64,000 nt of DNA from Bradyrhizobium sp. AZCC 2176 (lineage in GTDB: Bacteria; Pseudomonadota; Alphaproteobacteria; Rhizobiales; Xanthobacteraceae), in the NCBI RefSeq assembly GCF_036924645.1, contig NZ_JAZHRX010000001.1, positions 6,103,501-6,167,500 on the forward strand, in the 5' to 3' direction. The notes below the pieces were generated by a model. That model saw nothing but the letters and a program-made list of their open reading frames with translations. It was not told where the DNA came from and made no database searches. Every line of letters starts with the position of its first letter. Position 1 is the first letter of the stretch. Below are positions 1 through 64,000 of this stretch, in pieces. The translations under genes and the position numbers were made by a program.

Positions 1-720
1 AGCCTCGAGCTCCAGCGCCAGATCCTTGCCGCCGCTTTTGACGACCCGGCCCTTCGACATCACGTGCACGAAATCAGGCACGATGTAGTTGAGGAGCCGC
101 TGGTAGTGGGTGATGACCACCATGGCACGATCAGGCGAACGCAGCGCGTTGACGCCATCGGCCGCGACGCGGAGCGCATCGATGTCGAGGCCGGAATCCA
201 TTTCGTCGAGGATGCAGACGGCAGGCTCGAACAGCGCCATCTGCAGAATCTCGTTGCGCTTCTTCTCGCCGCCGGAAAAGCCGACATTGACACCGCGCTT
301 GAGCATGTCCTGCGGAATGTTGAGCGACTTTGCGACCGCACGGACCTTCTTGAGAAACTCCGGAGAGGTAAGCTGGCTTTCACCGCGCGCCTTGCGCTGG
401 GCGTTCAGCGCGGTGTGCAGGAAGTTCCAGGTGGTGACGCCAGGGATTTCGACCGGATACTGGAACGCCAGGAACAAGCCCTTGGCGGCGCGCTCGTCCG
501 GCTCCATTTCGAGAAGATCCTCGCCCCTAAACAGGATCTCGCCGTCGGTGACTTCATAGCCCGGCTTGCCGGCGATGACGTGCGACAGCGTCGATTTGCC
601 GGAGCCGTTCGGCCCCATGATCGCGTGCACCTCGCCCGGGTTTACGGTGAGCGTCAGTCCGTGGAGAATTTCGTTATCCTCAACACGCACCTTCAGGTTT
701 TTGACTTCGAGTAATGGCAT
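1..720 (-). CDS. sufC: SufC, Fe-S cluster assembly ATPase (3' end cut by window edge)
   Basis: Cytosolic ABC-type ATPase of the SufBCD scaffold, which drives Fe-S cluster assembly. Translating the complement from 720 gives 240 codons with no stop before base 1, so only about ten C-terminal residues should be missing compared with the usual ~250. Visible motifs are a Walker A loop GPNGSGKST at residues 36-44, the signature stretch FSGGEKKRNE, Walker B CILDEMDSGLD, and an ITHYQRLL switch region, all typical of SufC. An AAGGGAAAG ribosome site precedes the ATG. It follows the 109-residue gene by 23 bases in the same operon as sufB. sufD and sufS presumably lie beyond the left edge; that is inference. 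Confidence 0.96.
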   Translation of the reverse strand, partial: MPLLEVKNLKVRVEDNEILHGLTLTVNPGEVHAIMGPNGSGKSTLSHVIAGKPGYEVTDGEILFRGEDLLEMEPDERAAKGLFLAFQYPVEIPGVTTWNFLHTALNAQRKARGESQLTSPEFLKKVRAVAKSLNIPQDMLKRGVNVGFSGGEKKRNEILQMALFEPAVCILDEMDSGLDIDALRVAADGVNALRSPDRAMVVITHYQRLLNYIVPDFVHVMSKGRVVKSGGKDLALELEA

Positions 721-743
721 GGCTTTCCCTTGTCGAAATTCGT

Positions 744-1073
744 TTAGTGGCGCTGCCGAATCGGGCGCTCATAGGCGACAATCGCGGCATCCGGGCACGC
801 ATTTTCCAGACTTACGATCTCGTCAAGCTTGGCCGCATCGAGCTCCACCGCTGCGATCAAATTGCAAAGTCCGTCGCCGACACCCGCACGGCAGTTCGCC
901 CGATAGGCCATCAGATAAACACCCATCCTGTCGGCGGCGGCCTCAAGGCGGCGCGCCTGCGCGGCGTTTGGCCGGAACCACTCTGAACTGTCGAGCCGCG
1001 ACAAACTGGTTTCGTCGATCTCGTTCAAGATCGGCAACAGCGTGCGCATCTCGCTGATATCAAGCGTGATCAT
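744..1073 (-). CDS. Unnamed 109-residue protein between sufB and sufC
   Basis: Small soluble protein of unknown function inside the suf operon. Its ATG overlaps the sufB stop codon by four bases (ATGA), which suggests translational coupling, and sufC begins 23 bases after its stop. It has no signal peptide or membrane segment. Three cysteines (C61, C70, C93) are spaced unlike a classical ferredoxin. The N-terminal half is acidic and leucine-rich, and the C-terminal half is predicted helical. I do not recognise a domain. Its position between two essential scaffold genes argues for a role in Fe-S assembly or its control, but that is inference. A longer in-frame extension upstream would run inside sufB and is not used. 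Confidence 0.8.
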
Positions 1074-2551
1074 CCCACGCTGCCCTCCAGCGAGATGGAG
1101 ATCAGCTTCTGCGCTTCCACCGCGAATTCCATCGGCAGTTGCTGCAGCACGTCCTTCACGAAGCCGTTGACGACGAGGCCGACGGCTTCTTCCTGGCTGA
1201 GGCCGCGCTGGACACAGTAGAACAACACATCCTCGGAAATCTTCGACGTCGTCGCTTCGTGCTCGAAGGTAGCCGACGAGTTCTTCGCCTCGACGTAGGG
1301 CACGGTGTGCGCACCGCATTTGTCGCCGATCAGCAGCGAGTCGCAGGCGGTATAGTTGCGCGCCCCGGTCGCCTTGCGATGCGCGGTAACGAGGCCACGA
1401 TAGGTGTTCTGCGAAGCGCCCGCGGCAATGCCCTTGGAGATGATCCGGCTGGTCGTGTTCTTGCCGAGATGAAGCATCTTGGTGCCAGAATCGACCTGCT
1501 GGTAACCGTTCGAGATCGCGATCGAGTAGAACTCGCCGCGCGAATTGTCGCCGCGCAGGATGCAGCTCGGATATTTCCAGGTGATCGCCGACCCGGTCTC
1601 GACTTGGGTCCATGAGATTTTTGAATGGTTGCCGCGGCAGTCGCCACGCTTGGTGACGAAATTGTAGATGCCGCCGACGCCTTCCGAGTTGCCGGGATAC
1701 CAGTTCTGCACCGTCGAATATTTGATCTCGGCGTCATCGAGCGCGACCAGTTCAACGACGGCGGCGTGCAACTGGTTTTCGTCGCGCTGCGGCGCGGTGC
1801 AGCCTTCGAGATAGCTGACGTAGGACCCCTTGTCGGCGATGATCAGCGTGCGCTCGAACTGGCCGGTGTTGCGCTCGTTGATGCGGAAATAGGTTGACAG
1901 CTCCATCGGGCAGCGCACGCCAGCCGGCACATAGACGAACGAGCCGTCGGAGAACACCGCCGAGTTCAGCGTCGCGAAGTAATTGTCCGAGGTCGGCACG
2001 ACCGAGCCGAGATACTTCTTCACCAGTTCGGGATGCTCGCGGATCGCCTCCGAGATCGGCATGAAGATCACGCCGGCCGCCTTCAATTCCTTCTGGAACG
2101 TGGTAGCGACGGAAACCGAGTCGAACACGGCGTCGACGGCGATCCTGCGCTCGCCTTCCGGCTTCACGACGCCTTCCAGCACCTCAACTTCACGCAGGGG
2201 GATGCCGAGCTTTTCGTAGGTCTTGAGAATTTCCGGGTCGATCTCGTCCAGCGAGCCGATCTGCTTCTTCGGCTTCGGCGCGGAGTAGTAGTAGAGCTCC
2301 TGGTAGTCGATCTTGGGATAGTTGACGCGGGCCCAGGTCGGCTCGGTCATGGTCAGCCAGCGGCGATAGGCCTCCAGCCGCCATTCCAGCATCCAGGCCG
2401 GCTCGTTCTTCTTTGCAGAGATGAAGCGGACGGTGTCTTCCGACAGCCCCTTCGGCGCCTTGTCGGACTCGATGAGAGTCTCAAACCCATATCGATATTG
2501 GTCGACGTCGATGCGCTTCACGCGCTCGACCGTCTCTTGTACGGCTGGCAT
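1070..2551 (-). CDS. sufB: SufB, Fe-S cluster assembly scaffold
   Basis: Scaffold subunit of the SufBCD complex, on which sulfide and iron are built into a cluster. The 493-residue product matches the SufB family in length and content: [17 protein letters not shown] in the middle, the [14 protein letters not shown] strand, the YLEGCTAP segment, and the C-terminal [19 protein letters not shown] helix that carries the conserved cysteine near the cluster site. I chose the ATG at 2551 because GGAGG lies five bases upstream; an in-frame TTG at 2575 has no such support. It follows the cysteine desulfurase gene by 88 bases and overlaps the next gene by four. Confidence 0.97.
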
Positions 2552-2639
2552 TCCATCCTCCGCTCGCGGTTTCAAGGACCGCGGTGGAACAATTCAACAT
2601 CGGTGACGAAGCGTTCCGGCGAAACGGACTTAGAACGTT

Positions 2640-3794
2640 TCAAGCCGTGTTTCGTCGCCCTCTAAGTAAGGCATCGGCAAGCTTTCGCCAAGCCTGAAGG
2701 GCCAAATCAATGTCTGCCTCCGTGGTAGACCAGCCCAGACTAAGCCGCACCGCTCCTTGGGCTAGGTCTCTGCCGACCCCCATGGCGGCCAGGACGTGCG
2801 ACGGCTGGACCTTGCCGGACGAGCAGGCGGAACCGGAAGATACCGCAATACCGCCGAGATCGAAGCCAATCACGGCGGTTTCGGCCTTCAGGCCGTCAAC
2901 CGTGAACAGGGTGGTATTCGGCAGCCGCGGCGTGCCTTCCGAAAACACAATCATTCCAGGGGTCTGCCTGAGGCCCCTCTCGAGGCGGTTCCGAAGGCCA
3001 TGCAGCCGAACTGCATCGCCTTCCAGCGCGGCCATGGCCACCCGCACAGCAGCGCCAAAGGCCGCTAGACCCGCAACATTCTCGGTGCCGGCCCGGCGTC
3101 CAAGTTCCTGTCCGCCGCCGCGCAGCAGCGGCTCCAGTCCCTGCACGTCCTCGGCCAGAACCAGCGCACCGGCGCCCTTGGGGCCGCCGATCTTGTGCGC
3201 AGAAAGCGTGACCAGATCGGCCTTCATCGATTTGATCTCAAACGGTATCTTGCCAAATGCTTGGATCGCATCGACATGCAGCAGGCCGCCTGCTCCGTGC
3301 ACGATGTCGGCGACGTCGGCGACCGGCTGGATGGCGCCGGTCTCGTTATTCGCCAGCATTACCGACACCAGCGCCGGCGGCCCGTCAGCGAGCAGTGTGC
3401 GCAAATGGTCGAGGTCCACCAGGCCAACGCCGGAGACTTTGATGGCCGCGATCGCGTCGGCGGGAAACCGTCCCCCTGACAGCACCGACGTATGCTCGAT
3501 GGTCGAAACCAGCAGCCGCTGAACCGGCCAGCCCGCGCCGCGGCGCAACCCGGGCGTCAGCGCCATCGCGTTGGCTTCGGTGCCGCCAGAGGCGAACACC
3601 ACGTCCTGCGGCCGCGCCGAAATCGCTGCGGCGACGTCCGCCCGTGCATCCTCGACCAGCCGGCGCGCCTGACGCCCTTCGGCATGAACAGAGGACGGAT
3701 TGCCGGCCATGTCCCAGGCAGCCGCCATCGCCTGCCTGGCCTCGGGGCGAAGCGGCGTCGTCGCATTCCAGTCGAGATAGACCCGGTCAGGCAT
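2640..3794 (-). CDS. Cysteine desulfurase (NifS/IscS-type)
   Basis: PLP-dependent enzyme that takes sulfur from cysteine as an enzyme-bound persulfide and supplies it for Fe-S clusters. The 384-residue product begins YLDWNATTPLRPEA, has the PLP-stacking H101 in STIEHTSVL, the PLP lysine K201 in SAHKIGGPKG, and the catalytic cysteine C324 in SSGSACSSG. This is the group I (NifS/IscS) active-site loop rather than the SufS loop. It is the first gene of the minus-strand suf operon, with sufB next. A SufS-type enzyme may lie further downstream outside the window, so exact pairing with SufB is inferred from position. The start at 3794 is the only ATG consistent with the family N-terminus. Confidence 0.93.
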   Translation of the reverse strand: MPDRVYLDWNATTPLRPEARQAMAAAWDMAGNPSSVHAEGRQARRLVEDARADVAAAISARPQDVVFASGGTEANAMALTPGLRRGAGWPVQRLLVSTIEHTSVLSGGRFPADAIAAIKVSGVGLVDLDHLRTLLADGPPALVSVMLANNETGAIQPVADVADIVHGAGGLLHVDAIQAFGKIPFEIKSMKADLVTLSAHKIGGPKGAGALVLAEDVQGLEPLLRGGGQELGRRAGTENVAGLAAFGAAVRVAMAALEGDAVRLHGLRNRLERGLRQTPGMIVFSEGTPRLPNTTLFTVDGLKAETAVIGFDLGGIAVSSGSACSSGKVQPSHVLAAMGVGRDLAQGAVRLSLGWSTTEADIDLALQAWRKLADALLRGRRNTA

Positions 3795-3859
3795 GTCCGT
3801 ACAATATTACCTATATCCGGCAAGCAGCTCATGCAAGGCATGGCCTCGCGCCGGCGCAG

Positions 3860-3875
3860 GTTGCCTTATGGCAAC
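3860..3875. promoter_or_regulatory. Inverted repeat in the suf/hydrolase divergent region
   Basis: GTTGCC and GGCAAC, perfect 6-base arms around TTAT, lie 66 bases upstream of the desulfurase start in the 293-base divergent gap. This is operator-like, but I cannot name the regulator. It does not resemble the Irr box or a RirA site as I know them. The rest of the gap (3795-4087) holds no gene that I can support. Confidence 0.35.
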
Positions 3876-4087
3876 TAGGGATCGCGCCGTCTCCAGGCAA
3901 TCGCAGCTTAACGCCTTGAGCTGCCTTCGAGATGTTCAAGATGCTTGCTTTTTGCCCCTCGCCTCATGCTAGAACGCCGCCACCAGTTTCACGGGAGCGC
4001 CGTTTGCGCACCACCCAACGACGCCTGATCGCATTTCTTCTCCGCCGGATCACGGCCGTTGCCGAGGACCACTTCCAAGGATCATGA

Positions 4088-4735
4088 ATGCCTGAAGTTA
4101 TTTTCACCGGCCCCGCGGGCCGCCTCGAAGGCCGTTACCATCCGGCCAAGCAGAAGAACGCGCCGATCGCGATGATCCTGCATCCGCATCCGCAGTTTCA
4201 CGGCACGATGAATCACCAGATCGTCTACCAGTGCTACTACGCGTTTGCGCATCGCGGCTTCTCGGTGCTGCGATTCAATTTTCGCGGCGTCGGCCGCAGC
4301 CAGGGCTCGTTCGACCACGGCACCGGCGAATTGTCGGATGCGGCTTCCGCGCTCGACTGGGCGCAGACCATCAATCCCGAAGCGCGCGCCTGCTGGGTCG
4401 CGGGCTTCTCGTTCGGCGCCTGGATCGGCATGCAGCTTTTGATGCGCCGGCCCGAAGTCGAAGGTTTTATTTCGATCGCGCCGCCCGCCAACCTCTACGA
4501 CTTCTCCTTCCTTGCGCCCTGCCCGTCGTCAGGCCTTATCGTGCATGGCGAGAAGGATGCGGTGGTGCCGCCGAAGGACGTCAACACGCTGGTCGAAAAA
4601 CTGAAGACGCAAAAAGGCATCGTGATCGATCAGCAGATCATCCCCGGCGCCAACCATTTCTTCGACGGCAAGCTGGAGCCGCTGATGGAGACGGTGACCG
4701 GCTATCTCGACATGCGGCTCGCCAACGTCCGCTGA
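4088..4735 (+). CDS. Alpha/beta hydrolase (COG2945-like)
   Basis: Small cytosolic alpha/beta hydrolase of 215 residues; substrate unknown. It shows the COG2945 pattern: an early HPHPQFHGTMNH loop, the NFRGVGRSQG strand and turn, the nucleophile elbow GFSFGAW with S108, an acid at D157 in HGEKDAVVPP, and a histidine at H190 in PGANHFF. No signal peptide is present. It is transcribed divergently from the suf operon and stands alone; the next gene (GST) faces it. The ATG at 4088 is used because it follows CCAAGG at a suitable distance. Members of this family are usually annotated only as hydrolases, and nothing here refines that. Confidence 0.9.
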   Translation: MPEVIFTGPAGRLEGRYHPAKQKNAPIAMILHPHPQFHGTMNHQIVYQCYYAFAHRGFSVLRFNFRGVGRSQGSFDHGTGELSDAASALDWAQTINPEARACWVAGFSFGAWIGMQLLMRRPEVEGFISIAPPANLYDFSFLAPCPSSGLIVHGEKDAVVPPKDVNTLVEKLKTQKGIVIDQQIIPGANHFFDGKLEPLMETVTGYLDMRLANVR

Positions 4736-4759
4736 CGTGACCGTGTCGGTATCTTCGTC

Positions 4760-5437
4760 TCACGCCGCCAGTTTCAGCATATGCGCGTTATGGCGCACCA
4801 GGAACGCGTGCAGCAACTGCGGATAGTCCGGACCGACTGCCGTGCGCACGCTCGGCCGCTGCGCCAGCGTTTCTCGCCATGCGCTTGCCTTCGGCGTATC
4901 GGCAAACACCGATAGATCGATCAACTGATCGAACACATCGAAGTAGCGGAAGATCGGCGCGAACACCGCGTCCACCAGGCTGAAATCCTTGCCGGCGAAG
5001 AACGGTCCCGCGCCGAGCGTTTTCTCGACCTGCGCGAACTTCGCGGCTACTGCCTTCCGCTTGCTCTCGAAGATCGCGGGATCGCCTGTGGTCTCCAGGC
5101 CCCATAGCTCGCTCAGAATCGTAGAGCCGAATTCCATCCAGGCGCGGTGCTGCGCCCGCTTGAGCGCGTCCTGCGGATGCAGTTTCGCGCCTCCTTGCGT
5201 CTCCTCGATGTACTCGCAGATGACATTGCTCTCGAACAGCGCCACCTCGCCGTCCTTGGTCTCGACAAGCAGCACCGGCACCTTGCCGAGCGGCGAAATC
5301 TTCAGAAACCAGTCCGGCTTGTTGGCAAGATCGATGTCGATCCGCTCGAACGGAACGCCCTTTTCGGTGAGCGCGATCACCGCGCGCTGCACATAGGGAC
5401 AAAGCTTGTGGCTGATCAGCGTGAGTTTTGGTGCCAT
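4760..5437 (-). CDS. Glutathione S-transferase family protein
   Basis: Two-domain GST of 225 residues. The N-terminal thioredoxin fold carries C13-P-Y in HKLCPYVQRAV, so the likely active residue is a cysteine as in omega or SspA-like GSTs. PLGKVPVLL supplies the conserved cis-proline, and ESNVICEYIEET binds the glutathione gamma-glutamyl end. The all-helical C-terminal domain follows from about residue 90. The ATG at 5437 is preceded by GGGAGG at five to six bases; upstream in-frame ATGs at 5476 and 5506 lie inside the repeat-rich promoter and lack a ribosome site. Three ATGCA-N2-TGCAT motifs sit upstream, so a regulated stress or detoxification role is likely but not shown. Confidence 0.92.
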   Translation of the reverse strand: MAPKLTLISHKLCPYVQRAVIALTEKGVPFERIDIDLANKPDWFLKISPLGKVPVLLVETKDGEVALFESNVICEYIEETQGGAKLHPQDALKRAQHRAWMEFGSTILSELWGLETTGDPAIFESKRKAVAAKFAQVEKTLGAGPFFAGKDFSLVDAVFAPIFRYFDVFDQLIDLSVFADTPKASAWRETLAQRPSVRTAVGPDYPQLLHAFLVRHNAHMLKLAA

Positions 5438-5474
5438 GACGACCTCCCGGGCGAAGGCCGGCAGGCCTCGCTCC

Positions 5475-5534
5475 ATGCATCTGCATTTAATTAGATGCAT
5501 TTGCATGTAGCCGTCAAGGTCGATGCAGTTGCAT
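5475..5534. promoter_or_regulatory. Three ATGCA-N2-TGCAT operator-like sites before the GST gene
   Basis: Near-palindromes of form ATGCA-NN-TGCAT occur at 5475-5486, 5495-5506 and 5523-5534. The first two are exactly 20 bases apart, two helical turns, and centre on TAATTA, which makes a larger imperfect palindrome. They sit 38-97 bases before the GST start codon. The pattern suits a dimeric repressor of MarR or similar type; the regulator is not in the window. Confidence 0.5.
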
Positions 5535-5552
5535 CAACAGATCTTGAACCGG

Positions 5553-6653
5553 TCAGGGTCGCGCGATGATGCCGCCGGTCATCGGGAACGGTACCCCCGT
5601 GGTGGCGGGGTAGCTCAGCGGCAGGCCTTTGAGGCCCCGCGCCGCCAGAAATCCGAAGGCCTGTGCCTCGATGGCGTCGGATGCCCAGCCCAGCGTGTCC
5701 GCCGCCTGAACGGTCGCCGGCGCCAAGCACTCGCGCAGCATCCGCAGCATGGTCAGGTTGCGGGCGCCGCCGCCGGCCACGATCCAGTTCTTGGGTTCTT
5801 TCGGCAGCAGTGGCACCACGCGGGCGATCGCGGCCGCTGTGAACGCGGTCAAGGTCGCAGCGCCATCTTCCGGCGGTATGTCGCCGAGCTTCAGCCTCGC
5901 AAAATCGTTGCGATCGAGCGATTTCGGCGGCGGCAGCGAAAAGAACGGCATCGCCAGCGCGCGATTGATCCACGCCGCATCGACTTTGCCCAGCGCCGCG
6001 GTGCGGCCCTCGGTATCGAAGCGCTGGTTCAGCCAGCGGAACATGTAGTCGTCGAGCAGCGCGTTGCCCGGACCGGTGTCGCAGGCGACCAGCGTGTCGC
6101 CATCGATATAGGTGATGTTGGCGACGCCGCCGATATTGACCACGACGGTCGGCCCCTCCCAGTCCAGCGATTGGGCGAGCGCGCGGTGATAAACCGGCAC
6201 AAAGGGCGCGCCCTGCCCGCCGGCTTCGACGTCGGCCGCGCGGAAATCGTACATGACCGGAACGTGGATCATCCTGGCGAGCGTGGCCGCGTCGCCGATC
6301 TGGACCGTTAGTTTTTTCTCGGGCCGATGCAGCACGGTCTGGCCGTGAAAGCCGACGATGTCGATGTCGTCGAAGCGCATCCGGTGTTGCGCGGTAAAGG
6401 CGGCCACCGCCTCGGCATGCGCTGATGTGACGACCCGCTCCGCCTCGCGCAGGCAGCCTGGCCGCGCCGCGCGATCCGGCAGGTCGGCGGCCTCATACAG
6501 TGCCTGGCGCAGCAGGCTGCGTTCCATTTCGGTATAGGGCCGGTATCCCGACGGCCCGAGGGCGTTGACCCGTCGGCCATCGGTTTCGATCAAAGCGACA
6601 TCGACCCCGTCGAGCGAGGTACCGCTCATCAGACCAAGCGCCGTCAACATCAT
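5553..6653 (-). CDS. anmK: Anhydro-N-acetylmuramic acid kinase
   Basis: AnmK phosphorylates 1,6-anhydro-MurNAc released by lytic transglycosylases, giving MurNAc-6-phosphate for cell-wall recycling. The 366-residue product has the family N-terminus LGLMSGTSLDGVDVAL (the ATP-binding phosphate loop), FHGQTVLH with the substrate-site residues, NIGGVANITY, DTGPGNALLDDYM and the late VAGGGARN motif. It is divergent from tyrS, an order common in rhizobia (from memory). The gene matters for the ampR-bla pair 3 kb away, because AmpR-type regulators sense muropeptides upstream of this recycling step. Either of two adjacent ATGs (6653, 6650) could be the start. Confidence 0.95.
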   Translation of the reverse strand: MMLTALGLMSGTSLDGVDVALIETDGRRVNALGPSGYRPYTEMERSLLRQALYEAADLPDRAARPGCLREAERVVTSAHAEAVAAFTAQHRMRFDDIDIVGFHGQTVLHRPEKKLTVQIGDAATLARMIHVPVMYDFRAADVEAGGQGAPFVPVYHRALAQSLDWEGPTVVVNIGGVANITYIDGDTLVACDTGPGNALLDDYMFRWLNQRFDTEGRTAALGKVDAAWINRALAMPFFSLPPPKSLDRNDFARLKLGDIPPEDGAATLTAFTAAAIARVVPLLPKEPKNWIVAGGGARNLTMLRMLRECLAPATVQAADTLGWASDAIEAQAFGFLAARGLKGLPLSYPATTGVPFPMTGGIIARP

Positions 6654-6829
6654 CTCAAATCGTGCCTTTGCAACGCCCTGCTCGATCCGTCCCGCCGACG
6701 ACGATCAGCTTGTGCCAAACACGCACATCTTATAATGCCACAGCGCCTACCCTTGCGGCAGCCCGTTCCGCCATGGTTCCGCAAACAGTTACAATTACAG
6801 TGAAAATAGAATGATCAAAGCAGCCCGTC

Positions 6830-8083
6830 ATGACCGCATTTAAATCAGATTTCCTGAACATTTTAAGGGAACGCGGCTTCATCCACCAGTGTTCCGATTT
6901 CGAGGGCCTGGACGCATTGGCCGCAAAGGGTCAGGCGACCGCCTATGTCGGTTACGACTGCACGGCGCCGTCGCTGCATATCGGCAATTACCTCACCATG
7001 ATGATGCTGCACTGGCTGCAGCAGAGCGGCAACAAGCCGATCACCCTGATGGGCGGCGGCACCACCATGGTCGGCGACCCCTCCGGCAAGGACGAGTCGC
7101 GGGCGATCCGGTCGATCGAGGAAATCGAGGCCAACAAGGCCTCGATCCGCGGCGTGTTCGCGAAGGTACTTCGCTACGGTTCGGGCCCGAGCGATGCCAT
7201 CATGCTCGACAATGCCGAGTGGCTGACGAAACTGAACTACATCGAAATGCTGCGCGACGTCGGCCGGCACTTCTCCGTCAACCGCATGCTGACGATGGAC
7301 TCGGTGCGGCTTCGGCTCGAGCGCGAGCAGGAGATGAGCTTCATCGAGTTCAACTACATGGTCTGCCAGGCCTACGACTTCGTCGAACTGGCGCGGCGCA
7401 CCGGATGCCGCCTGCAGATGGGCGGCTCCGATCAATGGGGCAACATCGTGATGGGCGTCGATCTCGGCCGTCGCATGGGCGCGCCGCAACTGTTCGCGCT
7501 GACGACACCGCTCTTGACGACAGCGTCGGGCGCCAAGATGGGCAAGACCGCGCAGGGCGCGGTGTGGCTCAATGCCGACCAGTTCTCGCCCTACGATTTC
7601 TGGCAATACTGGCGCAACGTCGAGGACGCCGACGTCGTCAAGTTTCTAAAGCTGTTCACGATTCTGCCGATTAGCGAGATCGCAAAGCTCGCGACATTGC
7701 AGGGTGGCGAGATCAACGAGGCCAAGAAGGTGCTGGCGACGGAAGCGACCGCGCTGTTGCACGGCCGCGAGGCCGCCGACACGGCCGCAGAAACCGCCCG
7801 GCAAACCTTTGAGCAAGGCGCGATCGCAGAGAGCCTGCCCACAGTGGAAGTTTCGCGTGGCGAGCTCGAAACTGGCGCCGGCGTGCTGGGGCTGTTCGTG
7901 AAAGCGGGCCTCGTGGCCTCGAACGGCGAAGCACGGCGCCAGATCAAGGGCGGCGGCTTGCGCGTCAACGATGCCGCCGTGACCGACGAGAAGATGGTCC
8001 TGACGCCCTCCAACCTCACGCCGGAAGGCGTCATCAAGCTTTCCATGGGGAAGAAAAAGCACGTCCTGCTGAAACCCGCCTGA
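6830..8083 (+). CDS. tyrS: Tyrosyl-tRNA synthetase
   Basis: Class I aminoacyl-tRNA synthetase that charges tRNA-Tyr. In the 417-residue product the HIGH-type motif is HIGN at residues 50-53 and the KMSKS-type loop is KMGKT at 236-240, as in bacterial Tyr[12 protein letters not shown] and the [10 protein letters not shown] block form the tyrosine pocket. The C-terminal 70 residues are an S4 RNA-binding domain ([21 protein letters not shown]). Divergent from anmK with a 176-base gap; an AAAGCAG ribosome site precedes the ATG. I see no tRNA-like leader or T-box in that gap. Confidence 0.97.
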
Positions 8084-8152
8084 TCGGGCCTGCATAGGCG
8101 CATTCGCTTTTGATGCTTGCGGGGAACTGCGGAAACGCGCTCCCTGCGTCCC

Positions 8153-9400
8153 ATGGACAACAAGACGCCAGAGGGAGATGCGTTAGCCAGACCGCACAAG
8201 CCGGAGCGGGTTGCGCTCAACGTGCTGGCGCTGTGCTTTACGCTGGCGCTGCTCGGCCGCGGCCTCGGCGAGAGCTTTACGGTTTTCCTCAAACCGATCT
8301 CTGAGAATTTCGGCTGGGACCGCGCGGCAGTGGTCTCGGTCTATTCGCTGACCTGGCTCGCCGGCGGGCTGACGGCGCCGGTGGTCGGCCGGCTATTCGA
8401 TCGCTACGGCCCTCGCACCGTCTATTCGCTGGGACTGCTGCTGCTCGGCGGCGCGTTCCTGGCGGCCTCGCAGGCGCAGGCGCTGTGGCAATTCCAGTTG
8501 AGCGTTGGCCTCTGCGTCGGGATCGGCATCGCCTTCATCGGCAACGTGCCGAATTCGATTCTGCTCGGCCGCTGGTTCGGCCCGCGGTTGCCGACGGCGA
8601 TGGCGATCGTCTATTCCGCAACCGGCGCAGGCGTTTTGGTCCTTCTGCCGGCGTCGCAAATCCTGATCGACCAGGTCGGATGGCGCGGCGCCCACCAGAT
8701 CTTCGGCATCATTGCGCTGTGCTTGTTGGTGCCGCTGTTGCTGCTACCATGGCGGCTGTTCTCAACCGGCTCGCCGCACATCGCCAAACAGGCCGACCCT
8801 GGTTTCGTCGATGAGGGCTGGACGCTGGTCAGCGCGATGCGCCACCACGCGTTCTGGGCGCTGTTTTCAACCTTCTTCTTCACGGCAATCGGCATGTACG
8901 CGATCTCGGCGCAGATCGTCGCCTACCTTATCGACGCCGGCTTCCCGCCGCTGCAGGCCGCAACCGCCTGGGGCTTTTCCGGCGTCGTGCTGCTGTTCGG
9001 CATGCTGGGGGTGACGCAGCTCGATGCGATGATCGGACGAAGACCGTCAGTGCTGCTCAGCTACGCCATCTCGATCGTCGGCATCATTCTGCTGTGGCTG
9101 CTGCAGTACTATCCGAACTTCTGGCTGCTCGCGGCTTTCGTGGTGACCTTCGGCAGCATGATCGGTTCGCGCGGCCCGCTGATCACGGCGACCGCGATGA
9201 AGATCTTCCGCGGCGAGCGGGTCGGCACCATCTACGGCACGATCTCGATCGGCAGCGGTCTTGGCTCAGGGCTCGGCGCCTGGGCCGGCGGCCTGATCCA
9301 CGACTGGACCCACAGCTATAATCCCGTGATCGCCTTCGCGCTGGTGGCCGTCGTGCTCGGAATGATCCCGTTCCTCGTCGTGCCGGCGCTGCGGCGCTAG
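8153..9400 (+). CDS. MFS transporter (12 TM, monocarboxylate/oxalate-type)
   Basis: Inner-membrane major facilitator protein of about 415 residues with twelve hydrophobic segments. The TM2-TM3 loop reads GRLFDRYGPRTVY, the MFS signature, and the second half contains the paired LDAMIGRRPSVLL loop. The overall pattern resembles the oxalate/formate and monocarboxylate porter group, but the substrate cannot be read from sequence. I place the start at the ATG 8153, 69 bases after tyrS; an in-frame TTG at 8117 would add twelve residues. Neither has a strong ribosome site, so the start is uncertain. Its stop touches the stop of the convergent LysR gene without a gap. Confidence 0.88.
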   Translation: MDNKTPEGDALARPHKPERVALNVLALCFTLALLGRGLGESFTVFLKPISENFGWDRAAVVSVYSLTWLAGGLTAPVVGRLFDRYGPRTVYSLGLLLLGGAFLAASQAQALWQFQLSVGLCVGIGIAFIGNVPNSILLGRWFGPRLPTAMAIVYSATGAGVLVLLPASQILIDQVGWRGAHQIFGIIALCLLVPLLLLPWRLFSTGSPHIAKQADPGFVDEGWTLVSAMRHHAFWALFSTFFFTAIGMYAISAQIVAYLIDAGFPPLQAATAWGFSGVVLLFGMLGVTQLDAMIGRRPSVLLSYAISIVGIILLWLLQYYPNFWLLAAFVVTFGSMIGSRGPLITATAMKIFRGERVGTIYGTISIGSGLGSGLGAWAGGLIHDWTHSYNPVIAFALVAVVLGMIPFLVVPALRR

Positions 9401-10318
9401 CTAGCTAAGCCCCGGCCTGATTGCCTGGACCCTGCTTGTTGCCGCCATCGTCTCGAGCAGCCAACTCTTGAATGAGAGCATCGCGGGCGACGGTCGCCGG
9501 GAATGCAACGAGGTAATCCAATAATCGCCGAGTCCCACTTCGATCTTGAATGGACGTACGAGTCGACGTTTTCGGACCTCATCCTGAAACAATGCCCCCG
9601 GCAACAACGCAACGCCGAAGCCGCGCGCTGCTGCGCTGGCGATCGTGATCGATGAATCGAACACCATTCCCTTGAGAACCGGACTCTGCAGTCCCGCCGC
9701 CGCAAACCAGCGCGGCCATTCCTCCTGTCGGTAGGAACGCAGCAGCACCTCGCGCTTGAGATCGGCCGGCCGGCTAAGCCGGCGAGCCAGTGCAGGCGCG
9801 CAGTACGCCGTAAATGGCGCCCCCATCAAGTGGGTCGCCTCGGTGCCATGCCAGAGCCCATCGCCAAACCTGATCGCGTAATCGAGGCCCTCACCGGCGA
9901 TATCGATACGATTGTTGTTGGTGAACAGGCGCAAATCGATCCGCGGATACGCGTTTCTGAAATCGTCAAGCCGCGGCAGCAGCCATCCCGAAGCGAAGGT
10001 ACCGACCACGCCGACCGTGATGACGTCCTGGTAGCGACCATCTTCAAAACGGTTGAGCGTTTCGCTGAGCCGGCCAAAGGCCTCGACGATGCTTGGTAGC
10101 AGCGATTGTCCTTCATCGGTGAGCGCGACGCCGCGCGGCAGCCGGCGAAACAACTGTACGCCAAGCCGGTCCTCCAGCACTTTCACATGCTGACTGACCG
10201 CTGCCTGCGTGACGCGAAGTTCCAGGCCGGCACGGGTGAAACTCAAGTGGCGCGCTGTTGCTTCAAAGGCCCGCAGTGCGTTGAGCGGAAGGTGCGAAAG
10301 CTTCATCCGGCGTCGCAT
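9401..10318 (-). CDS. ampR: AmpR-like LysR-family regulator
   Basis: LysR-type regulator of 305 residues, divergent from a class A beta-lactamase in the classical ampR-bla layout. The N-terminal helix-turn-helix reads PLNALRAFEATARHLSFTRA, and VTQAAVSQHVKVLEDRLG is the recognition part. The effector domain keeps features I associate with AmpR proteins from Enterobacteria: VVGTFASGWLLP, NNRIDIAGEGLDYAIRFGDG, LLRSYRQEEW and VFDSSITIASAA. Known AmpR proteins are held in check by UDP-MurNAc-pentapeptide and activated by anhydro-muropeptides; that is family knowledge, not visible here. AGGGA six bases before the ATG supports the start at 10318. GcvA-like regulators are the nearest alternative. Confidence 0.9.
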   Translation of the reverse strand: MRRRMKLSHLPLNALRAFEATARHLSFTRAGLELRVTQAAVSQHVKVLEDRLGVQLFRRLPRGVALTDEGQSLLPSIVEAFGRLSETLNRFEDGRYQDVITVGVVGTFASGWLLPRLDDFRNAYPRIDLRLFTNNNRIDIAGEGLDYAIRFGDGLWHGTEATHLMGAPFTAYCAPALARRLSRPADLKREVLLRSYRQEEWPRWFAAAGLQSPVLKGMVFDSSITIASAAARGFGVALLPGALFQDEVRKRRLVRPFKIEVGLGDYWITSLHSRRPSPAMLSFKSWLLETMAATSRVQAIRPGLS

Positions 10319-10363
10319 TACTTGTCCCTGGTTTTTCTTATGCCTGCCCGCAGAACTGATCGT

Positions 10364-10392
10364 TTGTCAAGACAGCAGCCGATGGGCACTTT
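10364..10392 (+). promoter_or_regulatory. Candidate beta-lactamase promoter
   Basis: TTGTCA at 10364-10369 and CACTTT at 10387-10392 are 17 bases apart in the 101-base ampR-bla gap. The surrounding CGTTTGTCAA recalls enterobacterial ampC promoters (from memory). An imperfect TTCT-N13-AGAA repeat at 10335-10355 could be the LysR-type site. A strong AAGGAGGG at 10405-10412 serves the GTG start of the lactamase. Confidence 0.35.
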
Positions 10393-10419
10393 CCTGCTCG
10401 CAGCAAGGAGGGATTCGTA

Positions 10420-11316
10420 GTGATTACCAGAAGACAGTTCCAGCTTGGGTTCGGCACAGTGCTGATAGCGACTGCTTTGAGCGCGCGGATAAAAGCCGTG
10501 CGCGCATCAACCGCAGATCAACGACTGATCGATGAGATCAAGCGCCTGGAGAGCGAAAGTGGCGGCCGGCTGGGCGTTTGTGTCCTCGAGACAGCAACGG
10601 ATGCCCGCCATGTCCATCGGGGCGACGAGCGGTTTCCGATGTGCAGCACCTTCAAAGTGCTCGCAGCCGCGGCGACTTTGGCGCGGATAGATGCAGGCAA
10701 GGAACAGTTGACACGGCGCATAACCTTCGACGCGTCCGCACTCGTCGTGAACTCACCCGTAACTGAAAAGCGTGTCGGCGGCGATGGCATGACGCTCGCT
10801 GAGATTTGCGATGCGGCGCTAACTCGGAGCGACAATACGGCCGGCAATCTGCTGCTCGCCAGCATTGGCGGACCTCCGGGACTGACGGCCTTCGCACGAA
10901 GCCTGGGTGACCAGGTCACGCGGCTGGACCGGGATGAGCCCTCGCTCAACGAGGCTTTGCCCGACGATCCCCGCGATACTACGACACCGAATGCGATGGC
11001 TTCGAATTTGCAGGCCCTCATTCTTGGGACGACAGCGCTGTCGGCTGCATCGCGTGAGCAACTGACGGCATGGTTGATCGCCAACAAAACCGGCGACATG
11101 CGACTGCGTGCCGGTTTTGCAAAACGCTGGCGTATCGGAGACAAGACCGGCACAGGCGGACGAGGCACGAACAACCACGTCGCCGTGGTCTGGCCACCCA
11201 GCGCCGCCCCCATGGTGATTGCGGTCTATCTGACGGGCGCTACTGTTTCTTTCGAGCAACAGAATGCTATCGTGGCTTCGGTCGCGCGCGCGGTCTCGGC
11301 GACAACATCCGGCTAG
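10420..11316 (+). CDS. Class A beta-lactamase, Tat-type signal
   Basis: Serine beta-lactamase of 298 residues, probably periplasmic. All class A motifs are present: S76-T-F-K (Ambler S70-K73), S137-D-N (S130), E173 in DEPSLN (E166) and K242-T-G (K234). The signal sequence starts with the twin-arginine stretch TRRQFQLGF, which points to Tat export. A cysteine sits just before the active serine (Ambler 69), as in some carbapenemases, but position 238 is glycine, so the carbapenemase disulfide cannot form. The GTG start is set by AAGGAGGG at seven bases. Expression is likely under the divergent AmpR-like regulator. The actual substrate range is unknown. Confidence 0.95.
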   Translation: MITRRQFQLGFGTVLIATALSARIKAVRASTADQRLIDEIKRLESESGGRLGVCVLETATDARHVHRGDERFPMCSTFKVLAAAATLARIDAGKEQLTRRITFDASALVVNSPVTEKRVGGDGMTLAEICDAALTRSDNTAGNLLLASIGGPPGLTAFARSLGDQVTRLDRDEPSLNEALPDDPRDTTTPNAMASNLQALILGTTALSAASREQLTAWLIANKTGDMRLRAGFAKRWRIGDKTGTGGRGTNNHVAVVWPPSAAPMVIAVYLTGATVSFEQQNAIVASVARAVSATTSG

Positions 11317-11323
11317 GTAAGAA

Positions 11324-11749
11324 ATGCGAGCGGTAACGATTGGCGGATTGTCGATAGCAATCATCCCGCTGTGCGTTGGCGTACCGGGTTTGTCTCCATT
11401 GATCGCCTCGGAGGAGTTGTTCGCCAACCGGCCCGCATTTTCCGTAGCGGAGCAGCCCGTGCGGATGCCAGCCGAATGCCGAGATGTGAGGCGGATGGCA
11501 GAAGGAATTCCTGAACTCGACTACCGGATCGATCTATCCGTGGTCGGCAGCCTCACGGCCGTGCAGACGGATCAGGTGTTGTGGTATCTCGTGCTGTGTT
11601 CATTGCCGGATATCCGGATCATGTGCGTGACCTACCAATCCAACGGCATGACGGTTGGCGAGAGGGTCATCGTTAAGGGCGGATATCGGCGACGCGACGC
11701 CAACCACGTCCTCCTTGATCCTTGCTTGGCAAGCAGGCCGGAACAGTGA
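11324..11749 (+). CDS. Small exported protein behind the beta-lactamase
   Basis: Protein of 141 residues, unrecognised. It begins seven bases after the lactamase stop, so co-transcription is likely. The N-terminus (MRAVTIGG followed by a hydrophobic stretch to about residue 28) looks like a signal peptide or single anchor. The mature part has four cysteines, at least two of which may pair. The core segment LDYRIDLSVVGSLTAV and the late VGERVIVKGGY suggest beta-rich structure. Position suggests a role linked to beta-lactam response, for example a periplasmic binding partner, but nothing in the sequence proves it. The weak AGGTAAG upstream of the ATG is compatible with translation. Confidence 0.65.
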   Translation: MRAVTIGGLSIAIIPLCVGVPGLSPLIASEELFANRPAFSVAEQPVRMPAECRDVRRMAEGIPELDYRIDLSVVGSLTAVQTDQVLWYLVLCSLPDIRIMCVTYQSNGMTVGERVIVKGGYRRRDANHVLLDPCLASRPEQ

Positions 11750-11798
11750 TTGTGATTTCGGCCGAACGCGCAGCGCGACCGGTCGCAGCGCGGCTTGA

Positions 11799-13943
11799 CT
11801 AGTTGTTCGGCGGAAATTCGATCGGGGTGTTCTGCTTGCCGGTGTTGAACTCCATGATCTTTCGCGTCACGCCGGGAAAGATCGCCGAAATCGGATTGAC
11901 GCGCAGCACGGGCTGGCCCGGCGTGCCCACGACCTCATAGGTCACGCCGATCAGGCCTTCATTGTTGCCGTTGCCGAGGAACAGGCCGAGCACCGGAATC
12001 TGGCCGAACATGTTGTTCAGTCCGTACATCGGAACGAAAGTGCCGCTCATCCGAACCTGATTGGCGACGGTATCGATGCTGCCTTCGATGGTCGCCCCGA
12101 CCATCGGTCCCTTTACGACACCATCGCGGATCGCGAGCTGTCCATTCTGCCGGGTGAACTCGGCGCGCAACGCCGTAAAGGAAACCCCGCTCTGCGTGCC
12201 GGTAGAACCACCTGCGGCCACGCGGTCGAGCGAAGCCTCGCCCTTGATAGAAAAGTCGCGGACGTTGATCAGGCCGTCCTTGGCGCTGGGTTCAACCGTT
12301 GGCGGCTCCAGCGCAAGGGACAATTGTCCGCCAATCACCTTGGAGTACATGTCGGTGAAGCGGAAGAAAGCCCCCGCATCGTTGGTCTGCAGGATGATGA
12401 CGTCCCGGCCCTGCCCCTGTCCACGGCCGCGCAAATCGGCCGTCACCGACGTGTCGCGTCCGACCTTGCCGGAGAGCGTGAAGTTTTTCACGATGCCGTT
12501 GCGGCGGGAGAACTTGCTATCGACGCTGCGCAACGCTTCGCCGTTGAAGCCCGCCACCGCGCCGAGCTTGACGTCGATGTCGAGGTCGATGTTCCTGGAC
12601 TTGCTCTTGGGATCGGCCTCCTTGCCTGAGATCGCCGATTTGAGGAAGCCGCGGCCGTCGAACACGTCGCCGCGCATCGTGACCTTCACGACGCCGTCGG
12701 CGCCGCGTTCAGCCTTCAGCGTGGTCTTGTCGCCGTCCGACGGTGCATAGACCGGGAAGTTCGCGCTCAACAGCTCGCCATTCTGGTCAACTTCCAGCGA
12801 TCCCTTGATCGAAACGCCGCCGCCTTCGACCACGATATCCTGGAACAACGTCGACTGTTCCTTTTTCACCACGTTGAACGTCGCCTTGCCCGACTTGCCG
12901 GGCAGCTTGACCCATCCGGGCAGGATGTTGTCGAGACGCAGGGAGGTCAGATCGGCCTCGATGCCGACGCGGCTGTCGTTCTCGCCGATCTTGCCGATCA
13001 CCTTGATCGGGATGGAGCCGCTGACGGCAGATCCGAGATCGATCCCGAGGCGTGCGCGGCTGGCGTCGTCCAACGTCGCCTGCAGCCTGATGTCGGCGTC
13101 GCCCTCGTTCAGCTTGCGGTAGTCGAGCGAGGCCGGCTGCCCGTTGATCTTGACGTCGCCCTTGACCTGGTAGCCCGTGTTGTTGGCGACCAGCTTAAGC
13201 GCATTGGATTCCAGTTTCTGGTTCATCACGAGCTTGTCGGCGGCAAACCCGGAGAGATCGGCCGTGACGGCGTAGGTGGTGTCGGCCTTGGTCATTGAGC
13301 CCTTGACCGGCATACCCATCGTAATGGAGGCGGTGAGGTTGCCCTTGCTGGAATTCGGATCGATCAAGGTGCCGGAGACGTCGCTGAGGCGGTCCGAGGC
13401 GAGAATCTCTGCGGCGGCCGGCACCGGAGCATCGACCCTGAACTTCACCCGCGAGGGCGACGGCTTCGGCGCCATGTCCGGCACTTCGAACGTGAAATCC
13501 GAAATGTTGATCTTGCGCCCGGCCGGCGTATCGGCGATGCCCTGTCCGATGGTCACTGTCGCGGTGCGGCCGGTGACCCGCGCCTTCAAGTCGGCATCAC
13601 GAACCGATGGCATTTCATCCACTGGGCGAACCGTGACGCCGGAGGCCACGATGTTGACGGCGAGACCATCATCCGGAATCGGCGGCCCCTTGCGCGACAG
13701 ATTACGCACCGGCGAGTTGACGCCGACCTCGATGCGCTGAAGCGTACCCTTTTCGATCCGCTCGATCACCCATTCGCGCACTTCGGGCACGATCAGGATC
13801 GGCCACATCCGCTTCAGTGCGGATGCCGACATCGGCGTGCCCGCGAAACCAAGTTGCAGCCGCGCCTCGTTCGCATAGTCGATGCTGCCGGTGCCGGCGA
13901 TGCCGATCTCGCCGTTGCTGATATCGGCCTGGGTGAGCAGCAC
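11799..13943 (-). pseudogene. AsmA-like (DUF3971/YhdP-type) protein, C-terminal part after frameshift
   Basis: This is the distal 714 codons of an AsmA-superfamily envelope protein; the proximal part lies at 13994-15397 in another frame. The protein would be inner-membrane anchored with a long periplasmic beta-rich body, a family linked to lipid transport or outer-membrane integrity. Its end carries the AsmA_2/YhdP pattern (NNMFGQIPVLGLFLG, GLIGVTYEVVGTPGQP, VNPISAIFPGVTRKIMEF). Upstream of the GTG at 13943 this frame continues as LIFNRIAIGLKFDTDRK, which should join the preceding part directly, so 13943 is not a genuine start. Either the gene is broken or one base is missing near 14002-14005. 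Confidence 0.8.
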
Positions 13944-13993
13944 GCGCTTCCGGTCGGTGTCGAACTTCAGCCCGATCGCGATGCGATTGAAGA

Positions 13994-15397
13994 TCAGCGG
14001 CGGGGTTCGTTGTCGGTGCCGGCCAGCAGGATCGTGCCGCCGCTAAGGCCCGCCTGCCATTCGGTGGTCGCGCCGTTCGGCGGTTCGAGATGGCCCAGTA
14101 ACGTAATCCGGTTCGCGCCGGAAACGATCTTGAAGGGCGCCACCAGCACGCGCCGTCCGGCGTCCCATTCGACGCTCATCTCTGCCGAATCGATCGCCAT
14201 CGGATAGTCGGGCGTATCGGTGTCAATGAGGTTTCCGGCGCCGGCGGTGATCTTGCCGCGGAAATAGGTCGGCAGGCCGTCGCGGCCCAATTCGCCCTTC
14301 AACTCGCCGGAGAGCGGCAATTCCGCGCTGTAGGTCAGGTCCTTGACCCGCATCGCCAGCAGGATGTTGGCAGCCGGTACCTTGTCGGCGCGAAGGTCGA
14401 CCGACCGCACGCCGTTCTGCTGCGGACCGACCACGACCTTGAGCGACCACGGGCGCGCGCCCTCCTCGCCCAGGCTCACCGCGACCCCGCCGCCGCTCGG
14501 CCGGCGCATGCTGAGGCTGATATTATCGAACGTCCATTTGTTGCCGCGCTGCTGGTCGTCGACGACGAGATTGCCGTTCTTCAGGCCGATCTCGTTCAGA
14601 TTCTGGCCGTCAAGGCCGGTGAGGCTGAGGCTGTCGAGCCAGTCGAGGCCGGCCAGCAGTCCGTTCTGCGTCGTGTCGGGAGCCGTCGCAACAGCACCCT
14701 GCGCGGGTGCAGGCGCCTGGCGCGGGAATGTCGGCGCCATGCCGGCGTCGCGCTTGGAGGCGACGCCTGTCGCCAGCGGCTTGGCGGTGTCGCCGGCGGA
14801 CACCGTCACCTGACCATCCGGCGTGATTCGCACAGCTAGTTCGGCGTCGACCAGATTGAGGCTTTCGGCGCGCAGCCGCCCCATCAGAAGCGCCGTGCCG
14901 GATAGTTTCACCTCGGCCTTCGGCGCGGTGGCAACGATGACCTGGTCACGGTCGCGCACCACGATGTCGCGGATGCGCACCGCGATTCGAATCCGCCCGG
15001 CCCGCTCGATCTGCGTACCGCCGACCGCAACCGTGTTGCCGTGGCCGATGTTGTCCTCGATCGCGGCCGCAAGCCATGGCGTGGCCACGTCGAGATTGAT
15101 CGGCCCGGCGCCGAGGCGCCACCACAGCCCGCCGAAGCAGCCGGTGAAAATTACTGCCAGCACGCCGATCACAATCGCCAGGCGCTTGACCCAGCGTTCG
15201 CCGGTCAGCCAGCGCTGCAGCGCTGCAAACCGGTCTCCCGCCCGGTGAAATCCGGAATCGGAATGCGACAACAGCCGCCGCGCACGCGAGCGCGCCGCCT
15301 CATCGGGCTCTTGATCCCAGCCGGCCGCATCGTCCCACTGCGAGATGTGGGCCTCGGCACGCGGATTCGACCCCTTGGGCGAAGTGTTGCTAGCCAT
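13994..15397 (-). pseudogene. AsmA-like (DUF3971/YhdP-type) protein, N-terminal part before frameshift
   Basis: Proximal part of the same gene. A cytoplasmic, charged N-terminus is followed by one membrane span (KRLAIVIGVLAVIFTGCF) and then a DUF3971-like periplasmic domain. The frame closes with LAGTDNEPRR and a stop at 13994-13996. Restoring one base in the run of four G (14002-14005, plus strand) would read on into the distal part and give a protein of roughly 1,180-1,250 residues, the usual size for this family. The ATG at 15397 (MASNTSPKG) is preceded by GAGAGG, though close to it; an open frame continues to 15613. The peroxiredoxin gene is divergent. Confidence 0.8.
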
Positions 15398-15706
15398 TGC
15401 CTCTCGGTGCCGGCACTGAGGTTGATCGCCGCCAAGGGCTCGCTCTTCGATCGTTATCGAGCGCTCCTGTGCCGGCATCGCTGCCAATCCTCGATTAATA
15501 CTGTTACTCGTGGTCGGGCCCAAGGGTTGATTCAAGGGTTGACTGGGCGGCCCCATCGACGAGCGGACGGGTGTTGCGTCGAATTCCTTGTAACCATACT
15601 CCGGGGTCATCAAACTTGCCCAGCAGCCGGAGCGAATCCGACGATCAAGGGCGAGACCCGCAATACCTTAATGGTTGATCTGCGGAAAGCGACGAAAGGA
15701 AGGCGT

Positions 15707-16480
15707 ATGTCCAAGAAAACGCGCAAGAAATCCTCCAAGCCATCCCCCGAAAGCCGCAAGACGCCCGCCCAAAAACCAGTCTTGGCCAAGACACCCAGCA
15801 AGCCCCCCGGCAAGGCCGCTCGCCGCAGCGGGACCACATCGGCCAAAAAGCCTGCAGCCAAGCTAGCCAGCAAGGCAGCCAAAACCGCCACCAAGACGGC
15901 CGCCAGGAAATCGGACAAGGCGGCCAAAACCACGTCAGCAAAAGCCTCGCACAAGCCGACATCGAAACAGTTAATAAAATCCAATCTATCGGACGCGCCC
16001 AAACCGGCTGCCGGAACCGGACTTGTCGAAGGCGCGATGGCTCCCCCCTTCAGCCTGCCCCGCGACGGCGGCGGCAGCGTCTCGCTGGCTGACTATACGG
16101 GCAAGAAACTGGTGCTGTTCTTTTACCCCCGCGCCGACACCCCCGGCTGCACGCGGGAAGCGATCGACTTCACGCGTCTCAAGGACGCGTTTGCCGACGA
16201 GGGAGCCGCGGTGCTCGGCGTCTCGGCAGACACCATAAAAGCCCAGGAGTCCTTCCGTACGAAGCACCAGCTTTCAGTTCCTCTGATCTCGGATGAGCAA
16301 CATGAGATGCTGGAGGCCTACGGCGCCTGGGGCGAAAAATCGATGTACGGCAGGAACTTCATGGGAATCATTCGAACGACGGTTGTGATCGGCGCCGATG
16401 GACGGATTGCCAAGATCTGGCGCAATGTGCGGGTCGACGGCCATGCCGACGAGGTGCTGGCTGCCGTCCGCGCCATCTGA
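15707..16480 (+). CDS. bcp: Bcp/PrxQ-type peroxiredoxin with histone-like N-terminal tail
   Basis: Thiol peroxidase of 257 residues that reduces hydroperoxides. The C-terminal 150 residues form a standard AhpC/TSA fold with LFFYPRADTPGCTREAIDF; C148 is the peroxidatic cysteine. The usual resolving cysteine five residues later is Ile153, and C148 is the only cysteine in the protein, so it must work as a 1-Cys enzyme with an outside reductant. The first ~95 residues are a Lys/Ala/Ser/Thr/Pro tail like a histone H1 C-terminus, which would bind nucleic acid or another polyanion. GAAAGGAAGG three bases before the ATG at 15707 fixes this start; an upstream ATG at 15671 has no ribosome site. Tail function is inference. 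Confidence 0.93.
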   Translation: MSKKTRKKSSKPSPESRKTPAQKPVLAKTPSKPPGKAARRSGTTSAKKPAAKLASKAAKTATKTAARKSDKAAKTTSAKASHKPTSKQLIKSNLSDAPKPAAGTGLVEGAMAPPFSLPRDGGGSVSLADYTGKKLVLFFYPRADTPGCTREAIDFTRLKDAFADEGAAVLGVSADTIKAQESFRTKHQLSVPLISDEQHEMLEAYGAWGEKSMYGRNFMGIIRTTVVIGADGRIAKIWRNVRVDGHADEVLAAVRAI

Positions 16481-16581
16481 TTTGGCAGGTTCCATTTCCC
16501 AAAAATTAACCATGAAAGGGTCAAATCGGCCCCGCAAATTGAGCCGTACGGAACTCATCTCCGACCGGCGCGGGAGTGCCG

Positions 16582-17937
16582 ATGTCGTACCGTTCCGGTC
16601 ATCATTATTCCGACTACCACCATCCTCACGACCATGGCAGGACGCCGCCCCACCGTCCCGCCCCCTCCGCGGCAAAGGCCGCAGCGATAGACGGCGACGG
16701 CTACACCATCGTGCATGCCGGCAAGCAGGTCCGGCTCGGCCCCGTCCTGTTCTGGATCGTTGTCGGCACGATCGTGTTGCTCGGCATGTGGTCGGCGGCG
16801 ACCGCCACCTATTTCGCGTTTCGCGACGATGTCCTGACCCGGCTGATCGCCCGTCAGGCCGAGATGCAATATGCCTATGAAGATCGCATCGCGGAGCTGC
16901 GCGCCAAGGTGGACCGCACCACCAGCCGCCAGTTGCTCGATCAGGAACAGTTCGACCAGAAGCTCGACCAGATCATGCGCCGCCAGACCGCGCTCGAATC
17001 GCGCGCCACTGCACTTGGCGCGATCCCGGACGCCGCGGCTACCGGTTCTGTTCGCCCGCCGGGCCGTGGCGCGGCGGCAGAGACGCCGGCTTCCGGTTCT
17101 CTAAAACCCTCCCCGATCAGCGACACCGTGATCTTCGTGGCGCCGCCGGATCGCGAAGCGCGGCTGGAATCGCGCGCGCCCACCATCGTCAAGCCGCAGC
17201 CAAATCAGTTTGCCAAGGTTCAGGGCTTCGACAACGTTTTGGTCCGCCTGCAGACCTCCCTCGACTCCGTCGAGCGGCGCCAGATGGCGGCACTGACCGC
17301 GGTCGAGGACAGCATGGAATCGCGCGTCCGCCGGATGCGCGGCGTATTCACCGATCTCGGCCTCGACATGGCGCAACTCCAAGCGGCGACGCCGCGCTCG
17401 GCCATCGGCGGCCCGTTCGTGCCGGTGAAGCTTTCGGCCGATGCCGGCGCATTCGAGCGCCAGCTCTACCGGATCAGCATCGCGCGCTTCCAGATGCAGC
17501 GTCTCAACGCGACGCTGGCACTGGTGCCCTACCGCAAGCCGGTTATCGGCGAGGTCGAATTCACCTCGGGCTTTGGCGTCCGCAGCGATCCCTTCCTCGG
17601 CCGCCCGGCCATGCACACCGGCCTCGATTTCCGTGCCGCCACCGGCGATCCCGTCCGCGTCACCGCGAACGGCAAGGTCGTATCGTCGGGTTGGATGGGC
17701 GGCTATGGCCGCATGGTGGAGGTCGACCACGGCAATGGGTTGTCGACCCGTTACGGCCACCTGTCGGAAATTCACGTCAGGGTCGGCGACGTCGTCAGGA
17801 TCGGCCAGGTGATCGGCGCCGTCGGCTCCACCGGCCGCTCCACCGGTCCGCACCTGCACTATGAAACGCGCATCGACGGCGATGCCGTCGACCCGCAAAA
17901 GTTTTTGCGCGCGGGCGTCAGGCTCAGCGCGGGCTAG
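16582..17937 (+). CDS. M23-family peptidase with membrane anchor and coiled coil
   Basis: Envelope protein of 451 residues. The N-terminus is cytoplasmic and His-rich (HHYSDYHHPHDHG), one membrane span follows at about residues 51-78, then a charged coiled coil to about residue 145, a variable linker, a second helical region, and a LytM/M23 domain at about 325-440. The zinc site is complete: HTGLD for the first His and Asp, then GRSTGPHLHYE for the last His pair, so it may be a real endopeptidase rather than an EnvC-like activator. Spacing (CGGGAG at five bases) supports the ATG at 16582. It lies 101 bases after the peroxiredoxin. A role in septal peptidoglycan hydrolysis is family-based inference. 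Confidence 0.92.
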   Translation: MSYRSGHHYSDYHHPHDHGRTPPHRPAPSAAKAAAIDGDGYTIVHAGKQVRLGPVLFWIVVGTIVLLGMWSAATATYFAFRDDVLTRLIARQAEMQYAYEDRIAELRAKVDRTTSRQLLDQEQFDQKLDQIMRRQTALESRATALGAIPDAAATGSVRPPGRGAAAETPASGSLKPSPISDTVIFVAPPDREARLESRAPTIVKPQPNQFAKVQGFDNVLVRLQTSLDSVERRQMAALTAVEDSMESRVRRMRGVFTDLGLDMAQLQAATPRSAIGGPFVPVKLSADAGAFERQLYRISIARFQMQRLNATLALVPYRKPVIGEVEFTSGFGVRSDPFLGRPAMHTGLDFRAATGDPVRVTANGKVVSSGWMGGYGRMVEVDHGNGLSTRYGHLSEIHVRVGDVVRIGQVIGAVGSTGRSTGPHLHYETRIDGDAVDPQKFLRAGVRLSAG

Positions 17938-18170
17938 CATCGCGCCGTCAGAACCGACTTGCTCGCTTGTCGATCGCGCGCGGGGTATTCCCTCTATTTT
18001 ATCCTTGCAGTTCCACAGTCACCTAAAACGGAACCGGCTCGCGCCGGCGCCGGTGAATTTTTTGGCCCGATGTCGGCTCGCAGGGAGGCCAGGCGTCCTT
18101 GTAGCAGAGACGGAGCCAACCCAACCAAATCCCGCGATATACTCCGCTCGGTAATGGAGAAAATAACGTC

Positions 18171-18620
18171 ATGTCCCAAGGCAATACCGTTCGTTTGCAT
18201 CGTGTCCTCGCCACCAAGCCGGAGAAGGTTTTCCGCGCCTTCCTCGATGCGGAAGCCATGGCCAAGTGGCTGCCGCCCTATGGCTTCACCTGCAAGGTTC
18301 ACCATTTCGAGGCGAAGGTTGGCGGCACATTCAGGATGTCGTTCACGAATTTCACCACGAACTCAGGCCATTCGTTCGGCGGAGAATATCTGGAAATCGT
18401 GCCCAATGAGCGTATCCGCTACACCGATCGTTTCGACGATCCCAATTTGCCTGGCCTCATTGAGGTCACTGTGACCCTGAAAGCGGTTTCGGTCGGAACC
18501 GAGATCCACATCGAACAGACGAACTTGCCGACGGTAATTCCGGTCGAAGCCTGCTATCTCGGCTGGCAACAGTCGCTCGCCCAGCTCGCATTGCTCGTGG
18601 AGCCGGATATTCCGGGATAG
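18171..18620 (+). CDS. SRPBCC (AHSA1-like) domain protein
   Basis: Soluble 149-residue protein with the START/Bet v1-like fold of the AHSA1 group. Recognisable parts are RVLATKPEKVFRAFLDAE at the N-terminus, MAKWLPPYGF, the KVGGTFRMSF strand, GGEYLEIVPNERI and the C-terminal YLGWQQSLAQLALLVEP helix. These proteins bind hydrophobic ligands in a cavity; many are annotated only as ATPase-activator or polyketide cyclase-like. No ligand can be inferred here. It is flanked by a 233-base gap upstream in which I see no gene, and by a hairpin downstream that separates it from the convergent receptor gene. Confidence 0.88.
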   Translation: MSQGNTVRLHRVLATKPEKVFRAFLDAEAMAKWLPPYGFTCKVHHFEAKVGGTFRMSFTNFTTNSGHSFGGEYLEIVPNERIRYTDRFDDPNLPGLIEVTVTLKAVSVGTEIHIEQTNLPTVIPVEACYLGWQQSLAQLALLVEPDIPG

Positions 18621-18634
18621 TGACGGTCGAGGGG

Positions 18635-18655
18635 AGGCACCACGCTGTGGTGCCT
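18635..18655. terminator. Hairpin between SRPBCC gene and ABC receptor gene
   Basis: AGGCACCAC and GTGGTGCCT form a perfect 9-base stem with a GCT loop between two convergent stop codons. There is no good T-run on either side, so intrinsic termination is plausible but weak. Confidence 0.4.
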
Positions 18656-18661
18656 TGTCCT

Positions 18662-19885
18662 CTAATGCCCGACCTCGCCGGTGATGACGTCGCCGAAAAC
18701 TTCCCACGCTTCGCCGTTGAATTTCATCAACTGCATCTGCTCGATCGGAAAGAAGTCGTTGGCGGCCGTGTTGATCCTGATGCCGGGCAGCAGCACCTCG
18801 CTGGTGAAATCCTTCAGGCTTGCGGCCTGCTTCATCACGTTCTCCCGGGTGAGATTGTCGCCGCACTGCTTCAGCACCTGCACCATGGTCTGTGCCGTCG
18901 CATAGCCGTAGATATTGTTGGCGTTGGTCTTGTCGCCGTCAGGGAAATATTTGTCCATGAACGCAAGCCAGCTCTTGATGCCCGGGTCGTCCTTCCACAA
19001 TGGATCGGTCGGATCCTTCAGATATGCGGTTGAAATGATGCCTTTCGAATTATCGAGGCCGGCCGGCTTGAGAACGGCAGCGACCGAGGTCGAGACATTG
19101 CCGAGGAAATAGACCGGCTTCCAGCCGAGCTCGGCGACCTTGCGGATCGCCTGCGCCGCGCCCTTCGGCGCCGCCCAGGTCATCATGATGTCGGCACCCG
19201 AATCCTTCAGCGCGACGATCTGCGAATCGATGGTGGGATCGGAGACCTCGTAGGATTTGTCGGCAATGATCATGCTGGCCTTGTCGCCAAGGCCGTCGCG
19301 CAAGCCCTTCATCTGGTCCTTGCCGGCATCGTCATTCTGCCAGAGCGCCGCGATCTTGGCGTTTGGGAAATTCTTTCGGATGTAGGCGGCGTAGATCCGC
19401 CCCTCGCTCTGGTAATTCGGCTGCCAGCCCATCGTCCACGGAAAATTCTGCGGATCACCCCATTTGGTGGCGCCGGTCGCGACAAAGAGCTGCGGCACCT
19501 TCCTGGCGTTCATGTATTTCTGGATGGCGGAGTTCGACTGCGTGCCGAGCGGCTGGAAGATAAGGAGCACCTCGTCGCTTTCGACCAGCTTGCGCGCCTG
19601 CTCGACCGCCTTAGGCGGGCTGAAGGCGTCGTCATAGCTGATGAAATTGATCCTGCGGCCGTTGATGCCGCCCTCGGCGTTGATCTTGTTGAAATAGGCC
19701 GCCTGCGCCTTGCCGATCGTGCCGTAGGCCGACGCCGGGCCGCTATAAGGCATGATGTTGCCGATCTTGATTTCGGTATCACTGGCGCCGGGATCGTACT
19801 TCTTCTGCGCGGCGGCCGCGGTGGCAACCATTGCGGCGACGGCCAACGCTGTCAGGGCAACAAGGTTCTGCATGCGAACCGGCAT
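18662..19885 (-). CDS. ABC-transporter substrate-binding protein (LivK-like)
   Basis: Periplasmic binding protein of 407 residues from the branched-chain amino acid (HAAT) receptor family. A signal peptide ends near ATAAAAQ (residue 26). The mature start DTEIKIGNIMPYSGPASAYG is typical, as are GGINGRRINFISYDDAFSP, VESDEVLLIFQPLG and MGWQPNYQSEGR. No permease or ATPase gene is adjacent, so it is either an orphan receptor or served by a transporter elsewhere; such orphans are common in Bradyrhizobium. GGGGGAG six bases before the ATG supports the start. The ligand is unknown; relatives bind amino acids, amides or aromatic acids. Confidence 0.93.
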   Translation of the reverse strand: MPVRMQNLVALTALAVAAMVATAAAAQKKYDPGASDTEIKIGNIMPYSGPASAYGTIGKAQAAYFNKINAEGGINGRRINFISYDDAFSPPKAVEQARKLVESDEVLLIFQPLGTQSNSAIQKYMNARKVPQLFVATGATKWGDPQNFPWTMGWQPNYQSEGRIYAAYIRKNFPNAKIAALWQNDDAGKDQMKGLRDGLGDKASMIIADKSYEVSDPTIDSQIVALKDSGADIMMTWAAPKGAAQAIRKVAELGWKPVYFLGNVSTSVAAVLKPAGLDNSKGIISTAYLKDPTDPLWKDDPGIKSWLAFMDKYFPDGDKTNANNIYGYATAQTMVQVLKQCGDNLTRENVMKQAASLKDFTSEVLLPGIRINTAANDFFPIEQMQLMKFNGEAWEVFGDVITGEVGH

Positions 19886-20010
19886 CGGTTTCTCCCCCTT
19901 ATTTTTTCAGTCTTGTTGCGGGCAAGTCTCGCAAGTCGCATCAACGCTTGCAAGCATGCGCTTATTCCGTATGACGAAACACCATTGTTGCCCAACAGCA
20001 ATTGTGATTG

Positions 20011-22212
20011 ATGCAGGTTCGCGTCATTCCCATGCGTGCAGGGCCCAGAGGTTGGACAGGGTTGAAACAGAACACACGAATTGGTCCGCGACATCCCAGG
20101 CTCGCTGCCGGCGGATTTCGCTTCGCGCGCTGGCTGGCGGCAAAAACCATGGGGCTTGCGGGATTTCACCAGCTCGGCTCGGAATTCGCCGATGCGCGGA
20201 TCGCGCATGTGCGCGACAAGCTAGCGCGGGGCGAAACGGTCTATCTCGCTGGCCTCGGCGCACCCGGCACGCATAATTCGGGTCTGGCGCTGGTTGAGGT
20301 GACGCAGGCGGACGGGCCACGGCTGATCGTCAACAACGAGGAAGAGCGCTTTTCGGGCAACAAGCACACGACGGAATATCCGGAACTGTCGATCGACGCG
20401 GCGGTGGCGACGCTGCGGGAGATGGGCCGCGATATCGGCGATATCGATGCCTGGCTCACGAGCTGGGATTACCCGACGCTCGCCGGCACGCTGGCGCGCT
20501 CGGTGATCGAGGAACTGCCGCAGAGTTTCAAGCTCGTGCGTACCACCGAGGCTGCCGGCTTCGACGGCCGCCGCCTCGACCAGATGACGCGGACGCCAAA
20601 AATCCTCGCCCGCCAGCTCGGGGTTGCCGAGCGCGTGCCGCTGATCTGCCTGCCGCATCACGACAACCACGCCTGGTTTTCCTACGCCGCCTCGCCGTTT
20701 GCCGACGATGGCGAGCCGACGGCGATTGCGGTGCTCGACGGCACCGGCGATCAGGGGTCGATCTCGCTCTATGTGGTCGAGGATGGCGCGATGCGCCGGC
20801 TCTACTGCAACGACAGCATGTTCGATTCACTCGGCGCGTTCTACAGCGTGATCTCGTCGACGCAAGGAGGCTGGACCTGGCTTTCCAGCGAGGGCCGCTA
20901 TATGGGCGCCGCCGCGTGGGGCGACATGGACCGCGCCAGCAATCGATACTATGCGCGGTTGCGCGACGTCTTGCATTTCGGCAGCGATGGCGAAGTTCGG
21001 CTCAACCGCGCGATGGCCCACTGGTATTGCGACCCCTTCGATCATCCCTACAAGCAGGCACTCACCGAGTTACTCGGCAAACCGCTCAAGCCGGACCAAC
21101 TCTGGAATCCGGATGCGGTGCTGCGTGTCGAGGACATCCATCACCGCCCCGACACCAAAGACCGCCTCGACAAGGCGGCCGCGACCCAACTGGTGTTCGA
21201 GGACGCCATGATCCACGTTGTCGATCATTTGTTGCGCACGACCGGCGCCAACCGGCTGGTATTGACCGGCGGCGTCGCGCTGAACGCGGTCGGCAATATG
21301 CGGCTGCTCGAACATTTCGATCAGGCATGGTTCGCCCAAGCCCAGCAGCGCCACGCGCGGCTGCATCTGTGGGTGCCGCCGGTCCCCGGCGATGCCGGCG
21401 TCACCATCGGCGCCGCCTGGCTGTTTGCCCATCTCGCCGGCGCCCCGCGCGGCGCGCCGATGACGCATGCGTTCTATTGCGGCACGCCGCCATCGCAGGA
21501 CGACATTGCGAGCGTGCTTGAGGCCGATGACATCGCCTCGCAACGCATCGGCGATATCTCGACGCCTGACGGCCTCGACGCGGTCGCCGACCTGATGGCA
21601 TTCATGGTCGCGCAAAACGGTGTAATCGCGCTGTATCAAGGCGCGGCCGAAACCGGCCCCCGCGCACTCGGCCATCGCTCGATCCTCGCCAACCCCTGCG
21701 ATCCCAAGGCGCGTGAGCGGCTCAACGAGCGCGTCAAATACCGCGAGGCCATTCGCCCGCTCGCGCCGATGGCAACGCTGGAGGCCGCCCAGGAATATTT
21801 CGAACTGCTGCCCGGCGCCTCGGATGCCGATTACAACGCCTATAATTACATGGTGCTGACGGCGCATTCGAAGCCGCACGCGCGCGAAAAGATCCCGGCC
21901 GTCATTCATGCCGATGGCACCGGCCGCATCCAGATCGTGCGCGCGGGCGACGATCCTCTCACCTACGCCTATCTGAAGGCGCTCGGCCGCCACATCGGCG
22001 TCGAACTGTCCGTCAACACATCCTTCAATGTCGCGGGTCCTATCGCCCAGAGCCCGCAGCAGGCGATCGACACGCTGCGCCGTTCCAAGGGACTCGATGT
22101 CGTGGTGCTGGTGGCAGGGGACGGCACGGTGACCGCAGCCTGGCATGGTGACGAGCGCGACAGCCGAAGGTTTACGGGCTGGTACTCGCAATGGAAGGCC
22201 CGTCGCGCGTAG
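20011..22212 (+). CDS. NodU/CmcH-family carbamoyltransferase
   Basis: Two-domain O-carbamoyltransferase related to NodU, CmcH and TobZ, which transfer the carbamoyl group of carbamoyl phosphate (through carbamoyl-AMP) to a hydroxyl. Visible features are the N-terminal APGTHNSGLALVEV and NNEEERFSGNKH, metal-ligand histidines at 216, 217 and 220 (HHDNHAWFSY), LTGGVALNAVGNMRL, GPRALGHRSILANP and NTSFNVAGPI. Family members usually modify an antibiotic, nodulation factor or sugar, but no such cluster is here; neighbours are a receptor gene and an EamA transporter. The start is uncertain: conserved sequence begins only near nucleotide 20150, and an ATG at 20149 would remove 46 residues. Confidence 0.9.
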   Translation: MQVRVIPMRAGPRGWTGLKQNTRIGPRHPRLAAGGFRFARWLAAKTMGLAGFHQLGSEFADARIAHVRDKLARGETVYLAGLGAPGTHNSGLALVEVTQADGPRLIVNNEEERFSGNKHTTEYPELSIDAAVATLREMGRDIGDIDAWLTSWDYPTLAGTLARSVIEELPQSFKLVRTTEAAGFDGRRLDQMTRTPKILARQLGVAERVPLICLPHHDNHAWFSYAASPFADDGEPTAIAVLDGTGDQGSISLYVVEDGAMRRLYCNDSMFDSLGAFYSVISSTQGGWTWLSSEGRYMGAAAWGDMDRASNRYYARLRDVLHFGSDGEVRLNRAMAHWYCDPFDHPYKQALTELLGKPLKPDQLWNPDAVLRVEDIHHRPDTKDRLDKAAATQLVFEDAMIHVVDHLLRTTGANRLVLTGGVALNAVGNMRLLEHFDQAWFAQAQQRHARLHLWVPPVPGDAGVTIGAAWLFAHLAGAPRGAPMTHAFYCGTPPSQDDIASVLEADDIASQRIGDISTPDGLDAVADLMAFMVAQNGVIALYQGAAETGPRALGHRSILANPCDPKARERLNERVKYREAIRPLAPMATLEAAQEYFELLPGASDADYNAYNYMVLTAHSKPHAREKIPAVIHADGTGRIQIVRAGDDPLTYAYLKALGRHIGVELSVNTSFNVAGPIAQSPQQAIDTLRRSKGLDVVVLVAGDGTVTAAWHGDERDSRRFTGWYSQWKARRA

Positions 22213-22213
22213 C

Positions 22214-23119
22214 TTATCGCTGAAAGAACTTCAGCATGCGGCCGTCGATCAACAGCAGCGCGCTGCCGATCACCAGCGCGCCCGCAATTTCACGCGGCGA
22301 AATCTGCTCGCCGAGCACAAGCGAGCCGAGCAGGATGGCCGTAACAGGCACAAGCAGCGTCACCAGCATGACATTGGTGGCGCCTGAGCGCCGCAGCACC
22401 TGAAAGAAGACGATATAGGCCAGCGCCGTCGATAATGCGGCAAGACCGAGCACCGCGAACCATGTCACCGCGCCCGGTATCGGCAATTGCCACGGCCGCT
22501 CGAAAATGCCGGCGACGACAGCCATCATCAAGCTCGATGCCATTAATTGAAACGTGGCGGCAGCAAGCGGCGGCGAATCCGATAGCGCGCGGCGGGCTAT
22601 CAGCGCCGAGATACCGTAGCTCAGCGCCGCCGCGAGGCACAGCAGGACGCCGAGCCCCTGCCCGCTGGCAAAGCCTACGCCGCTGCCGCGAAGGATCACG
22701 ACGCCGACAAGGCCGACGATCACACCGGCCACACGCCTGATGATGAGCTTCTCCTCGCCCGCCGCCGCCATCACCGCCACCGTGAACAGCGGCGTGGTGG
22801 CATTGAGGATCGAAGCCAGCCCGCTCGGGATGTACATCTGTCCGGTGACGATCAGCGAGAACGGCAGTACATTGTTGAACAAGGCGACGAGGAAGAACGG
22901 CCTCCAGCCCATCCACCCCTTCGGAAACGGCAGTCGCTGCGCGCAAAGCACCGGCAGCAGGATCATGGCGGCCAGCAGCACGCGCAACAGCACGAGCGTG
23001 AAGGGCGGCAGTTCGCGTAGCACCACGCCATTGAAGAAGAACGATCCGCCCCACAGCACCGACAATGCGGCGAGCAACGCCCAGTCACGCGCATCGATCC
23101 GGCCGTCGCTGACTGTCAT
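22214..23119 (-). CDS. EamA/DMT-family transporter
   Basis: Inner-membrane transporter of 301 residues with ten hydrophobic segments in two EamA repeats. The first repeat starts LLAALSVLWGGSFFFNGV and includes LRVLLAAMILLP; the second begins near LGVLLCLAAALSYGISALI. ASILNATTPLFTVAVMA is the typical TM4 motif. The drug/metabolite transporter family exports amino acids, sugars and metabolites; the substrate is not readable. Its stop lies one base from that of the convergent carbamoyltransferase gene. It is 73 bases after the dehydrogenase gene on the same strand and may share its transcript. Confidence 0.92.
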   Translation of the reverse strand: MTVSDGRIDARDWALLAALSVLWGGSFFFNGVVLRELPPFTLVLLRVLLAAMILLPVLCAQRLPFPKGWMGWRPFFLVALFNNVLPFSLIVTGQMYIPSGLASILNATTPLFTVAVMAAAGEEKLIIRRVAGVIVGLVGVVILRGSGVGFASGQGLGVLLCLAAALSYGISALIARRALSDSPPLAAATFQLMASSLMMAVVAGIFERPWQLPIPGAVTWFAVLGLAALSTALAYIVFFQVLRRSGATNVMLVTLLVPVTAILLGSLVLGEQISPREIAGALVIGSALLLIDGRMLKFFQR

Positions 23120-23192
23120 TTCGCAAGAACCTGATGAAATCGCACAACCAGCTAGGACGGACGCGCGTCGCCGTCCACCCGATTTCCGAAGG

Positions 23193-24062
23193 TTATTTCG
23201 ACTGCGACACGATCTCGATCATCTTGCCTTCGTCATCGTCGGGCGCGCTTGCCTTCGCCTTCTCATAGGCGGCAAGCGCGGCGCGGCTGACAGGCACGCC
23301 GGGCAGCAGTGTTTCGGCCAGTGCCACGGCATAGGCCGCATCCTTATGGCGAAGCGCCGCAGTGAACGACGCGCCGGAGAAATCGCGCGCGACCATGCGT
23401 TTGGAATGGCGGATCACCTGCGGGCTCGCCACCGCGCCGGTCGAGAGCGCCTCCGCCACCAGGTTCATGTCGAGCCCGGCCTGCTCGGCCATGGCAATGC
23501 CTTCGGCGAGGCTAGCAATCTGCACCGCGCCCATCATGTTGTTGATCAGCTTGAAGACCGTGCCGGTGCCGACCGCGCCGAAGTGCCTGATCACGTCGCC
23601 GATCGGCGCCAGATAGGGTTTCGCGCGATCGAGATCGGCAGGTTCAGCGCCAACGAGCAAGGTCAACTTGCCGGCGGCCGCCGCTTGCGGCAGGCCGGTG
23701 ACGGGACAATCGATATAGATCAGGCCGCGCCCGCGCAGCTCGCGCGCCATGTCGAGCGCATGCTGATGCGAGACCGTCGAGCATTCGATCGCGAGGCTGC
23801 CCGCTTTCATCGTTGCAGCCGCGCCATCCTTGCCGAGCCAGACGGCACGCGATGCCTCGTCGTCCGCGACCATGGTCACGACGGCATCGGCGCCGTTAGC
23901 AGCGTCGGCCGGCGACGAGGCCCAGCGCGCGCCGCGCGCGATCAAATCTTCCGCTTTTGCCTTGCTGCGATTCCACACCGCAACGGCACAACCTGCATCG
24001 AGATAGCGGCCGGCCATGCCGTGGCCCATCCGCCCAAGCCCGATGAAGGCGACCTTTGTCAT
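23193..24062 (-). CDS. NAD(P)-dependent dehydrogenase, 3-hydroxyisobutyrate dehydrogenase family
   Basis: Beta-hydroxyacid dehydrogenase of 289 residues. The Rossmann motif FIGLGRMGHGMAGR is at residues 7-20, and NRSKAKAED follows the second strand. The substrate loop reads CPVTGLPQAAAAGKLTLLVG in place of the more usual PVSGG. The catalytic lysine is K171 in GTVFKLINNMM, with N175 nearby. Members act on 3-hydroxyisobutyrate, tartronate semialdehyde, gamma-hydroxybutyrate and similar compounds, or as imine reductases; no specific substrate can be assigned. It starts three bases after the prfB stop, so it is probably co-translated from the prfB transcript. Confidence 0.92.
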   Translation of the reverse strand: MTKVAFIGLGRMGHGMAGRYLDAGCAVAVWNRSKAKAEDLIARGARWASSPADAANGADAVVTMVADDEASRAVWLGKDGAAATMKAGSLAIECSTVSHQHALDMARELRGRGLIYIDCPVTGLPQAAAAGKLTLLVGAEPADLDRAKPYLAPIGDVIRHFGAVGTGTVFKLINNMMGAVQIASLAEGIAMAEQAGLDMNLVAEALSTGAVASPQVIRHSKRMVARDFSGASFTAALRHKDAAYAVALAETLLPGVPVSRAALAAYEKAKASAPDDDEGKMIEIVSQSK

Positions 24063-24065
24063 CGG

Positions 24066-25197
24066 CTAGTCCACATCCTCGACAGCGCCGGGCGCGGTGC
24101 CGAACGCGCGCTGCGCCAGGGTTGCCGCCATGAATTCGTCGAGGTCGCCGTCGAGCACACCTGATGTATCTGATGTCTGCACGCCGGTGCGCAGGTCTTT
24201 CACCATCTGGTAGGGCTGCAGCACGTAGGAGCGGATCTGGTGGCCCCAGCCGATGTCGGTCTTGGCGGCCTGATCGGCGGCGGCCTGCTCCTCGCGCCGC
24301 TTCAGTTCGATCTCGTAGAGCCGTGCGCGCAGCATGTCCCAGGCTTGCGCGCGGTTCTTGTGCTGTGAGCGGCCGGCCTGGCAGACCACGGCGACGCCGG
24401 TCGGAATATGCGTCAGCCGTACCGCGGACTCAGTCTTGTTGACGTGCTGCCCGCCGGCGCCGCCCGAGCGCATGGTGTCGGTGCGCACGTCCGATTCCTT
24501 GATGTCGATCTTGATCGAATCGTCAACCACCGGAAAAATTGCGACCGACGAAAACGAAGTGTGCCGGCGCGCGTTGGAATCGAACGGCGAGATCCGCACC
24601 AGGCGATGCACGCCCGCCTCCGTCTTCAGCCAGCCATAGGCATTGTGCCCGCTGATCTGGATGGTCGCGGATTTGAGGCCGGCTTCTTCACCGAGGGTTT
24701 CTTCCAGATATTCGATCTTGAAGCCGTGGTTCTCGGCCCAGCGCGTATACATGCGCAAGAGCATCGCGGCCCAGTCCTGGCTTTCGGTGCCGCCGGCACC
24801 GGCATGCACCTCGAGATAGGAATCGAACTTGTCGGCCTCGCCCGACAGCAGCGCTTCGAGCTCGCGGCGGGCGACTTCCTTCTTCAGGGCTTTCAGCGCG
24901 TTTTCGGCTTCGACCACCACGCCTTCATCGTTCTCGGCTTCGCCCAGCGCGATCATTTCGACATTGTCGTCGAGCTCACGCTCGACCTTGCCGATGCCCT
25001 CGAGCGCATCCACCAGCGAGGTGCGCTCCTGCATCAGCTTCTGGGCTTTCTGGGGATCGTTCCAGAGATTGGGATCTTCGGCGAGCTTGTTCAGCTCGGC
25101 GAGGCGAGCCGTCGATTTCTCGACGTCAAAGATGCCTCCTCAGCAGCCCGACTGACTGCTTGATCTCTTCTACGAGGCGTTCGACTTCGGCGCGCAT
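24066..25197 (-). CDS. prfB: Peptide chain release factor 2, with programmed +1 frameshift
   Basis: RF2 ends translation at UGA and UAA. The gene is in two frames: 23 codons from the ATG at 25197 ([16 protein letters not shown]...) reach CTT followed by TGA at 25128-25126, and translation continues one base further on as GAC GTC GAG to the stop at 24066. The product is 376 residues, the normal RF2 length. An AGGAGG at 25140-25135 lies three bases before CTT TGA C, the same spacing as in the E. coli site, so this is the classical autoregulatory frameshift and not an error. Downstream are the stop-codon tripeptide SPF in [11 protein letters not shown] and the peptidyl-release GGQ in [11 protein letters not shown]. 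Confidence 0.97.
25126..25140 (-). promoter_or_regulatory. prfB frameshift signal
   Basis: On the minus strand the order is AGGAGG, CAT, CTT, TGA, C. The internal Shine-Dalgarno-like AGGAGG and the slippery CTT next to a UGA stop are the known elements for +1 shifting when RF2 is scarce. Confidence 0.93.
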
Positions 25198-25349
25198 GGT
25201 CTCTTCTGTCTGCGGCTGGAACCGCTACTGGTGGTCTTTTGTTGGACGCGTTTTCCTGGCGCGAACCGGTATCCACTTCGCTCGAAAACGCTTTGGCTTG
25301 CGAGGGATGTAGCGGCCTGCGCCGCAAAGCGCAATCCGCAAACCGGCTG

Positions 25350-27842
25350 CTAGTAAAGCCGGCCGGTTCCGGGACGCATGATATTGCTGGCATCGGGCGG
25401 GATTTCCTGTGGCACGCGCCCATCCTGGTCGGTAACGCCAACGAGGGAATAATTATCCGGCGGCGCGGTGCCCGGCTTGAAGGCTTCCAGGATGGTGCGG
25501 CCGCCCTCGCCCGGGTTGGGGCGCATGCCGCTCTTGGCATCGATACGGACCAGCCTGATGCCGGCGGGAATCTTGAACGGCGTCGCCGGCTTGTCCGCGA
25601 GCGCGAGCTTCATGAACTCTTTGACGATCGGAGCGGCGGTATGGCCGCCTTGCGCCGCCCTGCCCAGGCTGCGGGGCTTGTCGTAGCCAAGATAGAGACC
25701 GACGACGAGATCCGGCGAAAAGCCGATGAACCAGACGTCTTTTCCATCGCTGGTGGTGCCGGTCTTGCCGGCGATCGGCTTGCCCACCTCGCGCATCACC
25801 GACGCCGTGCCGCCCTGCACCACCCCCTCCAGCATCGAGGTGATCTGATAGGCCGTCATCGAATCGAGCACCTGCTCCCTGCGGTCGACAAGCTGCGGCT
25901 CGGGCTGATTCTTCCAGCCGCCCGGCGCGTCGCAGCCGCGGCACTCGCGCGCATCATGTTTGAAAATCGTACGTCCGTAGCGGTCCTGGATGCGGTCGAT
26001 CAGGGTCGGCTTCACCCGCCGGCCGCCGTTGGCGAACATCGAATACGCCGTGACCATCCGCATGACCGTGGTTTCGCCGGCGCCGAGCGCATAGGAAAGA
26101 TAGTTCGGCAATTCCTCATAGACGCCGAAGCGTTTGGCATATTCACCGATCAAGGGCATGCCGACATCCTGCGCCAACCGCACCGTCACTGTGTTGACCG
26201 ACCATTTGAGCGCTTCACGTAGGGTAATGGGGCCACGATAACTGCCAACCGAAAAGTTCTCCGGGCGCCAGACGCCGGCGCCCTGCCCCTGATCGATCTC
26301 GATCGGTCCGTCGACCATGATGGTCGCCGGGGTGTAGCCATTGTCCATCGCCGCCGAATAGACCAGCGGCTTGAACGTCGATCCCGGCTGTCGATAGGCC
26401 TGGGTCGCGCGATTGAACTGGCTCTGGTCGAACGAGAAGCCACCGACCATCGCGAGCACGCGGCCGGTCAACGGATCCATCGCGACCATGGCGCCGGACA
26501 CTTCCGGCAATTGCCGCAGGCGATACTGGCCTTCAACTATATTGCCGTCCTTGATCAGCGGATCGGCGTAGATCACGTCGCCCGGGACAAGAATTTGCGA
26601 GACCGCGCCCGGCGCCTTGCCGCGAGCTGAGGCGGAAGCCGCCCTCGCCCATCGGACACCTTCCAGCGTGATGAGGCCGGTCTGCCGGTCCTTGGAGATC
26701 GCGCCTCCCAGTTCGCGGCTGGGCTGGAAACCGATGCGGGCCGACTGGTCGCTGGTCTCGAGTACCACGGCCATCCGCCACGGCGAGATGTCGCTGAGCG
26801 ATTTGACTTCGGCGAGCTTGACGCCCCAGTCGCCGGAAATGTCGAGCTTGCTCATGGCTCCGCGCCAACCCTGGGCCTCGTCAAAGTTCACGAGGCCGGC
26901 GGCCACGGTCTTGCGCGCCATCACCTGCAGCTTCGGATCGAGCGTGGTGCGGACCGACAGGCCGCCTTCATAGAGTTTCTTTTCGCCGTAGCGCTCGAAG
27001 ATGTCGCGCCGGACTTCTTCGGCGAAATACTCACCAGCAAAGATATGCGCGGCGTTGGACCGGCTGGTCACGACCAGCGGCTCCTTGCGCGCCTTGTCGG
27101 CATCGGCCTGCTTGATCCAGCCGTTTTCCAGCAGGCGGTCGATCACGTAATTGCGCCGCTCGACCGCGCGATCGCGGTTACGAACCGGGTGCAGCATGGC
27201 CGGCGCTTTTGGCAGCGCTGCCAGATACGAGGCTTCCGCAACCGTCAACTCGTTCACCGATTTGTCGAAATAGACCAGCGACGCCGCCGCGATGCCGTAG
27301 GCACCGAGGCCGAGATAGATTTCATTGAGATAGAGTTCGAGGATGCGGTCCTTGGAATAGGCGCGCTCGATGCGCATCGCCAGCAGGGCTTCCTTGATCT
27401 TGCGGGTGAAGGAAACTTCGTTGGTCAAAAGGAAGTTCTTCGCGACCTGCTGGGTGATTGTTGACGCACCTTGCGGGCGGCGATTGGAGCCAAAGTTCTG
27501 CGCATACACCACGGCCGCGCGCGCCATGCCGGTAAAGTCGATGCCGCCATGCTCGTAGAAGTTCTTGTCCTCGGCCGCCAGGAACGCGTTGGTGACGAGT
27601 TTTGGCATCGCCTGGATCGGCAAATAGAGGCGGCGTTCCTTGGAATACTCGCCGAGCAGCGCACCGTCAGATGCGTGCACGCGCGTCATCACCGGCGGTT
27701 CGTAATCCTGAAGCTGCGAGTAGTCGGGCAAGTCCCTGGAGAAATGCCAGATCGCGCCCGCGACACCGGCTACGCCGACCAGGAACACCACGGTCCCCGC
27801 GGCGAACAGGAAACCGAAAAACCGCACCAGCAAGCGCATCAT
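25350..27842 (-). CDS. mrcA: Penicillin-binding protein 1A, downstream copy of a tandem pair
   Basis: Bifunctional class A PBP of 830 residues. It has a membrane anchor at about residues 8-32, a GT51 glycosyltransferase with E91 in AAEDKNFYEHGG and the STITQQVAKN motif, an OB-like insert, and a transpeptidase with S488 in PGSTFKP, an SxN motif reading SVN, and KTG in AGKTGTTSDGK. All catalytic residues are intact. It is very similar along its entire length to the gene at 28010-30508, 130 to 170 bases upstream. In many alphaproteobacteria amiC, mrcA and prfB are consecutive (from memory), so one copy is an extra. The ATG at 27842 (MMRLLV) matches the other copy's start. Confidence 0.95.
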   Translation of the reverse strand: MMRLLVRFFGFLFAAGTVVFLVGVAGVAGAIWHFSRDLPDYSQLQDYEPPVMTRVHASDGALLGEYSKERRLYLPIQAMPKLVTNAFLAAEDKNFYEHGGIDFTGMARAAVVYAQNFGSNRRPQGASTITQQVAKNFLLTNEVSFTRKIKEALLAMRIERAYSKDRILELYLNEIYLGLGAYGIAAASLVYFDKSVNELTVAEASYLAALPKAPAMLHPVRNRDRAVERRNYVIDRLLENGWIKQADADKARKEPLVVTSRSNAAHIFAGEYFAEEVRRDIFERYGEKKLYEGGLSVRTTLDPKLQVMARKTVAAGLVNFDEAQGWRGAMSKLDISGDWGVKLAEVKSLSDISPWRMAVVLETSDQSARIGFQPSRELGGAISKDRQTGLITLEGVRWARAASASARGKAPGAVSQILVPGDVIYADPLIKDGNIVEGQYRLRQLPEVSGAMVAMDPLTGRVLAMVGGFSFDQSQFNRATQAYRQPGSTFKPLVYSAAMDNGYTPATIMVDGPIEIDQGQGAGVWRPENFSVGSYRGPITLREALKWSVNTVTVRLAQDVGMPLIGEYAKRFGVYEELPNYLSYALGAGETTVMRMVTAYSMFANGGRRVKPTLIDRIQDRYGRTIFKHDARECRGCDAPGGWKNQPEPQLVDRREQVLDSMTAYQITSMLEGVVQGGTASVMREVGKPIAGKTGTTSDGKDVWFIGFSPDLVVGLYLGYDKPRSLGRAAQGGHTAAPIVKEFMKLALADKPATPFKIPAGIRLVRIDAKSGMRPNPGEGGRTILEAFKPGTAPPDNYSLVGVTDQDGRVPQEIPPDASNIMRPGTGRLY

Positions 27843-28009
27843 CGACGCCCCGTTCCAACCCTTGCACCGCAACAGCCGGCGCTTGCCTTCGTATCCATCG
27901 GAGATTCCCTTTGCCCCGGCGCGGATCGCTCAGATCGGCCGGGTCCAATCATTTGTCTATCGCAATGTCCGAGAGATACGTCTTGAGGTTGTGAGCCTTC
28001 CGTGCGGGA

Positions 28010-30508
28010 TCAGTAAAGCCCGCCGGTTCCGGGACGCATGATATTGCCGGCGTCGGGCTGGTACCCTTGCGGATATCCCTGCGGCATCCGGCCATCCGCA
28101 TCGGCCACGCCGATGACCGAATAATTATCCGGCGGCGCGGTGCCCGGCTTGAAGGCTTCCAGAAGGCCGCCACTGCCCGGACCGGCGCGCATTCCGCTCT
28201 TGGGGTCGACGCGGACGAGCTTGATGCCGGCGGGTACCTTGAAGGGAATCGCGGGCTTGTCGGCGAGCGCGAGTTTCAGGAAGTCCTTGGCGATCGGCGC
28301 GGCCAGATGACCGCCGGTCATGCCGCGGCCGAGATTGCGCGGCTTGTCGAAGCCGACGTAGATGCCGACCACGAGGTCCGGCGAGAAGCCGATGAACCAC
28401 GCATCCTTTTCATCGTTGGTGGTGCCGGTCTTGCCGGCGATCGGCTTGCCGACTTCCTTGACGACGGTCGCGGTGCCGGCCTGGACGACATATTCCATCA
28501 TCGAGGTGATCTGGTAGGCCGTCATCGGATCGAGCACCTGCTCGCGGCGGTCGACGAGCTGCGGCTCGGCCTGATTCTTCCAGCCGCCGGGCGCGTCGCA
28601 GCCGCGACATTCGCGGGCGTCATGCTTGAAGATGGTATGGCCGTAGCGGTCCTGAATACGATCGATCAGCGTCGGCTTCACGCGGCGACCGCCATTGGCG
28701 AACATCGAATAGGCCGTCACCATTCGCATGACGGTGGTTTCGCCGGCGCCGAGCGCATAGGACAGATAGTTCGGCAGGTCGTCGTAGACGCCGAACCGTT
28801 TGGAATATTCGCCGATCAAGGGCATGCCGATGTCTTGCGCCAGCCGCACGGTCACGGTGTTCAGCGAATTCCGCAGCGCGTTGCGCAGCGTGACCGGTCC
28901 CTGGTACTTCCCCGACGAATAGTTTTCCGGACGCCAGACGCCGGCGCCCTGCCCCTGATCGATTTCAATGGGTGCGTCGACCACGACCGTCGACGGCGTG
29001 TAACCATTGTCCATCGCCGCCGAATAGACCAGCGGCTTGAACGACGAACCGGGCTGCCGATAAGCCTGCGTGGCGCGGTTGAACTGGCTCTGGTCGAACG
29101 AGAAGCCGCCGACCATCGCCAGCACGCGGCCGGTCCACGGATCCATCGCGACCATCGCGCCGGAAACTTCCGGCAACTGGCGCAGCCGATACTGACCCTC
29201 GACTGGCTTGCCCTCTTTGTCGAACAGCGGGTCGGCATAGATCACGTCGCCGGCCGCCAGAACTTGCGCCACCGAAGTCGGCGTCTTGCCCCTCGCAGGA
29301 CCCGAGGCCGCCTTGGCCCAACGCACGCCCTCGAGCGTGATGATGCCGGTCTGCCTGACCTTGCTGACGGCGCCGCCGAGCTCGCGGCCCGGCTGGAAAC
29401 CGATCCGCGCCGACTGGTCGGACGTCTCCAGCACCACAGCCATCCGCCAGGGCGAGATGTCGCCGAGCGATTTGACTTCGGCGAGCTTGACGCCCCAGTC
29501 GCCGGAAATATCGAGCTTCGAGGGCGCGCCGCGCCAGCCACTCGCCTCGTCATACTTGACGAGACCGGCGACCATGGCCTTGCGCGCCATGACCTGCATC
29601 TTCGGGTCGAGCGTGGCGCGGACCGACAATCCGCCCTCGTACAGTTTCTTTTCGCCGTAGCGCTCGAAAATGTCGCGCCGCACTTCCTCGGCGAAATATT
29701 CGCCGGCGAAGATATGCGCGCCGTTGCCGCGGCTGGTGACGTTGAGCTGTTCCTTGCGCGCCTTGTCGGCGTCGGCCTGCTTGATCCAGCCGTTTTCCAG
29801 CAGGCGATCGACCACGTAATTGCGCCGCTCGACCGCACGATCGCGGTTGCGAACCGGGTGCAGCACCGCGGGCGCCTTGGGCAACGCCGCCAGATAGGAG
29901 GCTTCCGCGATCGTGAGTTCGTTCACCGATTTGTCGAAATAGACCAGCGATGCGGCCGCGATGCCGTAGGCGCCAAGGCCGAGATAGATTTCGTTGAGAT
30001 AGAGTTCGAGGATACGGTCCTTCGAATAGGCGCGCTCGATGCGCATTGCCAGCAAGGCTTCCTTGATCTTGCGGGTGAAGGAGACTTCGTTGGTCAGAAG
30101 GAAGTTCTTCGCGACCTGCTGAGTGATCGTCGAGGCGCCCTGCGGCCGCTTGTTGGAGCCGAAATTTTGCGCGTAGAGGACGGCCGCGCGCGCCATGCCG
30201 GTGAAGTCGATGCCGCCATGCTCGTAGAAGTTCTTGTCCTCGGCCGCTAGGAACGCGTTGATGACGAGCTTCGGTACCGCCTGGATCGGCAGATAAAGCC
30301 GGCGCTCCTTCGAATACTCGCCGAGCAGCGCACCGTCGGACGCGTGAACGCGCGTCATCACCGGGGGCTCGTAATCCTGAAGCTGGGAGTAGTCAGGCAA
30401 GTCCTTGGAGAAATGCCAGATCGCGCCCGCAACGCCGGCGACGCCAACCAGGAACACGACGGTTCCGGCAGCGAACAGGAAACCCAAAAACCGGACCAGC
30501 AAGCGCAT
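28010..30508 (-). CDS. mrcA: Penicillin-binding protein 1A, upstream copy of a tandem pair
   Basis: Bifunctional class A PBP of 832 residues, paralogous to the gene at 25350-27842. Motifs are the same: AAEDKNFYEHGG in the glycosyltransferase, PGSSFKP with S488 as transpeptidase nucleophile, and AGKTGTTNDEK. The SxN motif reads SLN here and SVN in the other copy, and the middle insert and the C-terminal tail (GYPQGYQPDAGN) differ most. Either copy could be the ancestral one. It lies 240 bases after amiC on the same strand, and that gap contains no gene that I can support. Both copies look functional, so dosage or partial specialisation is possible. Confidence 0.95.
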   Translation of the reverse strand: MRLLVRFLGFLFAAGTVVFLVGVAGVAGAIWHFSKDLPDYSQLQDYEPPVMTRVHASDGALLGEYSKERRLYLPIQAVPKLVINAFLAAEDKNFYEHGGIDFTGMARAAVLYAQNFGSNKRPQGASTITQQVAKNFLLTNEVSFTRKIKEALLAMRIERAYSKDRILELYLNEIYLGLGAYGIAAASLVYFDKSVNELTIAEASYLAALPKAPAVLHPVRNRDRAVERRNYVVDRLLENGWIKQADADKARKEQLNVTSRGNGAHIFAGEYFAEEVRRDIFERYGEKKLYEGGLSVRATLDPKMQVMARKAMVAGLVKYDEASGWRGAPSKLDISGDWGVKLAEVKSLGDISPWRMAVVLETSDQSARIGFQPGRELGGAVSKVRQTGIITLEGVRWAKAASGPARGKTPTSVAQVLAAGDVIYADPLFDKEGKPVEGQYRLRQLPEVSGAMVAMDPWTGRVLAMVGGFSFDQSQFNRATQAYRQPGSSFKPLVYSAAMDNGYTPSTVVVDAPIEIDQGQGAGVWRPENYSSGKYQGPVTLRNALRNSLNTVTVRLAQDIGMPLIGEYSKRFGVYDDLPNYLSYALGAGETTVMRMVTAYSMFANGGRRVKPTLIDRIQDRYGHTIFKHDARECRGCDAPGGWKNQAEPQLVDRREQVLDPMTAYQITSMMEYVVQAGTATVVKEVGKPIAGKTGTTNDEKDAWFIGFSPDLVVGIYVGFDKPRNLGRGMTGGHLAAPIAKDFLKLALADKPAIPFKVPAGIKLVRVDPKSGMRAGPGSGGLLEAFKPGTAPPDNYSVIGVADADGRMPQGYPQGYQPDAGNIMRPGTGGLY

Positions 30509-30748
30509 TATCGAAGTTCCGTTCCAACCCTGTGCGCCGAAATCTGCGGCGGCTATCCTAACACGGCAATCTCGCCGAACGAGTTGCCGCTACGCGGTCG
30601 AACAATAAAAGGTCCGGCGGACAATTTTGACCGATGCCGAAGACCTGCAGTCGATTTTCTATACCGTTGCCGCTGTGGCCAAACTAGGGCTTGGGCCACC
30701 GAACGGCATGCTTTTCAGCCCGCGCTTACGCCCTGCGCACCGGACTTT

Positions 30749-32083
30749 TCACTTGCCCGGTCCGTTAGTTGCCAGCCGTTTGGCGAGAAATGCATCAATT
30801 GCCTGCGCCATCGATCCGACCGTCTTGTTCCGCCAGTTTTCCGACACCAGGTGCTCGAGGTCGCCCTTGTTGGAGACATAGCCGAGCTCGACCAGGACCG
30901 AGGGCACGTCCGGGGCCTTCAGGACCCGGAAGCCGGCCGATTTCAGCGGATGCTTGTGCATCCGCACCGTGCTCTTCATTTCGCCCATCAGCATCCGCGC
31001 GAACCGGTTTGAGAAGGTTTTGGTTTCCCGCTGTGCCAGGTCGATCAGGATGTCTGCGACTTCGGTCGGCTCGTCGGCAAGACTGACGCCGCCAATCGCG
31101 TCCGACTTGTTTTCGGTATCTGCCAGCCGTTCGGCCTCGGAGTCGGTGGCCTTGTCGGACAGCGTGTAGATGGTGGCGCCCTGGGCGTCGCCCTCGCCGC
31201 GCGGCAAGGCATCGGCATGGATCGAGACGAACAATGCCGCCGATTCGCTGCGCGCGATCTTCACGCGGTCGCCGAGCGGAATGAAAGTGTCGTCCGTCCG
31301 GGTCATGACGACGCGGTACTTGCCGGATTTCTCGATCCGATCGCGCAGCGCCAGGCCAAATCCCAGCACCAGATTCTTTTCCATGATGTCGCCGCCACCG
31401 GCCTGGGTGCCGTTGTCGACGCCGCCATGACCGGGATCGATCACGACCACCGGTCGCTGGTCCGGCGGCCCTGGCGGGGGCTTCGGCGCGGCTGGCGCAT
31501 CCGGCGAGGCGGCAGCGTTGGCCTCGGCGATCGCAGGCCGCAGCTCGGGACGGCTTTCGGGCGCCAGCGACTGGACAAAGGCGGTGCGATCCACCTCTGC
31601 GAATTCGATCACCAGCCGCGGCGGCTGGTCGTTTGCCGCCTCCAGCACATAGGACTTGGCGATTTTGGCCGGCCCGATCAGGTCGAACACGATCCGCGAC
31701 CCGCCCGGCATGACAAGACCGTAGCGGAACGCCTTGACCAGCCCTCGTCCCGCGACGCCGACCCCGGCGGGAAGCTTGAAACTGACCTGGGGAAGATCGA
31801 CCACGACGCGATACGGGTCCGCCAGCGCGAAGGCGCGAAACTGGACCGGCTTGTCGAGGTCGAGGATGAAGCGGGTTTGCCTTGCGTCGCCAGCCAGCCG
31901 GGCGTCAGACGCGATCGGGAAATTCGATACCGTCGCCGGGCCGGGGACCGCGGCTTGAGAAGCCGGCCCTTGATAAACCGGTGCCTGGGCCGCGCTGGGG
32001 CCGATTATTTGAGCGCACAGCAATGCTGCAACGCACAATGCGCCACAACCCAGCAAAACAAGGTGATTTGCGCGGCTCGCCAA
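30749..32083 (-). CDS. amiC: N-acetylmuramoyl-L-alanine amidase, AmiC type
   Basis: Exported zinc amidase of 444 residues that cuts the MurNAc-L-Ala bond during cell separation. The signal or anchor region covers residues 8-32. An AMIN domain (about 55-165; TRFILDLDKPVQFRAFALA) targets the septum or peptidoglycan, a Pro-rich linker follows, and Amidase_3 occupies about 212-435. The zinc ligands are visible in VVIDPGHGGVDNG, DIMEKNLVLG and VSIHADALPRG, with the catalytic glutamate in VLVELGYVSN. It is the first gene of the amiC-mrcA-mrcA-prfB run. The start ATG faces the rne leader across a divergent 740-base region. Confidence 0.95.
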   Translation of the reverse strand: MASRANHLVLLGCGALCVAALLCAQIIGPSAAQAPVYQGPASQAAVPGPATVSNFPIASDARLAGDARQTRFILDLDKPVQFRAFALADPYRVVVDLPQVSFKLPAGVGVAGRGLVKAFRYGLVMPGGSRIVFDLIGPAKIAKSYVLEAANDQPPRLVIEFAEVDRTAFVQSLAPESRPELRPAIAEANAAASPDAPAAPKPPPGPPDQRPVVVIDPGHGGVDNGTQAGGGDIMEKNLVLGFGLALRDRIEKSGKYRVVMTRTDDTFIPLGDRVKIARSESAALFVSIHADALPRGEGDAQGATIYTLSDKATDSEAERLADTENKSDAIGGVSLADEPTEVADILIDLAQRETKTFSNRFARMLMGEMKSTVRMHKHPLKSAGFRVLKAPDVPSVLVELGYVSNKGDLEHLVSENWRNKTVGSMAQAIDAFLAKRLATNGPGK

Positions 32084-32823
32084 CGATTCGGTGCCTCCGG
32101 AGGAGCCTTCCCTTACCGCATTAGAACCACAGGGTTAATTGGGCCTTAAGCCTGATTTGCGAAAAGAAATGAGTGTTGCCGCGATGCGACGCTTAAGGGA
32201 GGGCCCTTTTTGGCTCCCTTGGGGTTCCCTTGCGCTTCCCTTGCACGCAGCTCCCAATCCACGTATGTACGAGGTGCTGACGGCTAATACTCCCGGTTGT
32301 GTCGCGTTCAGCCTCCCGGTGCAGCGCCGGTACCTTCGAAGCCGGAGGAACCTGCGTCTTTCCCGATCCTCCACGGCCAGCGCAGCGCGCGGCTGACACG
32401 GAGCGGCGGTTTCGAGCCCGAGCGGCGTCCGGTCCCAGGTACTTTTCCAGGGACGGTTTAAGACACGGCAAAACTGATTATCCGGACCCAAAACGGTCCG
32501 ATATGCGATGGCCGGCGGGCGTTTAGGCGCCGAACCGGGTCTTCAGCGATAGATGCGGCGGTATCCTTTCCGCCAACATGTTCAGACGGGCCGACGCTTG
32601 ATGCGCCAGACTGTATTGCCGACCAAGGTCCACGGAACGACCGCGCCGACGCGAGGCGAAAGCTTCGCACGTCGCCTCGCTCTGGTGGTCCCCCGTTCGG
32701 CGCGGCGCCAAGAAGTGCGTTTTGGCCTTCCCCTCACCCCCGAATCAGGTGGACCGTCGCGTCACCGGGCCGCGCAATTTGCGCGCGCCATGCACCGCGC
32801 CCGCCGCCGTCAAGAGTTCCAAA
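32084..32823 (+). other. Long amiC-rne intergenic region, probable rne leader
   Basis: This 740-base stretch between divergent amiC and rne has no open frame that I can support. At 32215-32243 TCCCTTG occurs three times at 11-base steps, and an AAGGGA at 32195-32200 could pair with any one of them, which suggests alternative leader folds. RNase E mRNAs in enterics carry long autoregulatory 5' leaders; whether this is an analogue is inference. An unrecognised small RNA gene is also possible. Confidence 0.45.
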
Positions 32824-35800
32824 ATGCCCAACAAGATGTTGATCGACGCCACCCACCCGGAAGAGACCCGGGTCGTTGTGGTCCGCGGCAACCGCGTCGA
32901 AGAATTTGATTTCGAGACCGCCCAGCGCAAGCAGCTCCGTGGCAATATCTATCTCGCCAAGGTCACGCGCGTAGAACCGTCGCTGCAGGCGGCGTTCATC
33001 GAATATGGCGGCAACCGCCACGGCTTCCTGGCGTTCAGCGAAATCCATCCGGATTACTATCAGATCCCGGTCGCCGACCGTCAGGCGCTGATCGAAGCCG
33101 ACGAGCGCGCCCACCGCGAGGCCGAGGAAGAGAGCGAGAACCGCGCCAGCCATCGCCGCCGCTCGCGCCACCGCAATGCACGCCGCCGCGGCCATGGCGA
33201 CCGCGTCCAGAGCGACGTCGTCGAGAATGCCGGCCAGGATCCCGCACAGGCGGCCCAGCCCTACGAGGGCGAGGCGCATGGCCACGAAGAGATGTATGCC
33301 GGCGAAGCCGAGGCGCACGACGCCGGGCATCATGAGGATGATGCCGGGCATCACGGGGATGCGGCCCATCACGCCCATGATAACGAGGCGCATGGTCATG
33401 ACCACTCGCATGATCACCACGATCACGATCATCCCCACGATCACGATGCGCCGGGTCCTGGCGAAGGAGCGGAAACCGTAAGCGAAGCGCCGGCCGCGGG
33501 ATCAGAATCCGGCACGTCCGCCGCGGCATCGGTCGAGGCGGCCGGCCCCGAGGCGACGGTTGAACATCCCCATGATGAGCATCATGATGAGGAACAGGCG
33601 CGCGAAAACGCGGCCCATGCCGACGACGCGCCGCATATCGAGCACGCCGGTGAAGGATACGGCGTTGCTTCCCCCGACGAACTCGCCCCCGTCTCCGAAC
33701 GCGACGACGGCCACGACGATGAGGACGACGCTGAGGACGCCGAAGAGGAAGTCGTCGAATCCGTCGGCGGCGATGACGTGCTCGAGGAAGTTCCGGAACG
33801 CCCGTTCCGCCCGCGCCGCCAGTACAAGATTCAGGAAGTCATCAAGCGCCGCCAGGTGATGCTGGTTCAGGTCGTCAAGGAAGAGCGCGGCAACAAAGGC
33901 GCGGCGCTCACGACCTATCTGTCGCTCGCCGGCCGCTATGCGGTGCTGATGCCCAACACCGCCCGCGGCGGCGGCATCAGCCGCAAGATCACCTCGGCCC
34001 AGGACCGTTCGCGGCTGAAGGAAGTGGTGCAGGATCTCGACGTGCCCGAGGGCATGGGGATCATCCTGCGTACCGCCGGTGCCTCGCGGACCAAGCCGGA
34101 GATCAAGCGCGACTTCGAATATCTGATCCGCATGTGGGAAACCGTACGCGACATGACGTTGAAGTCGCAGGCCCCCACCCTCGTCTACGAGGAAGGCTCG
34201 CTGATCAAGCGGTCGCTACGCGACCTCTACAACAAGGAAATCGACGAGATCCAGGTCGCCGGCGAAGCCGGCTACCAGGAAGCGCGCGACTTCATGAAGA
34301 TGCTGATGCCCTCGAACGTGCGGGCAGTGCGGCAGTATCGTGACGGCCAGCCGCTGTTCTCGCGGATGGGCGTCGAGAGCCAGTTGGATGCGATGTTCTC
34401 GCCGACCGTGCAACTGCGCTCCGGCGGCTACATCGTTATCAACCAGACCGAGGCGCTGGTCTCGATCGACGTCAACTCCGGCCGTTCGACCCGCGAACAT
34501 CATATCGAGGATACCGCCCTCAAGACCAATCTCGAGGCGGCCGAGGAAGTCGCGCGGCAGTTGCGGCTGCGCGATCTCGCCGGCCTGATCGTCATCGACT
34601 TCATCGACATGGACGAGAAGCGCAACAACCGCGCAGTCGAGCGCAAGCTCTCCGACTGTCTGCGGCAGGATCGCGCGCGCATCCAGGTCGGCCGCATCTC
34701 GCATTTCGGCCTTTTGGAAATGTCGCGCCAGCGCATCCGCGCCAGCGTGCTGGAGAGTTCGACCGAGCCCTGCGCGGTATGCGGCGGCAGCGGGCATGTG
34801 CGCTCGGTCTCCTCCGTCGCGCTGCAATTGCTGCGCGGCATCGAGGAAATCCTGATGAAGGGCGCGACTCACAATCTGGTGGTGCGTACCCGCACCGACG
34901 TCGCGCTCTATGTGCTCAACCACAAGCGCGGTCATCTGCGCGATCTCGAAAATGCCTTCAAGGTATCGCTCGCAGTAAGCGCCGATCCAACCGTCGCCGG
35001 CCAGCAGTCCTACATCATCGACCGCGGTGAGCAGGTGCACACGCTGGAAGCCGCGAAGGCTTTGCTGGCAGCGCAGGCTGCCGCCTTCCCGTCGCAGGTC
35101 GAGGAGGCCTATGACGACGATGAGGCGTTCGACATCGAAACCGAATCCGAGATCGAAACCGAGGAGACCGAGGGGTTGACCGAGGACGCCGCCGAAGTGG
35201 CGGCTGGCGAAGGCGAAGGCGACGGCCACCGCCGCAAGCGGCGCCGGCGCCGGCGCGGCCGTGGCGAGCCGCGTGAGGGCGGCGCTCCGCGCGAGGACAG
35301 TGACGCGATGCGCGTCGCCGGCGAGGCCGTCGAAGGCGCGATCGCCGAGGACGGCGAAGCCGACGAGGACGAAGGCGATGAACAGCCGGGCATGGTCCGC
35401 GGCGATCAGCCTGCCAATGGCGAGCGACGCCCGCGCCGCCGCGGCCGTCGCGGCGGACGCCGCCGGCGTGGTGGCGGGCCGGACGACGGTCTTGCCGGAT
35501 CGATCGCGGACGAACTCGGGCCGGCGCCCGCTCCCGAAGTGACTAACGCGGTTGCCGATTTCGACGGCGGCGAGTCCGAGTCTGCGCCGTCACTGGTGCA
35601 GGCCGACGTTCAGCCGGGGCCGGCCTCGCAGCCGGCGGAGATGCAGCCCGCGGCCTATGCCCAACCGGAGCCGGTCGCGAGCGAGCCCGCGCCAACCGCT
35701 GAAGAAACCAGGCAAGAGGCCGAGCGCGCTGCGGCGCGGCGGCGTTCGACCGTGCGCGAGAAAGTCAGCTTCATGACCAGCGCTCCGGCCGAGGCGGCGC

Positions 35801-35937
35801 CCGCGGTCAGCCCGAGCGCGCCAGAGCCGGTCGCGCCTCCCGACCCTGCTCCGACCGAACCTGCGCCAGCCGCATCGGAGGAATCCGCGCCCCGCAAGGC
35901 GGGCTGGTGGTCGCGGCGCTTCGGCAGCGGCGAGTAA
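32824..35937 (+). CDS. rne: Ribonuclease E with large His/Asp/Glu-rich insertion
   Basis: Endoribonuclease of 1,037 residues that starts most mRNA decay and processes rRNA and tRNA. The N-terminus LIDATHPEETRVVVV precedes an S1 domain that is split by a ~230-residue insertion (about 95-330). Residues 147-208 of the insert hold about twenty histidines among Asp, Glu and Gly. Catalytic D549 and D592 have the same 43-residue spacing as E. coli D303 and D346, and the Zn-link is C650-AV-C653. The C-terminal half is disordered with Arg blocks, and the very end reads KAGWWSRRF, like the GWW motif by which Caulobacter RNase E binds PNPase (known for that species). The ATG at 32824 fits the family start. 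Confidence 0.95.
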   Translation: MPNKMLIDATHPEETRVVVVRGNRVEEFDFETAQRKQLRGNIYLAKVTRVEPSLQAAFIEYGGNRHGFLAFSEIHPDYYQIPVADRQALIEADERAHREAEEESENRASHRRRSRHRNARRRGHGDRVQSDVVENAGQDPAQAAQPYEGEAHGHEEMYAGEAEAHDAGHHEDDAGHHGDAAHHAHDNEAHGHDHSHDHHDHDHPHDHDAPGPGEGAETVSEAPAAGSESGTSAAASVEAAGPEATVEHPHDEHHDEEQARENAAHADDAPHIEHAGEGYGVASPDELAPVSERDDGHDDEDDAEDAEEEVVESVGGDDVLEEVPERPFRPRRQYKIQEVIKRRQVMLVQVVKEERGNKGAALTTYLSLAGRYAVLMPNTARGGGISRKITSAQDRSRLKEVVQDLDVPEGMGIILRTAGASRTKPEIKRDFEYLIRMWETVRDMTLKSQAPTLVYEEGSLIKRSLRDLYNKEIDEIQVAGEAGYQEARDFMKMLMPSNVRAVRQYRDGQPLFSRMGVESQLDAMFSPTVQLRSGGYIVINQTEALVSIDVNSGRSTREHHIEDTALKTNLEAAEEVARQLRLRDLAGLIVIDFIDMDEKRNNRAVERKLSDCLRQDRARIQVGRISHFGLLEMSRQRIRASVLESSTEPCAVCGGSGHVRSVSSVALQLLRGIEEILMKGATHNLVVRTRTDVALYVLNHKRGHLRDLENAFKVSLAVSADPTVAGQQSYIIDRGEQVHTLEAAKALLAAQAAAFPSQVEEAYDDDEAFDIETESEIETEETEGLTEDAAEVAAGEGEGDGHRRKRRRRRRGRGEPREGGAPREDSDAMRVAGEAVEGAIAEDGEADEDEGDEQPGMVRGDQPANGERRPRRRGRRGGRRRRGGGPDDGLAGSIADELGPAPAPEVTNAVADFDGGESESAPSLVQADVQPGPASQPAEMQPAAYAQPEPVASEPAPTAEETRQEAERAAARRRSTVREKVSFMTSAPAEAAPAVSPSAPEPVAPPDPAPTEPAPAASEESAPRKAGWWSRRFGSGE

Positions 35938-35952
35938 GATTCAAACCAAAAG

Positions 35953-35984
35953 AAAAACCGCCCGGCCAAAACCGGGCGGTTTTT
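35953..35984. terminator. Intrinsic terminator after rne
   Basis: A perfect 13-base stem (AAAAACCGCCCGG with its complement) with loop CCAAAA ends in five T. Its A-rich left arm makes it work for the convergent dctA gene as well, whose stop is 20 bases away. Confidence 0.93.
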
Positions 35985-36003
35985 ATTTGCGTTGAGCTGG
36001 TCG

Positions 36004-37332
36004 CTATCCCGTCGTGATCGCGGTCTCCACGTCGGACGGATCGATCTCTTTGTTGAGACCGGCGCGCAGCTTCTCGTGATCGAGTTCGCCTTCCCACCAC
36101 GACACCACCACGCAGGCGACGCCGTTGCCGCACAGGTTGGTCAGCGCGCGGCACTCGCTCATGAACTTGTCGATGCCGAGGACGATGGCCATGCCCGGCA
36201 CCAGCCGCGGATCGACCACGGCGAGCGTCGCGGCCAGCGTGATGAAGCCGGCCCCGGTAATGCCGGATGCGCCCTTCGAGGTCAGCATCGCGACCAGGAG
36301 GATGGTCAGCTGCTGGCTGAAGGTGAGATCGAAGCCGAGCGCCTGCGCGATGAACAGGGTCGCCAGCGTCATGTAGATATTGGTGCCGTCGAGGTTGAAC
36401 GAGTAACCGGTCGGCACCACGAGGCCCACCACCGACTTCGAGCAGCCGAGCCGCTCCAGCTTTTCCATCAGGGACGGCAGCGCGCTTTCCGAAGATGAGG
36501 TGCCGAGCACGATCAAGAGTTCGTCTTTGATGTAGGCCAGGAACTTGAAGATCGAGAAACCGACCATCCGCGCGATCACGCCGAGCACCACGAACACGAA
36601 CAGCGCCGCGGTGACGTAGAAGGTCGCGATCAGCCCGATCAGGTTCAGGATCGCGCCGGTCCCGAACTTGCCGATCGTGAACGCCATCGCGCCGAACGCG
36701 CCGATTGGAGCTGCCTTCATCACGATGGCGATGACGCCGAACACGGCATGCGCCGCATCGTCGATAAAGGCGCGGACCGTATGGCCGCGCTCGCCGAGCC
36801 CCATCAGCGCAAAACCGAACAGGATCGAGAACAGCAGCACCTGGAGGATTTCACCCTGCGCGAACGCACCGACGACGGTATCGGGGATGATATGCAGGAA
36901 GAAATCGACGCTCTTCTGCGCCTCGGCCTGCTTGGCAAAGCCGGCGACGGCTTGCGCATTCGCCATGCCGCCGCCGAAACCCGCGCCCGGCTTGACCAGA
37001 TTGCCGACGAGCAGACCGATCACCAGCGCAAAGGTCGAGACGACCTCGAAATAGACCAGCGCCTTGACGCCGATCCGGCCAACCTTCTTGGCATCTTGTA
37101 TATGCGCGATGCCAGATACCACGGTGCAGAAGATGATCGGCGCGATCACCATCTTGATCAGTTTGATGAAGCCGTCGCCGAGCGCCTTGATCCAGTCGTT
37201 GGTCGCAAGCACAGGCCACAGCCAGCCGAACAACGCGCCGAGCACGATTGCAATCAAGACCTGGACATAAAGAACGCGATACCAAGGCTTTGCCGCACTT
37301 GCCGGTGCTTCGGTCGCAATCGTTGCCGCCAT
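36004..37332 (-). CDS. dctA: C4-dicarboxylate transporter DctA
   Basis: Sodium- or proton-coupled symporter for succinate, fumarate and malate in the inner membrane, 442 residues with about eight spans and two re-entrant loops. Family signatures are [20 protein letters not shown] (serine-rich loop), [16 protein letters not shown] and [19 protein letters not shown]. The ATG at 37332 ([10 protein letters not shown]) is preceded by GAGGGGAG at eight bases; an open frame runs further upstream but lacks any conserved sequence. dctB and dctD, which control dctA in rhizobia, are not adjacent, and I do not find a clear sigma-54 promoter. It shares the bidirectional terminator with rne. Confidence 0.96.
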
Positions 37333-37529
37333 GACGCTTACTCCCCTCGGAAGGTGCGGATCGATCGAATATGCGCCAATCCGTCGCAGACAGCCAAAAT
37401 CCTTTGGGCAAGCGGAGTCAATGGTGTTGGTCGCTTCGCCAACAGGCGAGCGATGCCTCGACCGAGAAGAATAATCTTTCCGGCCGGGGCGGAACAATGG
37501 AACGAAATGAACGGCAGATGAGCCGCGTG

Positions 37530-38717
37530 CTAACGAAGCCAACGCGCGATGCGCGTCACCGCTTCACGCATCTCGTCGGCCGAGCGCGCGTAGGAGAAAC
37601 GAATGAAGCTGCGGCCGTGGATCGGATCGAAATCGACGCCTGGCGTCGCCGCCACATGCGCCTTCTCCAGCATGCGGCCGGCAAACTCGAAACTGTCGGC
37701 GGTGAAATCGGAAACATCGGCGTAGAGGTAGAACGCGCCATCCGCCGGCAGGAACTTGGCGAGGCCCGCCTTCGGCAGTCCCTCGATCAGGATGCGGCGG
37801 TTCTCCTGATAGCCACGCTTGATTGCTTCCATCTCCTCGCGGCCTTCGAACGCCGCTTCGGCCGCGATCTGCGACAGCGTCGGCACCGAGATCGACAGGT
37901 TCTGCTGCAGCCGTTCGATCGGCCGCACCAAAGGCTCCGGCACCACCATCCAGCCGACCCGCCAGCCGGTCATGCAGAAATATTTCGAGAACGAATTGAT
38001 CACGAGCGCATGCGGCGAAAGCTCCGCCGCCGTCACCGCCGGAAACGCATAGTCGAGGCCGTGATAGATTTCGTCGGAGATGAAACGGATGCCGGCGCCT
38101 TCCGCCGCATTGATCAGGCCGGTGAGCGCCTCGCGCGACATCATCGTTCCCGTCGGATTGGCGGGGCTGCCAACCAGCACGCCCTTCAGCGGCGCCTTGC
38201 GATGCGCGGCCAGCAAGGCCTCGCCCGTCAACGCATGACGCGTTGCGCCCGATGTCTCGATCAGCACCGGCTCGCAGCCAAGCGCGGTCAGGATATGCCG
38301 GTATGGCGGATAGCCCGGCACCGTGACCGCCACCCGGTCGCCCGGCTCGAACATCGACAGGAACGCCAGAATGAACCCGCCGGACGAGCCGGTCGTGATC
38401 ACGATGCGCTCGGGATCGACCGCGCAGCCGTAAGTATCACGGTAGTGTCTGGCGATCCGCGTACGAAGCGAGGGGATGCCGAGCGCGGACGTGTAATCGA
38501 TCCGCGCCGCATCGAGCGCGGCATGCGCGGCCGCGATCGCGACCTTGGGTGCCGACGCCGCCGGCTGCCCCACTTCCATGTGAATGACATGGCCGCCGGC
38601 CGCCTCGATGCGCGCTGCCGCCGCCATCACATCCATCACCATGAAAGGCGGAACATCGCTCCGTGCCGAGGGGGTCAGCAGCGCTTTCGCGCGATCTCTA
38701 AGTGTCGATTCCAGCAT
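37530..38717 (-). CDS. PLP-dependent aminotransferase (class I, AspC-like)
   Basis: Fold-type I aminotransferase of 395 residues. The PLP lysine is K245 in [51 protein letters not shown] and [12 protein letters not shown] are the usual cofactor and substrate segments, with the D-x-x-Y in [10 protein letters not shown] contacting the pyridine ring and the C-terminal FIRFSYARS carrying the carboxylate-binding arginine. Substrates in this group range over aspartate, aromatic amino acids, alanine and N-succinyl-diaminopimelate, and none can be preferred. It is 197 bases from dctA on the same strand and divergent from the M48 gene. Confidence 0.93.
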
Positions 38718-38874
38718 CGATATCTGCTATTTGCACGGGGCACGTGCCGAATTCAGGTTCCCGAACCGGTTAGCGCCCCAGACTGGCCGCATTCGATGGC
38801 TTGTTATAACTTTTTCCAGCGAAGTGATACCGGCTCGGGTGAAAGAAACGCGTTGAAACAACAAACTGGGACCC

Positions 38875-38895
38875 GTTTCTGATCTAATCGGAAAC
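38875..38895. repeat. Imperfect 21-base inverted repeat before the M48 gene
   Basis: GTTTC-T-GAT-CTA-ATC-G-GAAAC has eight complementary pairs per arm with one mismatch and lies 53 bases upstream of the protease start. It may be an operator or one copy of a short interspersed palindrome; I see no second copy in the window. Confidence 0.4.
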
Positions 38896-38948
38896 CGAAC
38901 CGGCGTCCGGGCAAATCCGGTCGCATCGCCAATCGCCAAAGACTGCTC

Positions 38949-40355
38949 ATGCTGCTCCGCATCGCCTTACGCACGAAATCACTGAAATTGACCGCGCTGA
39001 TGACGGCCGCAGCGCTTGCCGTTGCGCCTATGGCGGCTGTGGCGCAGGAGAACAAGGGTCCGCCGGTGCTGCGCGACACCGAGACGGAGCAGTTGCTGCG
39101 CGAATATACGCGGCCGATCCTGCGCGCCGCCGGTCTGGAAAAACAGAACATCCAGATGGTGATCATCAACCAGGGCGTCTTCAACGCCTTCGTTGCCGAC
39201 GGCCGTCGCATCTTCGTGAACTATGGCGCGATCATGCAATCGGAGACGCCGAACCAGATCATTGGCGTGATGGCTCACGAAACCGGCCACCTTGCCGGCG
39301 GCCATCTCGCCAAGATGCGCGAGCAAATGGCGCAGGCCCAGACCCAGATGATCATTGCCATGCTGCTTGGCGCCGGCGCGATGGTGGCGGGTGCGCAAGG
39401 AGGCGGCAGCAACAGCGGCTTGGCGAACGCCGGCGCGGCCATGTTCTCAGCTCCGGGAGAAATCATCCGCCGCAACCTGTTGTCTTACGTGCGCCAGCAG
39501 GAGGAAAATGCCGACAAGGCGGGCGTGAAATTTCTGAACGCCACCGGCCAGTCCGCTCGGGGCATGTACGAGACCTTCAAGCGCTTCACGGACGAGAGCC
39601 TGTTCGCCGCACGCGGCTCGGACCCCTATGTTCAATCACATCCGATGCCGGCGCAGCGCGTCGCCGCACTGGAAGAACTGGCAAGGTCGAGCCCTTACTG
39701 GGACAAGAAGGACGACCCTGCCCTGCAACTGCGCCACGACATGGCGCGCGCCAAGATCTCGGCCTTCATGGAGCGGCAGGAGACCGTGTACCGGCGCTAT
39801 CCGCTGTCCAACAACAGTCTGCCTGCGCGCTATGCCCATGCGATCTCGACCTATCTGCACGGCGACCTGCGCAGCGCGCTCGCCCAGATCGATGCCCTGA
39901 TCCAGCAGCAGCCGAACAATCCCTATTTCCACGAGGTGCGCGGCCAAGCCCTCCTGGAGGGCGGCAAGCCGCAGGAGGCGATTGCGCCGTTGCGCAAGGC
40001 CGTCGCGCTCTCCAACAACGCGCCGCTCATCGAGATGCTGCTTGGGCAGGCCCTGGTGGCAACCGGCAACAACGCCTACACTGACGAGGCGATCGCCATC
40101 CTGCGCGCGGCGGTGGCGCGCGAGAGCGAAGCGCCGATCGGCTACATCCAGCTCGCGATGGCCTATGGCCGAAAAGGCGACTACGCGCAGGCCGATCTGG
40201 CATCGGCCCAGGCCGCCTACCTTCGCGGCGACAGCAAGACGGCGCGCGATCTGGCCTCGCGCGCGAAAACGCGCTTCGCGATCGGGACGCCTGGATGGGT
40301 CAAGGCTGACGACATTGTGAGCGCCAAGCCGCTGCCAGGCCAGAAGAGCAACTAG
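38949..40355 (+). CDS. M48-family metalloprotease with TPR region (BepA-like)
   Basis: Periplasmic zinc protease of 468 residues related to BepA/YfgC, which clears stalled outer-membrane proteins and assists LptD and BAM assembly. A signal peptide ends near AAVAQE (residue 33). The zinc motif is H110-E-T-G-H114 in VMAHETGHLAGGH, and the third ligand is E184 in QEENADKAG. From about residue 290 tetratricopeptide-like helices follow (NPYFHEVRGQALLEGGKPQ and similar), which is the BepA arrangement. It is the first plus-strand gene of the stretch leading to accC; the DsbA-like gene is 126 bases further on. The exact orthology to BepA rather than LoiP-like proteases rests on the TPR region. Confidence 0.93.
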   Translation: MLLRIALRTKSLKLTALMTAAALAVAPMAAVAQENKGPPVLRDTETEQLLREYTRPILRAAGLEKQNIQMVIINQGVFNAFVADGRRIFVNYGAIMQSETPNQIIGVMAHETGHLAGGHLAKMREQMAQAQTQMIIAMLLGAGAMVAGAQGGGSNSGLANAGAAMFSAPGEIIRRNLLSYVRQQEENADKAGVKFLNATGQSARGMYETFKRFTDESLFAARGSDPYVQSHPMPAQRVAALEELARSSPYWDKKDDPALQLRHDMARAKISAFMERQETVYRRYPLSNNSLPARYAHAISTYLHGDLRSALAQIDALIQQQPNNPYFHEVRGQALLEGGKPQEAIAPLRKAVALSNNAPLIEMLLGQALVATGNNAYTDEAIAILRAAVARESEAPIGYIQLAMAYGRKGDYAQADLASAQAAYLRGDSKTARDLASRAKTRFAIGTPGWVKADDIVSAKPLPGQKSN

Positions 40356-40481
40356 AATTAAACCGCGTTCGGCTATAATCGGACCTGATCACCAAGGACT
40401 TGGTCACCAGCGACCAGGATATTCTCCAGGAGCCGGCCTTCAGCAGAATTGCCCGGGAACCCGCCGCATAAGGATTTACCG

Positions 40482-41249
40482 ATGCCCTCGTTCCGTCTTC
40501 TCGTCCCCGCATTGTTTGCTCTGGCGCTTTGCGGCGCGCCGATGTCCGCTTCCGCGCAGGGCTTCAGCGACACCCAGCGCGGCGACATCGAGACGATCGT
40601 CCGGAATTATCTGATTGCCCATCCTGAAGTGCTCGAAGAGGCGATGACCGAACTCAGCAAGCGTCAGGCCGCGGCGGAAGCCGCCAAGCATGCATCAGGT
40701 GTCGCCAACAACGCGGACGCGATCTTCAACTCGCCACGCAACGTCACGCTCGGCAACAAGGACGGCGACGTCACCTTCGTCGAATTCTTCGATTACAATT
40801 GCGGCTACTGCAAGCGCGCGATGACCGACATGATGGAGCTGATGAAGGCCGACCCGAAGCTGAAGGTCGTGCTCAAGGAGTTTCCGGTGCTGAGCGCGGG
40901 CTCGGTCGAAGCCGCCCAGGTCGGCGTCGCCGTACGCATGCAGGATCCGACCGGCAAGAAATATCTCGACTTTCACCAGAAGCTGCTCACCGGCCGCGGC
41001 GCCGCCGACAAGGCGCGCGCGATGGCGGTTGCCAAGGAAGTCGGACTCGACATGGCGAAGCTGGAGAAGGACCTTTCGAGCGCCGAAGTACGCAACACGC
41101 TCGAGGAAAATTTCAAGCTCGCCGAAGCGATGGGCATGAACGGCACGCCGAGCTACGTCATCGGCAAGCAGGTCGTGATCGGCGCGGTCGGCGTCGAGAG
41201 CCTGCGGGAAAAGATCAGCAACGCCCGCTGCGGCAAGGCGACATGCTGA
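40482..41249 (+). CDS. DsbA-family thiol-disulfide protein
   Basis: Periplasmic thioredoxin-fold protein of 255 residues. The signal peptide ends after MSASAQG (residue 27). A helical N-terminal extension to about residue 85 is followed by the redox site C107-G-Y-C110 in FFDYNCGYCKRAM and the cis-proline loop GTPSYVIG. The extension and motif match Com1/ScsC-like proteins, which act as disulfide isomerases or reduced copper-response factors, more than classical DsbA (CPHC). Two more cysteines lie at the extreme C-terminus (NARCGKATC). AAGGA seven bases ahead supports the ATG at 40482; a frame extending back to 40449 does not have a signal at the right place. Confidence 0.92.
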   Translation: MPSFRLLVPALFALALCGAPMSASAQGFSDTQRGDIETIVRNYLIAHPEVLEEAMTELSKRQAAAEAAKHASGVANNADAIFNSPRNVTLGNKDGDVTFVEFFDYNCGYCKRAMTDMMELMKADPKLKVVLKEFPVLSAGSVEAAQVGVAVRMQDPTGKKYLDFHQKLLTGRGAADKARAMAVAKEVGLDMAKLEKDLSSAEVRNTLEENFKLAEAMGMNGTPSYVIGKQVVIGAVGVESLREKISNARCGKATC

Positions 41250-41280
41250 GGCGAAGCTTCGCACGCAAAGCATTGCGATG

Positions 41281-41309
41281 AAAAGGCCGGCCTCGCAGCC
41301 GGCCTTTTT
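41281..41309 (+). terminator. Intrinsic terminator after the DsbA-like gene
   Basis: AAAAGGCCGGC and GCCGGCCTTTTT form an 11-base stem with loop CTCGCA, ending in five T, 32 bases after the stop codon. Confidence 0.92.
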
Positions 41310-41455
41310 GTTTGCGCGTTTACGGCACTGCCGGGCGCATCAATTCATCCTGCGTTCACCAAACAAGGCGTTCGGAACCGGCAATATGCCGGAACATCAG
41401 GCAATTCCTTTCGTTGACGGCGTGGGCAATGCAGAAACTCGTGAGGAGACATTCG

Positions 41456-42247
41456 ATGACTAATCGCTTTTTGATTTCGGTCGCGACAGCGGCCCTGATC
41501 GCAGGAACTGGCTTTGCGAATGCGCAGGGTACCGGCATGGGGCGGGACGCGGGATCGGCGGGTTCCGCTGCGCAGCAGGGCGCACCTTCCTCGGATCGCG
41601 GCGGCGCCTCGTCGGGCACGATGCAGCGCGATAGCGGCGGCGCGTCCGGCATGAAGGGCGAACAGTCCGAGCAGAAGTCGATGGGCGCTGAAAAGAACCA
41701 GCGCGTCGAAGACCAAAAGAAGGGCGGCAAGGACATGAAGGCCGAGGGCAAGGAAGACCGCGGCGGCATGAAGTCCGAGCAGAAGTCCGAGAAGGGCCAG
41801 ACCACCGGCCAAGGCAAAATGGAACGCGATCAGGGCACGACCCAGCATCGTGACCAGACGACCCAAGGTCGCGACCAGACTATGCCGCAGAAGGACCAGA
41901 AGGCCCAGGGCAAGGAAGACCGCATGCAGACCCAGACTCAGGGCGGAGCCACTGGTCAAAGCACGACCACGACAGGCCAGGCTGGCGCGGCAGCTAAGCT
42001 CTCAACTGAGCAGCGCACCCAGATCACCAGCGTGATCAAGGAGCAACACGTTGCGCCGGTGACGAACGTGAACTTCTCGATTTCGGTCGGCACCCGCGTA
42101 CCGCGCGACGTGACCTTCCACACCCTGCCGGAGCGCGTGGTGACGATCTATCCGGAATGGCGCAGGTATAAGTTTATCCTGGTCAAGGAGCAGATCGTGA
42201 TCGTGGATCCGAACACCTACGAGATCGTGGCTGTTCTGGAAGTCTGA
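41456..42247 (+). CDS. DUF1236 protein with hydrophilic low-complexity middle
   Basis: Exported 263-residue protein. The signal peptide ends at about residue 24 (GTGFANAQG). Residues ~25-180 are a low-complexity region rich in Gly, Gln, Lys, Glu, Asp and Thr with repeated words such as KSEQKSEKGQ and RDQTTQGRDQT, predicted disordered and very hydrophilic, like a hydrophilin. The C-terminal ~80 residues are a DUF1236 domain (LSTEQRTQITSVIKEQHV through PERVVTIYPEW to DPNTYEIVAVLE), a family common and multi-copy in Bradyrhizobium with no known function. GAGGAG eight bases before ATG 41456 decides the start. The gene is enclosed by two intrinsic terminators and is probably a single transcript. 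Confidence 0.88.
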   Translation: MTNRFLISVATAALIAGTGFANAQGTGMGRDAGSAGSAAQQGAPSSDRGGASSGTMQRDSGGASGMKGEQSEQKSMGAEKNQRVEDQKKGGKDMKAEGKEDRGGMKSEQKSEKGQTTGQGKMERDQGTTQHRDQTTQGRDQTMPQKDQKAQGKEDRMQTQTQGGATGQSTTTTGQAGAAAKLSTEQRTQITSVIKEQHVAPVTNVNFSISVGTRVPRDVTFHTLPERVVTIYPEWRRYKFILVKEQIVIVDPNTYEIVAVLEV

Positions 42248-42271
42248 TCGCGGACTTTTCACAGGTATCGG

Positions 42272-42299
42272 GGGCGGGCAGAAATGCCCGCCCTTTTTT
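42272..42299 (+). terminator. Intrinsic terminator after the DUF1236 gene
   Basis: GGGCGGGCA and TGCCCGCCC form a 9-base stem around a GAAA tetraloop, followed by six T. The following 240 bases up to aroQ hold no gene that I can support and should contain the aroQ-accBC promoter. Confidence 0.94.
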
Positions 42300-42539
42300 G
42301 CGGTCAAAATTCCCGTGGCGACTTTGGCCCGAGCCCGGGCATTCGGGCCCAGGGCGACGTGACGATGGCGCCGACTTCCCGGCATTGGTTAACGAAGCAG
42401 TTTCAGCAGGTTCTGCACGCCTTTTTATGAACAGGACGAGGCCCTTCAAAGGTTCAAAAGCGCCCTCAAAGGCTTCCCCTGCGGCCCGTTGTTACCTATA
42501 ACCCCCGCGACCTGTCCCACCCCGTTTACTGGAATTTGG

Positions 42540-43007
42540 ATGGCCCAAGCCTCTGCCGCGACGATCTATGTGCTTAACGGCCCGAACCTCAACATGCTGG
42601 GGACGCGCGAGCCCGAAACCTACGGCCATGCGTCGCTCGCCGATGTCGAAAAGCTGTGCGTTGAAACCGCCGCGCAATTCGGCCTGAAGGCCGATTGCCG
42701 CCAGTCCAACCGCGAAGGCGAGTTGATCGACTTCATCCACGAGGCACACGCCAGGAAGGTGGCAGGCATCATCATCAACGCCGGCGGCTATTCGCACACC
42801 TCGATCGCGTTGCACGACGCGCTGGTCGCGGTGAAAATCCCGACGGTGGAAGTGCATATCAGCAACATCCACGCCCGCGAGAGCTTTCGCCATCACTCCT
42901 ACACGGCCATGGCCGCCTTTGCATCGCTCTGCGGCTTCGGCATCGATGGCTATCGTCTCGCCATCAATGGCCTCGCCGCCAAACTCGGCGCCAAGGCCAA
43001 AACCTGA
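42540..43007 (+). CDS. aroQ: 3-dehydroquinate dehydratase, type II
   Basis: Third step of the shikimate pathway: removal of water from 3-dehydroquinate. The 155-residue product has the type II pattern: [20 protein letters not shown] with the catalytic Tyr28 and the flexible-lid Arg23, [19 protein letters not shown] with the substrate-binding Asn and His, and [18 protein letters not shown]. The ATG at 42540 ([10 protein letters not shown]) gives the usual length; an upstream in-frame ATG at 42489 would add an unconserved extension. accB follows after 71 bases. The aroQ-accB-accC order is widespread in alphaproteobacteria (from memory) and suggests a common transcript. Confidence 0.97.
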
Positions 43008-43078
43008 CTTCAAATCCTGACGTCGAACGACACCAAACCTGACGCTTACGGCGTCACCCACATCGAGAATTCCGGATC

Positions 43079-43576
43079 ATGAGCATGGCCCGCCAGCCCG
43101 ACAACAAGTCAGCGGACAAATCAGCCGCAAACCTGAAGAGCGACGACAGCGCGCTCATTCGCGAACTCGCGCTGCTGCTGGATGAGACCAGCCTGACCGA
43201 GATCGAGATCGAGCGCGCCGGCTTACGGGTGCGGGTCGCACGCAACGTCACCGTGTCGGCAGCGATGCCGGCGAACTTCCATCCGGCGGCGGCGGCCGCG
43301 GCGGTTGCCGTCCCCGCGGCGAGTGCCGATCTGGCCAAGCATCCGGGCGTGGTCCCCTCGCCGATGGTCGGCACTGCCTATTGGGCGCCCGAGCCCGGCG
43401 CCAAGCCGTTCATCGAGGTCGGCACCAAAGTATCGGCCGGGCAAACTCTCCTGATCATCGAAGCGATGAAGACGATGAACCAGATCCCATCGCCGCGCGC
43501 CGGCACGGTGACGCAAATTCTCGTCGAGGACGGCCAGCCGGTCGAATTCGGCGAGCCGTTGGTAATAATTGAATGA
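43079..43576 (+). CDS. accB: Biotin carboxyl carrier protein of acetyl-CoA carboxylase
   Basis: Carrier subunit (BCCP) of acetyl-CoA carboxylase, which makes malonyl-CoA for fatty acid synthesis. The 165-residue product has an N-terminal helical part ([20 protein letters not shown]), an Ala/Pro linker, and a C-terminal biotinyl domain from about residue 90. Biotin attaches to K131 in EAMKTMNQ, and the preceding [15 protein letters not shown] contains the typical thumb segment. accC follows after 85 bases, a gap filled by an unusual repeat hairpin. The ATG at 43079 is followed by another at 43085; either is possible. Confidence 0.97.
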
Positions 43577-43654
43577 GCGAATGGCGAATGGCGAGTAGCG
43601 AATGAAAATCAATGCACCTCCATTCGCTACTTGCTATTCGCTACTCGCTACTTG
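43577..43654. repeat. Heptamer-repeat hairpin between accB and accC
   Basis: Directly after the accB stop, four 7-base units GCGAATG, GCGAATG, GCGAGTA, GCGAATG (43577-43604) are followed 16 bases later by the same units in reverse orientation (43621-43654). The two arrays can pair over 28 positions with 24 matches, giving a long hairpin that ends eight bases before the accC start codon. It looks like a short palindromic mobile repeat rather than a normal terminator. Confidence 0.75.
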
Positions 43655-43661
43655 AGGCCGC

Positions 43662-45023
43662 ATGTTCGATAAGATCCTGATAGCCAATCGCGGCGAGATC
43701 GCGCTCCGCGTGCTGCGCGCGTGCAAGGAGCTCGGCATCAACACCGTCGCGGTGCATTCCACCGCTGACGCCGACGCCATGCATGTGCGGCTCGCCGACG
43801 AGAGCGTGTGCATCGGGCCGCCCCCGTCAAAAGACTCTTATCTCAATGTCCCCGCATTGCTCGCAGCCTGTGAGATCACCGGCGCCGACGCCGTGCATCC
43901 CGGCTACGGCTTCCTGTCGGAGAACGCCCGCTTCGCCGAAATCCTCGCCGACCACAATCTGCATTTCATCGGCCCGAAGGCCGAACATATCCGCCTGATG
44001 GGCGACAAGATCGAAGCCAAGAAGACCGCCAAACGGCTCGGCATCCCGGTCGTGCCCGGCTCCGATGGCGCGGTCTCGCCCGACGACGACGCTCTGGCGA
44101 TCGGCAAGGCGATCGGCTTCCCCGTGCTGGTGAAGGCGGCGGCGGGCGGCGGCGGACGCGGCATGAAGGTGGCGCATAGCGCCGACGATTTGATGATGGC
44201 GCTGTCGACCGCATCCAATGAGGCCAAGTCGGCGTTCGGCGACGCCTCGGTTTATCTCGAAAAATACCTGCAGAAGCCGCGCCACATCGAGATCCAGATT
44301 CTCGGCGACGGCCGCGGCGGCGCGATCCATCTCGGCGAGCGCGACTGCTCGCTGCAGCGCCGCCACCAGAAGGTCTGGGAAGAAGGTCCCTCGCCGGTTC
44401 TCGCCGCCGCCGCCCGCGCCAAAATCGGCGAGACCTGCGCCAAGGCGATGCGGGACATGAAATATCTCGGCGTCGGCACCATCGAATTTCTCTATGAGGA
44501 TGGCGAGTTCTACTTCATCGAAATGAACACCCGCATCCAGGTCGAGCATCCCGTCACCGAGAGCATCACCGACATCGACCTCGTGCTGGAGCAGATCCGC
44601 ATCGCCGCCGGCGGCGACCTGCCCGCGAAGCAGGAAGAGATCGCCATCATCGGGCATGCCATCGAATGCCGCGTCAATGCGGAAAACCCGCAGACCTTCC
44701 GCCCGTCGCCTGGCCGGATCACGCAATTCCACCCGCCCGGCGGGCTCGGCGTGCGGATCGATTCCGCCGTTTATCAAGGCTACGTCATTCCGCCTTATTA
44801 TGATTCGCTGGTCGGCAAGCTGATCGTGCACGGCAAGACCCGCGCCGAATGCCTGATGCGGCTGCGCCGGGCGCTCGACGAGATGGTGGTCGATGGCATC
44901 GAAACCACCCTGCCGCTGTTCCGGGCGCTGGTCCGGGAGGCCGACATCATCAACGGCGACTACCACATCCACTGGCTCGAGCAGTACCTCGCCGGTCAGC
45001 CGCTGGACGGCAAGACCTCCTGA
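43662..45023 (+). CDS. accC: Biotin carboxylase subunit of acetyl-CoA carboxylase
   Basis: ATP-grasp enzyme of 453 residues that carboxylates the biotin of AccB. It begins [20 protein letters not shown], has the glycine-rich ATP loop [13 protein letters not shown], the metal-binding [35 protein letters not shown], and the C-terminal biotin carboxylase domain with [18 protein letters not shown]. Length and order are standard. It lies behind accB, separated by a repeat element. A hairpin at 45051-45079 may mark the end of the transcript. Confidence 0.98.
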
Positions 45024-45050
45024 GAACAAGAGCTCCCGAAATATTCTACG

Positions 45051-45079
45051 GTGCGCGGAACCGGCGGGTTCCATCGCAC
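45051..45079 (+). terminator. Hairpin after accC
   Basis: GTGCG-C-GGAACC pairs with GGTTCC-AT-CGCAC around a GGCG loop, 28 bases after the stop. No T-run follows, so it may be a processing or 3'-end-stabilising stem rather than a complete terminator. Confidence 0.4.
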
Positions 45080-45146
45080 GTTAAGAAGCACAGGGGTCTT
45101 CCCAGCCGGGGGCAACTTGTTCCGTTTGTCATGACGCGAGATCACC

Positions 45147-46679
45147 GTGACCGCTAATGCCCAGCGCAAGCGCGCCATGGGGCATATCCTGCTGCTTGCA
45201 GCGGGACTGCTGGTGTTGACCGTCATCAGTGCCGGTTCAGTCCATCTGGTGAATGAGGCGCGCGAGGACGCGCGCAAGGTTCTGCGCACCCTCGAGGTTG
45301 AAAACCAGATATCGCTCGTCCAACTGCAGTTGCGGCGTGCTGAAAGCGCACAACGCGGCTACCTCGCGACATTGCGGCCGGATTTCCAAACCGATTTTGA
45401 GCAAGCCCTATCCGAACTGACGCCGGCGCTGACGCGATTGAACCAGCTCATCAGCGACAATCCGGTTCAAAGACGGCTCATCAACGAAATGATGCCGCTC
45501 TACGACCAGCGGATCGAGGAATTCCGCACGACGAACGAACTGGCCCGGTCGAAGCGCATGAGCGACGCCGCCAAGATCGTGCGCGAGGGCATCGGACGTG
45601 ACACCATGAAACATATCGACGATCTGGCGGGCCGGATGCGGGCGGAGGAAGACCGTCTGTTTGTCGAGCGTACGACCAATGCCGACCGCAGCCAGACGCT
45701 GGCGGCCTCGATCACCGGCATCGGGTCGGGTTTCGTGGTCGTGCTGGCCGGCATCGCGATCTTCCTGGTCCGGCGTTCGTCGCACGCGCGCGACCAGGCC
45801 GACGCCAGGCTGCGCGACAGTCATCTCAACCTCGAGGCCACGATCGACGAACGCACCGCGGACCTGCGCGAAGCCAATGACGAGATCCAGCGTTTCGCCT
45901 ACATCGTCAGCCACGATCTGCGCTCGCCGCTGGTGAACATCATGGGCTTCACCAGCGAGTTGGAGGAACTGCGCGGCGACATCTTCAAACGGATTGCGTC
46001 ACTTTCCCGCGCGCAATCCGAGACGCCGCCCGCCCCGGAAAACCCCACCGGTACCGCCGAGCCCGTACTCGAAGGTTCCGACAAGCAGCTCTCGGAAGAT
46101 TTCTCCGAGGCGCTCGCCTTCATCAAGTCCTCGATCGGCAAGATGGACCGGCTGATATCTGCGATCCTCAATCTCACCCGCGAGGGACGGCGCGAGTTCG
46201 AGCCGGTCTGGATCGATACCAGGGAGCTCATCGAGGGCATCGTGGCGACCGTGGCGCATCAGGCCGCCGAAGCCCAGGCCGAGATCCGGATCGACGCGCT
46301 GCCGAATATCGTCACCGATCGTCTTGCGCTGGAGCAGATCTTCTCCAATCTGATCGATAATGCGCTCAAATACCTCAAGACCGGAGTCCCCGGCGAAATC
46401 ACGGTGCGCGGCCGCACCAAGCTCGGCTTTGCGATTTTCGAGATTGCGGACAACGGGCGCGGTATCGATCCCAAGGACCATCAGCGCATTTTCGAATTGT
46501 TCCGCCGCGCGGGAACCCAGGACCGACCGGGACAGGGCATCGGCCTTGCCCATGTCCGCGCTTTGGTGCGCCGCCTGGGAGGAACCATGTCAGTCGCGTC
46601 GGAACTTCACCAGGGCAGCACATTTACGATTACGCTGCCTATCAATTGGCCTGTCGGTAACCGGAACACACGGATATGA
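45147..46679 (+). CDS. CHASE3-type sensor histidine kinase
   Basis: Membrane sensor kinase of 510 residues. Two membrane spans (about 13-33 and 190-210) enclose a ~155-residue periplasmic CHASE3-like helical domain containing RRAESAQRGYLATLRPDFQ, whose signal is unknown. A coiled linker (DSHLNLEATIDERTADLREA) leads to the HisKA box with H256 in SHDLRSPLVNIMGF, then a ~45-residue insertion, and the ATPase domain with NLIDNALKYL, ADNGRGID and GIGLAHVRAL. GTG is the start. Its stop overlaps the response regulator start by four bases, so the two form a coupled pair. This type, with RcpA-like receivers, occurs in light and stress signalling. Confidence 0.92.
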   Translation: MTANAQRKRAMGHILLLAAGLLVLTVISAGSVHLVNEAREDARKVLRTLEVENQISLVQLQLRRAESAQRGYLATLRPDFQTDFEQALSELTPALTRLNQLISDNPVQRRLINEMMPLYDQRIEEFRTTNELARSKRMSDAAKIVREGIGRDTMKHIDDLAGRMRAEEDRLFVERTTNADRSQTLAASITGIGSGFVVVLAGIAIFLVRRSSHARDQADARLRDSHLNLEATIDERTADLREANDEIQRFAYIVSHDLRSPLVNIMGFTSELEELRGDIFKRIASLSRAQSETPPAPENPTGTAEPVLEGSDKQLSEDFSEALAFIKSSIGKMDRLISAILNLTREGRREFEPVWIDTRELIEGIVATVAHQAAEAQAEIRIDALPNIVTDRLALEQIFSNLIDNALKYLKTGVPGEITVRGRTKLGFAIFEIADNGRGIDPKDHQRIFELFRRAGTQDRPGQGIGLAHVRALVRRLGGTMSVASELHQGSTFTITLPINWPVGNRNTRI

Positions 46680-47116
46680 GTACTCCAGTCACCATCATCA
46701 TGATCGAGGACGATGAGGGCCATGCCCGCCTGATCGAGCGGAATATTCGCCGATCCGGTGTCAACAATGAGATCATGCCGTTCACCAGTGGTACAGCCGC
46801 CCTGAATTACCTGTTTGGCGAGGACGGGACGGGTTTGGACCACAAGGGCAGCGCGCTCCTGATCCTGCTCGATCTCAATTTGCCCGACACGACCGGCATC
46901 GACATTCTGAAGCGGGTCAAGGAAAACAAATATCTGAAGACCACGCCGGTGGTGGTGCTGACCACGACCGACGATTCTCATGAGATCAAGCGCTGCTACG
47001 ACCTCGGTTGCAACGTCTACATTACCAAGCCCGTGAACTACGAAAGCTTCGCCAACGCCATTCGCCAGCTTGGTCTGTTCTTCTCCGTCATTCAGATTCC
47101 TCCGGCCGCCACATGA
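46676..47116 (+). CDS. Single-domain response regulator (RcpA-like)
   Basis: Receiver protein of 146 residues with no output domain. The acidic pocket is E11-D12-D13, the phosphoacceptor D66 lies in LLDLNLPDTTG, the threonine switch in VVVLTTTDD, and the lysine in VYITKPVNYES. The long insertion before D66 (GEDGTGLDHKG) is typical of RcpA/Rcp1-like receivers used next to phytochrome- or CHASE3-type kinases. Four-base ATGA overlaps with the kinase before it and the kinase after it indicate a tightly coupled three-gene operon, and it probably relays phosphate between them. Confidence 0.93.
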   Translation: MSTPVTIIMIEDDEGHARLIERNIRRSGVNNEIMPFTSGTAALNYLFGEDGTGLDHKGSALLILLDLNLPDTTGIDILKRVKENKYLKTTPVVVLTTTDDSHEIKRCYDLGCNVYITKPVNYESFANAIRQLGLFFSVIQIPPAAT

Positions 47117-48207
47117 AACCAGCAACGCCGACACTGCTGTACATCGACGACGACGCCGGCCTCGCCCGGCTGGTCGACCGCGGCCTGACGCGAGCAGGCT
47201 TCAAGGTCGTCCACGCGGCGGGCGGTGAGCAAGGGCTGGCGCGGCTGGCGCAAGGCGGCATCGATGTGGTTGCGCTCGACCAATACATGCCGGGGCTCGA
47301 CGGCCTCGAAACGCTGGAACGGATCATGGCGATTGCGGACGCCCCGCCCGTGGTGTTCGTCACGGCCGCGCAGGATTCGGCGATCGCCGTCACGGCGCTG
47401 AAGGCCGGTGCCGCCGACTATCTGGTCAAGGATACACAGGGCGATTTCATTCCGCTGCTCCAGGTCGCCGTCAACGGCGCCCTGCGGCAGGCCGAGCTTC
47501 AGCGCGCGCGCGACGAAGCCGAAGCCGAGGTCCACGCCTCGCGCGACCGCTATGCGGCGCTTGCCGCCGAACGCGAAGTGCTGTTGCGCGAAGTCAACCA
47601 CCGCGTCGGCAACTCCTTGCAGATCATCGCCTCGCTGCTGCATCTGCAGGCCAATTCGACGACGCAGGACGACGTCAAGGCAGCGCTGACCAATGCAATG
47701 GGCCGCGTCGCCGCGGTCGCCCAGGTCCATCGGCGTCTCTACACCTCGCATGATCTCAAGAGCGTGTTGCTGAACCAGTATCTCGAAGCCCTGCTGGAAG
47801 ACCTCCGGCGTTCGGCCGAAGGCAACAGGATGTCGCGGCTGACGCTCAAGGCCGAGCCGATCGAGATCGACCCCGACCGCGCGGTCGCGATCGGCATCAT
47901 CGTCAACGAGCTGGTGATGAACGCCGTCAAATACGCCTATCCCGACGGCGCCGGCCCGATTCACGTCGAGCTGAAGCCCGACGGCGAGGACCTGGTGGTC
48001 GCGATTGCGGACGACGGCGTGGGTCTCAACGCCAAGGCCGATCCGCGCTCCACCGGCATGGGACAACGCATCGTGAGCGCAATGGCCGCCAAGCTGGACG
48101 CCAGTGCCGAGCGCGATCCGAACCATCACGGCACCAGGATCGTGCTGCGCTTCCGCCGCATCCCGGCAGCACCGCCGAAATCGACCAACGCCGCCGCCGC
48201 GGGTTAG
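47113..48207 (+). CDS. Response regulator-histidine kinase hybrid (REC-HisKA_2)
   Basis: Cytosolic 364-residue protein. An N-terminal receiver (D56 in ALDQYMPGLDG) is followed by a short coiled coil and a HisKA_2-type kinase: H163 in LREVNHRVGNSLQIIASLL, then an HATPase with NELVMNAVKYAYP, IADDGVGL and GMGQRIVSAMA. HisKA_2/HWE kinases are the type that feeds the PhyR general stress response in alphaproteobacteria (family knowledge); no phyR or ecfG is in the window. It starts inside the stop codon of the preceding receiver gene. The last four bases overlap the stop of the convergent iclR gene. Confidence 0.93.
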   Translation: MKPATPTLLYIDDDAGLARLVDRGLTRAGFKVVHAAGGEQGLARLAQGGIDVVALDQYMPGLDGLETLERIMAIADAPPVVFVTAAQDSAIAVTALKAGAADYLVKDTQGDFIPLLQVAVNGALRQAELQRARDEAEAEVHASRDRYAALAAEREVLLREVNHRVGNSLQIIASLLHLQANSTTQDDVKAALTNAMGRVAAVAQVHRRLYTSHDLKSVLLNQYLEALLEDLRRSAEGNRMSRLTLKAEPIEIDPDRAVAIGIIVNELVMNAVKYAYPDGAGPIHVELKPDGEDLVVAIADDGVGLNAKADPRSTGMGQRIVSAMAAKLDASAERDPNHHGTRIVLRFRRIPAAPPKSTNAAAAG

Positions 48208-49004
48208 CTGCGCGGCGTCGCCGCCTCGATCGCACGCGCAGCCGCGACAAGAACGTCGGCCACCTCGATCGCGCGACGCGGGCTCAGCCTGTTTCGGATG
48301 GCGGAGAGCGTAATCGCGGCGGCAGGCTGGCCGTCCGGCGTCCGGATCCAGGCCGAAAGCGACTTCGTCCCCTGCACGAGCCCGACGTCACGCAGATTGT
48401 AGCCCCTGCGGCGCGCGAGCTGGATCTGGCCAAGTACGGTGGCCGTATCGGTCCGATAGGCGGCAAAGCGGGCTTCGTTGGCCAGCACGATCTTGCGCGC
48501 CTCAGGGACCGGCATGGCGGCCAGGATTGCGACCCCTGCGCTGCTGACGCCCAGCGGACGCCGCACACCGACCTCGATCGACAACACCTGGATCGGATAG
48601 CTGCCGATGCGGCGCGCCACGCACAAGGTGTCGAGCCCGGTGCGCAAGGTTAGAAACAGGGTGTCGCCGAGTTGCGCCGACACCGCCGAGAGATGCGGCT
48701 CGGCTGCAATCAGTAGTGGCGAACGCGAGGGACGCGCCAGCGCCAGCTCCGGCACCTGGCGGCCGACAACGTAATTTCCCGTCCGCTCGCTGCGCTCGAC
48801 AATTCCCTCCTCGATCAGCACATGCACGATGCGATGTACCGTCGGACGAGCGAGCGACGTCGCCCGCACGACTTCCGCGAGAGGTACGCCTCTTTCTCCA
48901 CCAATCGCAAGCGTGCGCAGCACGGCTACCGCGCGGCGGATCGCCTGCCCGCCCTGCCGCGGCCCACGCCCGCGCGCCTTTAACCGACCGTTTGTCATAT
49001 GCAT
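48204..49004 (-). CDS. IclR-family transcriptional regulator
   Basis: Regulator of 266 residues, divergent from the catabolic operon at 49170. The N-terminal winged helix includes RRAVAVLRTLAIGGE and the recognition segment ATSLARPTVHRIVHVL. The effector domain starts near AEPHLSAVSAQLGDTLFL and contains RIGSYPIQVLSIEVG, RRPLGVSSAGVAILAAM and the late LSAWIRTPDGQPAAAITLSA. IclR proteins typically repress or activate an adjacent aromatic or C2 catabolic operon and are released by a pathway metabolite. Two palindromes directly upstream (49012-49046) are fitting operators. The start could be the ATG at 49004 or at 48998; both follow GCGGACA. Confidence 0.92.
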   Translation of the reverse strand: MHMTNGRLKARGRGPRQGGQAIRRAVAVLRTLAIGGERGVPLAEVVRATSLARPTVHRIVHVLIEEGIVERSERTGNYVVGRQVPELALARPSRSPLLIAAEPHLSAVSAQLGDTLFLTLRTGLDTLCVARRIGSYPIQVLSIEVGVRRPLGVSSAGVAILAAMPVPEARKIVLANEARFAAYRTDTATVLGQIQLARRRGYNLRDVGLVQGTKSLSAWIRTPDGQPAAAITLSAIRNRLSPRRAIEVADVLVAAARAIEAATPRS

Positions 49005-49007
49005 TGT

Positions 49008-49055
49008 CCGCTGTCCACAATGTGGACAAAAACACCACAATTTGGTCGACAGCGG
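49008..49055. promoter_or_regulatory. Paired IclR-type operators
   Basis: Site 1, TGTCCACAATGTGGACA at 49012-49028, is a perfect palindrome with 8-base arms. Site 2, ACCACAATTTGGT at 49034-49046, keeps the core, and the cores CCACAATGTGG and CCACAATTTGG are exactly 20 bases apart. CCGCTGTC (49008-49015) and its complement (49048-49055) enclose both. The block sits just before the iclR start and 115 bases before the divergent operon. Confidence 0.7.
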
Positions 49056-49169
49056 AAGGGCTGAGCGCAAGATCGGGCGCGCGGAACAATAAAGGCGCGC
49101 ATGCCGCTCGGACGGGGCTCGCGCAAAACAAAAAGGTAGCGGCGATCCGCCGCTTTTCGGGAGAATGCG

Positions 49170-50147
49170 ATGAAATTTTTCGCGATCGCAGGCGTCGCTG
49201 TATCGGTACTATTTGCGGCTTCGTTGAGCACGCCCGCCGAGGCCCAGCAATGGCCGGCGCGGCAGGTTAAGCTGATCGTCCCCTATCCGGCAGGCGGCAA
49301 TGTCGACAGCGCGGCGCGCGTCATTGCCGACAGGCTGCAGGCCAAGTTGGGCCAGCCATTCATCGTGGAAAACAAGGCCGGCGCCGGCGGCCTGATTGCC
49401 GGCGAGGCGTTCGCGAAAATGCCTCCCGACGGCTACGCCTTGTTCGTCGGCGCCAACGGCCCGGTGCTGTTCGCGCCCGAGATCGCAAAGCGCGAGGCCT
49501 ACAATTGGAAGCGGGATTTCGTCCCGATCACCTCGATCACGATGACGCCGCTGGTGCTCGAAGTGCATCCCTCGGTGCAGGTCAAGGATCTGAAGGAATT
49601 CATCGAGCTCGCCCGCCGCGATCCCGGCAAGCTGACGATGGCCTCGCCCGGCCAGGGCACCACCAACCATCTACTCAGCGAACTGATGCAATCGGCGCTG
49701 GGCCTGCAGTGGCTGACGGTGCATTACCGCGGCAACGCCCCTGCGCTCAACGACCTGATCGGCGGACAGGTGCAATTTGCGCTGGATCAGATCTCGGTCG
49801 GTCTGCCTTCCATCAAAAGCGGCATGCTGCGCGCGCTCGCCGTCACTGGCAGCCACCGTGCCTCCTGGCTTCCGGATGTGCCGACCTTCACTGAACTCGG
49901 CTACAAGGAATTTGACGGCCAGACCTTCACCGGCCTGTTCGCGCCCGCGCGTACGCCGGCAGAGATCGTGACCAAGCTCCACGACACCCTCGCGGAGATC
50001 CTGAAAGATCCCGCCATCGTCGAGAAGTTCAACGCGCTCGGCGCCGAGGCCGTATCGATGACGCCGGCGGACTTCACCAGCTACCTCGAGCGCGAGGACG
50101 CCAAGTGGATTCCCGTCGTCCGCAAGGCGAACATCAAGGCTGACTGA
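49170..50147 (+). CDS. Tripartite tricarboxylate transporter receptor (Bug family)
   Basis: Periplasmic binding protein of 325 residues. Signal peptide to about residue 25 (STPAEAQQ). The mature start WPARQVKLIVPYPAGGNVDS, NKAGAGGLIAGEAF, LTMASPGQGTTNHL and GLFAPARTPAEIV are Bug/TctC signatures. Such receptors bind carboxylates and some aromatic acids; the membrane subunits TctA and TctB are not encoded here, which is frequent for this family. As the first gene of the IclR-controlled operon it is likely to capture the pathway substrate or a related acid. GGGAG lies seven bases before the ATG, and the next gene begins three bases after its stop. Confidence 0.94.
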   Translation: MKFFAIAGVAVSVLFAASLSTPAEAQQWPARQVKLIVPYPAGGNVDSAARVIADRLQAKLGQPFIVENKAGAGGLIAGEAFAKMPPDGYALFVGANGPVLFAPEIAKREAYNWKRDFVPITSITMTPLVLEVHPSVQVKDLKEFIELARRDPGKLTMASPGQGTTNHLLSELMQSALGLQWLTVHYRGNAPALNDLIGGQVQFALDQISVGLPSIKSGMLRALAVTGSHRASWLPDVPTFTELGYKEFDGQTFTGLFAPARTPAEIVTKLHDTLAEILKDPAIVEKFNALGAEAVSMTPADFTSYLEREDAKWIPVVRKANIKAD

Positions 50148-50150
50148 TCC

Positions 50151-50768
50151 ATGCAGATCGATCCCGGCGATCTCGGCGCGGAGCGGATTTACCGGCTGAT
50201 GACCGGCATCGTGGTGCCGCGTCCGATCGCCTGGGTGACGAGCCTGTCGCGCAAGGGCGTGCTCAACCTCGCCCCGTTCTCTGCCTTCACCTTCGTCTCG
50301 CAGAAGCCGCCGATGCTGGCCATTAGCGTCGGCCGCAAGGGCCCCGACTACAAGGATACGGCGCACAACATCCTCGACACCGAGGAGTATGTCATCCACA
50401 TCGCCGACACGCCGCTGATGGCTGCGGTGCATGACAGTTCGGTCGAGCATCCGCCCGAAGTCAGCGAGGTCGAAGAGCTCAACCTGGAAACGCGTCCCAG
50501 CGATCGCATCAAGGTGCCCCGGCTTGCCGCCGCGCCGGTCGCGATGGAATGCGTGTTTCGGCAATGTCTCGAATTCGGCGAGGCGCGCAGCCGGCTCATC
50601 GTCGGCGAGGTCGTGATGTTCCACATCCGCGACGGTCTCGTGAACAACGGCAAGGTCGAGACCGAGACGCTCGACCCGATCGCCCGCATCGGTGGGCCCC
50701 GCTACGCCCGCCTCGGCGAGATCGTGACGCTGCGCGGCGTCTTCCAAACCCCGAAATCGACCGATTAG
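50151..50768 (+). CDS. Flavin reductase-like protein (FMN-binding split barrel)
   Basis: Soluble 205-residue protein with the flavin reductase/NADH:FMN oxidoreductase fold. VVPRPIAWVTSLSRKGVLNL and LAPFSAFTFVSQKPPMLAI are the FMN-binding parts, with the conserved S/T and the NLAPFS motif. Proteins of this group either supply reduced flavin to a two-component monooxygenase or act alone on flavin; no oxygenase component is within the operon. It starts three bases after the receptor gene, hence one transcript. The product could instead be an FMN-binding protein of other function. Confidence 0.92.
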   Translation: MQIDPGDLGAERIYRLMTGIVVPRPIAWVTSLSRKGVLNLAPFSAFTFVSQKPPMLAISVGRKGPDYKDTAHNILDTEEYVIHIADTPLMAAVHDSSVEHPPEVSEVEELNLETRPSDRIKVPRLAAAPVAMECVFRQCLEFGEARSRLIVGEVVMFHIRDGLVNNGKVETETLDPIARIGGPRYARLGEIVTLRGVFQTPKSTD

Positions 50769-50841
50769 CGGTGGCAGCAATCCGTAGCGCGCTTGCTGAC
50801 GCCGGACGCAGATCGAAGCAGAATTCTCGAAGAGGACGACA

Positions 50842-51702
50842 ATGCGACTGGTGAGCTATCTGGTGGAAGGAGAGCCGCGCTACGGCGCGGCAGTCGACAG
50901 CGGCGTCGTCGATCTGACGAAGCGGATCGGCCGCGACTTCTCCGACGTGAAGGCGCTGATCGCGGCCAACGCGCTTGACGATGCCCGCGAGGCGGTGGCC
51001 GGACAGAAGCCGGATTACGCACTCAAAGACCTGGACGTGCTCCCGCCGGTCCTGGCGCCGGAAAAGCTGTGGTGCATCGGCGTCAACTACAAAGACCGCA
51101 ACGCCGAGTACAAGGACAATTCGGACCTGCCGAAATATCCGAGCCTGTTTGTCCGCAACCCTTCTTCGATCGTCGGCTCGGGTCAGCCGATCGAGAAGCC
51201 GAAAATTTCCGAACAGCTCGACTATGAGGGCGAACTCGTGATCGTGATCGGCAAGGAAGGACGGCACATCCCCCGCGAGCGCGCCTGGGACCACATCTTC
51301 GGCATGACGCTGTGCAACGAAGGCAGCGTTCGCGACTGGCTGCACCACGGCAAGTTCAACGTCACCCAGGGCAAGAATTTCGACCGCTCGGGCAGCATCG
51401 GGCCATGGATCGTCACATCGGACGAATGCAATCCGCGCGGACCTCATGACATTATTACCCGCGTCAATGGCGAGGTGCGCCAGAGCGACTCTACCGAGCG
51501 GCTGATGTTCCCGTTCGATTTCCTGATCGCCTACCTTTCCGCGTTTGCCACCTTGAAACCCGGCGACATGATCGCGACCGGCACCCCGACCGGAGCCGGC
51601 GCCCGGTTCACGCCGCCGCGCTGGCTCAAGCCAGGCGACGTCGTCGAGGTGGAATCCAAAAGCATCGGCATCCTTCGCAACACCGTGGCGGAGGAGCGGT
51701 AG
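50842..51702 (+). CDS. Fumarylacetoacetate hydrolase-family protein
   Basis: FAH-superfamily enzyme of 286 residues, with a small N-terminal domain to about residue 65 and the catalytic fold from KLWCIGVNYKDRNAEY. The metal ligands are the acidic cluster in DYEGELVIVIGKEGR and the later CNEGSVRDW region; ATGTPTGAGARF closes the site. Related enzymes hydrolyse acylpyruvates, isomerise or decarboxylate ring-cleavage products (HpaG-like), or act on ureidoglycolate. Next to a HpaH-like hydratase, a decarboxylase or isomerase role in a meta-cleavage pathway is the natural guess. AGAGGACGAC upstream serves the ATG; the gap to the preceding gene is 73 bases, to the next only three. Confidence 0.93.
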   Translation: MRLVSYLVEGEPRYGAAVDSGVVDLTKRIGRDFSDVKALIAANALDDAREAVAGQKPDYALKDLDVLPPVLAPEKLWCIGVNYKDRNAEYKDNSDLPKYPSLFVRNPSSIVGSGQPIEKPKISEQLDYEGELVIVIGKEGRHIPRERAWDHIFGMTLCNEGSVRDWLHHGKFNVTQGKNFDRSGSIGPWIVTSDECNPRGPHDIITRVNGEVRQSDSTERLMFPFDFLIAYLSAFATLKPGDMIATGTPTGAGARFTPPRWLKPGDVVEVESKSIGILRNTVAEER

Positions 51703-51705
51703 CCG

Positions 51706-52509
51706 ATGCTCGATCAACCAACCGTCGAACGGCTGGCGCAGCGCCTCGATGACGCCGAACGCAGCAAGTCGCTGATACCAGCGTTCACGCGCGAATATCC
51801 TGACCTCACGATCGAGGACGCCTACGCCATTCAGCGCGCCTGGACCAAACTGCAGCTCTCCCGCGGCCGCGTCGTCAAGGGGCACAAGATTGGCTTGACC
51901 TCGAAAGCGATGCAGAATGCCGTCGGCATTTCCGAGCCGGATTACGGCGTACTGTTCGCGGACATGTTCTACCCCGACGCGTCGCCGATCCCGTTCGACC
52001 GCTTCCACGCGCCGCGCATCGAGGTCGAACTGGCGTTCGTGCTGAAGACGCCGTTGAAGGGCCCGGATTGCACGCTGTTCGACGTTCTCAATGCCACCGA
52101 CTACGTCACGCCGGCGCTCGAAATCCTGGAGACGAGGATGCATCGCGTCGATCCCGTGACCAAGGCGCCACGCAAGGTGATGGACACGATTTCCGACAAT
52201 GCCGCGAATGCGGCGCTGGTCGTCGGCGGCAGGCCTATCCGCCCGCTCGATTTCGACCTGCGCTGGATCGGTGCCCTGTTGTTTCGCAACGGCCAGATCG
52301 AGGAGACCGGGATCGCCGCCGGTGTCCTCAACCATCCCGCCAACGGCGTGGCCTGGCTCGCCGACCGGCTGGCCGCCCAGGGCGAGTACCTCGACGCTGG
52401 CGAAGTGGTTTTGGCCGGATCGTTTACGCGCCCGGTCGACATCATCAAGGGCGACACGTTTCACGCCGATTACGGCCAGTTCGGATCGGTGTCCTGCCAG
52501 TTCGTCTGA
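51706..52509 (+). CDS. 2-oxo-hept-4-ene-1,7-dioate hydratase-like enzyme
   Basis: Hydratase/decarboxylase-family protein of 267 residues, FAH fold. [58 protein letters not shown] and [17 protein letters not shown] match HpaH and related 2-oxo-alkenoate hydratases (MhpD, DmpE); the paired glutamates in IEVELAFV bind the metal. These enzymes add water to the 2-oxo-enoate formed after ring cleavage. The sequence is closest in pattern to the homoprotocatechuate-type HpaH, but the true substrate depends on an upstream pathway that is not in this window. Confidence 0.92.
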
Positions 52510-52538
52510 ACAAGAAGCGTCCCGGAAGGAGAGCAGAG

Positions 52539-52922
52539 ATGACAAGGCGCAAGAGCATTCATATCGGCGAGTTCAAGCACGCCAATCCCATTCCGAACGC
52601 CTGCCGCATCGGCAATCTCCTGATGTCCGGTGTCATCCTCGGTCGCGACCCCGCGACCGGCAAGATGCCGGAAAAGATCGAAGATCAGTGCGCCAACATG
52701 TTCGGCCACATGAAGGCGATCGTGGAGGCCGGCGGCGGGACCACCGACGACATTATCAGGATGACGGTATGGCTGCAGGACCGCAGTCAGCGTGCGCCTG
52801 TCAATACCGAGTGGCTGAAGATGTTTCCCGACGAGCATTCGCGGCCTGCCCGTCACGCGCTGCAGATGGACATGGAGAACGGCGCGCTCGTGCAATGCGA
52901 TTTCACCGCCGTGATCGGCTGA
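52539..52922 (+). CDS. RidA-family protein (possible aminomuconate-type deaminase)
   Basis: Small 127-residue RidA/YjgF-family protein. The order GNLLMSGVILGRDPATGKMP, QCANMFGHMKAIVEAGGGTT, DDIIRMTVWLQDRSQR, and the C-terminal MDMENGALVQCDFTAVIG match the family. The arginine usually found in the substrate clamp is replaced within SRPARHALQM, so imine hydrolysis cannot be assumed. In operons for 2-aminophenol or aminobenzoate degradation, RidA relatives act as 2-aminomuconate deaminases (known for Pseudomonas), which fits the hydratase and FAH neighbours. AAGGAGAG five to six bases before the ATG at 52539 decides the start; longer open frames over this region belong to other frames. Confidence 0.9.
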   Translation: MTRRKSIHIGEFKHANPIPNACRIGNLLMSGVILGRDPATGKMPEKIEDQCANMFGHMKAIVEAGGGTTDDIIRMTVWLQDRSQRAPVNTEWLKMFPDEHSRPARHALQMDMENGALVQCDFTAVIG

Positions 52923-52945
52923 CACGACCGAATAAGGAGCCTGAC

Positions 52946-53821
52946 ATGCCGGCCTACCTCCCGTTTGATCCGAACCCGCGCCGCCCTTCAAGGCTGCCGC
53001 CGCCGAAGAGCATCGACAGCCAGTTTCACGTGCTCGGTCCGCTGGAGAAATATCCGGTGCGGCCGGGCGCTGCCTACCAGATGCCGACCGCGACCTGGGA
53101 AGCGGCGCTGCGCGTCCACAAGGCGCTCGGCATCGAGCGCGGCATCATCGTGCAGACCACGACCTATGGCGCCGATCACTCCGTGGTTCTCGACGGCCTC
53201 GTGGCGATGGGGCCGAACTACCGCGGTTGCGCCAACGCGCTGGTGTTTGCCGAAGCCGACGACGCCTATCTCGCCAAACTTCACGACGCCGGCGTGCGCG
53301 GGGCCCGCTTCAGCTTCCGGCAGGAACTGGGCGCAGTGCTCTCGGACAAGGATTTTGCGCGCGCGATCGCGAAAATTCGCGAACTCGGCTGGTACGCAAA
53401 AATCCAGCCGGAGAAGGACGGCATCGTCTCCAGCGTCGCCAAATACGAAAACCTCGACGTGCCCGTGCTGATCGACCACATGGCCCGCCCTGACCCTATG
53501 CGCGGCAAGGAAGATCCGAATTTGCAAAAGATGCTGGAGCTTCTAGCGAAGGGCAATTTCTGGGTAATGCTGTCGCTTGGGGAAAAGACCTCGAAGAAGG
53601 GCCCGCCCTGGGACGACGTCATTCCGATCGCGCGCGCCTATATCGAAGCCGCCCCCGACCGCTGCGTGTGGGCCAGCGACTGGCCGCACCCGGTCTCGGT
53701 GGTGCAGCCGCCCAATGACGCCGACTTGCTCGAACTGCTCTATCGGTACGTCGTCGACGAGGCGGAACTGCAAAAGATTCTGGTGACCAACCCGGCCAAG
53801 CTGTTCGGCTTCAAGGACTAA
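52946..53821 (+). CDS. Amidohydrolase-family protein, 2-pyrone-4,6-dicarboxylate hydrolase-like
   Basis: TIM-barrel amidohydrolase of 291 residues. SIDSQFHVLGP stands where the HxH metal motif occurs, here as QFH, so one of the two usual histidines is missing, as in LigI-type lactonases that need no metal. Later segments are IDHMARPDPMRGKEDP and WASDWPHPVSV, the latter with the catalytic aspartate. LigI hydrolyses 2-pyrone-4,6-dicarboxylate from gallate or protocatechuate 4,5-cleavage, and a lactone- or dicarboxylate-like substrate fits this operon. AAGGAG six bases before the ATG 52946 fixes the start. Last gene of the operon. Confidence 0.9.
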   Translation: MPAYLPFDPNPRRPSRLPPPKSIDSQFHVLGPLEKYPVRPGAAYQMPTATWEAALRVHKALGIERGIIVQTTTYGADHSVVLDGLVAMGPNYRGCANALVFAEADDAYLAKLHDAGVRGARFSFRQELGAVLSDKDFARAIAKIRELGWYAKIQPEKDGIVSSVAKYENLDVPVLIDHMARPDPMRGKEDPNLQKMLELLAKGNFWVMLSLGEKTSKKGPPWDDVIPIARAYIEAAPDRCVWASDWPHPVSVVQPPNDADLLELLYRYVVDEAELQKILVTNPAKLFGFKD

Positions 53822-54033
53822 GGCGTGGCGCTCATAAACGCTTGGCCAGACACGACATAGGTTTCCCCATTCGCCGGCAAAGCGGAGATGGCCCGAATTG
53901 CTGCTGGCTCGACCCGACCGCGAATGACCGGAAAGAAGACGTGCAGCAAAGCCGCGGTAACTCAAGTCCTTCGTGCGAGAAAGAAGGCTGCCAGCCAAGG
54001 CGGCCTTCAATTCGGCAGGCCCATTGTGAACAG

Positions 54034-54420
54034 CTATTGAGGTACCGCCTCAACGGCGAAGGAGCGGAACTTCGCCAGACTGTTGCGGAGCGGCACGAGG
54101 TCTTTGAAGGCCGCTGAATCGCGATACGCTTGGATTTTCTCAACGGTATCCCATTGGATGATAACAACGCGTGGCTTCGGCGGCTCTCCTTCGATTGTCG
54201 TGGTTTTACCTCCAACGGCAAGGAACTTGCCGCCAGCCGCTTTGATGGCGGCCTGAGCCTTTGGCGCGTAGTCCTTCACGTAGGTCTCTGTGTTCGAGGG
54301 CTCGATTTCAACGACTTGGTATACTGGCGGCCTGGCCTGAGCATGAAGTCTCTCAACCGCGACTGCACCGAGTCCTAAGCCCGCCAGCATCGCCAATGTC
54401 ACTGAATGGTGAGTCTTCAT
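54034..54420 (-). CDS. DUF1330 protein, exported
   Basis: Protein of 128 residues with a signal peptide or anchor (LAMLAGLGLGAVAVERLHAQ) and a C-terminal DUF1330 domain of the dimeric alpha-beta barrel type: YQVVEIEPSNTETYVKDYAP, GGKFLAVGGKTTTIEGEPP and IIQWDTVEKIQAYRDSAAF. The fold is common to small cofactor- or ligand-binding proteins; function unknown. AGGGAGAAACGTC ahead of the ATG gives a normal start. It is convergent with the catabolic operon across a 212-base gap. Exported versions with this layout are frequent and multi-copy in Bradyrhizobium (from memory). Confidence 0.88.
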   Translation of the reverse strand: MKTHHSVTLAMLAGLGLGAVAVERLHAQARPPVYQVVEIEPSNTETYVKDYAPKAQAAIKAAGGKFLAVGGKTTTIEGEPPKPRVVIIQWDTVEKIQAYRDSAAFKDLVPLRNSLAKFRSFAVEAVPQ

Positions 54421-54781
54421 GACGTTTCTCCCTGGTCACTGCGGAAATTATTCGGTCGTGCAGGCTCGCACGGCCGTGCGATTGCGAATGCCAAGACGCG
54501 CCGGCTAAAAAAGACTGTCGGTCTATTTGAAGTGCGACGCCTGCCGACGGCATCAACGCTGCCAATAAAAAACGGTGACGTCGGCACGCCCCAATGACAG
54601 CTCGCGGACCAACTGGATGTCCGTTCATTCAGCGTACAACGTCGGCCGGATTGTTGGAAGGGCGGGAGGACATCTATTGAGGCGCACCAATCAAACTCGA
54701 TTTACTAACGATCGGGGCGACGCCGCCATTTTTTGTCTGAAGCGTAGCATAGGCCCGTGCCGTCCTGCTATTCTCCCGCGC
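54421..54781. other. Gene-free region between DUF1330 gene and aat
   Basis: No open frame here has a ribosome site or family match. The only structure I see is the perfect palindrome CGCACGGCCGTGCG at 54467-54480, 47 bases from the DUF1330 start, which may be an operator. The rest presumably carries the divergent promoters. Confidence 0.4.
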
Positions 54782-55462
54782 ATGACATCGCGCGAGTCAG
54801 CCGTTTCCGAAATCACGCCCGAGGTGCTGCTGCGGGCCTATGCCTGCGGCATCTTCCCGATGGCCGAGAGCGCCGGTGATCCGACGCTGTTCTGGGTCGA
54901 GCCGGAAATGCGCGGCGTGATTCCGCTTCAAGGCTTCCGCATCGCCTCGCGGCTGGCCCGCACCGTGCGCTCGGACGCCTTCCACGTCACCGTCGATACC
55001 GCCTTCAAGGCGGTCATCGCGGGTTGCGCGGCGCCGCAGCCGGGCCGCGACGATACCTGGATCAACAAGCGTATCAGGGATCTCTATGTCGGGCTCCACG
55101 AACTCGGGCACTGCCACAGCGTCGAGGTTTGGCAGGACGGCGACCTCGTCGGCGGCCTCTACGGCGTCAGCCTCGGGCGGGCCTTCTTCGGCGAGAGCAT
55201 GTTCCATCGCGCCCGCGACGCATCGAAAGTGGCGCTGGTGCATCTGGTGGCGCGGTTGATCGCAGGCGGATTCGAGCTGCTCGACACACAATATGTCACC
55301 GAACATCTGCGCAGCTTCGGCGCGATTGAAATTCCAAGGCGCCGCTATCGCGTATTGCTCGACAAGGCGATCGCCGGCGAGCCTGCGGATTTCCTGAATT
55401 TGGCCGCCGGCCAACCGGTCAGCGGCGCGGAAGCGCTCGCGATCATCGCCGAACGCAATTAA
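54782..55462 (+). CDS. aat: Leucyl/phenylalanyl-tRNA-protein transferase
   Basis: Aat adds Leu or Phe from a charged tRNA to proteins with N-terminal Lys or Arg, marking them for ClpS/ClpAP (N-degron pathway). The 226-residue product has [83 protein letters not shown] and the late [17 protein letters not shown], all standard. The ATG at 54782 gives the common length; longer frames upstream are unconserved. In related genomes aat usually follows accC closely (from memory), so the 9.7 kb in between may be an insertion here. Confidence 0.96.
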
Positions 55463-55514
55463 TGCGTAGGTCTTGCAAAGCACCGAGGCGCTGCGGCGTC
55501 CGCTTCCGGTCGGC

Positions 55515-56552
55515 TCAAACCGGCGGCGGGTTCAATCGCGCAAAGCCTTCCTGGACGCGATAAGGATAATAGGGATAGCAGGGCATCGCCGCGCTCGCCT
55601 TGTCGAGGCGCGCGATCTGCTCGGCGGTCAGCGACCAGCCAATGGCGCCGAGATTATCGCGGAGCTGCGCTTCGTCGCGCGCGCCGATGATCACGGACGC
55701 CACGCTTGGGCGGGTGAGCAGCCATGCGATCGCGACCTGCGGAACGGTGCGACCGGTCTCGGTCGCGACCGCATCCAGGACGTCGACGACGCGATAGAGC
55801 CGCTCCTCGTCGACAGGCGGACCGAACTGCGCCGTCTCGCGCAGGCGACTGCCCGCCGGCAGCGGCTGGCCGCGTCTTATCTTGCCGGTGAGACGTCCCC
55901 AGCCCAGCGGGCTCCAGACCAGCGCACCGACGCCCTGATCGAGACCGAGCGGCATTAGCTCCCACTCATAGTCGCGGCCGACGAGCGAATAATAGACCTG
56001 GTGCGCCACATGGCGCGGCCAACCGTGACGCTCGGCAATGGCGAGCGACTTCATCAACTGCCAACCCGAGAAATTGGAGGCGCCGACATAGCGCACCTTG
56101 CCGCCACGGACGAGCCCATCAAGCGTTGACAGCACTTCCTCGATCGGCGTGAAGGCATCGAAGGCGTGGAGCTGCAGCAAGTCAATGTAATCGGTCCCGA
56201 GCCTCCGCAAGGCGGCGTCCACCGCCAAAATGAGACGATGCCGCGATGAACCCGCGTCGAATGGACCATCACCCATCGGCAGGCTCGTCTTGGTAGAGAT
56301 CAGCACCCTGTCGCGGCGGCCTTTGATCGCGGCGCCGAGAATCGCTTCCGACGCACCGTTCGAATAGACATCGGCGGTGTCGAACAGGTTCACGCCGGCT
56401 TCGAGGCAGATGTCGACCAGCCGCCTCGCTTCCTCGGCGTCGCTCCGACCCCACGCCGAGAACAGCGGCCCCTCTCCGCCGAACGTGCCAGTGCCGAAAC
56501 TGATAACGGGGACCTTCAAGCCCGAGGCACCCAGGTTGCGATATTGCATCAT
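55515..56552 (-). CDS. Aldo/keto reductase
   Basis: NADPH-dependent oxidoreductase of 345 residues, (beta/alpha)8 fold. The catalytic tetrad is D58 and Y63 in NLFDTADVYSNG, K88 in STKTSL and H129 in LLQLHAFD. VIIGARDEAQLRDNL near the C-terminus binds the cofactor. It belongs to the YajO/Tas-like subgroup; the carbonyl substrate is unknown. It begins 24 bases after the MFS gene on the same strand, so these two are one operon that is divergent from a LysR gene, a layout suggesting inducible handling of a toxic carbonyl or similar compound. Confidence 0.94.
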   Translation of the reverse strand: MMQYRNLGASGLKVPVISFGTGTFGGEGPLFSAWGRSDAEEARRLVDICLEAGVNLFDTADVYSNGASEAILGAAIKGRRDRVLISTKTSLPMGDGPFDAGSSRHRLILAVDAALRRLGTDYIDLLQLHAFDAFTPIEEVLSTLDGLVRGGKVRYVGASNFSGWQLMKSLAIAERHGWPRHVAHQVYYSLVGRDYEWELMPLGLDQGVGALVWSPLGWGRLTGKIRRGQPLPAGSRLRETAQFGPPVDEERLYRVVDVLDAVATETGRTVPQVAIAWLLTRPSVASVIIGARDEAQLRDNLGAIGWSLTAEQIARLDKASAAMPCYPYYPYRVQEGFARLNPPPV

Positions 56553-56576
56553 CGTGCTCCTTTTGATGCTTTGCTT

Positions 56577-57758
56577 TCATTCCGCCGGGCACGCCGCAGC
56601 AGAAGGTACCGGCCGGTCGAGACGCAAGCTCCATAGCGCCAGCAGGAGCCCCGCCGCGGTGATCGCCGCCGCGACGAGTGGAAGCGCGGCAAGGCCGAGG
56701 CCCTGATCGATCGTTAGCCCGCCGGCCCAGGCGCCGAGCGCATTGCCGAGATTGAAGGCCGCGATGTTGAGGCTGGAGGCGAGCGTGCGCCCCTCCGTGC
56801 CGGCAGCTTCGAGCACGCGAAGCTGCAGCGGCGCCACGGTGGCGAAGGCGGCGGCACCGAGCAGGAAGATGAACGCCACCGCGAGGCCCTTGATCGACAG
56901 GACCGCCGCAAGCGCGACGAGCACGAGTGCAAGCGCCGCAAGCGTGCCGATCAGGGCGCGTCCGAGACCGCGGTCGGCGAGCCGCCCACCCGCAACATTG
57001 CCGATCGACAGGCCGACGCCGAACACGAGAAGAATCGGCGAGACCGCCGCTTCAGAGAAGCCGGTCAGCCGCGTCAGGATCGGCTGGACATAGGTAAAGA
57101 CCACGAACAGGCCGGCAAAACCGAACACGGTCATGGCGAGGCCGAGCAGGACTTGCGGACGGCCGACCAGTGCCAGTTCCTCGCGCAGCGAAATGGCTTT
57201 CTCATTGCCACCCACATGGCCGGGAACGAGAACGACCAGCACTGCGAAGGCGACCACACCGATCGCGGTCACCGCCCAGAACGCGGCGCGCCATCCCAGC
57301 ATCAGGCCGAACCACGCGCCGAAGGGAACGCCGAGCAGAGTAGCCACCGTCAGCCCAATGAACATGGTGGCAATCGCCGAAGCACGCTTGTCCTCGGCGA
57401 CGAGGCTCGTAGCCACCACCGAACCGACGCCGAAGAATGTGCCATGAGCAAGAGACGTGAGGATCCGCGCCGCCATCAACAACCCATAGTCCGGCGCCAG
57501 CGCACATGCGGCGTTGCCGAGGGTAAAGATCGCCATCAGAGCAAGCAGTACCGCCTTGCGCGGCATCCGCCGCGTCGCCAGCGTCAGGATCGGCGCGCCG
57601 ACGAACACCCCGAGCGCGTAGCCGGAGATCAGCAGGCCCGTCGCGGAGACGGAGACCTGCATATCGGCGGCGACCTGCAGCAAGAGACCCATGATGAGGA
57701 ATTCAGTGGTGCCGATGCCGAAGGCACCGGCGGTTAGCGCAAGAACGGCGGCAGGCAT
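56577..57758 (-). CDS. MFS transporter (DHA1 family, AraJ-like)
   Basis: Inner-membrane efflux protein of 393 residues with twelve spans. TM1 reads ALTAGAFGIGTTEFLIMGLL, the DHA1/AraJ-type N-terminus, and the loop ATRRMPRKAVLLALM lies between TM2 and TM3. GGNEKAISLREELALV is the central cytoplasmic loop. Family members export sugars or drugs such as chloramphenicol. The ATG at 57758 is preceded by GGAG at seven bases; an open frame extends to 57839 without conserved sequence. First gene of the MFS-AKR operon and divergent from the LysR regulator. Confidence 0.93.
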   Translation of the reverse strand: MPAAVLALTAGAFGIGTTEFLIMGLLLQVAADMQVSVSATGLLISGYALGVFVGAPILTLATRRMPRKAVLLALMAIFTLGNAACALAPDYGLLMAARILTSLAHGTFFGVGSVVATSLVAEDKRASAIATMFIGLTVATLLGVPFGAWFGLMLGWRAAFWAVTAIGVVAFAVLVVLVPGHVGGNEKAISLREELALVGRPQVLLGLAMTVFGFAGLFVVFTYVQPILTRLTGFSEAAVSPILLVFGVGLSIGNVAGGRLADRGLGRALIGTLAALALVLVALAAVLSIKGLAVAFIFLLGAAAFATVAPLQLRVLEAAGTEGRTLASSLNIAAFNLGNALGAWAGGLTIDQGLGLAALPLVAAAITAAGLLLALWSLRLDRPVPSAAACPAE

Positions 57759-57861
57759 GCGTTGCTCCGGATCAGGACAGGGTTGCTGCAACGCAAATAG
57801 CGGAAGGGCCACGAAAGAATTAGAATGCCGGTAGTCCAATCATTTGTGACGTGAAATCAAC

Positions 57862-58821
57862 ATGCCCCGGCTCGACATCAACCGTTCCACCGAGATGGAA
57901 GTCTTCGTCCGCGTCGTCGACCTCGGCGGGTTCACCGCCGCGGCAAAAAGCTTTCGCATGACCCCATCCGGCGTGAGCAAGCTGGTATCCCGCCTGGAAG
58001 CCCGGCTCGGCACGCGGCTTGTGAACCGGACCACGCGCAAGCTCCAACTGACCGAGGAAGGCCAGGCCTTCTATCAGCGCTCGTTGCGCATCCTCGGCGA
58101 GATCGACGAGGCGGAGCGCGAGGCCGGCTCCGGCGCAGCGCCGCGCGGGCATCTGATGGTGAACAGCAACATCCCCTTCGGCATGCAGCACGTGATGCCG
58201 CTGTTGCCGCGCTTCCTCGCCGAGCATTCCGATATCACGCTCGACATCGTCCTCACCGATACGGTCATCGACCTGATGCAGGAGCGCGCCGACGTGGCAA
58301 TTCGCGTCGGGCCGCTGGGGGCGTCGCGCCTCGTCGCGCGCAAGCTCGGGACCAGCCGCATGGCAGTGGTGGCCGCGCCGACCTATCTTGCCCGTTTCGG
58401 CGAGCCGAAGACGCCGGCCGAACTCGCGGGCCATCGCGGCATCGGCTGGACTTTTCCGCGCAGCATCCGCGGTTGGCCGTTCCGTCGCGGCGAGCGGATT
58501 GAGGAGGTGCTGCCGCCGCCGGCAGCACGCGCCAGCGACGGCGAAGCGGTCCGCCGGCTCGCGCTCGGCGGAGTCGGCTGTGCACGCCTGGCTCTATTCC
58601 ACATCGGTCCGGACATCGAGGCCGGACGCCTGGTTCCGGTGCTGCACAACTACAATCCCGGGGACCGCGAAGACATCCATGCGATCTACGTCGGCCACGC
58701 CGGGCCGCTGCCGGCGCGCGTGCGCAGCTTCATCGATTTCCTCGCGACGCACATCCGCATGGGCGACCCTACCCTAAGGCGTACTGCCGACGGCAAGTGG
58801 CGGCTACACGGCAAATGCTGA
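57862..58821 (+). CDS. LysR-family transcriptional regulator
   Basis: Regulator of 319 residues. The helix-turn-helix includes STEMEVFVRVVDLGGFTAAA and the recognition helix MTPSGVSKLVSRLEARLG; the effector domain starts near HLMVNSNIPFGMQHVMPLLP, with DVAIRVGPLGASRLVARKLG as the typical subdomain border. Its 103-base divergent gap to the MFS-AKR operon implies control of those genes. It belongs to the large CrgA/DsdC-like group common in Proteobacteria, and the inducer is unknown. The gene ends 42 bases from the convergent DUF2155 gene. Confidence 0.93.
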   Translation: MPRLDINRSTEMEVFVRVVDLGGFTAAAKSFRMTPSGVSKLVSRLEARLGTRLVNRTTRKLQLTEEGQAFYQRSLRILGEIDEAEREAGSGAAPRGHLMVNSNIPFGMQHVMPLLPRFLAEHSDITLDIVLTDTVIDLMQERADVAIRVGPLGASRLVARKLGTSRMAVVAAPTYLARFGEPKTPAELAGHRGIGWTFPRSIRGWPFRRGERIEEVLPPPAARASDGEAVRRLALGGVGCARLALFHIGPDIEAGRLVPVLHNYNPGDREDIHAIYVGHAGPLPARVRSFIDFLATHIRMGDPTLRRTADGKWRLHGKC

Positions 58822-58863
58822 GTATCCGGGCGGACAACACCCCGACGCGCAGGCGCGGACGTC

Positions 58864-59904
58864 TTAATTCCCGAACAATCCGCCAAACAGCCCACCCGGC
58901 CGCTGCTGTGGCGGAGGCGGCGGTGGCGGAGCCTGTTGCGGCTGCGGCTGGAATTGCGGCTGCGGCGGCGGTCCAGGCGGGCGCGGCGCCGCCTGCTTCG
59001 GCTGCGGCGGACGCTTTGCGGCCGGCGGCGGAGCCGCCTTCGCCGGATCGGGCTGCGCGCTGACGATGGTCTGGTCGGGACCTTTGCAGTCGGTCAGCCA
59101 GATGTCGTAGACGGGATGCTCGACGCCGTGCAGGCCGGGGCTCGCGGCGTACATCCAGCCCGAGAAAATCCGTTTCACCTCGCCCTGCAGCGTGATCTCG
59201 TCGACCTCGACAAAGGCGTCGGTGTTGGCGGCCTCCGTCGACGGCCGCGTGTAGCAGGCACTGGTCTTCACGCGCAGCGCGCCGAACTGCACGGTCTCGC
59301 CGATATCCTCGTCGAAATTGATGATGCGGCCGGTAATCTTGTCGAGGCCGGAGAAGCTGGCCTTCTTGTTGGTGATCTTGGTGGCCGGCGGCTCGGACAC
59401 GACCTCGTCGCCCGGCTGCAGGGTCGCCGGCGATTGCGGCACGCCCTTGGGCTGGCGCTGGCCCGGCGGCAATCCCGGCTGCGCATTGGGCGGCGCGTTG
59501 GCAACGCCCGGCTGGCCCGGTTGCGGCGGCTGAACGGCGACGCCCGGCTGCGTGCCTTGTGGCGCGACCGTTGTGCCTGGCGGCGGCGCCAGCGGTTGCG
59601 ATTGGAAGCTTCCCGGCGGCGGCGCGCCCTGCCCCGGCGGCGGACGGTTCGGGGTCGGCAACAGGCGGCCGCGCGGCAGTTCCGGCACTTCCTCGTCGTC
59701 GTCGGGGAATGGTTGCTGCTGCTGATTGCCGCGTGGAATCGCGCCCGGCGGCCGCAGCGGCGGATCGGAAAAGATATTGCCGATCTGCGCCTGCGCCGGC
59801 GGCACAAGCGAGGTCGTGGTGGCGGCAATCAAGGCCGCAAGACCGGTCAGGGCAATGGTTCGAAGCATCTCGCGGCTTTTACAGGCGAATCGGGCTCGCG
59901 ACAT
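58864..59904 (-). CDS. DUF2155 protein with proline-rich regions
   Basis: Exported protein of up to 346 residues. Signal peptide (TALTGLAA-type hydrophobic core, cleavage after AQAQ near residue 40), then ~120 residues rich in Pro, Gly and Gln, a DUF2155 domain (about 180-275; ITGRIINFDEDIGETVQFG, KTSACYTRPSTEA, FSGWMYAASPGLHGVEHPVYD with two cysteines), and a second Pro/Gln tail ending in polyproline and GGLFGGLFGN. The family is confined mainly to alphaproteobacteria and has no known function. In relatives it lies next to aat (from memory). The start may be ATG 59904 or, 12 codons later, ATG 59868. Confidence 0.88.
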   Translation of the reverse strand: MSRARFACKSREMLRTIALTGLAALIAATTTSLVPPAQAQIGNIFSDPPLRPPGAIPRGNQQQQPFPDDDEEVPELPRGRLLPTPNRPPPGQGAPPPGSFQSQPLAPPPGTTVAPQGTQPGVAVQPPQPGQPGVANAPPNAQPGLPPGQRQPKGVPQSPATLQPGDEVVSEPPATKITNKKASFSGLDKITGRIINFDEDIGETVQFGALRVKTSACYTRPSTEAANTDAFVEVDEITLQGEVKRIFSGWMYAASPGLHGVEHPVYDIWLTDCKGPDQTIVSAQPDPAKAAPPPAAKRPPQPKQAAPRPPGPPPQPQFQPQPQQAPPPPPPPQQRPGGLFGGLFGN

Positions 59905-60163
59905 AGTACAGACTTAGCCGCCGCTCGCGTCCCATCCGGTTAACACGGCGAATACGGCGGGGAAAGGGCCGGTTTACCGCCTTCCTGCCGCACTCGACCG
60001 TGGCCTGAAAAGCAGGAAACCGGCCTTCTGATAGGCGCCCCATGATCTAGTCAGCCCCCGCCGCAAATGAAATAGTCGCTTCCGGTCGCGCGAGAGTGCC
60101 CACTCCTGGCGCGAAAACCATCAAAATCCGGGATAACCGGACGAACGAGAGGAAGCCCCAGCT

Positions 60164-60943
60164 ATGCCCGATCGAATTCGCCTCGATGGCCGGGTTGCCG
60201 TCGTGACCGGCGCGGCCGGCGTCATTGGAACCGCGACCATCCTCCTCTTGGCCGAACGCGGTGCCCGCATCGTTGCCGTCGACCGCAAGGAGCGGGATCT
60301 TGCGGCCGCCATCAAGGATCTGCCGGCTTCGGCCGAAGCGCTCGCGGTCACGGCGGACGTCACAAGGGAGGACGAGGTCGCGGAATATGTCCGCGCCACG
60401 GTCGACAGGTTCGGCACTATCGATGTGTTCTACAACAATGCCGGCATCGAGGGCGACATCAAGCCGATCCCGGAATATTCGCTGGAGAGTTTTCGGCGCG
60501 TGCTCGACGTCAATGTCGTCGGCGTCTTCCTCGGGATGAAGCATGTGCTGCCGGTGATGCTGAAGCAGAACAACGGCAGCATCATCAACACAGCCTCCAT
60601 TGCCGGCCTGATGGGATCGCCGATGATCGCCGTCTACAGCGCCAGCAAGCACGCCGTGATCGGGCTCACCAAGAGCGCCGCCTGGGAATGCACCGGCACC
60701 GGCGTCCGGGTCAATTGCGTCTGCCCGGGCCTGATCGACAGCCGGATGCTGAGCACCATCCTGCAGGGCCGCAATCCCGGCAACGAGCCGCCGCCGACCG
60801 ATAGGATCGTCGACCGGATTCCGGCGCGGCGGCTCGGACAGGCGTCCGAAGTCGCCTCCATCGTGGCGTTCCTCGCCTCCGACGAGGCCAGCTACGTCTC
60901 CGGCTCCGCCTATACCGTCGACGGCGGCCGGACCGCCGCCTAA
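60164..60943 (+). CDS. SDR-family oxidoreductase
   Basis: Short-chain dehydrogenase of 259 residues. The cofactor motif is TGAAGVIG at 15-22, with D39 after the second strand (AVDRKERD), which favours NAD over NADP. NNAG is in FYNNAGIEGDI, the catalytic serine in NTASIAGLMGS and the YxxxK in AVYSASKHAV. Length and C-terminus (SGSAYTVDGGRTAA) are standard. GAGAGGAAG precedes the ATG. It is 33 bases before an HSL-type hydrolase gene on the same strand, so both may work on one compound, which is inference. The 259-base region upstream shows no further gene. Confidence 0.94.
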   Translation: MPDRIRLDGRVAVVTGAAGVIGTATILLLAERGARIVAVDRKERDLAAAIKDLPASAEALAVTADVTREDEVAEYVRATVDRFGTIDVFYNNAGIEGDIKPIPEYSLESFRRVLDVNVVGVFLGMKHVLPVMLKQNNGSIINTASIAGLMGSPMIAVYSASKHAVIGLTKSAAWECTGTGVRVNCVCPGLIDSRMLSTILQGRNPGNEPPPTDRIVDRIPARRLGQASEVASIVAFLASDEASYVSGSAYTVDGGRTAA

Positions 60944-60976
60944 GCTTTCAATCAACGCACGAGGTCTTCGCAAACC

Positions 60977-61924
60977 ATGCCAGTAACGCTCGATCCCGAT
61001 GCCGCCGCCGTCTACAAGGCTTTTCAGGAAGCGGGCCGCCCGGCCTATGAGACGCTCACCGCACCGGAAGCCCGCGAATACTATCTCAACGCCCGCTTCG
61101 TCAGTAATCCCGAACCGCCCGAACTGGAATCGGACAAGCTGCTGTCGATCCCCGCGCCGCATGGCGCGCTCCCGGCCCGCATCTACACGCCGAAGACGCT
61201 GCGCAAGACCAACGGTCTCGCACCATGCCTCGTCTTCTTCCATGGCGGAGGCTGGGTGATCGGCAATCTCGATTCCCACGATGTGGTCTGCCGCATGCTC
61301 GCCCATCAAGGCGAGCTGATCGTCATCTCCGTCGACTACCGCCTCGCGCCCGAGCACAAATTCCCGGCCGCCGCTGATGATGCCATCACGGCAACGAAAT
61401 GGGTTTCCGCCAACGCCAAACAACTCGGCATCGACGCCGCGCAATTGCTGGTTGGCGGCGACAGCGCCGGCGGCAACCTTGCCGCCGTCGTGGCGCTGGC
61501 CGCGCGCGACGGCGGCGGCCCAAAACTCGCCGGCCAGGTGCTGATCTACCCCGCCACCGACTTTGCGATGAGCCATCCCTCGCACAGCGAACCCGAGACC
61601 AGCATCCTCCTCACCCATTCCGTGATCAAATGGTTCTGCAACCATTATCTGAACGGCGCCGCCGACATCGACCACTGGAAGGCCTCGCCCGCGCGCGCCA
61701 CAACGCTCGCCGGGCTACCGCCGGCCTATGTACTGACCGCGGGCGCCGATCCGCTGCGCGACGAGGGGGCCGAATATGCCGCGCGGCTCAAGGAAGCCGG
61801 CGTGCCCATGACCTACCGTCACTTCCCCGGCCAGTTCCACGGCTTCTTCACCATGGGCAAGCTCTTGCAGCAAGCCAACGTCGCGGTCAGCGAAATCGCC
61901 GATTGGCTCAAGACGCTGAAATAA
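60977..61924 (+). CDS. HSL-family alpha/beta hydrolase (esterase)
   Basis: Esterase of 315 residues of the hormone-sensitive-lipase group. The oxyanion motif HGGGW follows LVFFHG; the nucleophile S163 is in GGDSAGGN; D258 in AGADPLRDEG and H288 in GQFHGFF complete the triad. No signal peptide. Members cleave short-chain acyl esters or lactones. It forms a likely transcriptional unit with the SDR gene and the transporter gene downstream. No substrate can be assigned. Confidence 0.94.
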   Translation: MPVTLDPDAAAVYKAFQEAGRPAYETLTAPEAREYYLNARFVSNPEPPELESDKLLSIPAPHGALPARIYTPKTLRKTNGLAPCLVFFHGGGWVIGNLDSHDVVCRMLAHQGELIVISVDYRLAPEHKFPAAADDAITATKWVSANAKQLGIDAAQLLVGGDSAGGNLAAVVALAARDGGGPKLAGQVLIYPATDFAMSHPSHSEPETSILLTHSVIKWFCNHYLNGAADIDHWKASPARATTLAGLPPAYVLTAGADPLRDEGAEYAARLKEAGVPMTYRHFPGQFHGFFTMGKLLQQANVAVSEIADWLKTLK

Positions 61925-61985
61925 TGCACATTGCAGATTGCGCGCTGAACTCCGTGAATTTCCCCTGCCCGCATCCGAGGCCGTT

Positions 61986-63206
61986 GTGATCGAACCCATC
62001 CTTGTATTCGGAATACCCGTCGACTTCATCCTGTTCGCGCTGACGCTGCTCGGAGTCGCGCTGTTTCATCACAAGACGCTTCAGGTCGCGCTCGCCGGCC
62101 TTGCCGCGATCATCGTCTACAAGTTGATCTTCACCGGTTTCAAATACGGCACCGGCCTCGGCGGCCTCGGCCACCACATGGCGCATGAGTGGGTCACGCT
62201 CGCCAACCTGTTCCTGCTGCTGATGGGGTTTGCGCTGCTGTCCCGGCATTTCGAGGAAAGCCGGATTCCGGATGAGATGCCGGCGCTGCTGCCGGACGAC
62301 TGGAAGGGCGGCGTCGTGCTGCTCGTGCTGGTGTTCGTGCTGTCGAGCTTCCTCGACAATATCGCCGCCGCCCTGATCGGCGGCACCGTTGCGCGGCATG
62401 TATTCCAGGGCAAGGTTCACATCGGCTATCTCGCCGCGATCGTCGCGGCCTCCAACGCCGGCGGCGCGGGCAGCGTCGTCGGCGACACCACCACCACCAT
62501 GATGTGGATCGCCGGCGTCAGCCCGCTCGCCGTGGTGGAAGCCTATGTCGCGGCGATCGTCGCCATGCTGATCTTTGCCGTGCCCGCCTCCATTCAGCAA
62601 CAGCGCTACTCGCCGATCCAGAAGGATGCGTCGAAGGGCCTGAAGATCGACCCGGCGCGGGTTTTCATCGTCGCCGCGATTCTGCTCGCCGCGTTGGCCG
62701 CGAACATCATCGCCAATCTGAAGTTCCCCGCCCTGCTCGATGCCGTCCCGGTTCTCGGCATCGCCGTCTGGGCGGTCATTCTGTTGACGGCGGGACTGCG
62801 CGCGCCCGATTGGAAGGTGATGCCCGAAACCTTCAAGGGCACGATCTTTCTGCTGGCATTGGTCACCGCGGCCTCGCTGATGCCGGTCGAGAAACTGCCG
62901 GCCGCCTCATGGCCGACCGCGCTGGGCTTAGGCTTCGTCTCGGCCGTGTTCGACAACATCCCCCTCACCGCGCTTGCGCTGAAACAGGGCGGCTACGACT
63001 GGGGTTATCTCGCCTATGCCGTCGGCTTCGGCGGATCGATGATCTGGTTCGGCTCGTCGGCGGGCGTCGCACTGTCGAACATGTATCCGGAAGCCAAATC
63101 CGTCGGGCGCTGGATCAGCCAGGGCTGGCCGGTGGCTGTGGCCTATGTCGTCGGGTTCTTCGCGATGCTGGCCGTGCTCGGCTGGCACCCGGATAAGCCG
63201 CTTTAG
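61986..63206 (+). CDS. Ion transporter, NhaD/citrate-transporter type
   Basis: Membrane protein of 406 residues with about eleven spans, in the IT superfamily (NhaD, ArsB, CitM). LSSFLDNIAAALIGGT and ASNAGGAGSVVGDTTTTMMW in the first half, and FVSAVFDNIPLTALALK in the second, are the paired hairpin motifs that bind sodium or the anion. A Na+/H+ antiporter is most likely, though a carboxylate or arsenite carrier cannot be excluded. GTG at 61986 is chosen because GAGG lies five bases upstream and the first span begins at once; an ATG-free extension to 61938 is less likely. Confidence 0.9.
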   Translation: MIEPILVFGIPVDFILFALTLLGVALFHHKTLQVALAGLAAIIVYKLIFTGFKYGTGLGGLGHHMAHEWVTLANLFLLLMGFALLSRHFEESRIPDEMPALLPDDWKGGVVLLVLVFVLSSFLDNIAAALIGGTVARHVFQGKVHIGYLAAIVAASNAGGAGSVVGDTTTTMMWIAGVSPLAVVEAYVAAIVAMLIFAVPASIQQQRYSPIQKDASKGLKIDPARVFIVAAILLAALAANIIANLKFPALLDAVPVLGIAVWAVILLTAGLRAPDWKVMPETFKGTIFLLALVTAASLMPVEKLPAASWPTALGLGFVSAVFDNIPLTALALKQGGYDWGYLAYAVGFGGSMIWFGSSAGVALSNMYPEAKSVGRWISQGWPVAVAYVVGFFAMLAVLGWHPDKPL

Positions 63207-63382
63207 CCGCTTTCCATGGACGGCGAAGGCGATGGCCGGCCCGGCGTCGGCCATCATCCACTGCCTAGTTTTCCCAAAACAGACTTAAGCCGCAATGTCA
63301 TCCAAGTTTCAGGCTAGATTTTGCGCGTAACGAATCGGCCCGCTGATTCGGCGGACAATCGTGATGCGCGGGGGGTATTGCC

Positions 63383-64000
63383 ATGGCATTTTTCAAGCGC
63401 GAGCTCGGTCCGATCGAGCGCTTCGAGAACGCGCTGAAGGAGAAGCAGACGGCACGGCAGAAGCTGGCCGAGCGGCTGACCGTCGCCGAAGCGGAACTTG
63501 CAGAAAAGCGTGCCGCAGCCGAACGGCTGGCGGTGGCAGGCGCTGCCGCTGCCCGGCTCGATCGCGCAGAAGCCGACATGCGCGCTGTCGAGGAACGCAC
63601 CAAGACATGGCGCGCCGCATTGGCGGAACACGACGAGCAGGTCGCTTCAGCCGAACGGGCGCTGGCCGATGCCAAAGCCCAGCGCGACCGCGATGCGATG
63701 GCGGACCAGATTGAGGCGATGGCTGCGGCGATCGAGCGGGCCGCGCCGGGATTTGATGGCGGCGCCACCGCGCTGGTCGAGGCCGTCACCAAAGGCGCGA
63801 TGTCGATACCGGAAGCAACCAGGTTTTCGAGCAACGTGGATGCCGTGCGCCGCGAGGTTCTCGCCGCGGCGGACTTGATATGTTGGGAGCTGCGATCTGC
63901 AGCCGTACGGACACGTGCGGGCAACGCCAACCTCGCGAGCATCACGCTATCGGAATCGGAGCAACCGCCGTCGGCAGAGATCGATCGGCAACTGATCTAC
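63383..64000 (+). CDS. Unrecognised coiled-coil protein (cut by window edge)
   Basis: Open frame of at least 206 codons running off the right edge. After MAFFKRELGPIERFENALKE, residues ~15-135 are a long Ala/Glu/Arg-rich coiled coil with heptad character (AERLTVAEAELAEKRAAAE and similar), then a more mixed part with a single cysteine. No signal peptide or membrane segment is seen. A GGGGGG ribosome-site-like run lies nine bases before the ATG. The low number of aromatic residues and the repetitive charge pattern suit a structural or scaffolding protein, but no family is recognisable, and the truncated end may carry the defining domain. Confidence 0.75.
   Translation, partial: MAFFKRELGPIERFENALKEKQTARQKLAERLTVAEAELAEKRAAAERLAVAGAAAARLDRAEADMRAVEERTKTWRAALAEHDEQVASAERALADAKAQRDRDAMADQIEAMAAAIERAAPGFDGGATALVEAVTKGAMSIPEATRFSSNVDAVRREVLAAADLICWELRSAAVRTRAGNANLASITLSESEQPPSAEIDRQLIY

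Follow-up and report, generated by a model that had tools for sequence, protein, structure and literature searches.

An IclR-linked Bradyrhizobium operon without an oxygenase that may take up and degrade a cyclic or ring-cleaved acid

The LumW-LumY-LumX proteins set the precedent for a pyrone hydrolase, a hydratase and an aldolase that act in sequence (PMC12746152). Arg105 of TdcF is the conserved arginine of the imine-hydrolysing Rid proteins (PMC4433059), and the RidA proteins include 2-aminomuconate deaminases (PMC6742747). RidA, COG3618 and IclR regulators are tied to aromatic metabolism generally in two further papers, the available parts of which do not name the present operon (PMC6449761, PMC8222616). 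We found no published description of the gene set in the open-licence literature. Here, we analyse it in Bradyrhizobium sp. AZCC 2176, within a window of 64,000 nucleotides (the whole stretch of DNA under study).

An earlier note on this window had described six genes packed in one operon opposite an iclR gene. All seven are found, and the domain calls agree with that description (Table 1). The spacers in the order TctC-FR-FAH-HpaH-RidA-AH measure 3, 73, 3, 29 and 23 nt. The mechanical ORF of IclR extends to a TTG at 49070, but an ATG at 49004 or 48998 is the likelier start. The upstream ORF (47008-48207), which contains the position 48008 where the earlier note began its feature, looks sensor-kinase-like by eye. 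We rejected the DUF1330 gene at 54034-54420 as an operon member; matching by position and length, a like-sized gene stands there only in L041 and L047 of the 29 loci.

Table 1 Features of the operon and its regulator, in positions of the window
Feature	Position	Strand	Remarks
IclR	48204-49004	-	divergent, faces the operon
Palindrome TGTCCACA-a-TGTGGACA	49012-49028		adjoins the IclR start
TctC	49170-50147	+	PF03401, E 2.2e-68
FR, flavin-reductase-like	50151-50768	+	PF01613, E 3.3e-21
FAH-family protein	50842-51702	+	PF01557, E 5.9e-67
HpaH, 2-oxohept-4-ene-1,7-dioate hydratase	51706-52509	+	TIGR02312, 431.5 bits (cut-off 351.5)
RidA-family protein	52539-52922	+	PF01042, E 7e-12
AH, LigI-like amidohydrolase	52946-53821	+	PF04909, E 2.6e-45

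The regulator matches PF01614 (E 7.9e-15) and PF09339 (E 1.7e-12), with its top NCBIfam matches well under their cut-offs. Its orthologue stands opposite the operon in all 26 complete named loci. Allowing at most 2 mismatches, we find the palindrome only once in the 64 kb window (chance expectation 0.02). It is kept in relatives, where the changes are symmetric, to TGTCCATAATATGGACA. This palindrome is a predicted operator, and IclR probably binds there.

Searching genomes for the gene order, as the earlier note had proposed, we see FR-FAH-HpaH-RidA-AH arranged in this way at 26 of the 29 named loci. The grouping thus exceeds chance, and the genes do not look like scattered housekeeping copies. 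Inclusion of a gene at a locus required a match of a set identity and 40% coverage, lesser matches being left out; in L054, HpaH is split in two frames. The dN/dS values of all seven genes lie at 0.03-0.30 against nine relatives (eight for TctC), and the operon genes are under purifying selection. Among 149 genomes of the family, AH (at least 63%) and RidA (at least 60%) occur together at 16 of 16 places. An AH orthologue is present in 7 of 200 genomes of the family of G875; in all seven carriers, TctC-RidA-AH-FAH-HpaH is transcribed divergently from FR and IclR, and an HpaI-type gene comes next in six. A Variovorax plasmid shows this arrangement without HpaI, and a Sulfitobacter plasmid has the order IclR, TctABC, FR, FAH, HpaH, RidA, AH, aldolase. 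In a second type of cluster (L089 and L147), AH and RidA go with an HpaI-like aldolase, and the retrieved stretch shows neither an FAH nor an HpaH orthologue; L068 and L102 (one genome) have AH and RidA with no lower arm nearby. The gene set spans Alphaproteobacteria, the betaproteobacterium Variovorax and further genomes of the same phylum.

The earlier note had taken the genes for the lower arm of a ring-cleavage pathway. This is borne out, specifically for the homoprotocatechuate arm. A complete cluster, HpaD/E/F/FAH/HpaH, lies elsewhere in the genome at about 96-99 kb of G000:C1; it shares 57% identity with the operon in FAH and 63% in HpaH. HpaH passes its curated cut-off and matches a solved HpaH chain over the full length (E 9e-119). 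The operon FAH scores under the HpaG cut-offs (TIGR02303, 155 bits vs 276), as does its counterpart in the HpaD cluster of the same genome (182 bits). Because both are paralogues of the genome's homoprotocatechuate cluster, FAH is probably an HpaG-type triacid decarboxylase/isomerase and HpaH probably a C7 hydratase.

HpaD, HpaE and HpaF are absent from the window operon, and so is the HpaI aldolase, an HpaI-type gene lying elsewhere in the genome. We rejected the ordinary homoprotocatechuate operon as a full label: HpaD/HpaE/HpaF are absent, and of the 15 carriers tested only 6 have an HpaE that passes its cut-off (nine have none). An HpaI-type gene is found in the operon in L066, L087, L111, L113, L153 and L155-L158; the four linked genes profiled were those of L066, L087, L111 and L113, and the L111 gene alone reaches the HpaI cut-off. 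In L111, AH and RidA adjoin HpaG-N, HpaG-C, HpaH and HpaI, three of which pass NCBIfam cut-offs, with HpaG-N just under. The operon holds HpaI in 7 of 9 carriers without HpaE vs 1 of 6 with it (one-sided Fisher p 0.035, relatedness ignored), counts that take in G081 (just RidA and AH at its locus) as well as G075 and G098, whose HpaI-type genes lie elsewhere. The association is only suggestive. With nine of the 15 carriers lacking an HpaE over its cut-off and seven of these having an operon HpaI, the module looks autonomous. HpaD is over the cut-off in 15 of 20 carriers and under it in either HpaD model in five, so in most carriers the operon could work alongside the canonical pathway. In G009, neither HpaD nor LigB was matched, nor was HpaE at E 1e-150.

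The operon had also been described as lacking its oxygenase, with no dioxygenase present. This stands for the operon, but not for the genome, which has a complete homoprotocatechuate dioxygenase cluster elsewhere, nor as a local loss. Neither the 26 complete named loci nor the more distant operons hold a linked oxygenase inside the operon, and the module seems never to have contained one. The flanks were annotated as a sample: same-strand genes downstream of AH in listed loci (L059 and L064 outside the list), ten neighbours, twenty profile queries with 14 distinct proteins around L117, L118 and L100, and a set of database records, two of which, that of L147 among them, carry no annotation. An extra gene in the FR/FAH interval of L061-L065 was tried as the missing oxygenase and rejected, as it looks like an MFS-type transporter on reading its sequence. 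After AH, L057, L059, L060 and L067 have molybdopterin oxidoreductase and amidase genes (profiled in L057 only, about 1.4 kb off in L060), and L066 has an MFS transporter and an old-yellow-enzyme type gene.

AH matches a 2-pyrone-4,6-dicarboxylate hydrolase chain at E 2.9e-43 and reaches 181 bits against the curated cut-off of 500 of NF042924 (4-sulfomuconolactone hydrolase). Q26, H28, H178, R181 and D245 are invariant in 57 of 57 aligned rows, some of which are the same gene in overlapping loci; rows under 85% query coverage, or under 55% identity for AH and 48% for RidA, were left out. H28, H178, R181 and D245 align with H33, H180, R183 and D248 of LigI, which we take to be its catalytic positions. 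LigI H31, R130, Y156 and R217 are replaced by Q26, E127 or another residue, Q154 and K214; the last three LigI residues are presumably carboxylate-binding contacts. As the first His of the HxH motif is Gln in all 57 rows, the usual metal site is incomplete. We predict that AH is probably a pyrone/lactone or lactam hydrolase. Public names for AH often read 2-pyrone-4,6-dicarboxylate lactonase. RidA keeps Arg105 in 79 of 79 aligned rows and scores 45 bits against the archetypal RidA model TIGR00004 (cut-off 106). It is predicted to be, probably, an enamine/imine hydrolase or tautomerase.

We favour, with about even confidence, an IclR-controlled operon for the uptake and degradation of an acid that is already cyclic (2-pyrone/2-pyridone type) or ring-cleaved. 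No oxygenase would belong to the operon because the acid enters in that state, and a start by a hydrolase and a deaminase-type protein, not by an oxygen-using enzyme, makes a ready-made cyclic acid the probable substrate. The lower arm is well supported; the entry steps and the substrate we infer. TctC, as the receptor of a tripartite tricarboxylate transporter (TTT), would deliver the acid. TctAB does not stand beside it at the window locus, and TctA and TctB are linked to the operon in L087 and L111. AH, judging from its family and conserved residues, would open the ring by hydrolysis as LigI does with 2-pyrone-4,6-dicarboxylate. RidA would then remove the enamine nitrogen by hydrolysis, or tautomerise the product instead of the absent HpaF. 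FAH, HpaG-like by paralogy, would decarboxylate and isomerise the triacid 5-carboxymethyl-2-hydroxymuconate or its keto form, and HpaH would hydrate the C7 diacid, which is well supported. Linkage in relatives supports an HpaI-type aldolase, which would yield pyruvate and succinic semialdehyde. FR would be an accessory flavoprotein, and it fits no step in any version of the scheme. A pure lactone model would leave RidA unexplained, since pyrone opening needs no RidA. Weighing against the favoured reading, too, are the low HpaG score of FAH, the single HpaI-type gene over cut-off among the four profiled, the altered LigI positions of AH, the loci with AH and RidA but no FAH or HpaH nearby, and the frequency of HpaD among carriers.

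A more specific form of this reading is tentative and, in our judgement, unlikely. It is an undescribed, oxygen-independent catabolic route for a pyrone/pyridone tricarboxylic acid, either the homologue of 2-pyrone-4,6-dicarboxylate that bears a carboxymethyl group or the corresponding lactam, in which AH and RidA would open a cyclic enamide, release ammonia and feed the homoprotocatechuate lower arm. If the route exists, possible sources are homoprotocatechuate/DOPA ring-cleavage products shed by other organisms or plants, and the module would scavenge the half-degraded aromatics of others. DOPA-derived pyrones could be one possible source only. Stizolobinic acid was set aside as the substrate, as no literature on its bacterial breakdown was found, judged by titles.

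The operon might instead add an auxiliary lower arm to the ordinary homoprotocatechuate pathway, with HpaD/HpaE supplied by the distant cluster and AH and RidA only rescuing by-products, such as lactonised or aminated ones; we consider this unlikely. The prevalence of HpaD among carriers and the completeness of the genome's own cluster agree with such a role. In 12 of the 15 carriers with HpaD, the strongest HpaI-type match (under the HpaI cut-off) is found not in the operon but no more than about 11 kb from HpaD, and G064 has lost the operon HpaH. However, the nine carriers without HpaE and the five without HpaD over cut-off speak against it, and many of these have their own operon aldolase.

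An aminated aromatic such as aminohydroxyphenylacetate, cleaved by an unlinked extradiol dioxygenase to an aminomuconate that RidA deaminates, is a decidedly improbable substrate. The imine-hydrolysis arginine and the deaminases within the RidA family are in its favour, as is the G697 cluster, apparently 2-aminophenol-type, which has a LigB-type pair and its own RidA about 20 kb away on the same contig. Yet BLASTP found no significant similarity between the operon RidA and the RidA-type protein of that cluster. Moreover, the operon has no dioxygenase, three models detect none in G009, and this route offers no step for the LigI-like hydrolase.

RutF supplies reduced flavin to RutA. By analogy, FR could serve a flavin monooxygenase that is encoded elsewhere and would open a heterocycle, a proposal that we find just as doubtful as the aminated aromatic. 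Among solved chains, FR comes nearest to component B of nitrilotriacetate monooxygenase (E 6e-44) and to 2-nitrobenzoate nitroreductase (E 3e-34). In L117, the operon has a convergent neighbour, a luciferase-like monooxygenase gene, and the same place is taken in L101, L118 and L119 by genes that cluster with it; this neighbour, however, is on the opposite strand and of the generic MsnO8/PRK10508 type. In L092, an FR relative lies near an HpaB-like oxygenase, but another annotated flavin reductase gene adjoins that oxygenase. The operon members include no oxygenase component for a two-component flavin monooxygenase. FR is the least constant of them, with no orthologue at the G009 and G081 operon loci, so that the loss of a partner oxygenase explains little. 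In G034, G070 and G110, FR copies of 66-68% identity occur in the absence of the operon. That AH itself is the ring-cleaving oxygenase is hardly credible: KpiC, a Pfam01979 amidohydrolase, reportedly cleaves 3,4-dihydroxypyridine oxidatively (PMC7356986), but AH is of a different family, the LigI-like PF04909, and has the incomplete metal site described above.

Lower-arm genes without an oxygenase are easily taken for broken or incomplete pathways. The present module is conserved, under purifying selection and often equipped with its own aldolase in carriers without a recognisable HpaE, which leads to a specific prediction: bacteria of soils and the sea would import and break down some cyclic acid. 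It also suggests that AH acts on a substrate other than 2-pyrone-4,6-dicarboxylate.

Five described systems come closest to the uptake and degradation operon proposed here. The enamidase of anaerobic nicotinate breakdown also hydrolyses a cyclic enamide with loss of ammonia, for which AH and RidA would need two steps; it is a single protein of another amidohydrolase family (Pfam01979) with another substrate, and the likeness is a functional analogy only. AmnE, the 2-aminomuconate deaminase of the 2-aminophenol pathway, is likewise a RidA-family protein in a meta-cleavage lower pathway, whereas our operon has no 2-aminophenol dioxygenase and its RidA is far under the archetypal cut-off. The riboflavin catabolism tail LumW-LumY-LumX runs from pyrone hydrolase through hydratase and retro-aldolase to pyruvate, but LumW is a cobalt-dependent 40 kDa hydrolase, LumY is a cupin, and the pyrone is made there by LumE, a catechol dioxygenase (PMC12746152). 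LigI, the 2-pyrone-4,6-dicarboxylate hydrolase (cog3618), shares family and aligned His, Arg and Asp with AH, which differs by Gln at the first HxH His and by other residues at the three carboxylate-contact positions. Unlike the homoprotocatechuate (3,4-dihydroxyphenylacetate) HpaG-HpaH-HpaI arm, the operon has AH, RidA and FR instead of HpaD, HpaE and HpaF, together with a TTT receptor and IclR; its FAH and HpaH nevertheless have their paralogues in that arm in the same genome, and relatives combine HpaI, HpaG-N and HpaG-C with AH and RidA.

An IclR gene lies opposite a six-gene operon with the order TctC (a TTT receptor), FR (flavin-reductase-like), FAH, HpaH (hydratase), RidA and AH (LigI-like amidohydrolase), in a genome of 7.1 Mb that forms a single contig. 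The intergenic gaps of the operon are 3, 73, 3, 29 and 23 nt. Our domain calls for the window genes agree with the assignments of the earlier note, and the gene content and conservation described here show that it was right to see an IclR gene facing an operon with a lower-arm gene set. HpaH scored above the curated equivalog cut-off (431.5 vs 351.5 bits) and matched a solved HpaH across its whole length. The nearest solved protein to AH is LigI, the 2-pyrone-4,6-dicarboxylate hydrolase (E 2.9e-43), and many of the AH relatives among the 120 listed of 1184 carry 2-pyrone-4,6-dicarboxylate lactonase/hydrolase as their source name. FR shows similarity to nitrilotriacetate monooxygenase component B and to 2-nitrobenzoate nitroreductase. 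Identity of the window RidA to proteins of named Bradyrhizobium reaches 98%. A gene convergent to the operon encodes a DUF1330 protein that, judged by eye, appears to have a signal peptide.

The same genome holds a complete homoprotocatechuate cluster; identity to the counterparts there is 57% for the operon FAH and 63% for the operon HpaH. Because of this paralogy, the most likely roles are decarboxylation of the triacid for the operon FAH and hydration of the C7 diacid for the operon HpaH. The available text of a 2025 paper characterises FAH- and HpaH-type steps in another bacterium, in which the triacid isomerised only slowly without an HpaF-type isomerase (PMC12718150). The operon has no HpaF.

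Coordinates and profile scores of the features discussed
Feature	Sequence	Coordinates	Detail
Palindrome TGTCCACA-a-TGTGGACA	window	49012-49028	beside IclR start
FR	window	50151-50768	
DUF1330 protein	window	54034-54420	
Homoprotocatechuate cluster	contig	near 92.6-100.1 kb	
HpaD (dioxygenase)	own cluster		443 bits
HpaE (dehydrogenase)	own cluster		847 bits
HpaF-type isomerase	own cluster		99 vs 215 bits, below cut-off
HpaH	own cluster		445 bits
HpaI-like aldolase	own cluster		172 bits, below cut-off
FAH	own cluster		single FAH protein
Apparent second AH remnant	L066	3980-4267	between HpaH and HpaI
Oxidoreductase and amidase genes	L057	11337-15245	downstream of AH
AH/RidA plasmid cluster	L089	7134-13295	DHO_dh-like protein, DUF6282, HpaI-like aldolase, cupin, succinate-semialdehyde dehydrogenase, RidA, AH
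HpaB-like oxygenase cluster	L092 (Aminobacter plasmid)	4687-10609	HpaB-like oxygenase, flavin reductase, FR relative, polysaccharide-deacetylase-like and ArgE-like hydrolase
Apparent HpaH loss	L119	9397-10813	between FAH and RidA
Two tandem clusters	L139	1-20000	

The operon is conserved as a unit. Of the 29 named loci found with RidA, 26 shared one order of FR, FAH, HpaH, RidA and AH opposite an IclR gene, the exceptions being L066, L068 and L069. Searching 149 genomes of the family, we found RidA (at least 60% identity) at 16 places in 15 genomes; each of these 16 also had AH (at least 63% identity), never more than about 180 bases away. Compared with nine relatives (eight for TctC), all seven genes showed dN/dS values of 0.03 to 0.30, synonymous change far exceeding amino-acid change. 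HpaH is split across two frames in L054, and in L119, from a genome of the window's genus, it is apparently gone, with FAH, RidA and AH kept.

The palindrome is the sole such site in the window, with 0.02 expected when up to two mismatches are allowed. Its core pattern was matched in 23 of the 27 RidA-derived loci that have an IclR gene (L041-L067), symmetric variants such as TGTCCATAATATGGACA occurring in relatives; L042, L049 and L062 had close variants, and L064 had none. The palindrome was also absent from the distant operons L087, L088, L098, L111, L113 and L153-L158, whose IclR proteins are 39 to 47% identical. We infer that IclR regulates the operon.

In more distant relatives, AH and RidA stand beside further genes of the homoprotocatechuate lower arm. 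Rhodovulum sp. PH10 (L066, which corresponds to the G009 stretch) has genes for an HpaI-type aldolase and for an aldehyde dehydrogenase after FAH and HpaH. A Sulfitobacter plasmid has the order FR, FAH, HpaH, RidA, AH and aldolase, along with IclR and a complete TctABC. In the family of G875, 7 of 200 genomes carried an AH orthologue; FR and IclR were divergent from TctC-RidA-AH-FAH-HpaH in all seven, and an HpaI-type gene adjoined the latter set in six. A Variovorax plasmid (L088) shares this arrangement, followed by an enoyl-CoA-hydratase-type gene in place of HpaI. In L111, AH, RidA and TctC lie opposite FR, IclR, HpaG-N, HpaG-C, HpaH, HpaI, TctB, TctA and aldehyde dehydrogenase; HpaG-C, HpaH and HpaI all scored above their cut-offs, and HpaG-N fell just under (223.6 vs 228.65). 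For the HpaI-type genes in L066, L087 and L113, the scores were 318, 146 and 341 bits, under the HpaI cut-off of 368.8. The presence of HpaI-type and HpaG genes in relatives' operons connects AH and RidA with the homoprotocatechuate lower arm. L066 also contains, besides a complete AH, an apparent internally deleted remnant of a second AH. Downstream of AH in the Bradyrhizobium-type loci L057, L059, L060 and L067 (profiled in L057 only) are molybdopterin oxidoreductase and amidase genes, hinting that the substrate has an amide or oxide precursor.

Could an oxygenase be supplied from elsewhere in the genome? Among 20 carrier genomes, the HpaD model scored above cut-off in 15 (not in G009, G075, G098, G697 and G875), a second HpaD type in 2, and LigB-type dioxygenases were present in 10. 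Neither a LigB match nor an HpaD above cut-off was found in G009 (99% complete) or G098 (82% complete), and G009 gave no HpaD match of any kind. HpaE, our marker of the canonical homoprotocatechuate pathway, was above cut-off in 6 of the 15 carriers tested. HpaI was in the operon in 7 of the 9 carriers without HpaE vs 1 of the 6 with it, a suggestive association whose counts are not independent of ancestry. Recognisable canonical entry enzymes are absent in many carriers, and from this survey of HpaD, LigB and HpaE the operon appears able to run without canonical entry. Where HpaD is present, the operon possibly helps the canonical pathway. For 12 of the 15 genomes with HpaD, the top HpaI-type hit was no more than about 11 kb from HpaD, so there the operon may rely on the aldolase of the canonical cluster. 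In G697 (L139), the contig of the operon also bears a tandem pair of clusters that contain amidohydrolase-type genes and IclR-like regulators; the first, which has a LigB-type pair, hydratase-like genes, an aldehyde dehydrogenase and a RidA of 170 residues, seems to resemble a 2-aminophenol-type meta-cleavage pathway.

Among the profiled neighbours, the sole oxygenase beside the operon is a luciferase-like monooxygenase on the opposite strand. In L117 it is of a generic type and convergent to the operon; L101, L118 and L119 have a gene that clusters with it in the corresponding position. FR is the least constant operon member: no match was found in G009 at E 1e-30, and no orthologue at the G081 locus, the best FR-like genes of G081 being 38-39% identical. 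Without the operon, FR occurs at 66-68% identity in G034, G070 and G110. The Aminobacter plasmid L092 has an FR relative near an HpaB-like oxygenase, beside which a separate flavin reductase gene is annotated; the group could be a heterocycle degradation cluster. The window FR is 97% identical to that of L047 and L051 and only 76-79% to that of L041, L046 and L054. The remaining operon proteins of these last three loci are 90-97% identical to the window's, except FAH (84-85%), and this discrepancy suggests that the FR gene was replaced by recombination. The earlier note held that the operon lacks its oxygenase. Indeed none is present in it, but the missing oxygenase is better read as the mark of an oxygenase-free module.

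Residues H28, H178, R181 and D245 of AH, which align with the catalytic residues of LigI, were invariant in 57 aligned rows, some of which are the same gene from overlapping loci. Every row had Gln in place of the first HxH histidine, and AH differs from LigI at three positions that contact carboxylates in LigI. As the catalytic positions are kept and these others changed, AH is probably a LigI-kind hydrolase of another substrate. The tight pairing of AH with RidA suggests that the AH product is an enamine or a compound needing tautomerisation. By a profile test, the operon RidA is not an archetypal RidA; its arginine was kept in 79 of 79 rows, and extracts of a family survey link this arginine to imine hydrolysis (PMC4433059).

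For every catalytic step of the operon's own proteins and for the transport substrate, we infer a scheme in which a pre-formed cyclic acid would enter by hydrolysis and feed a homoprotocatechuate-type lower arm, without an oxygenase. We give a module with such hydrolytic entry about an even chance. That the substrate is a pyrone or pyridone tricarboxylate, on which AH and RidA act jointly, we consider rather unlikely. By analogy with the TTT receptors Bug69 and Bug27, which bind quinolinate according to the accessible part of the source (PMC11452294), a cyclic N-containing acid would be a reasonable TctC ligand. Two cases, each as given in excerpts of the respective paper, would make an oxygen-free entry plausible: an enamidase splits a cyclic enamide hydrolytically, giving ammonia and an aldehyde acid (PMC7356986), and riboflavin is broken down with a pyrone hydrolase, followed by a cupin hydratase and then an aldolase (PMC12746152). 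In a second cluster type, found on plasmids (L089 and L147), AH and RidA are accompanied by a cupin and an HpaI-like aldolase. Among the matches listed for L147 are homologues of the DHO_dh-like protein, DUF6282, HpaI-like aldolase and cupin of L089, together with RidA and AH. With a cupin and an aldolase beside the hydrolase, this cluster type echoes the riboflavin case.
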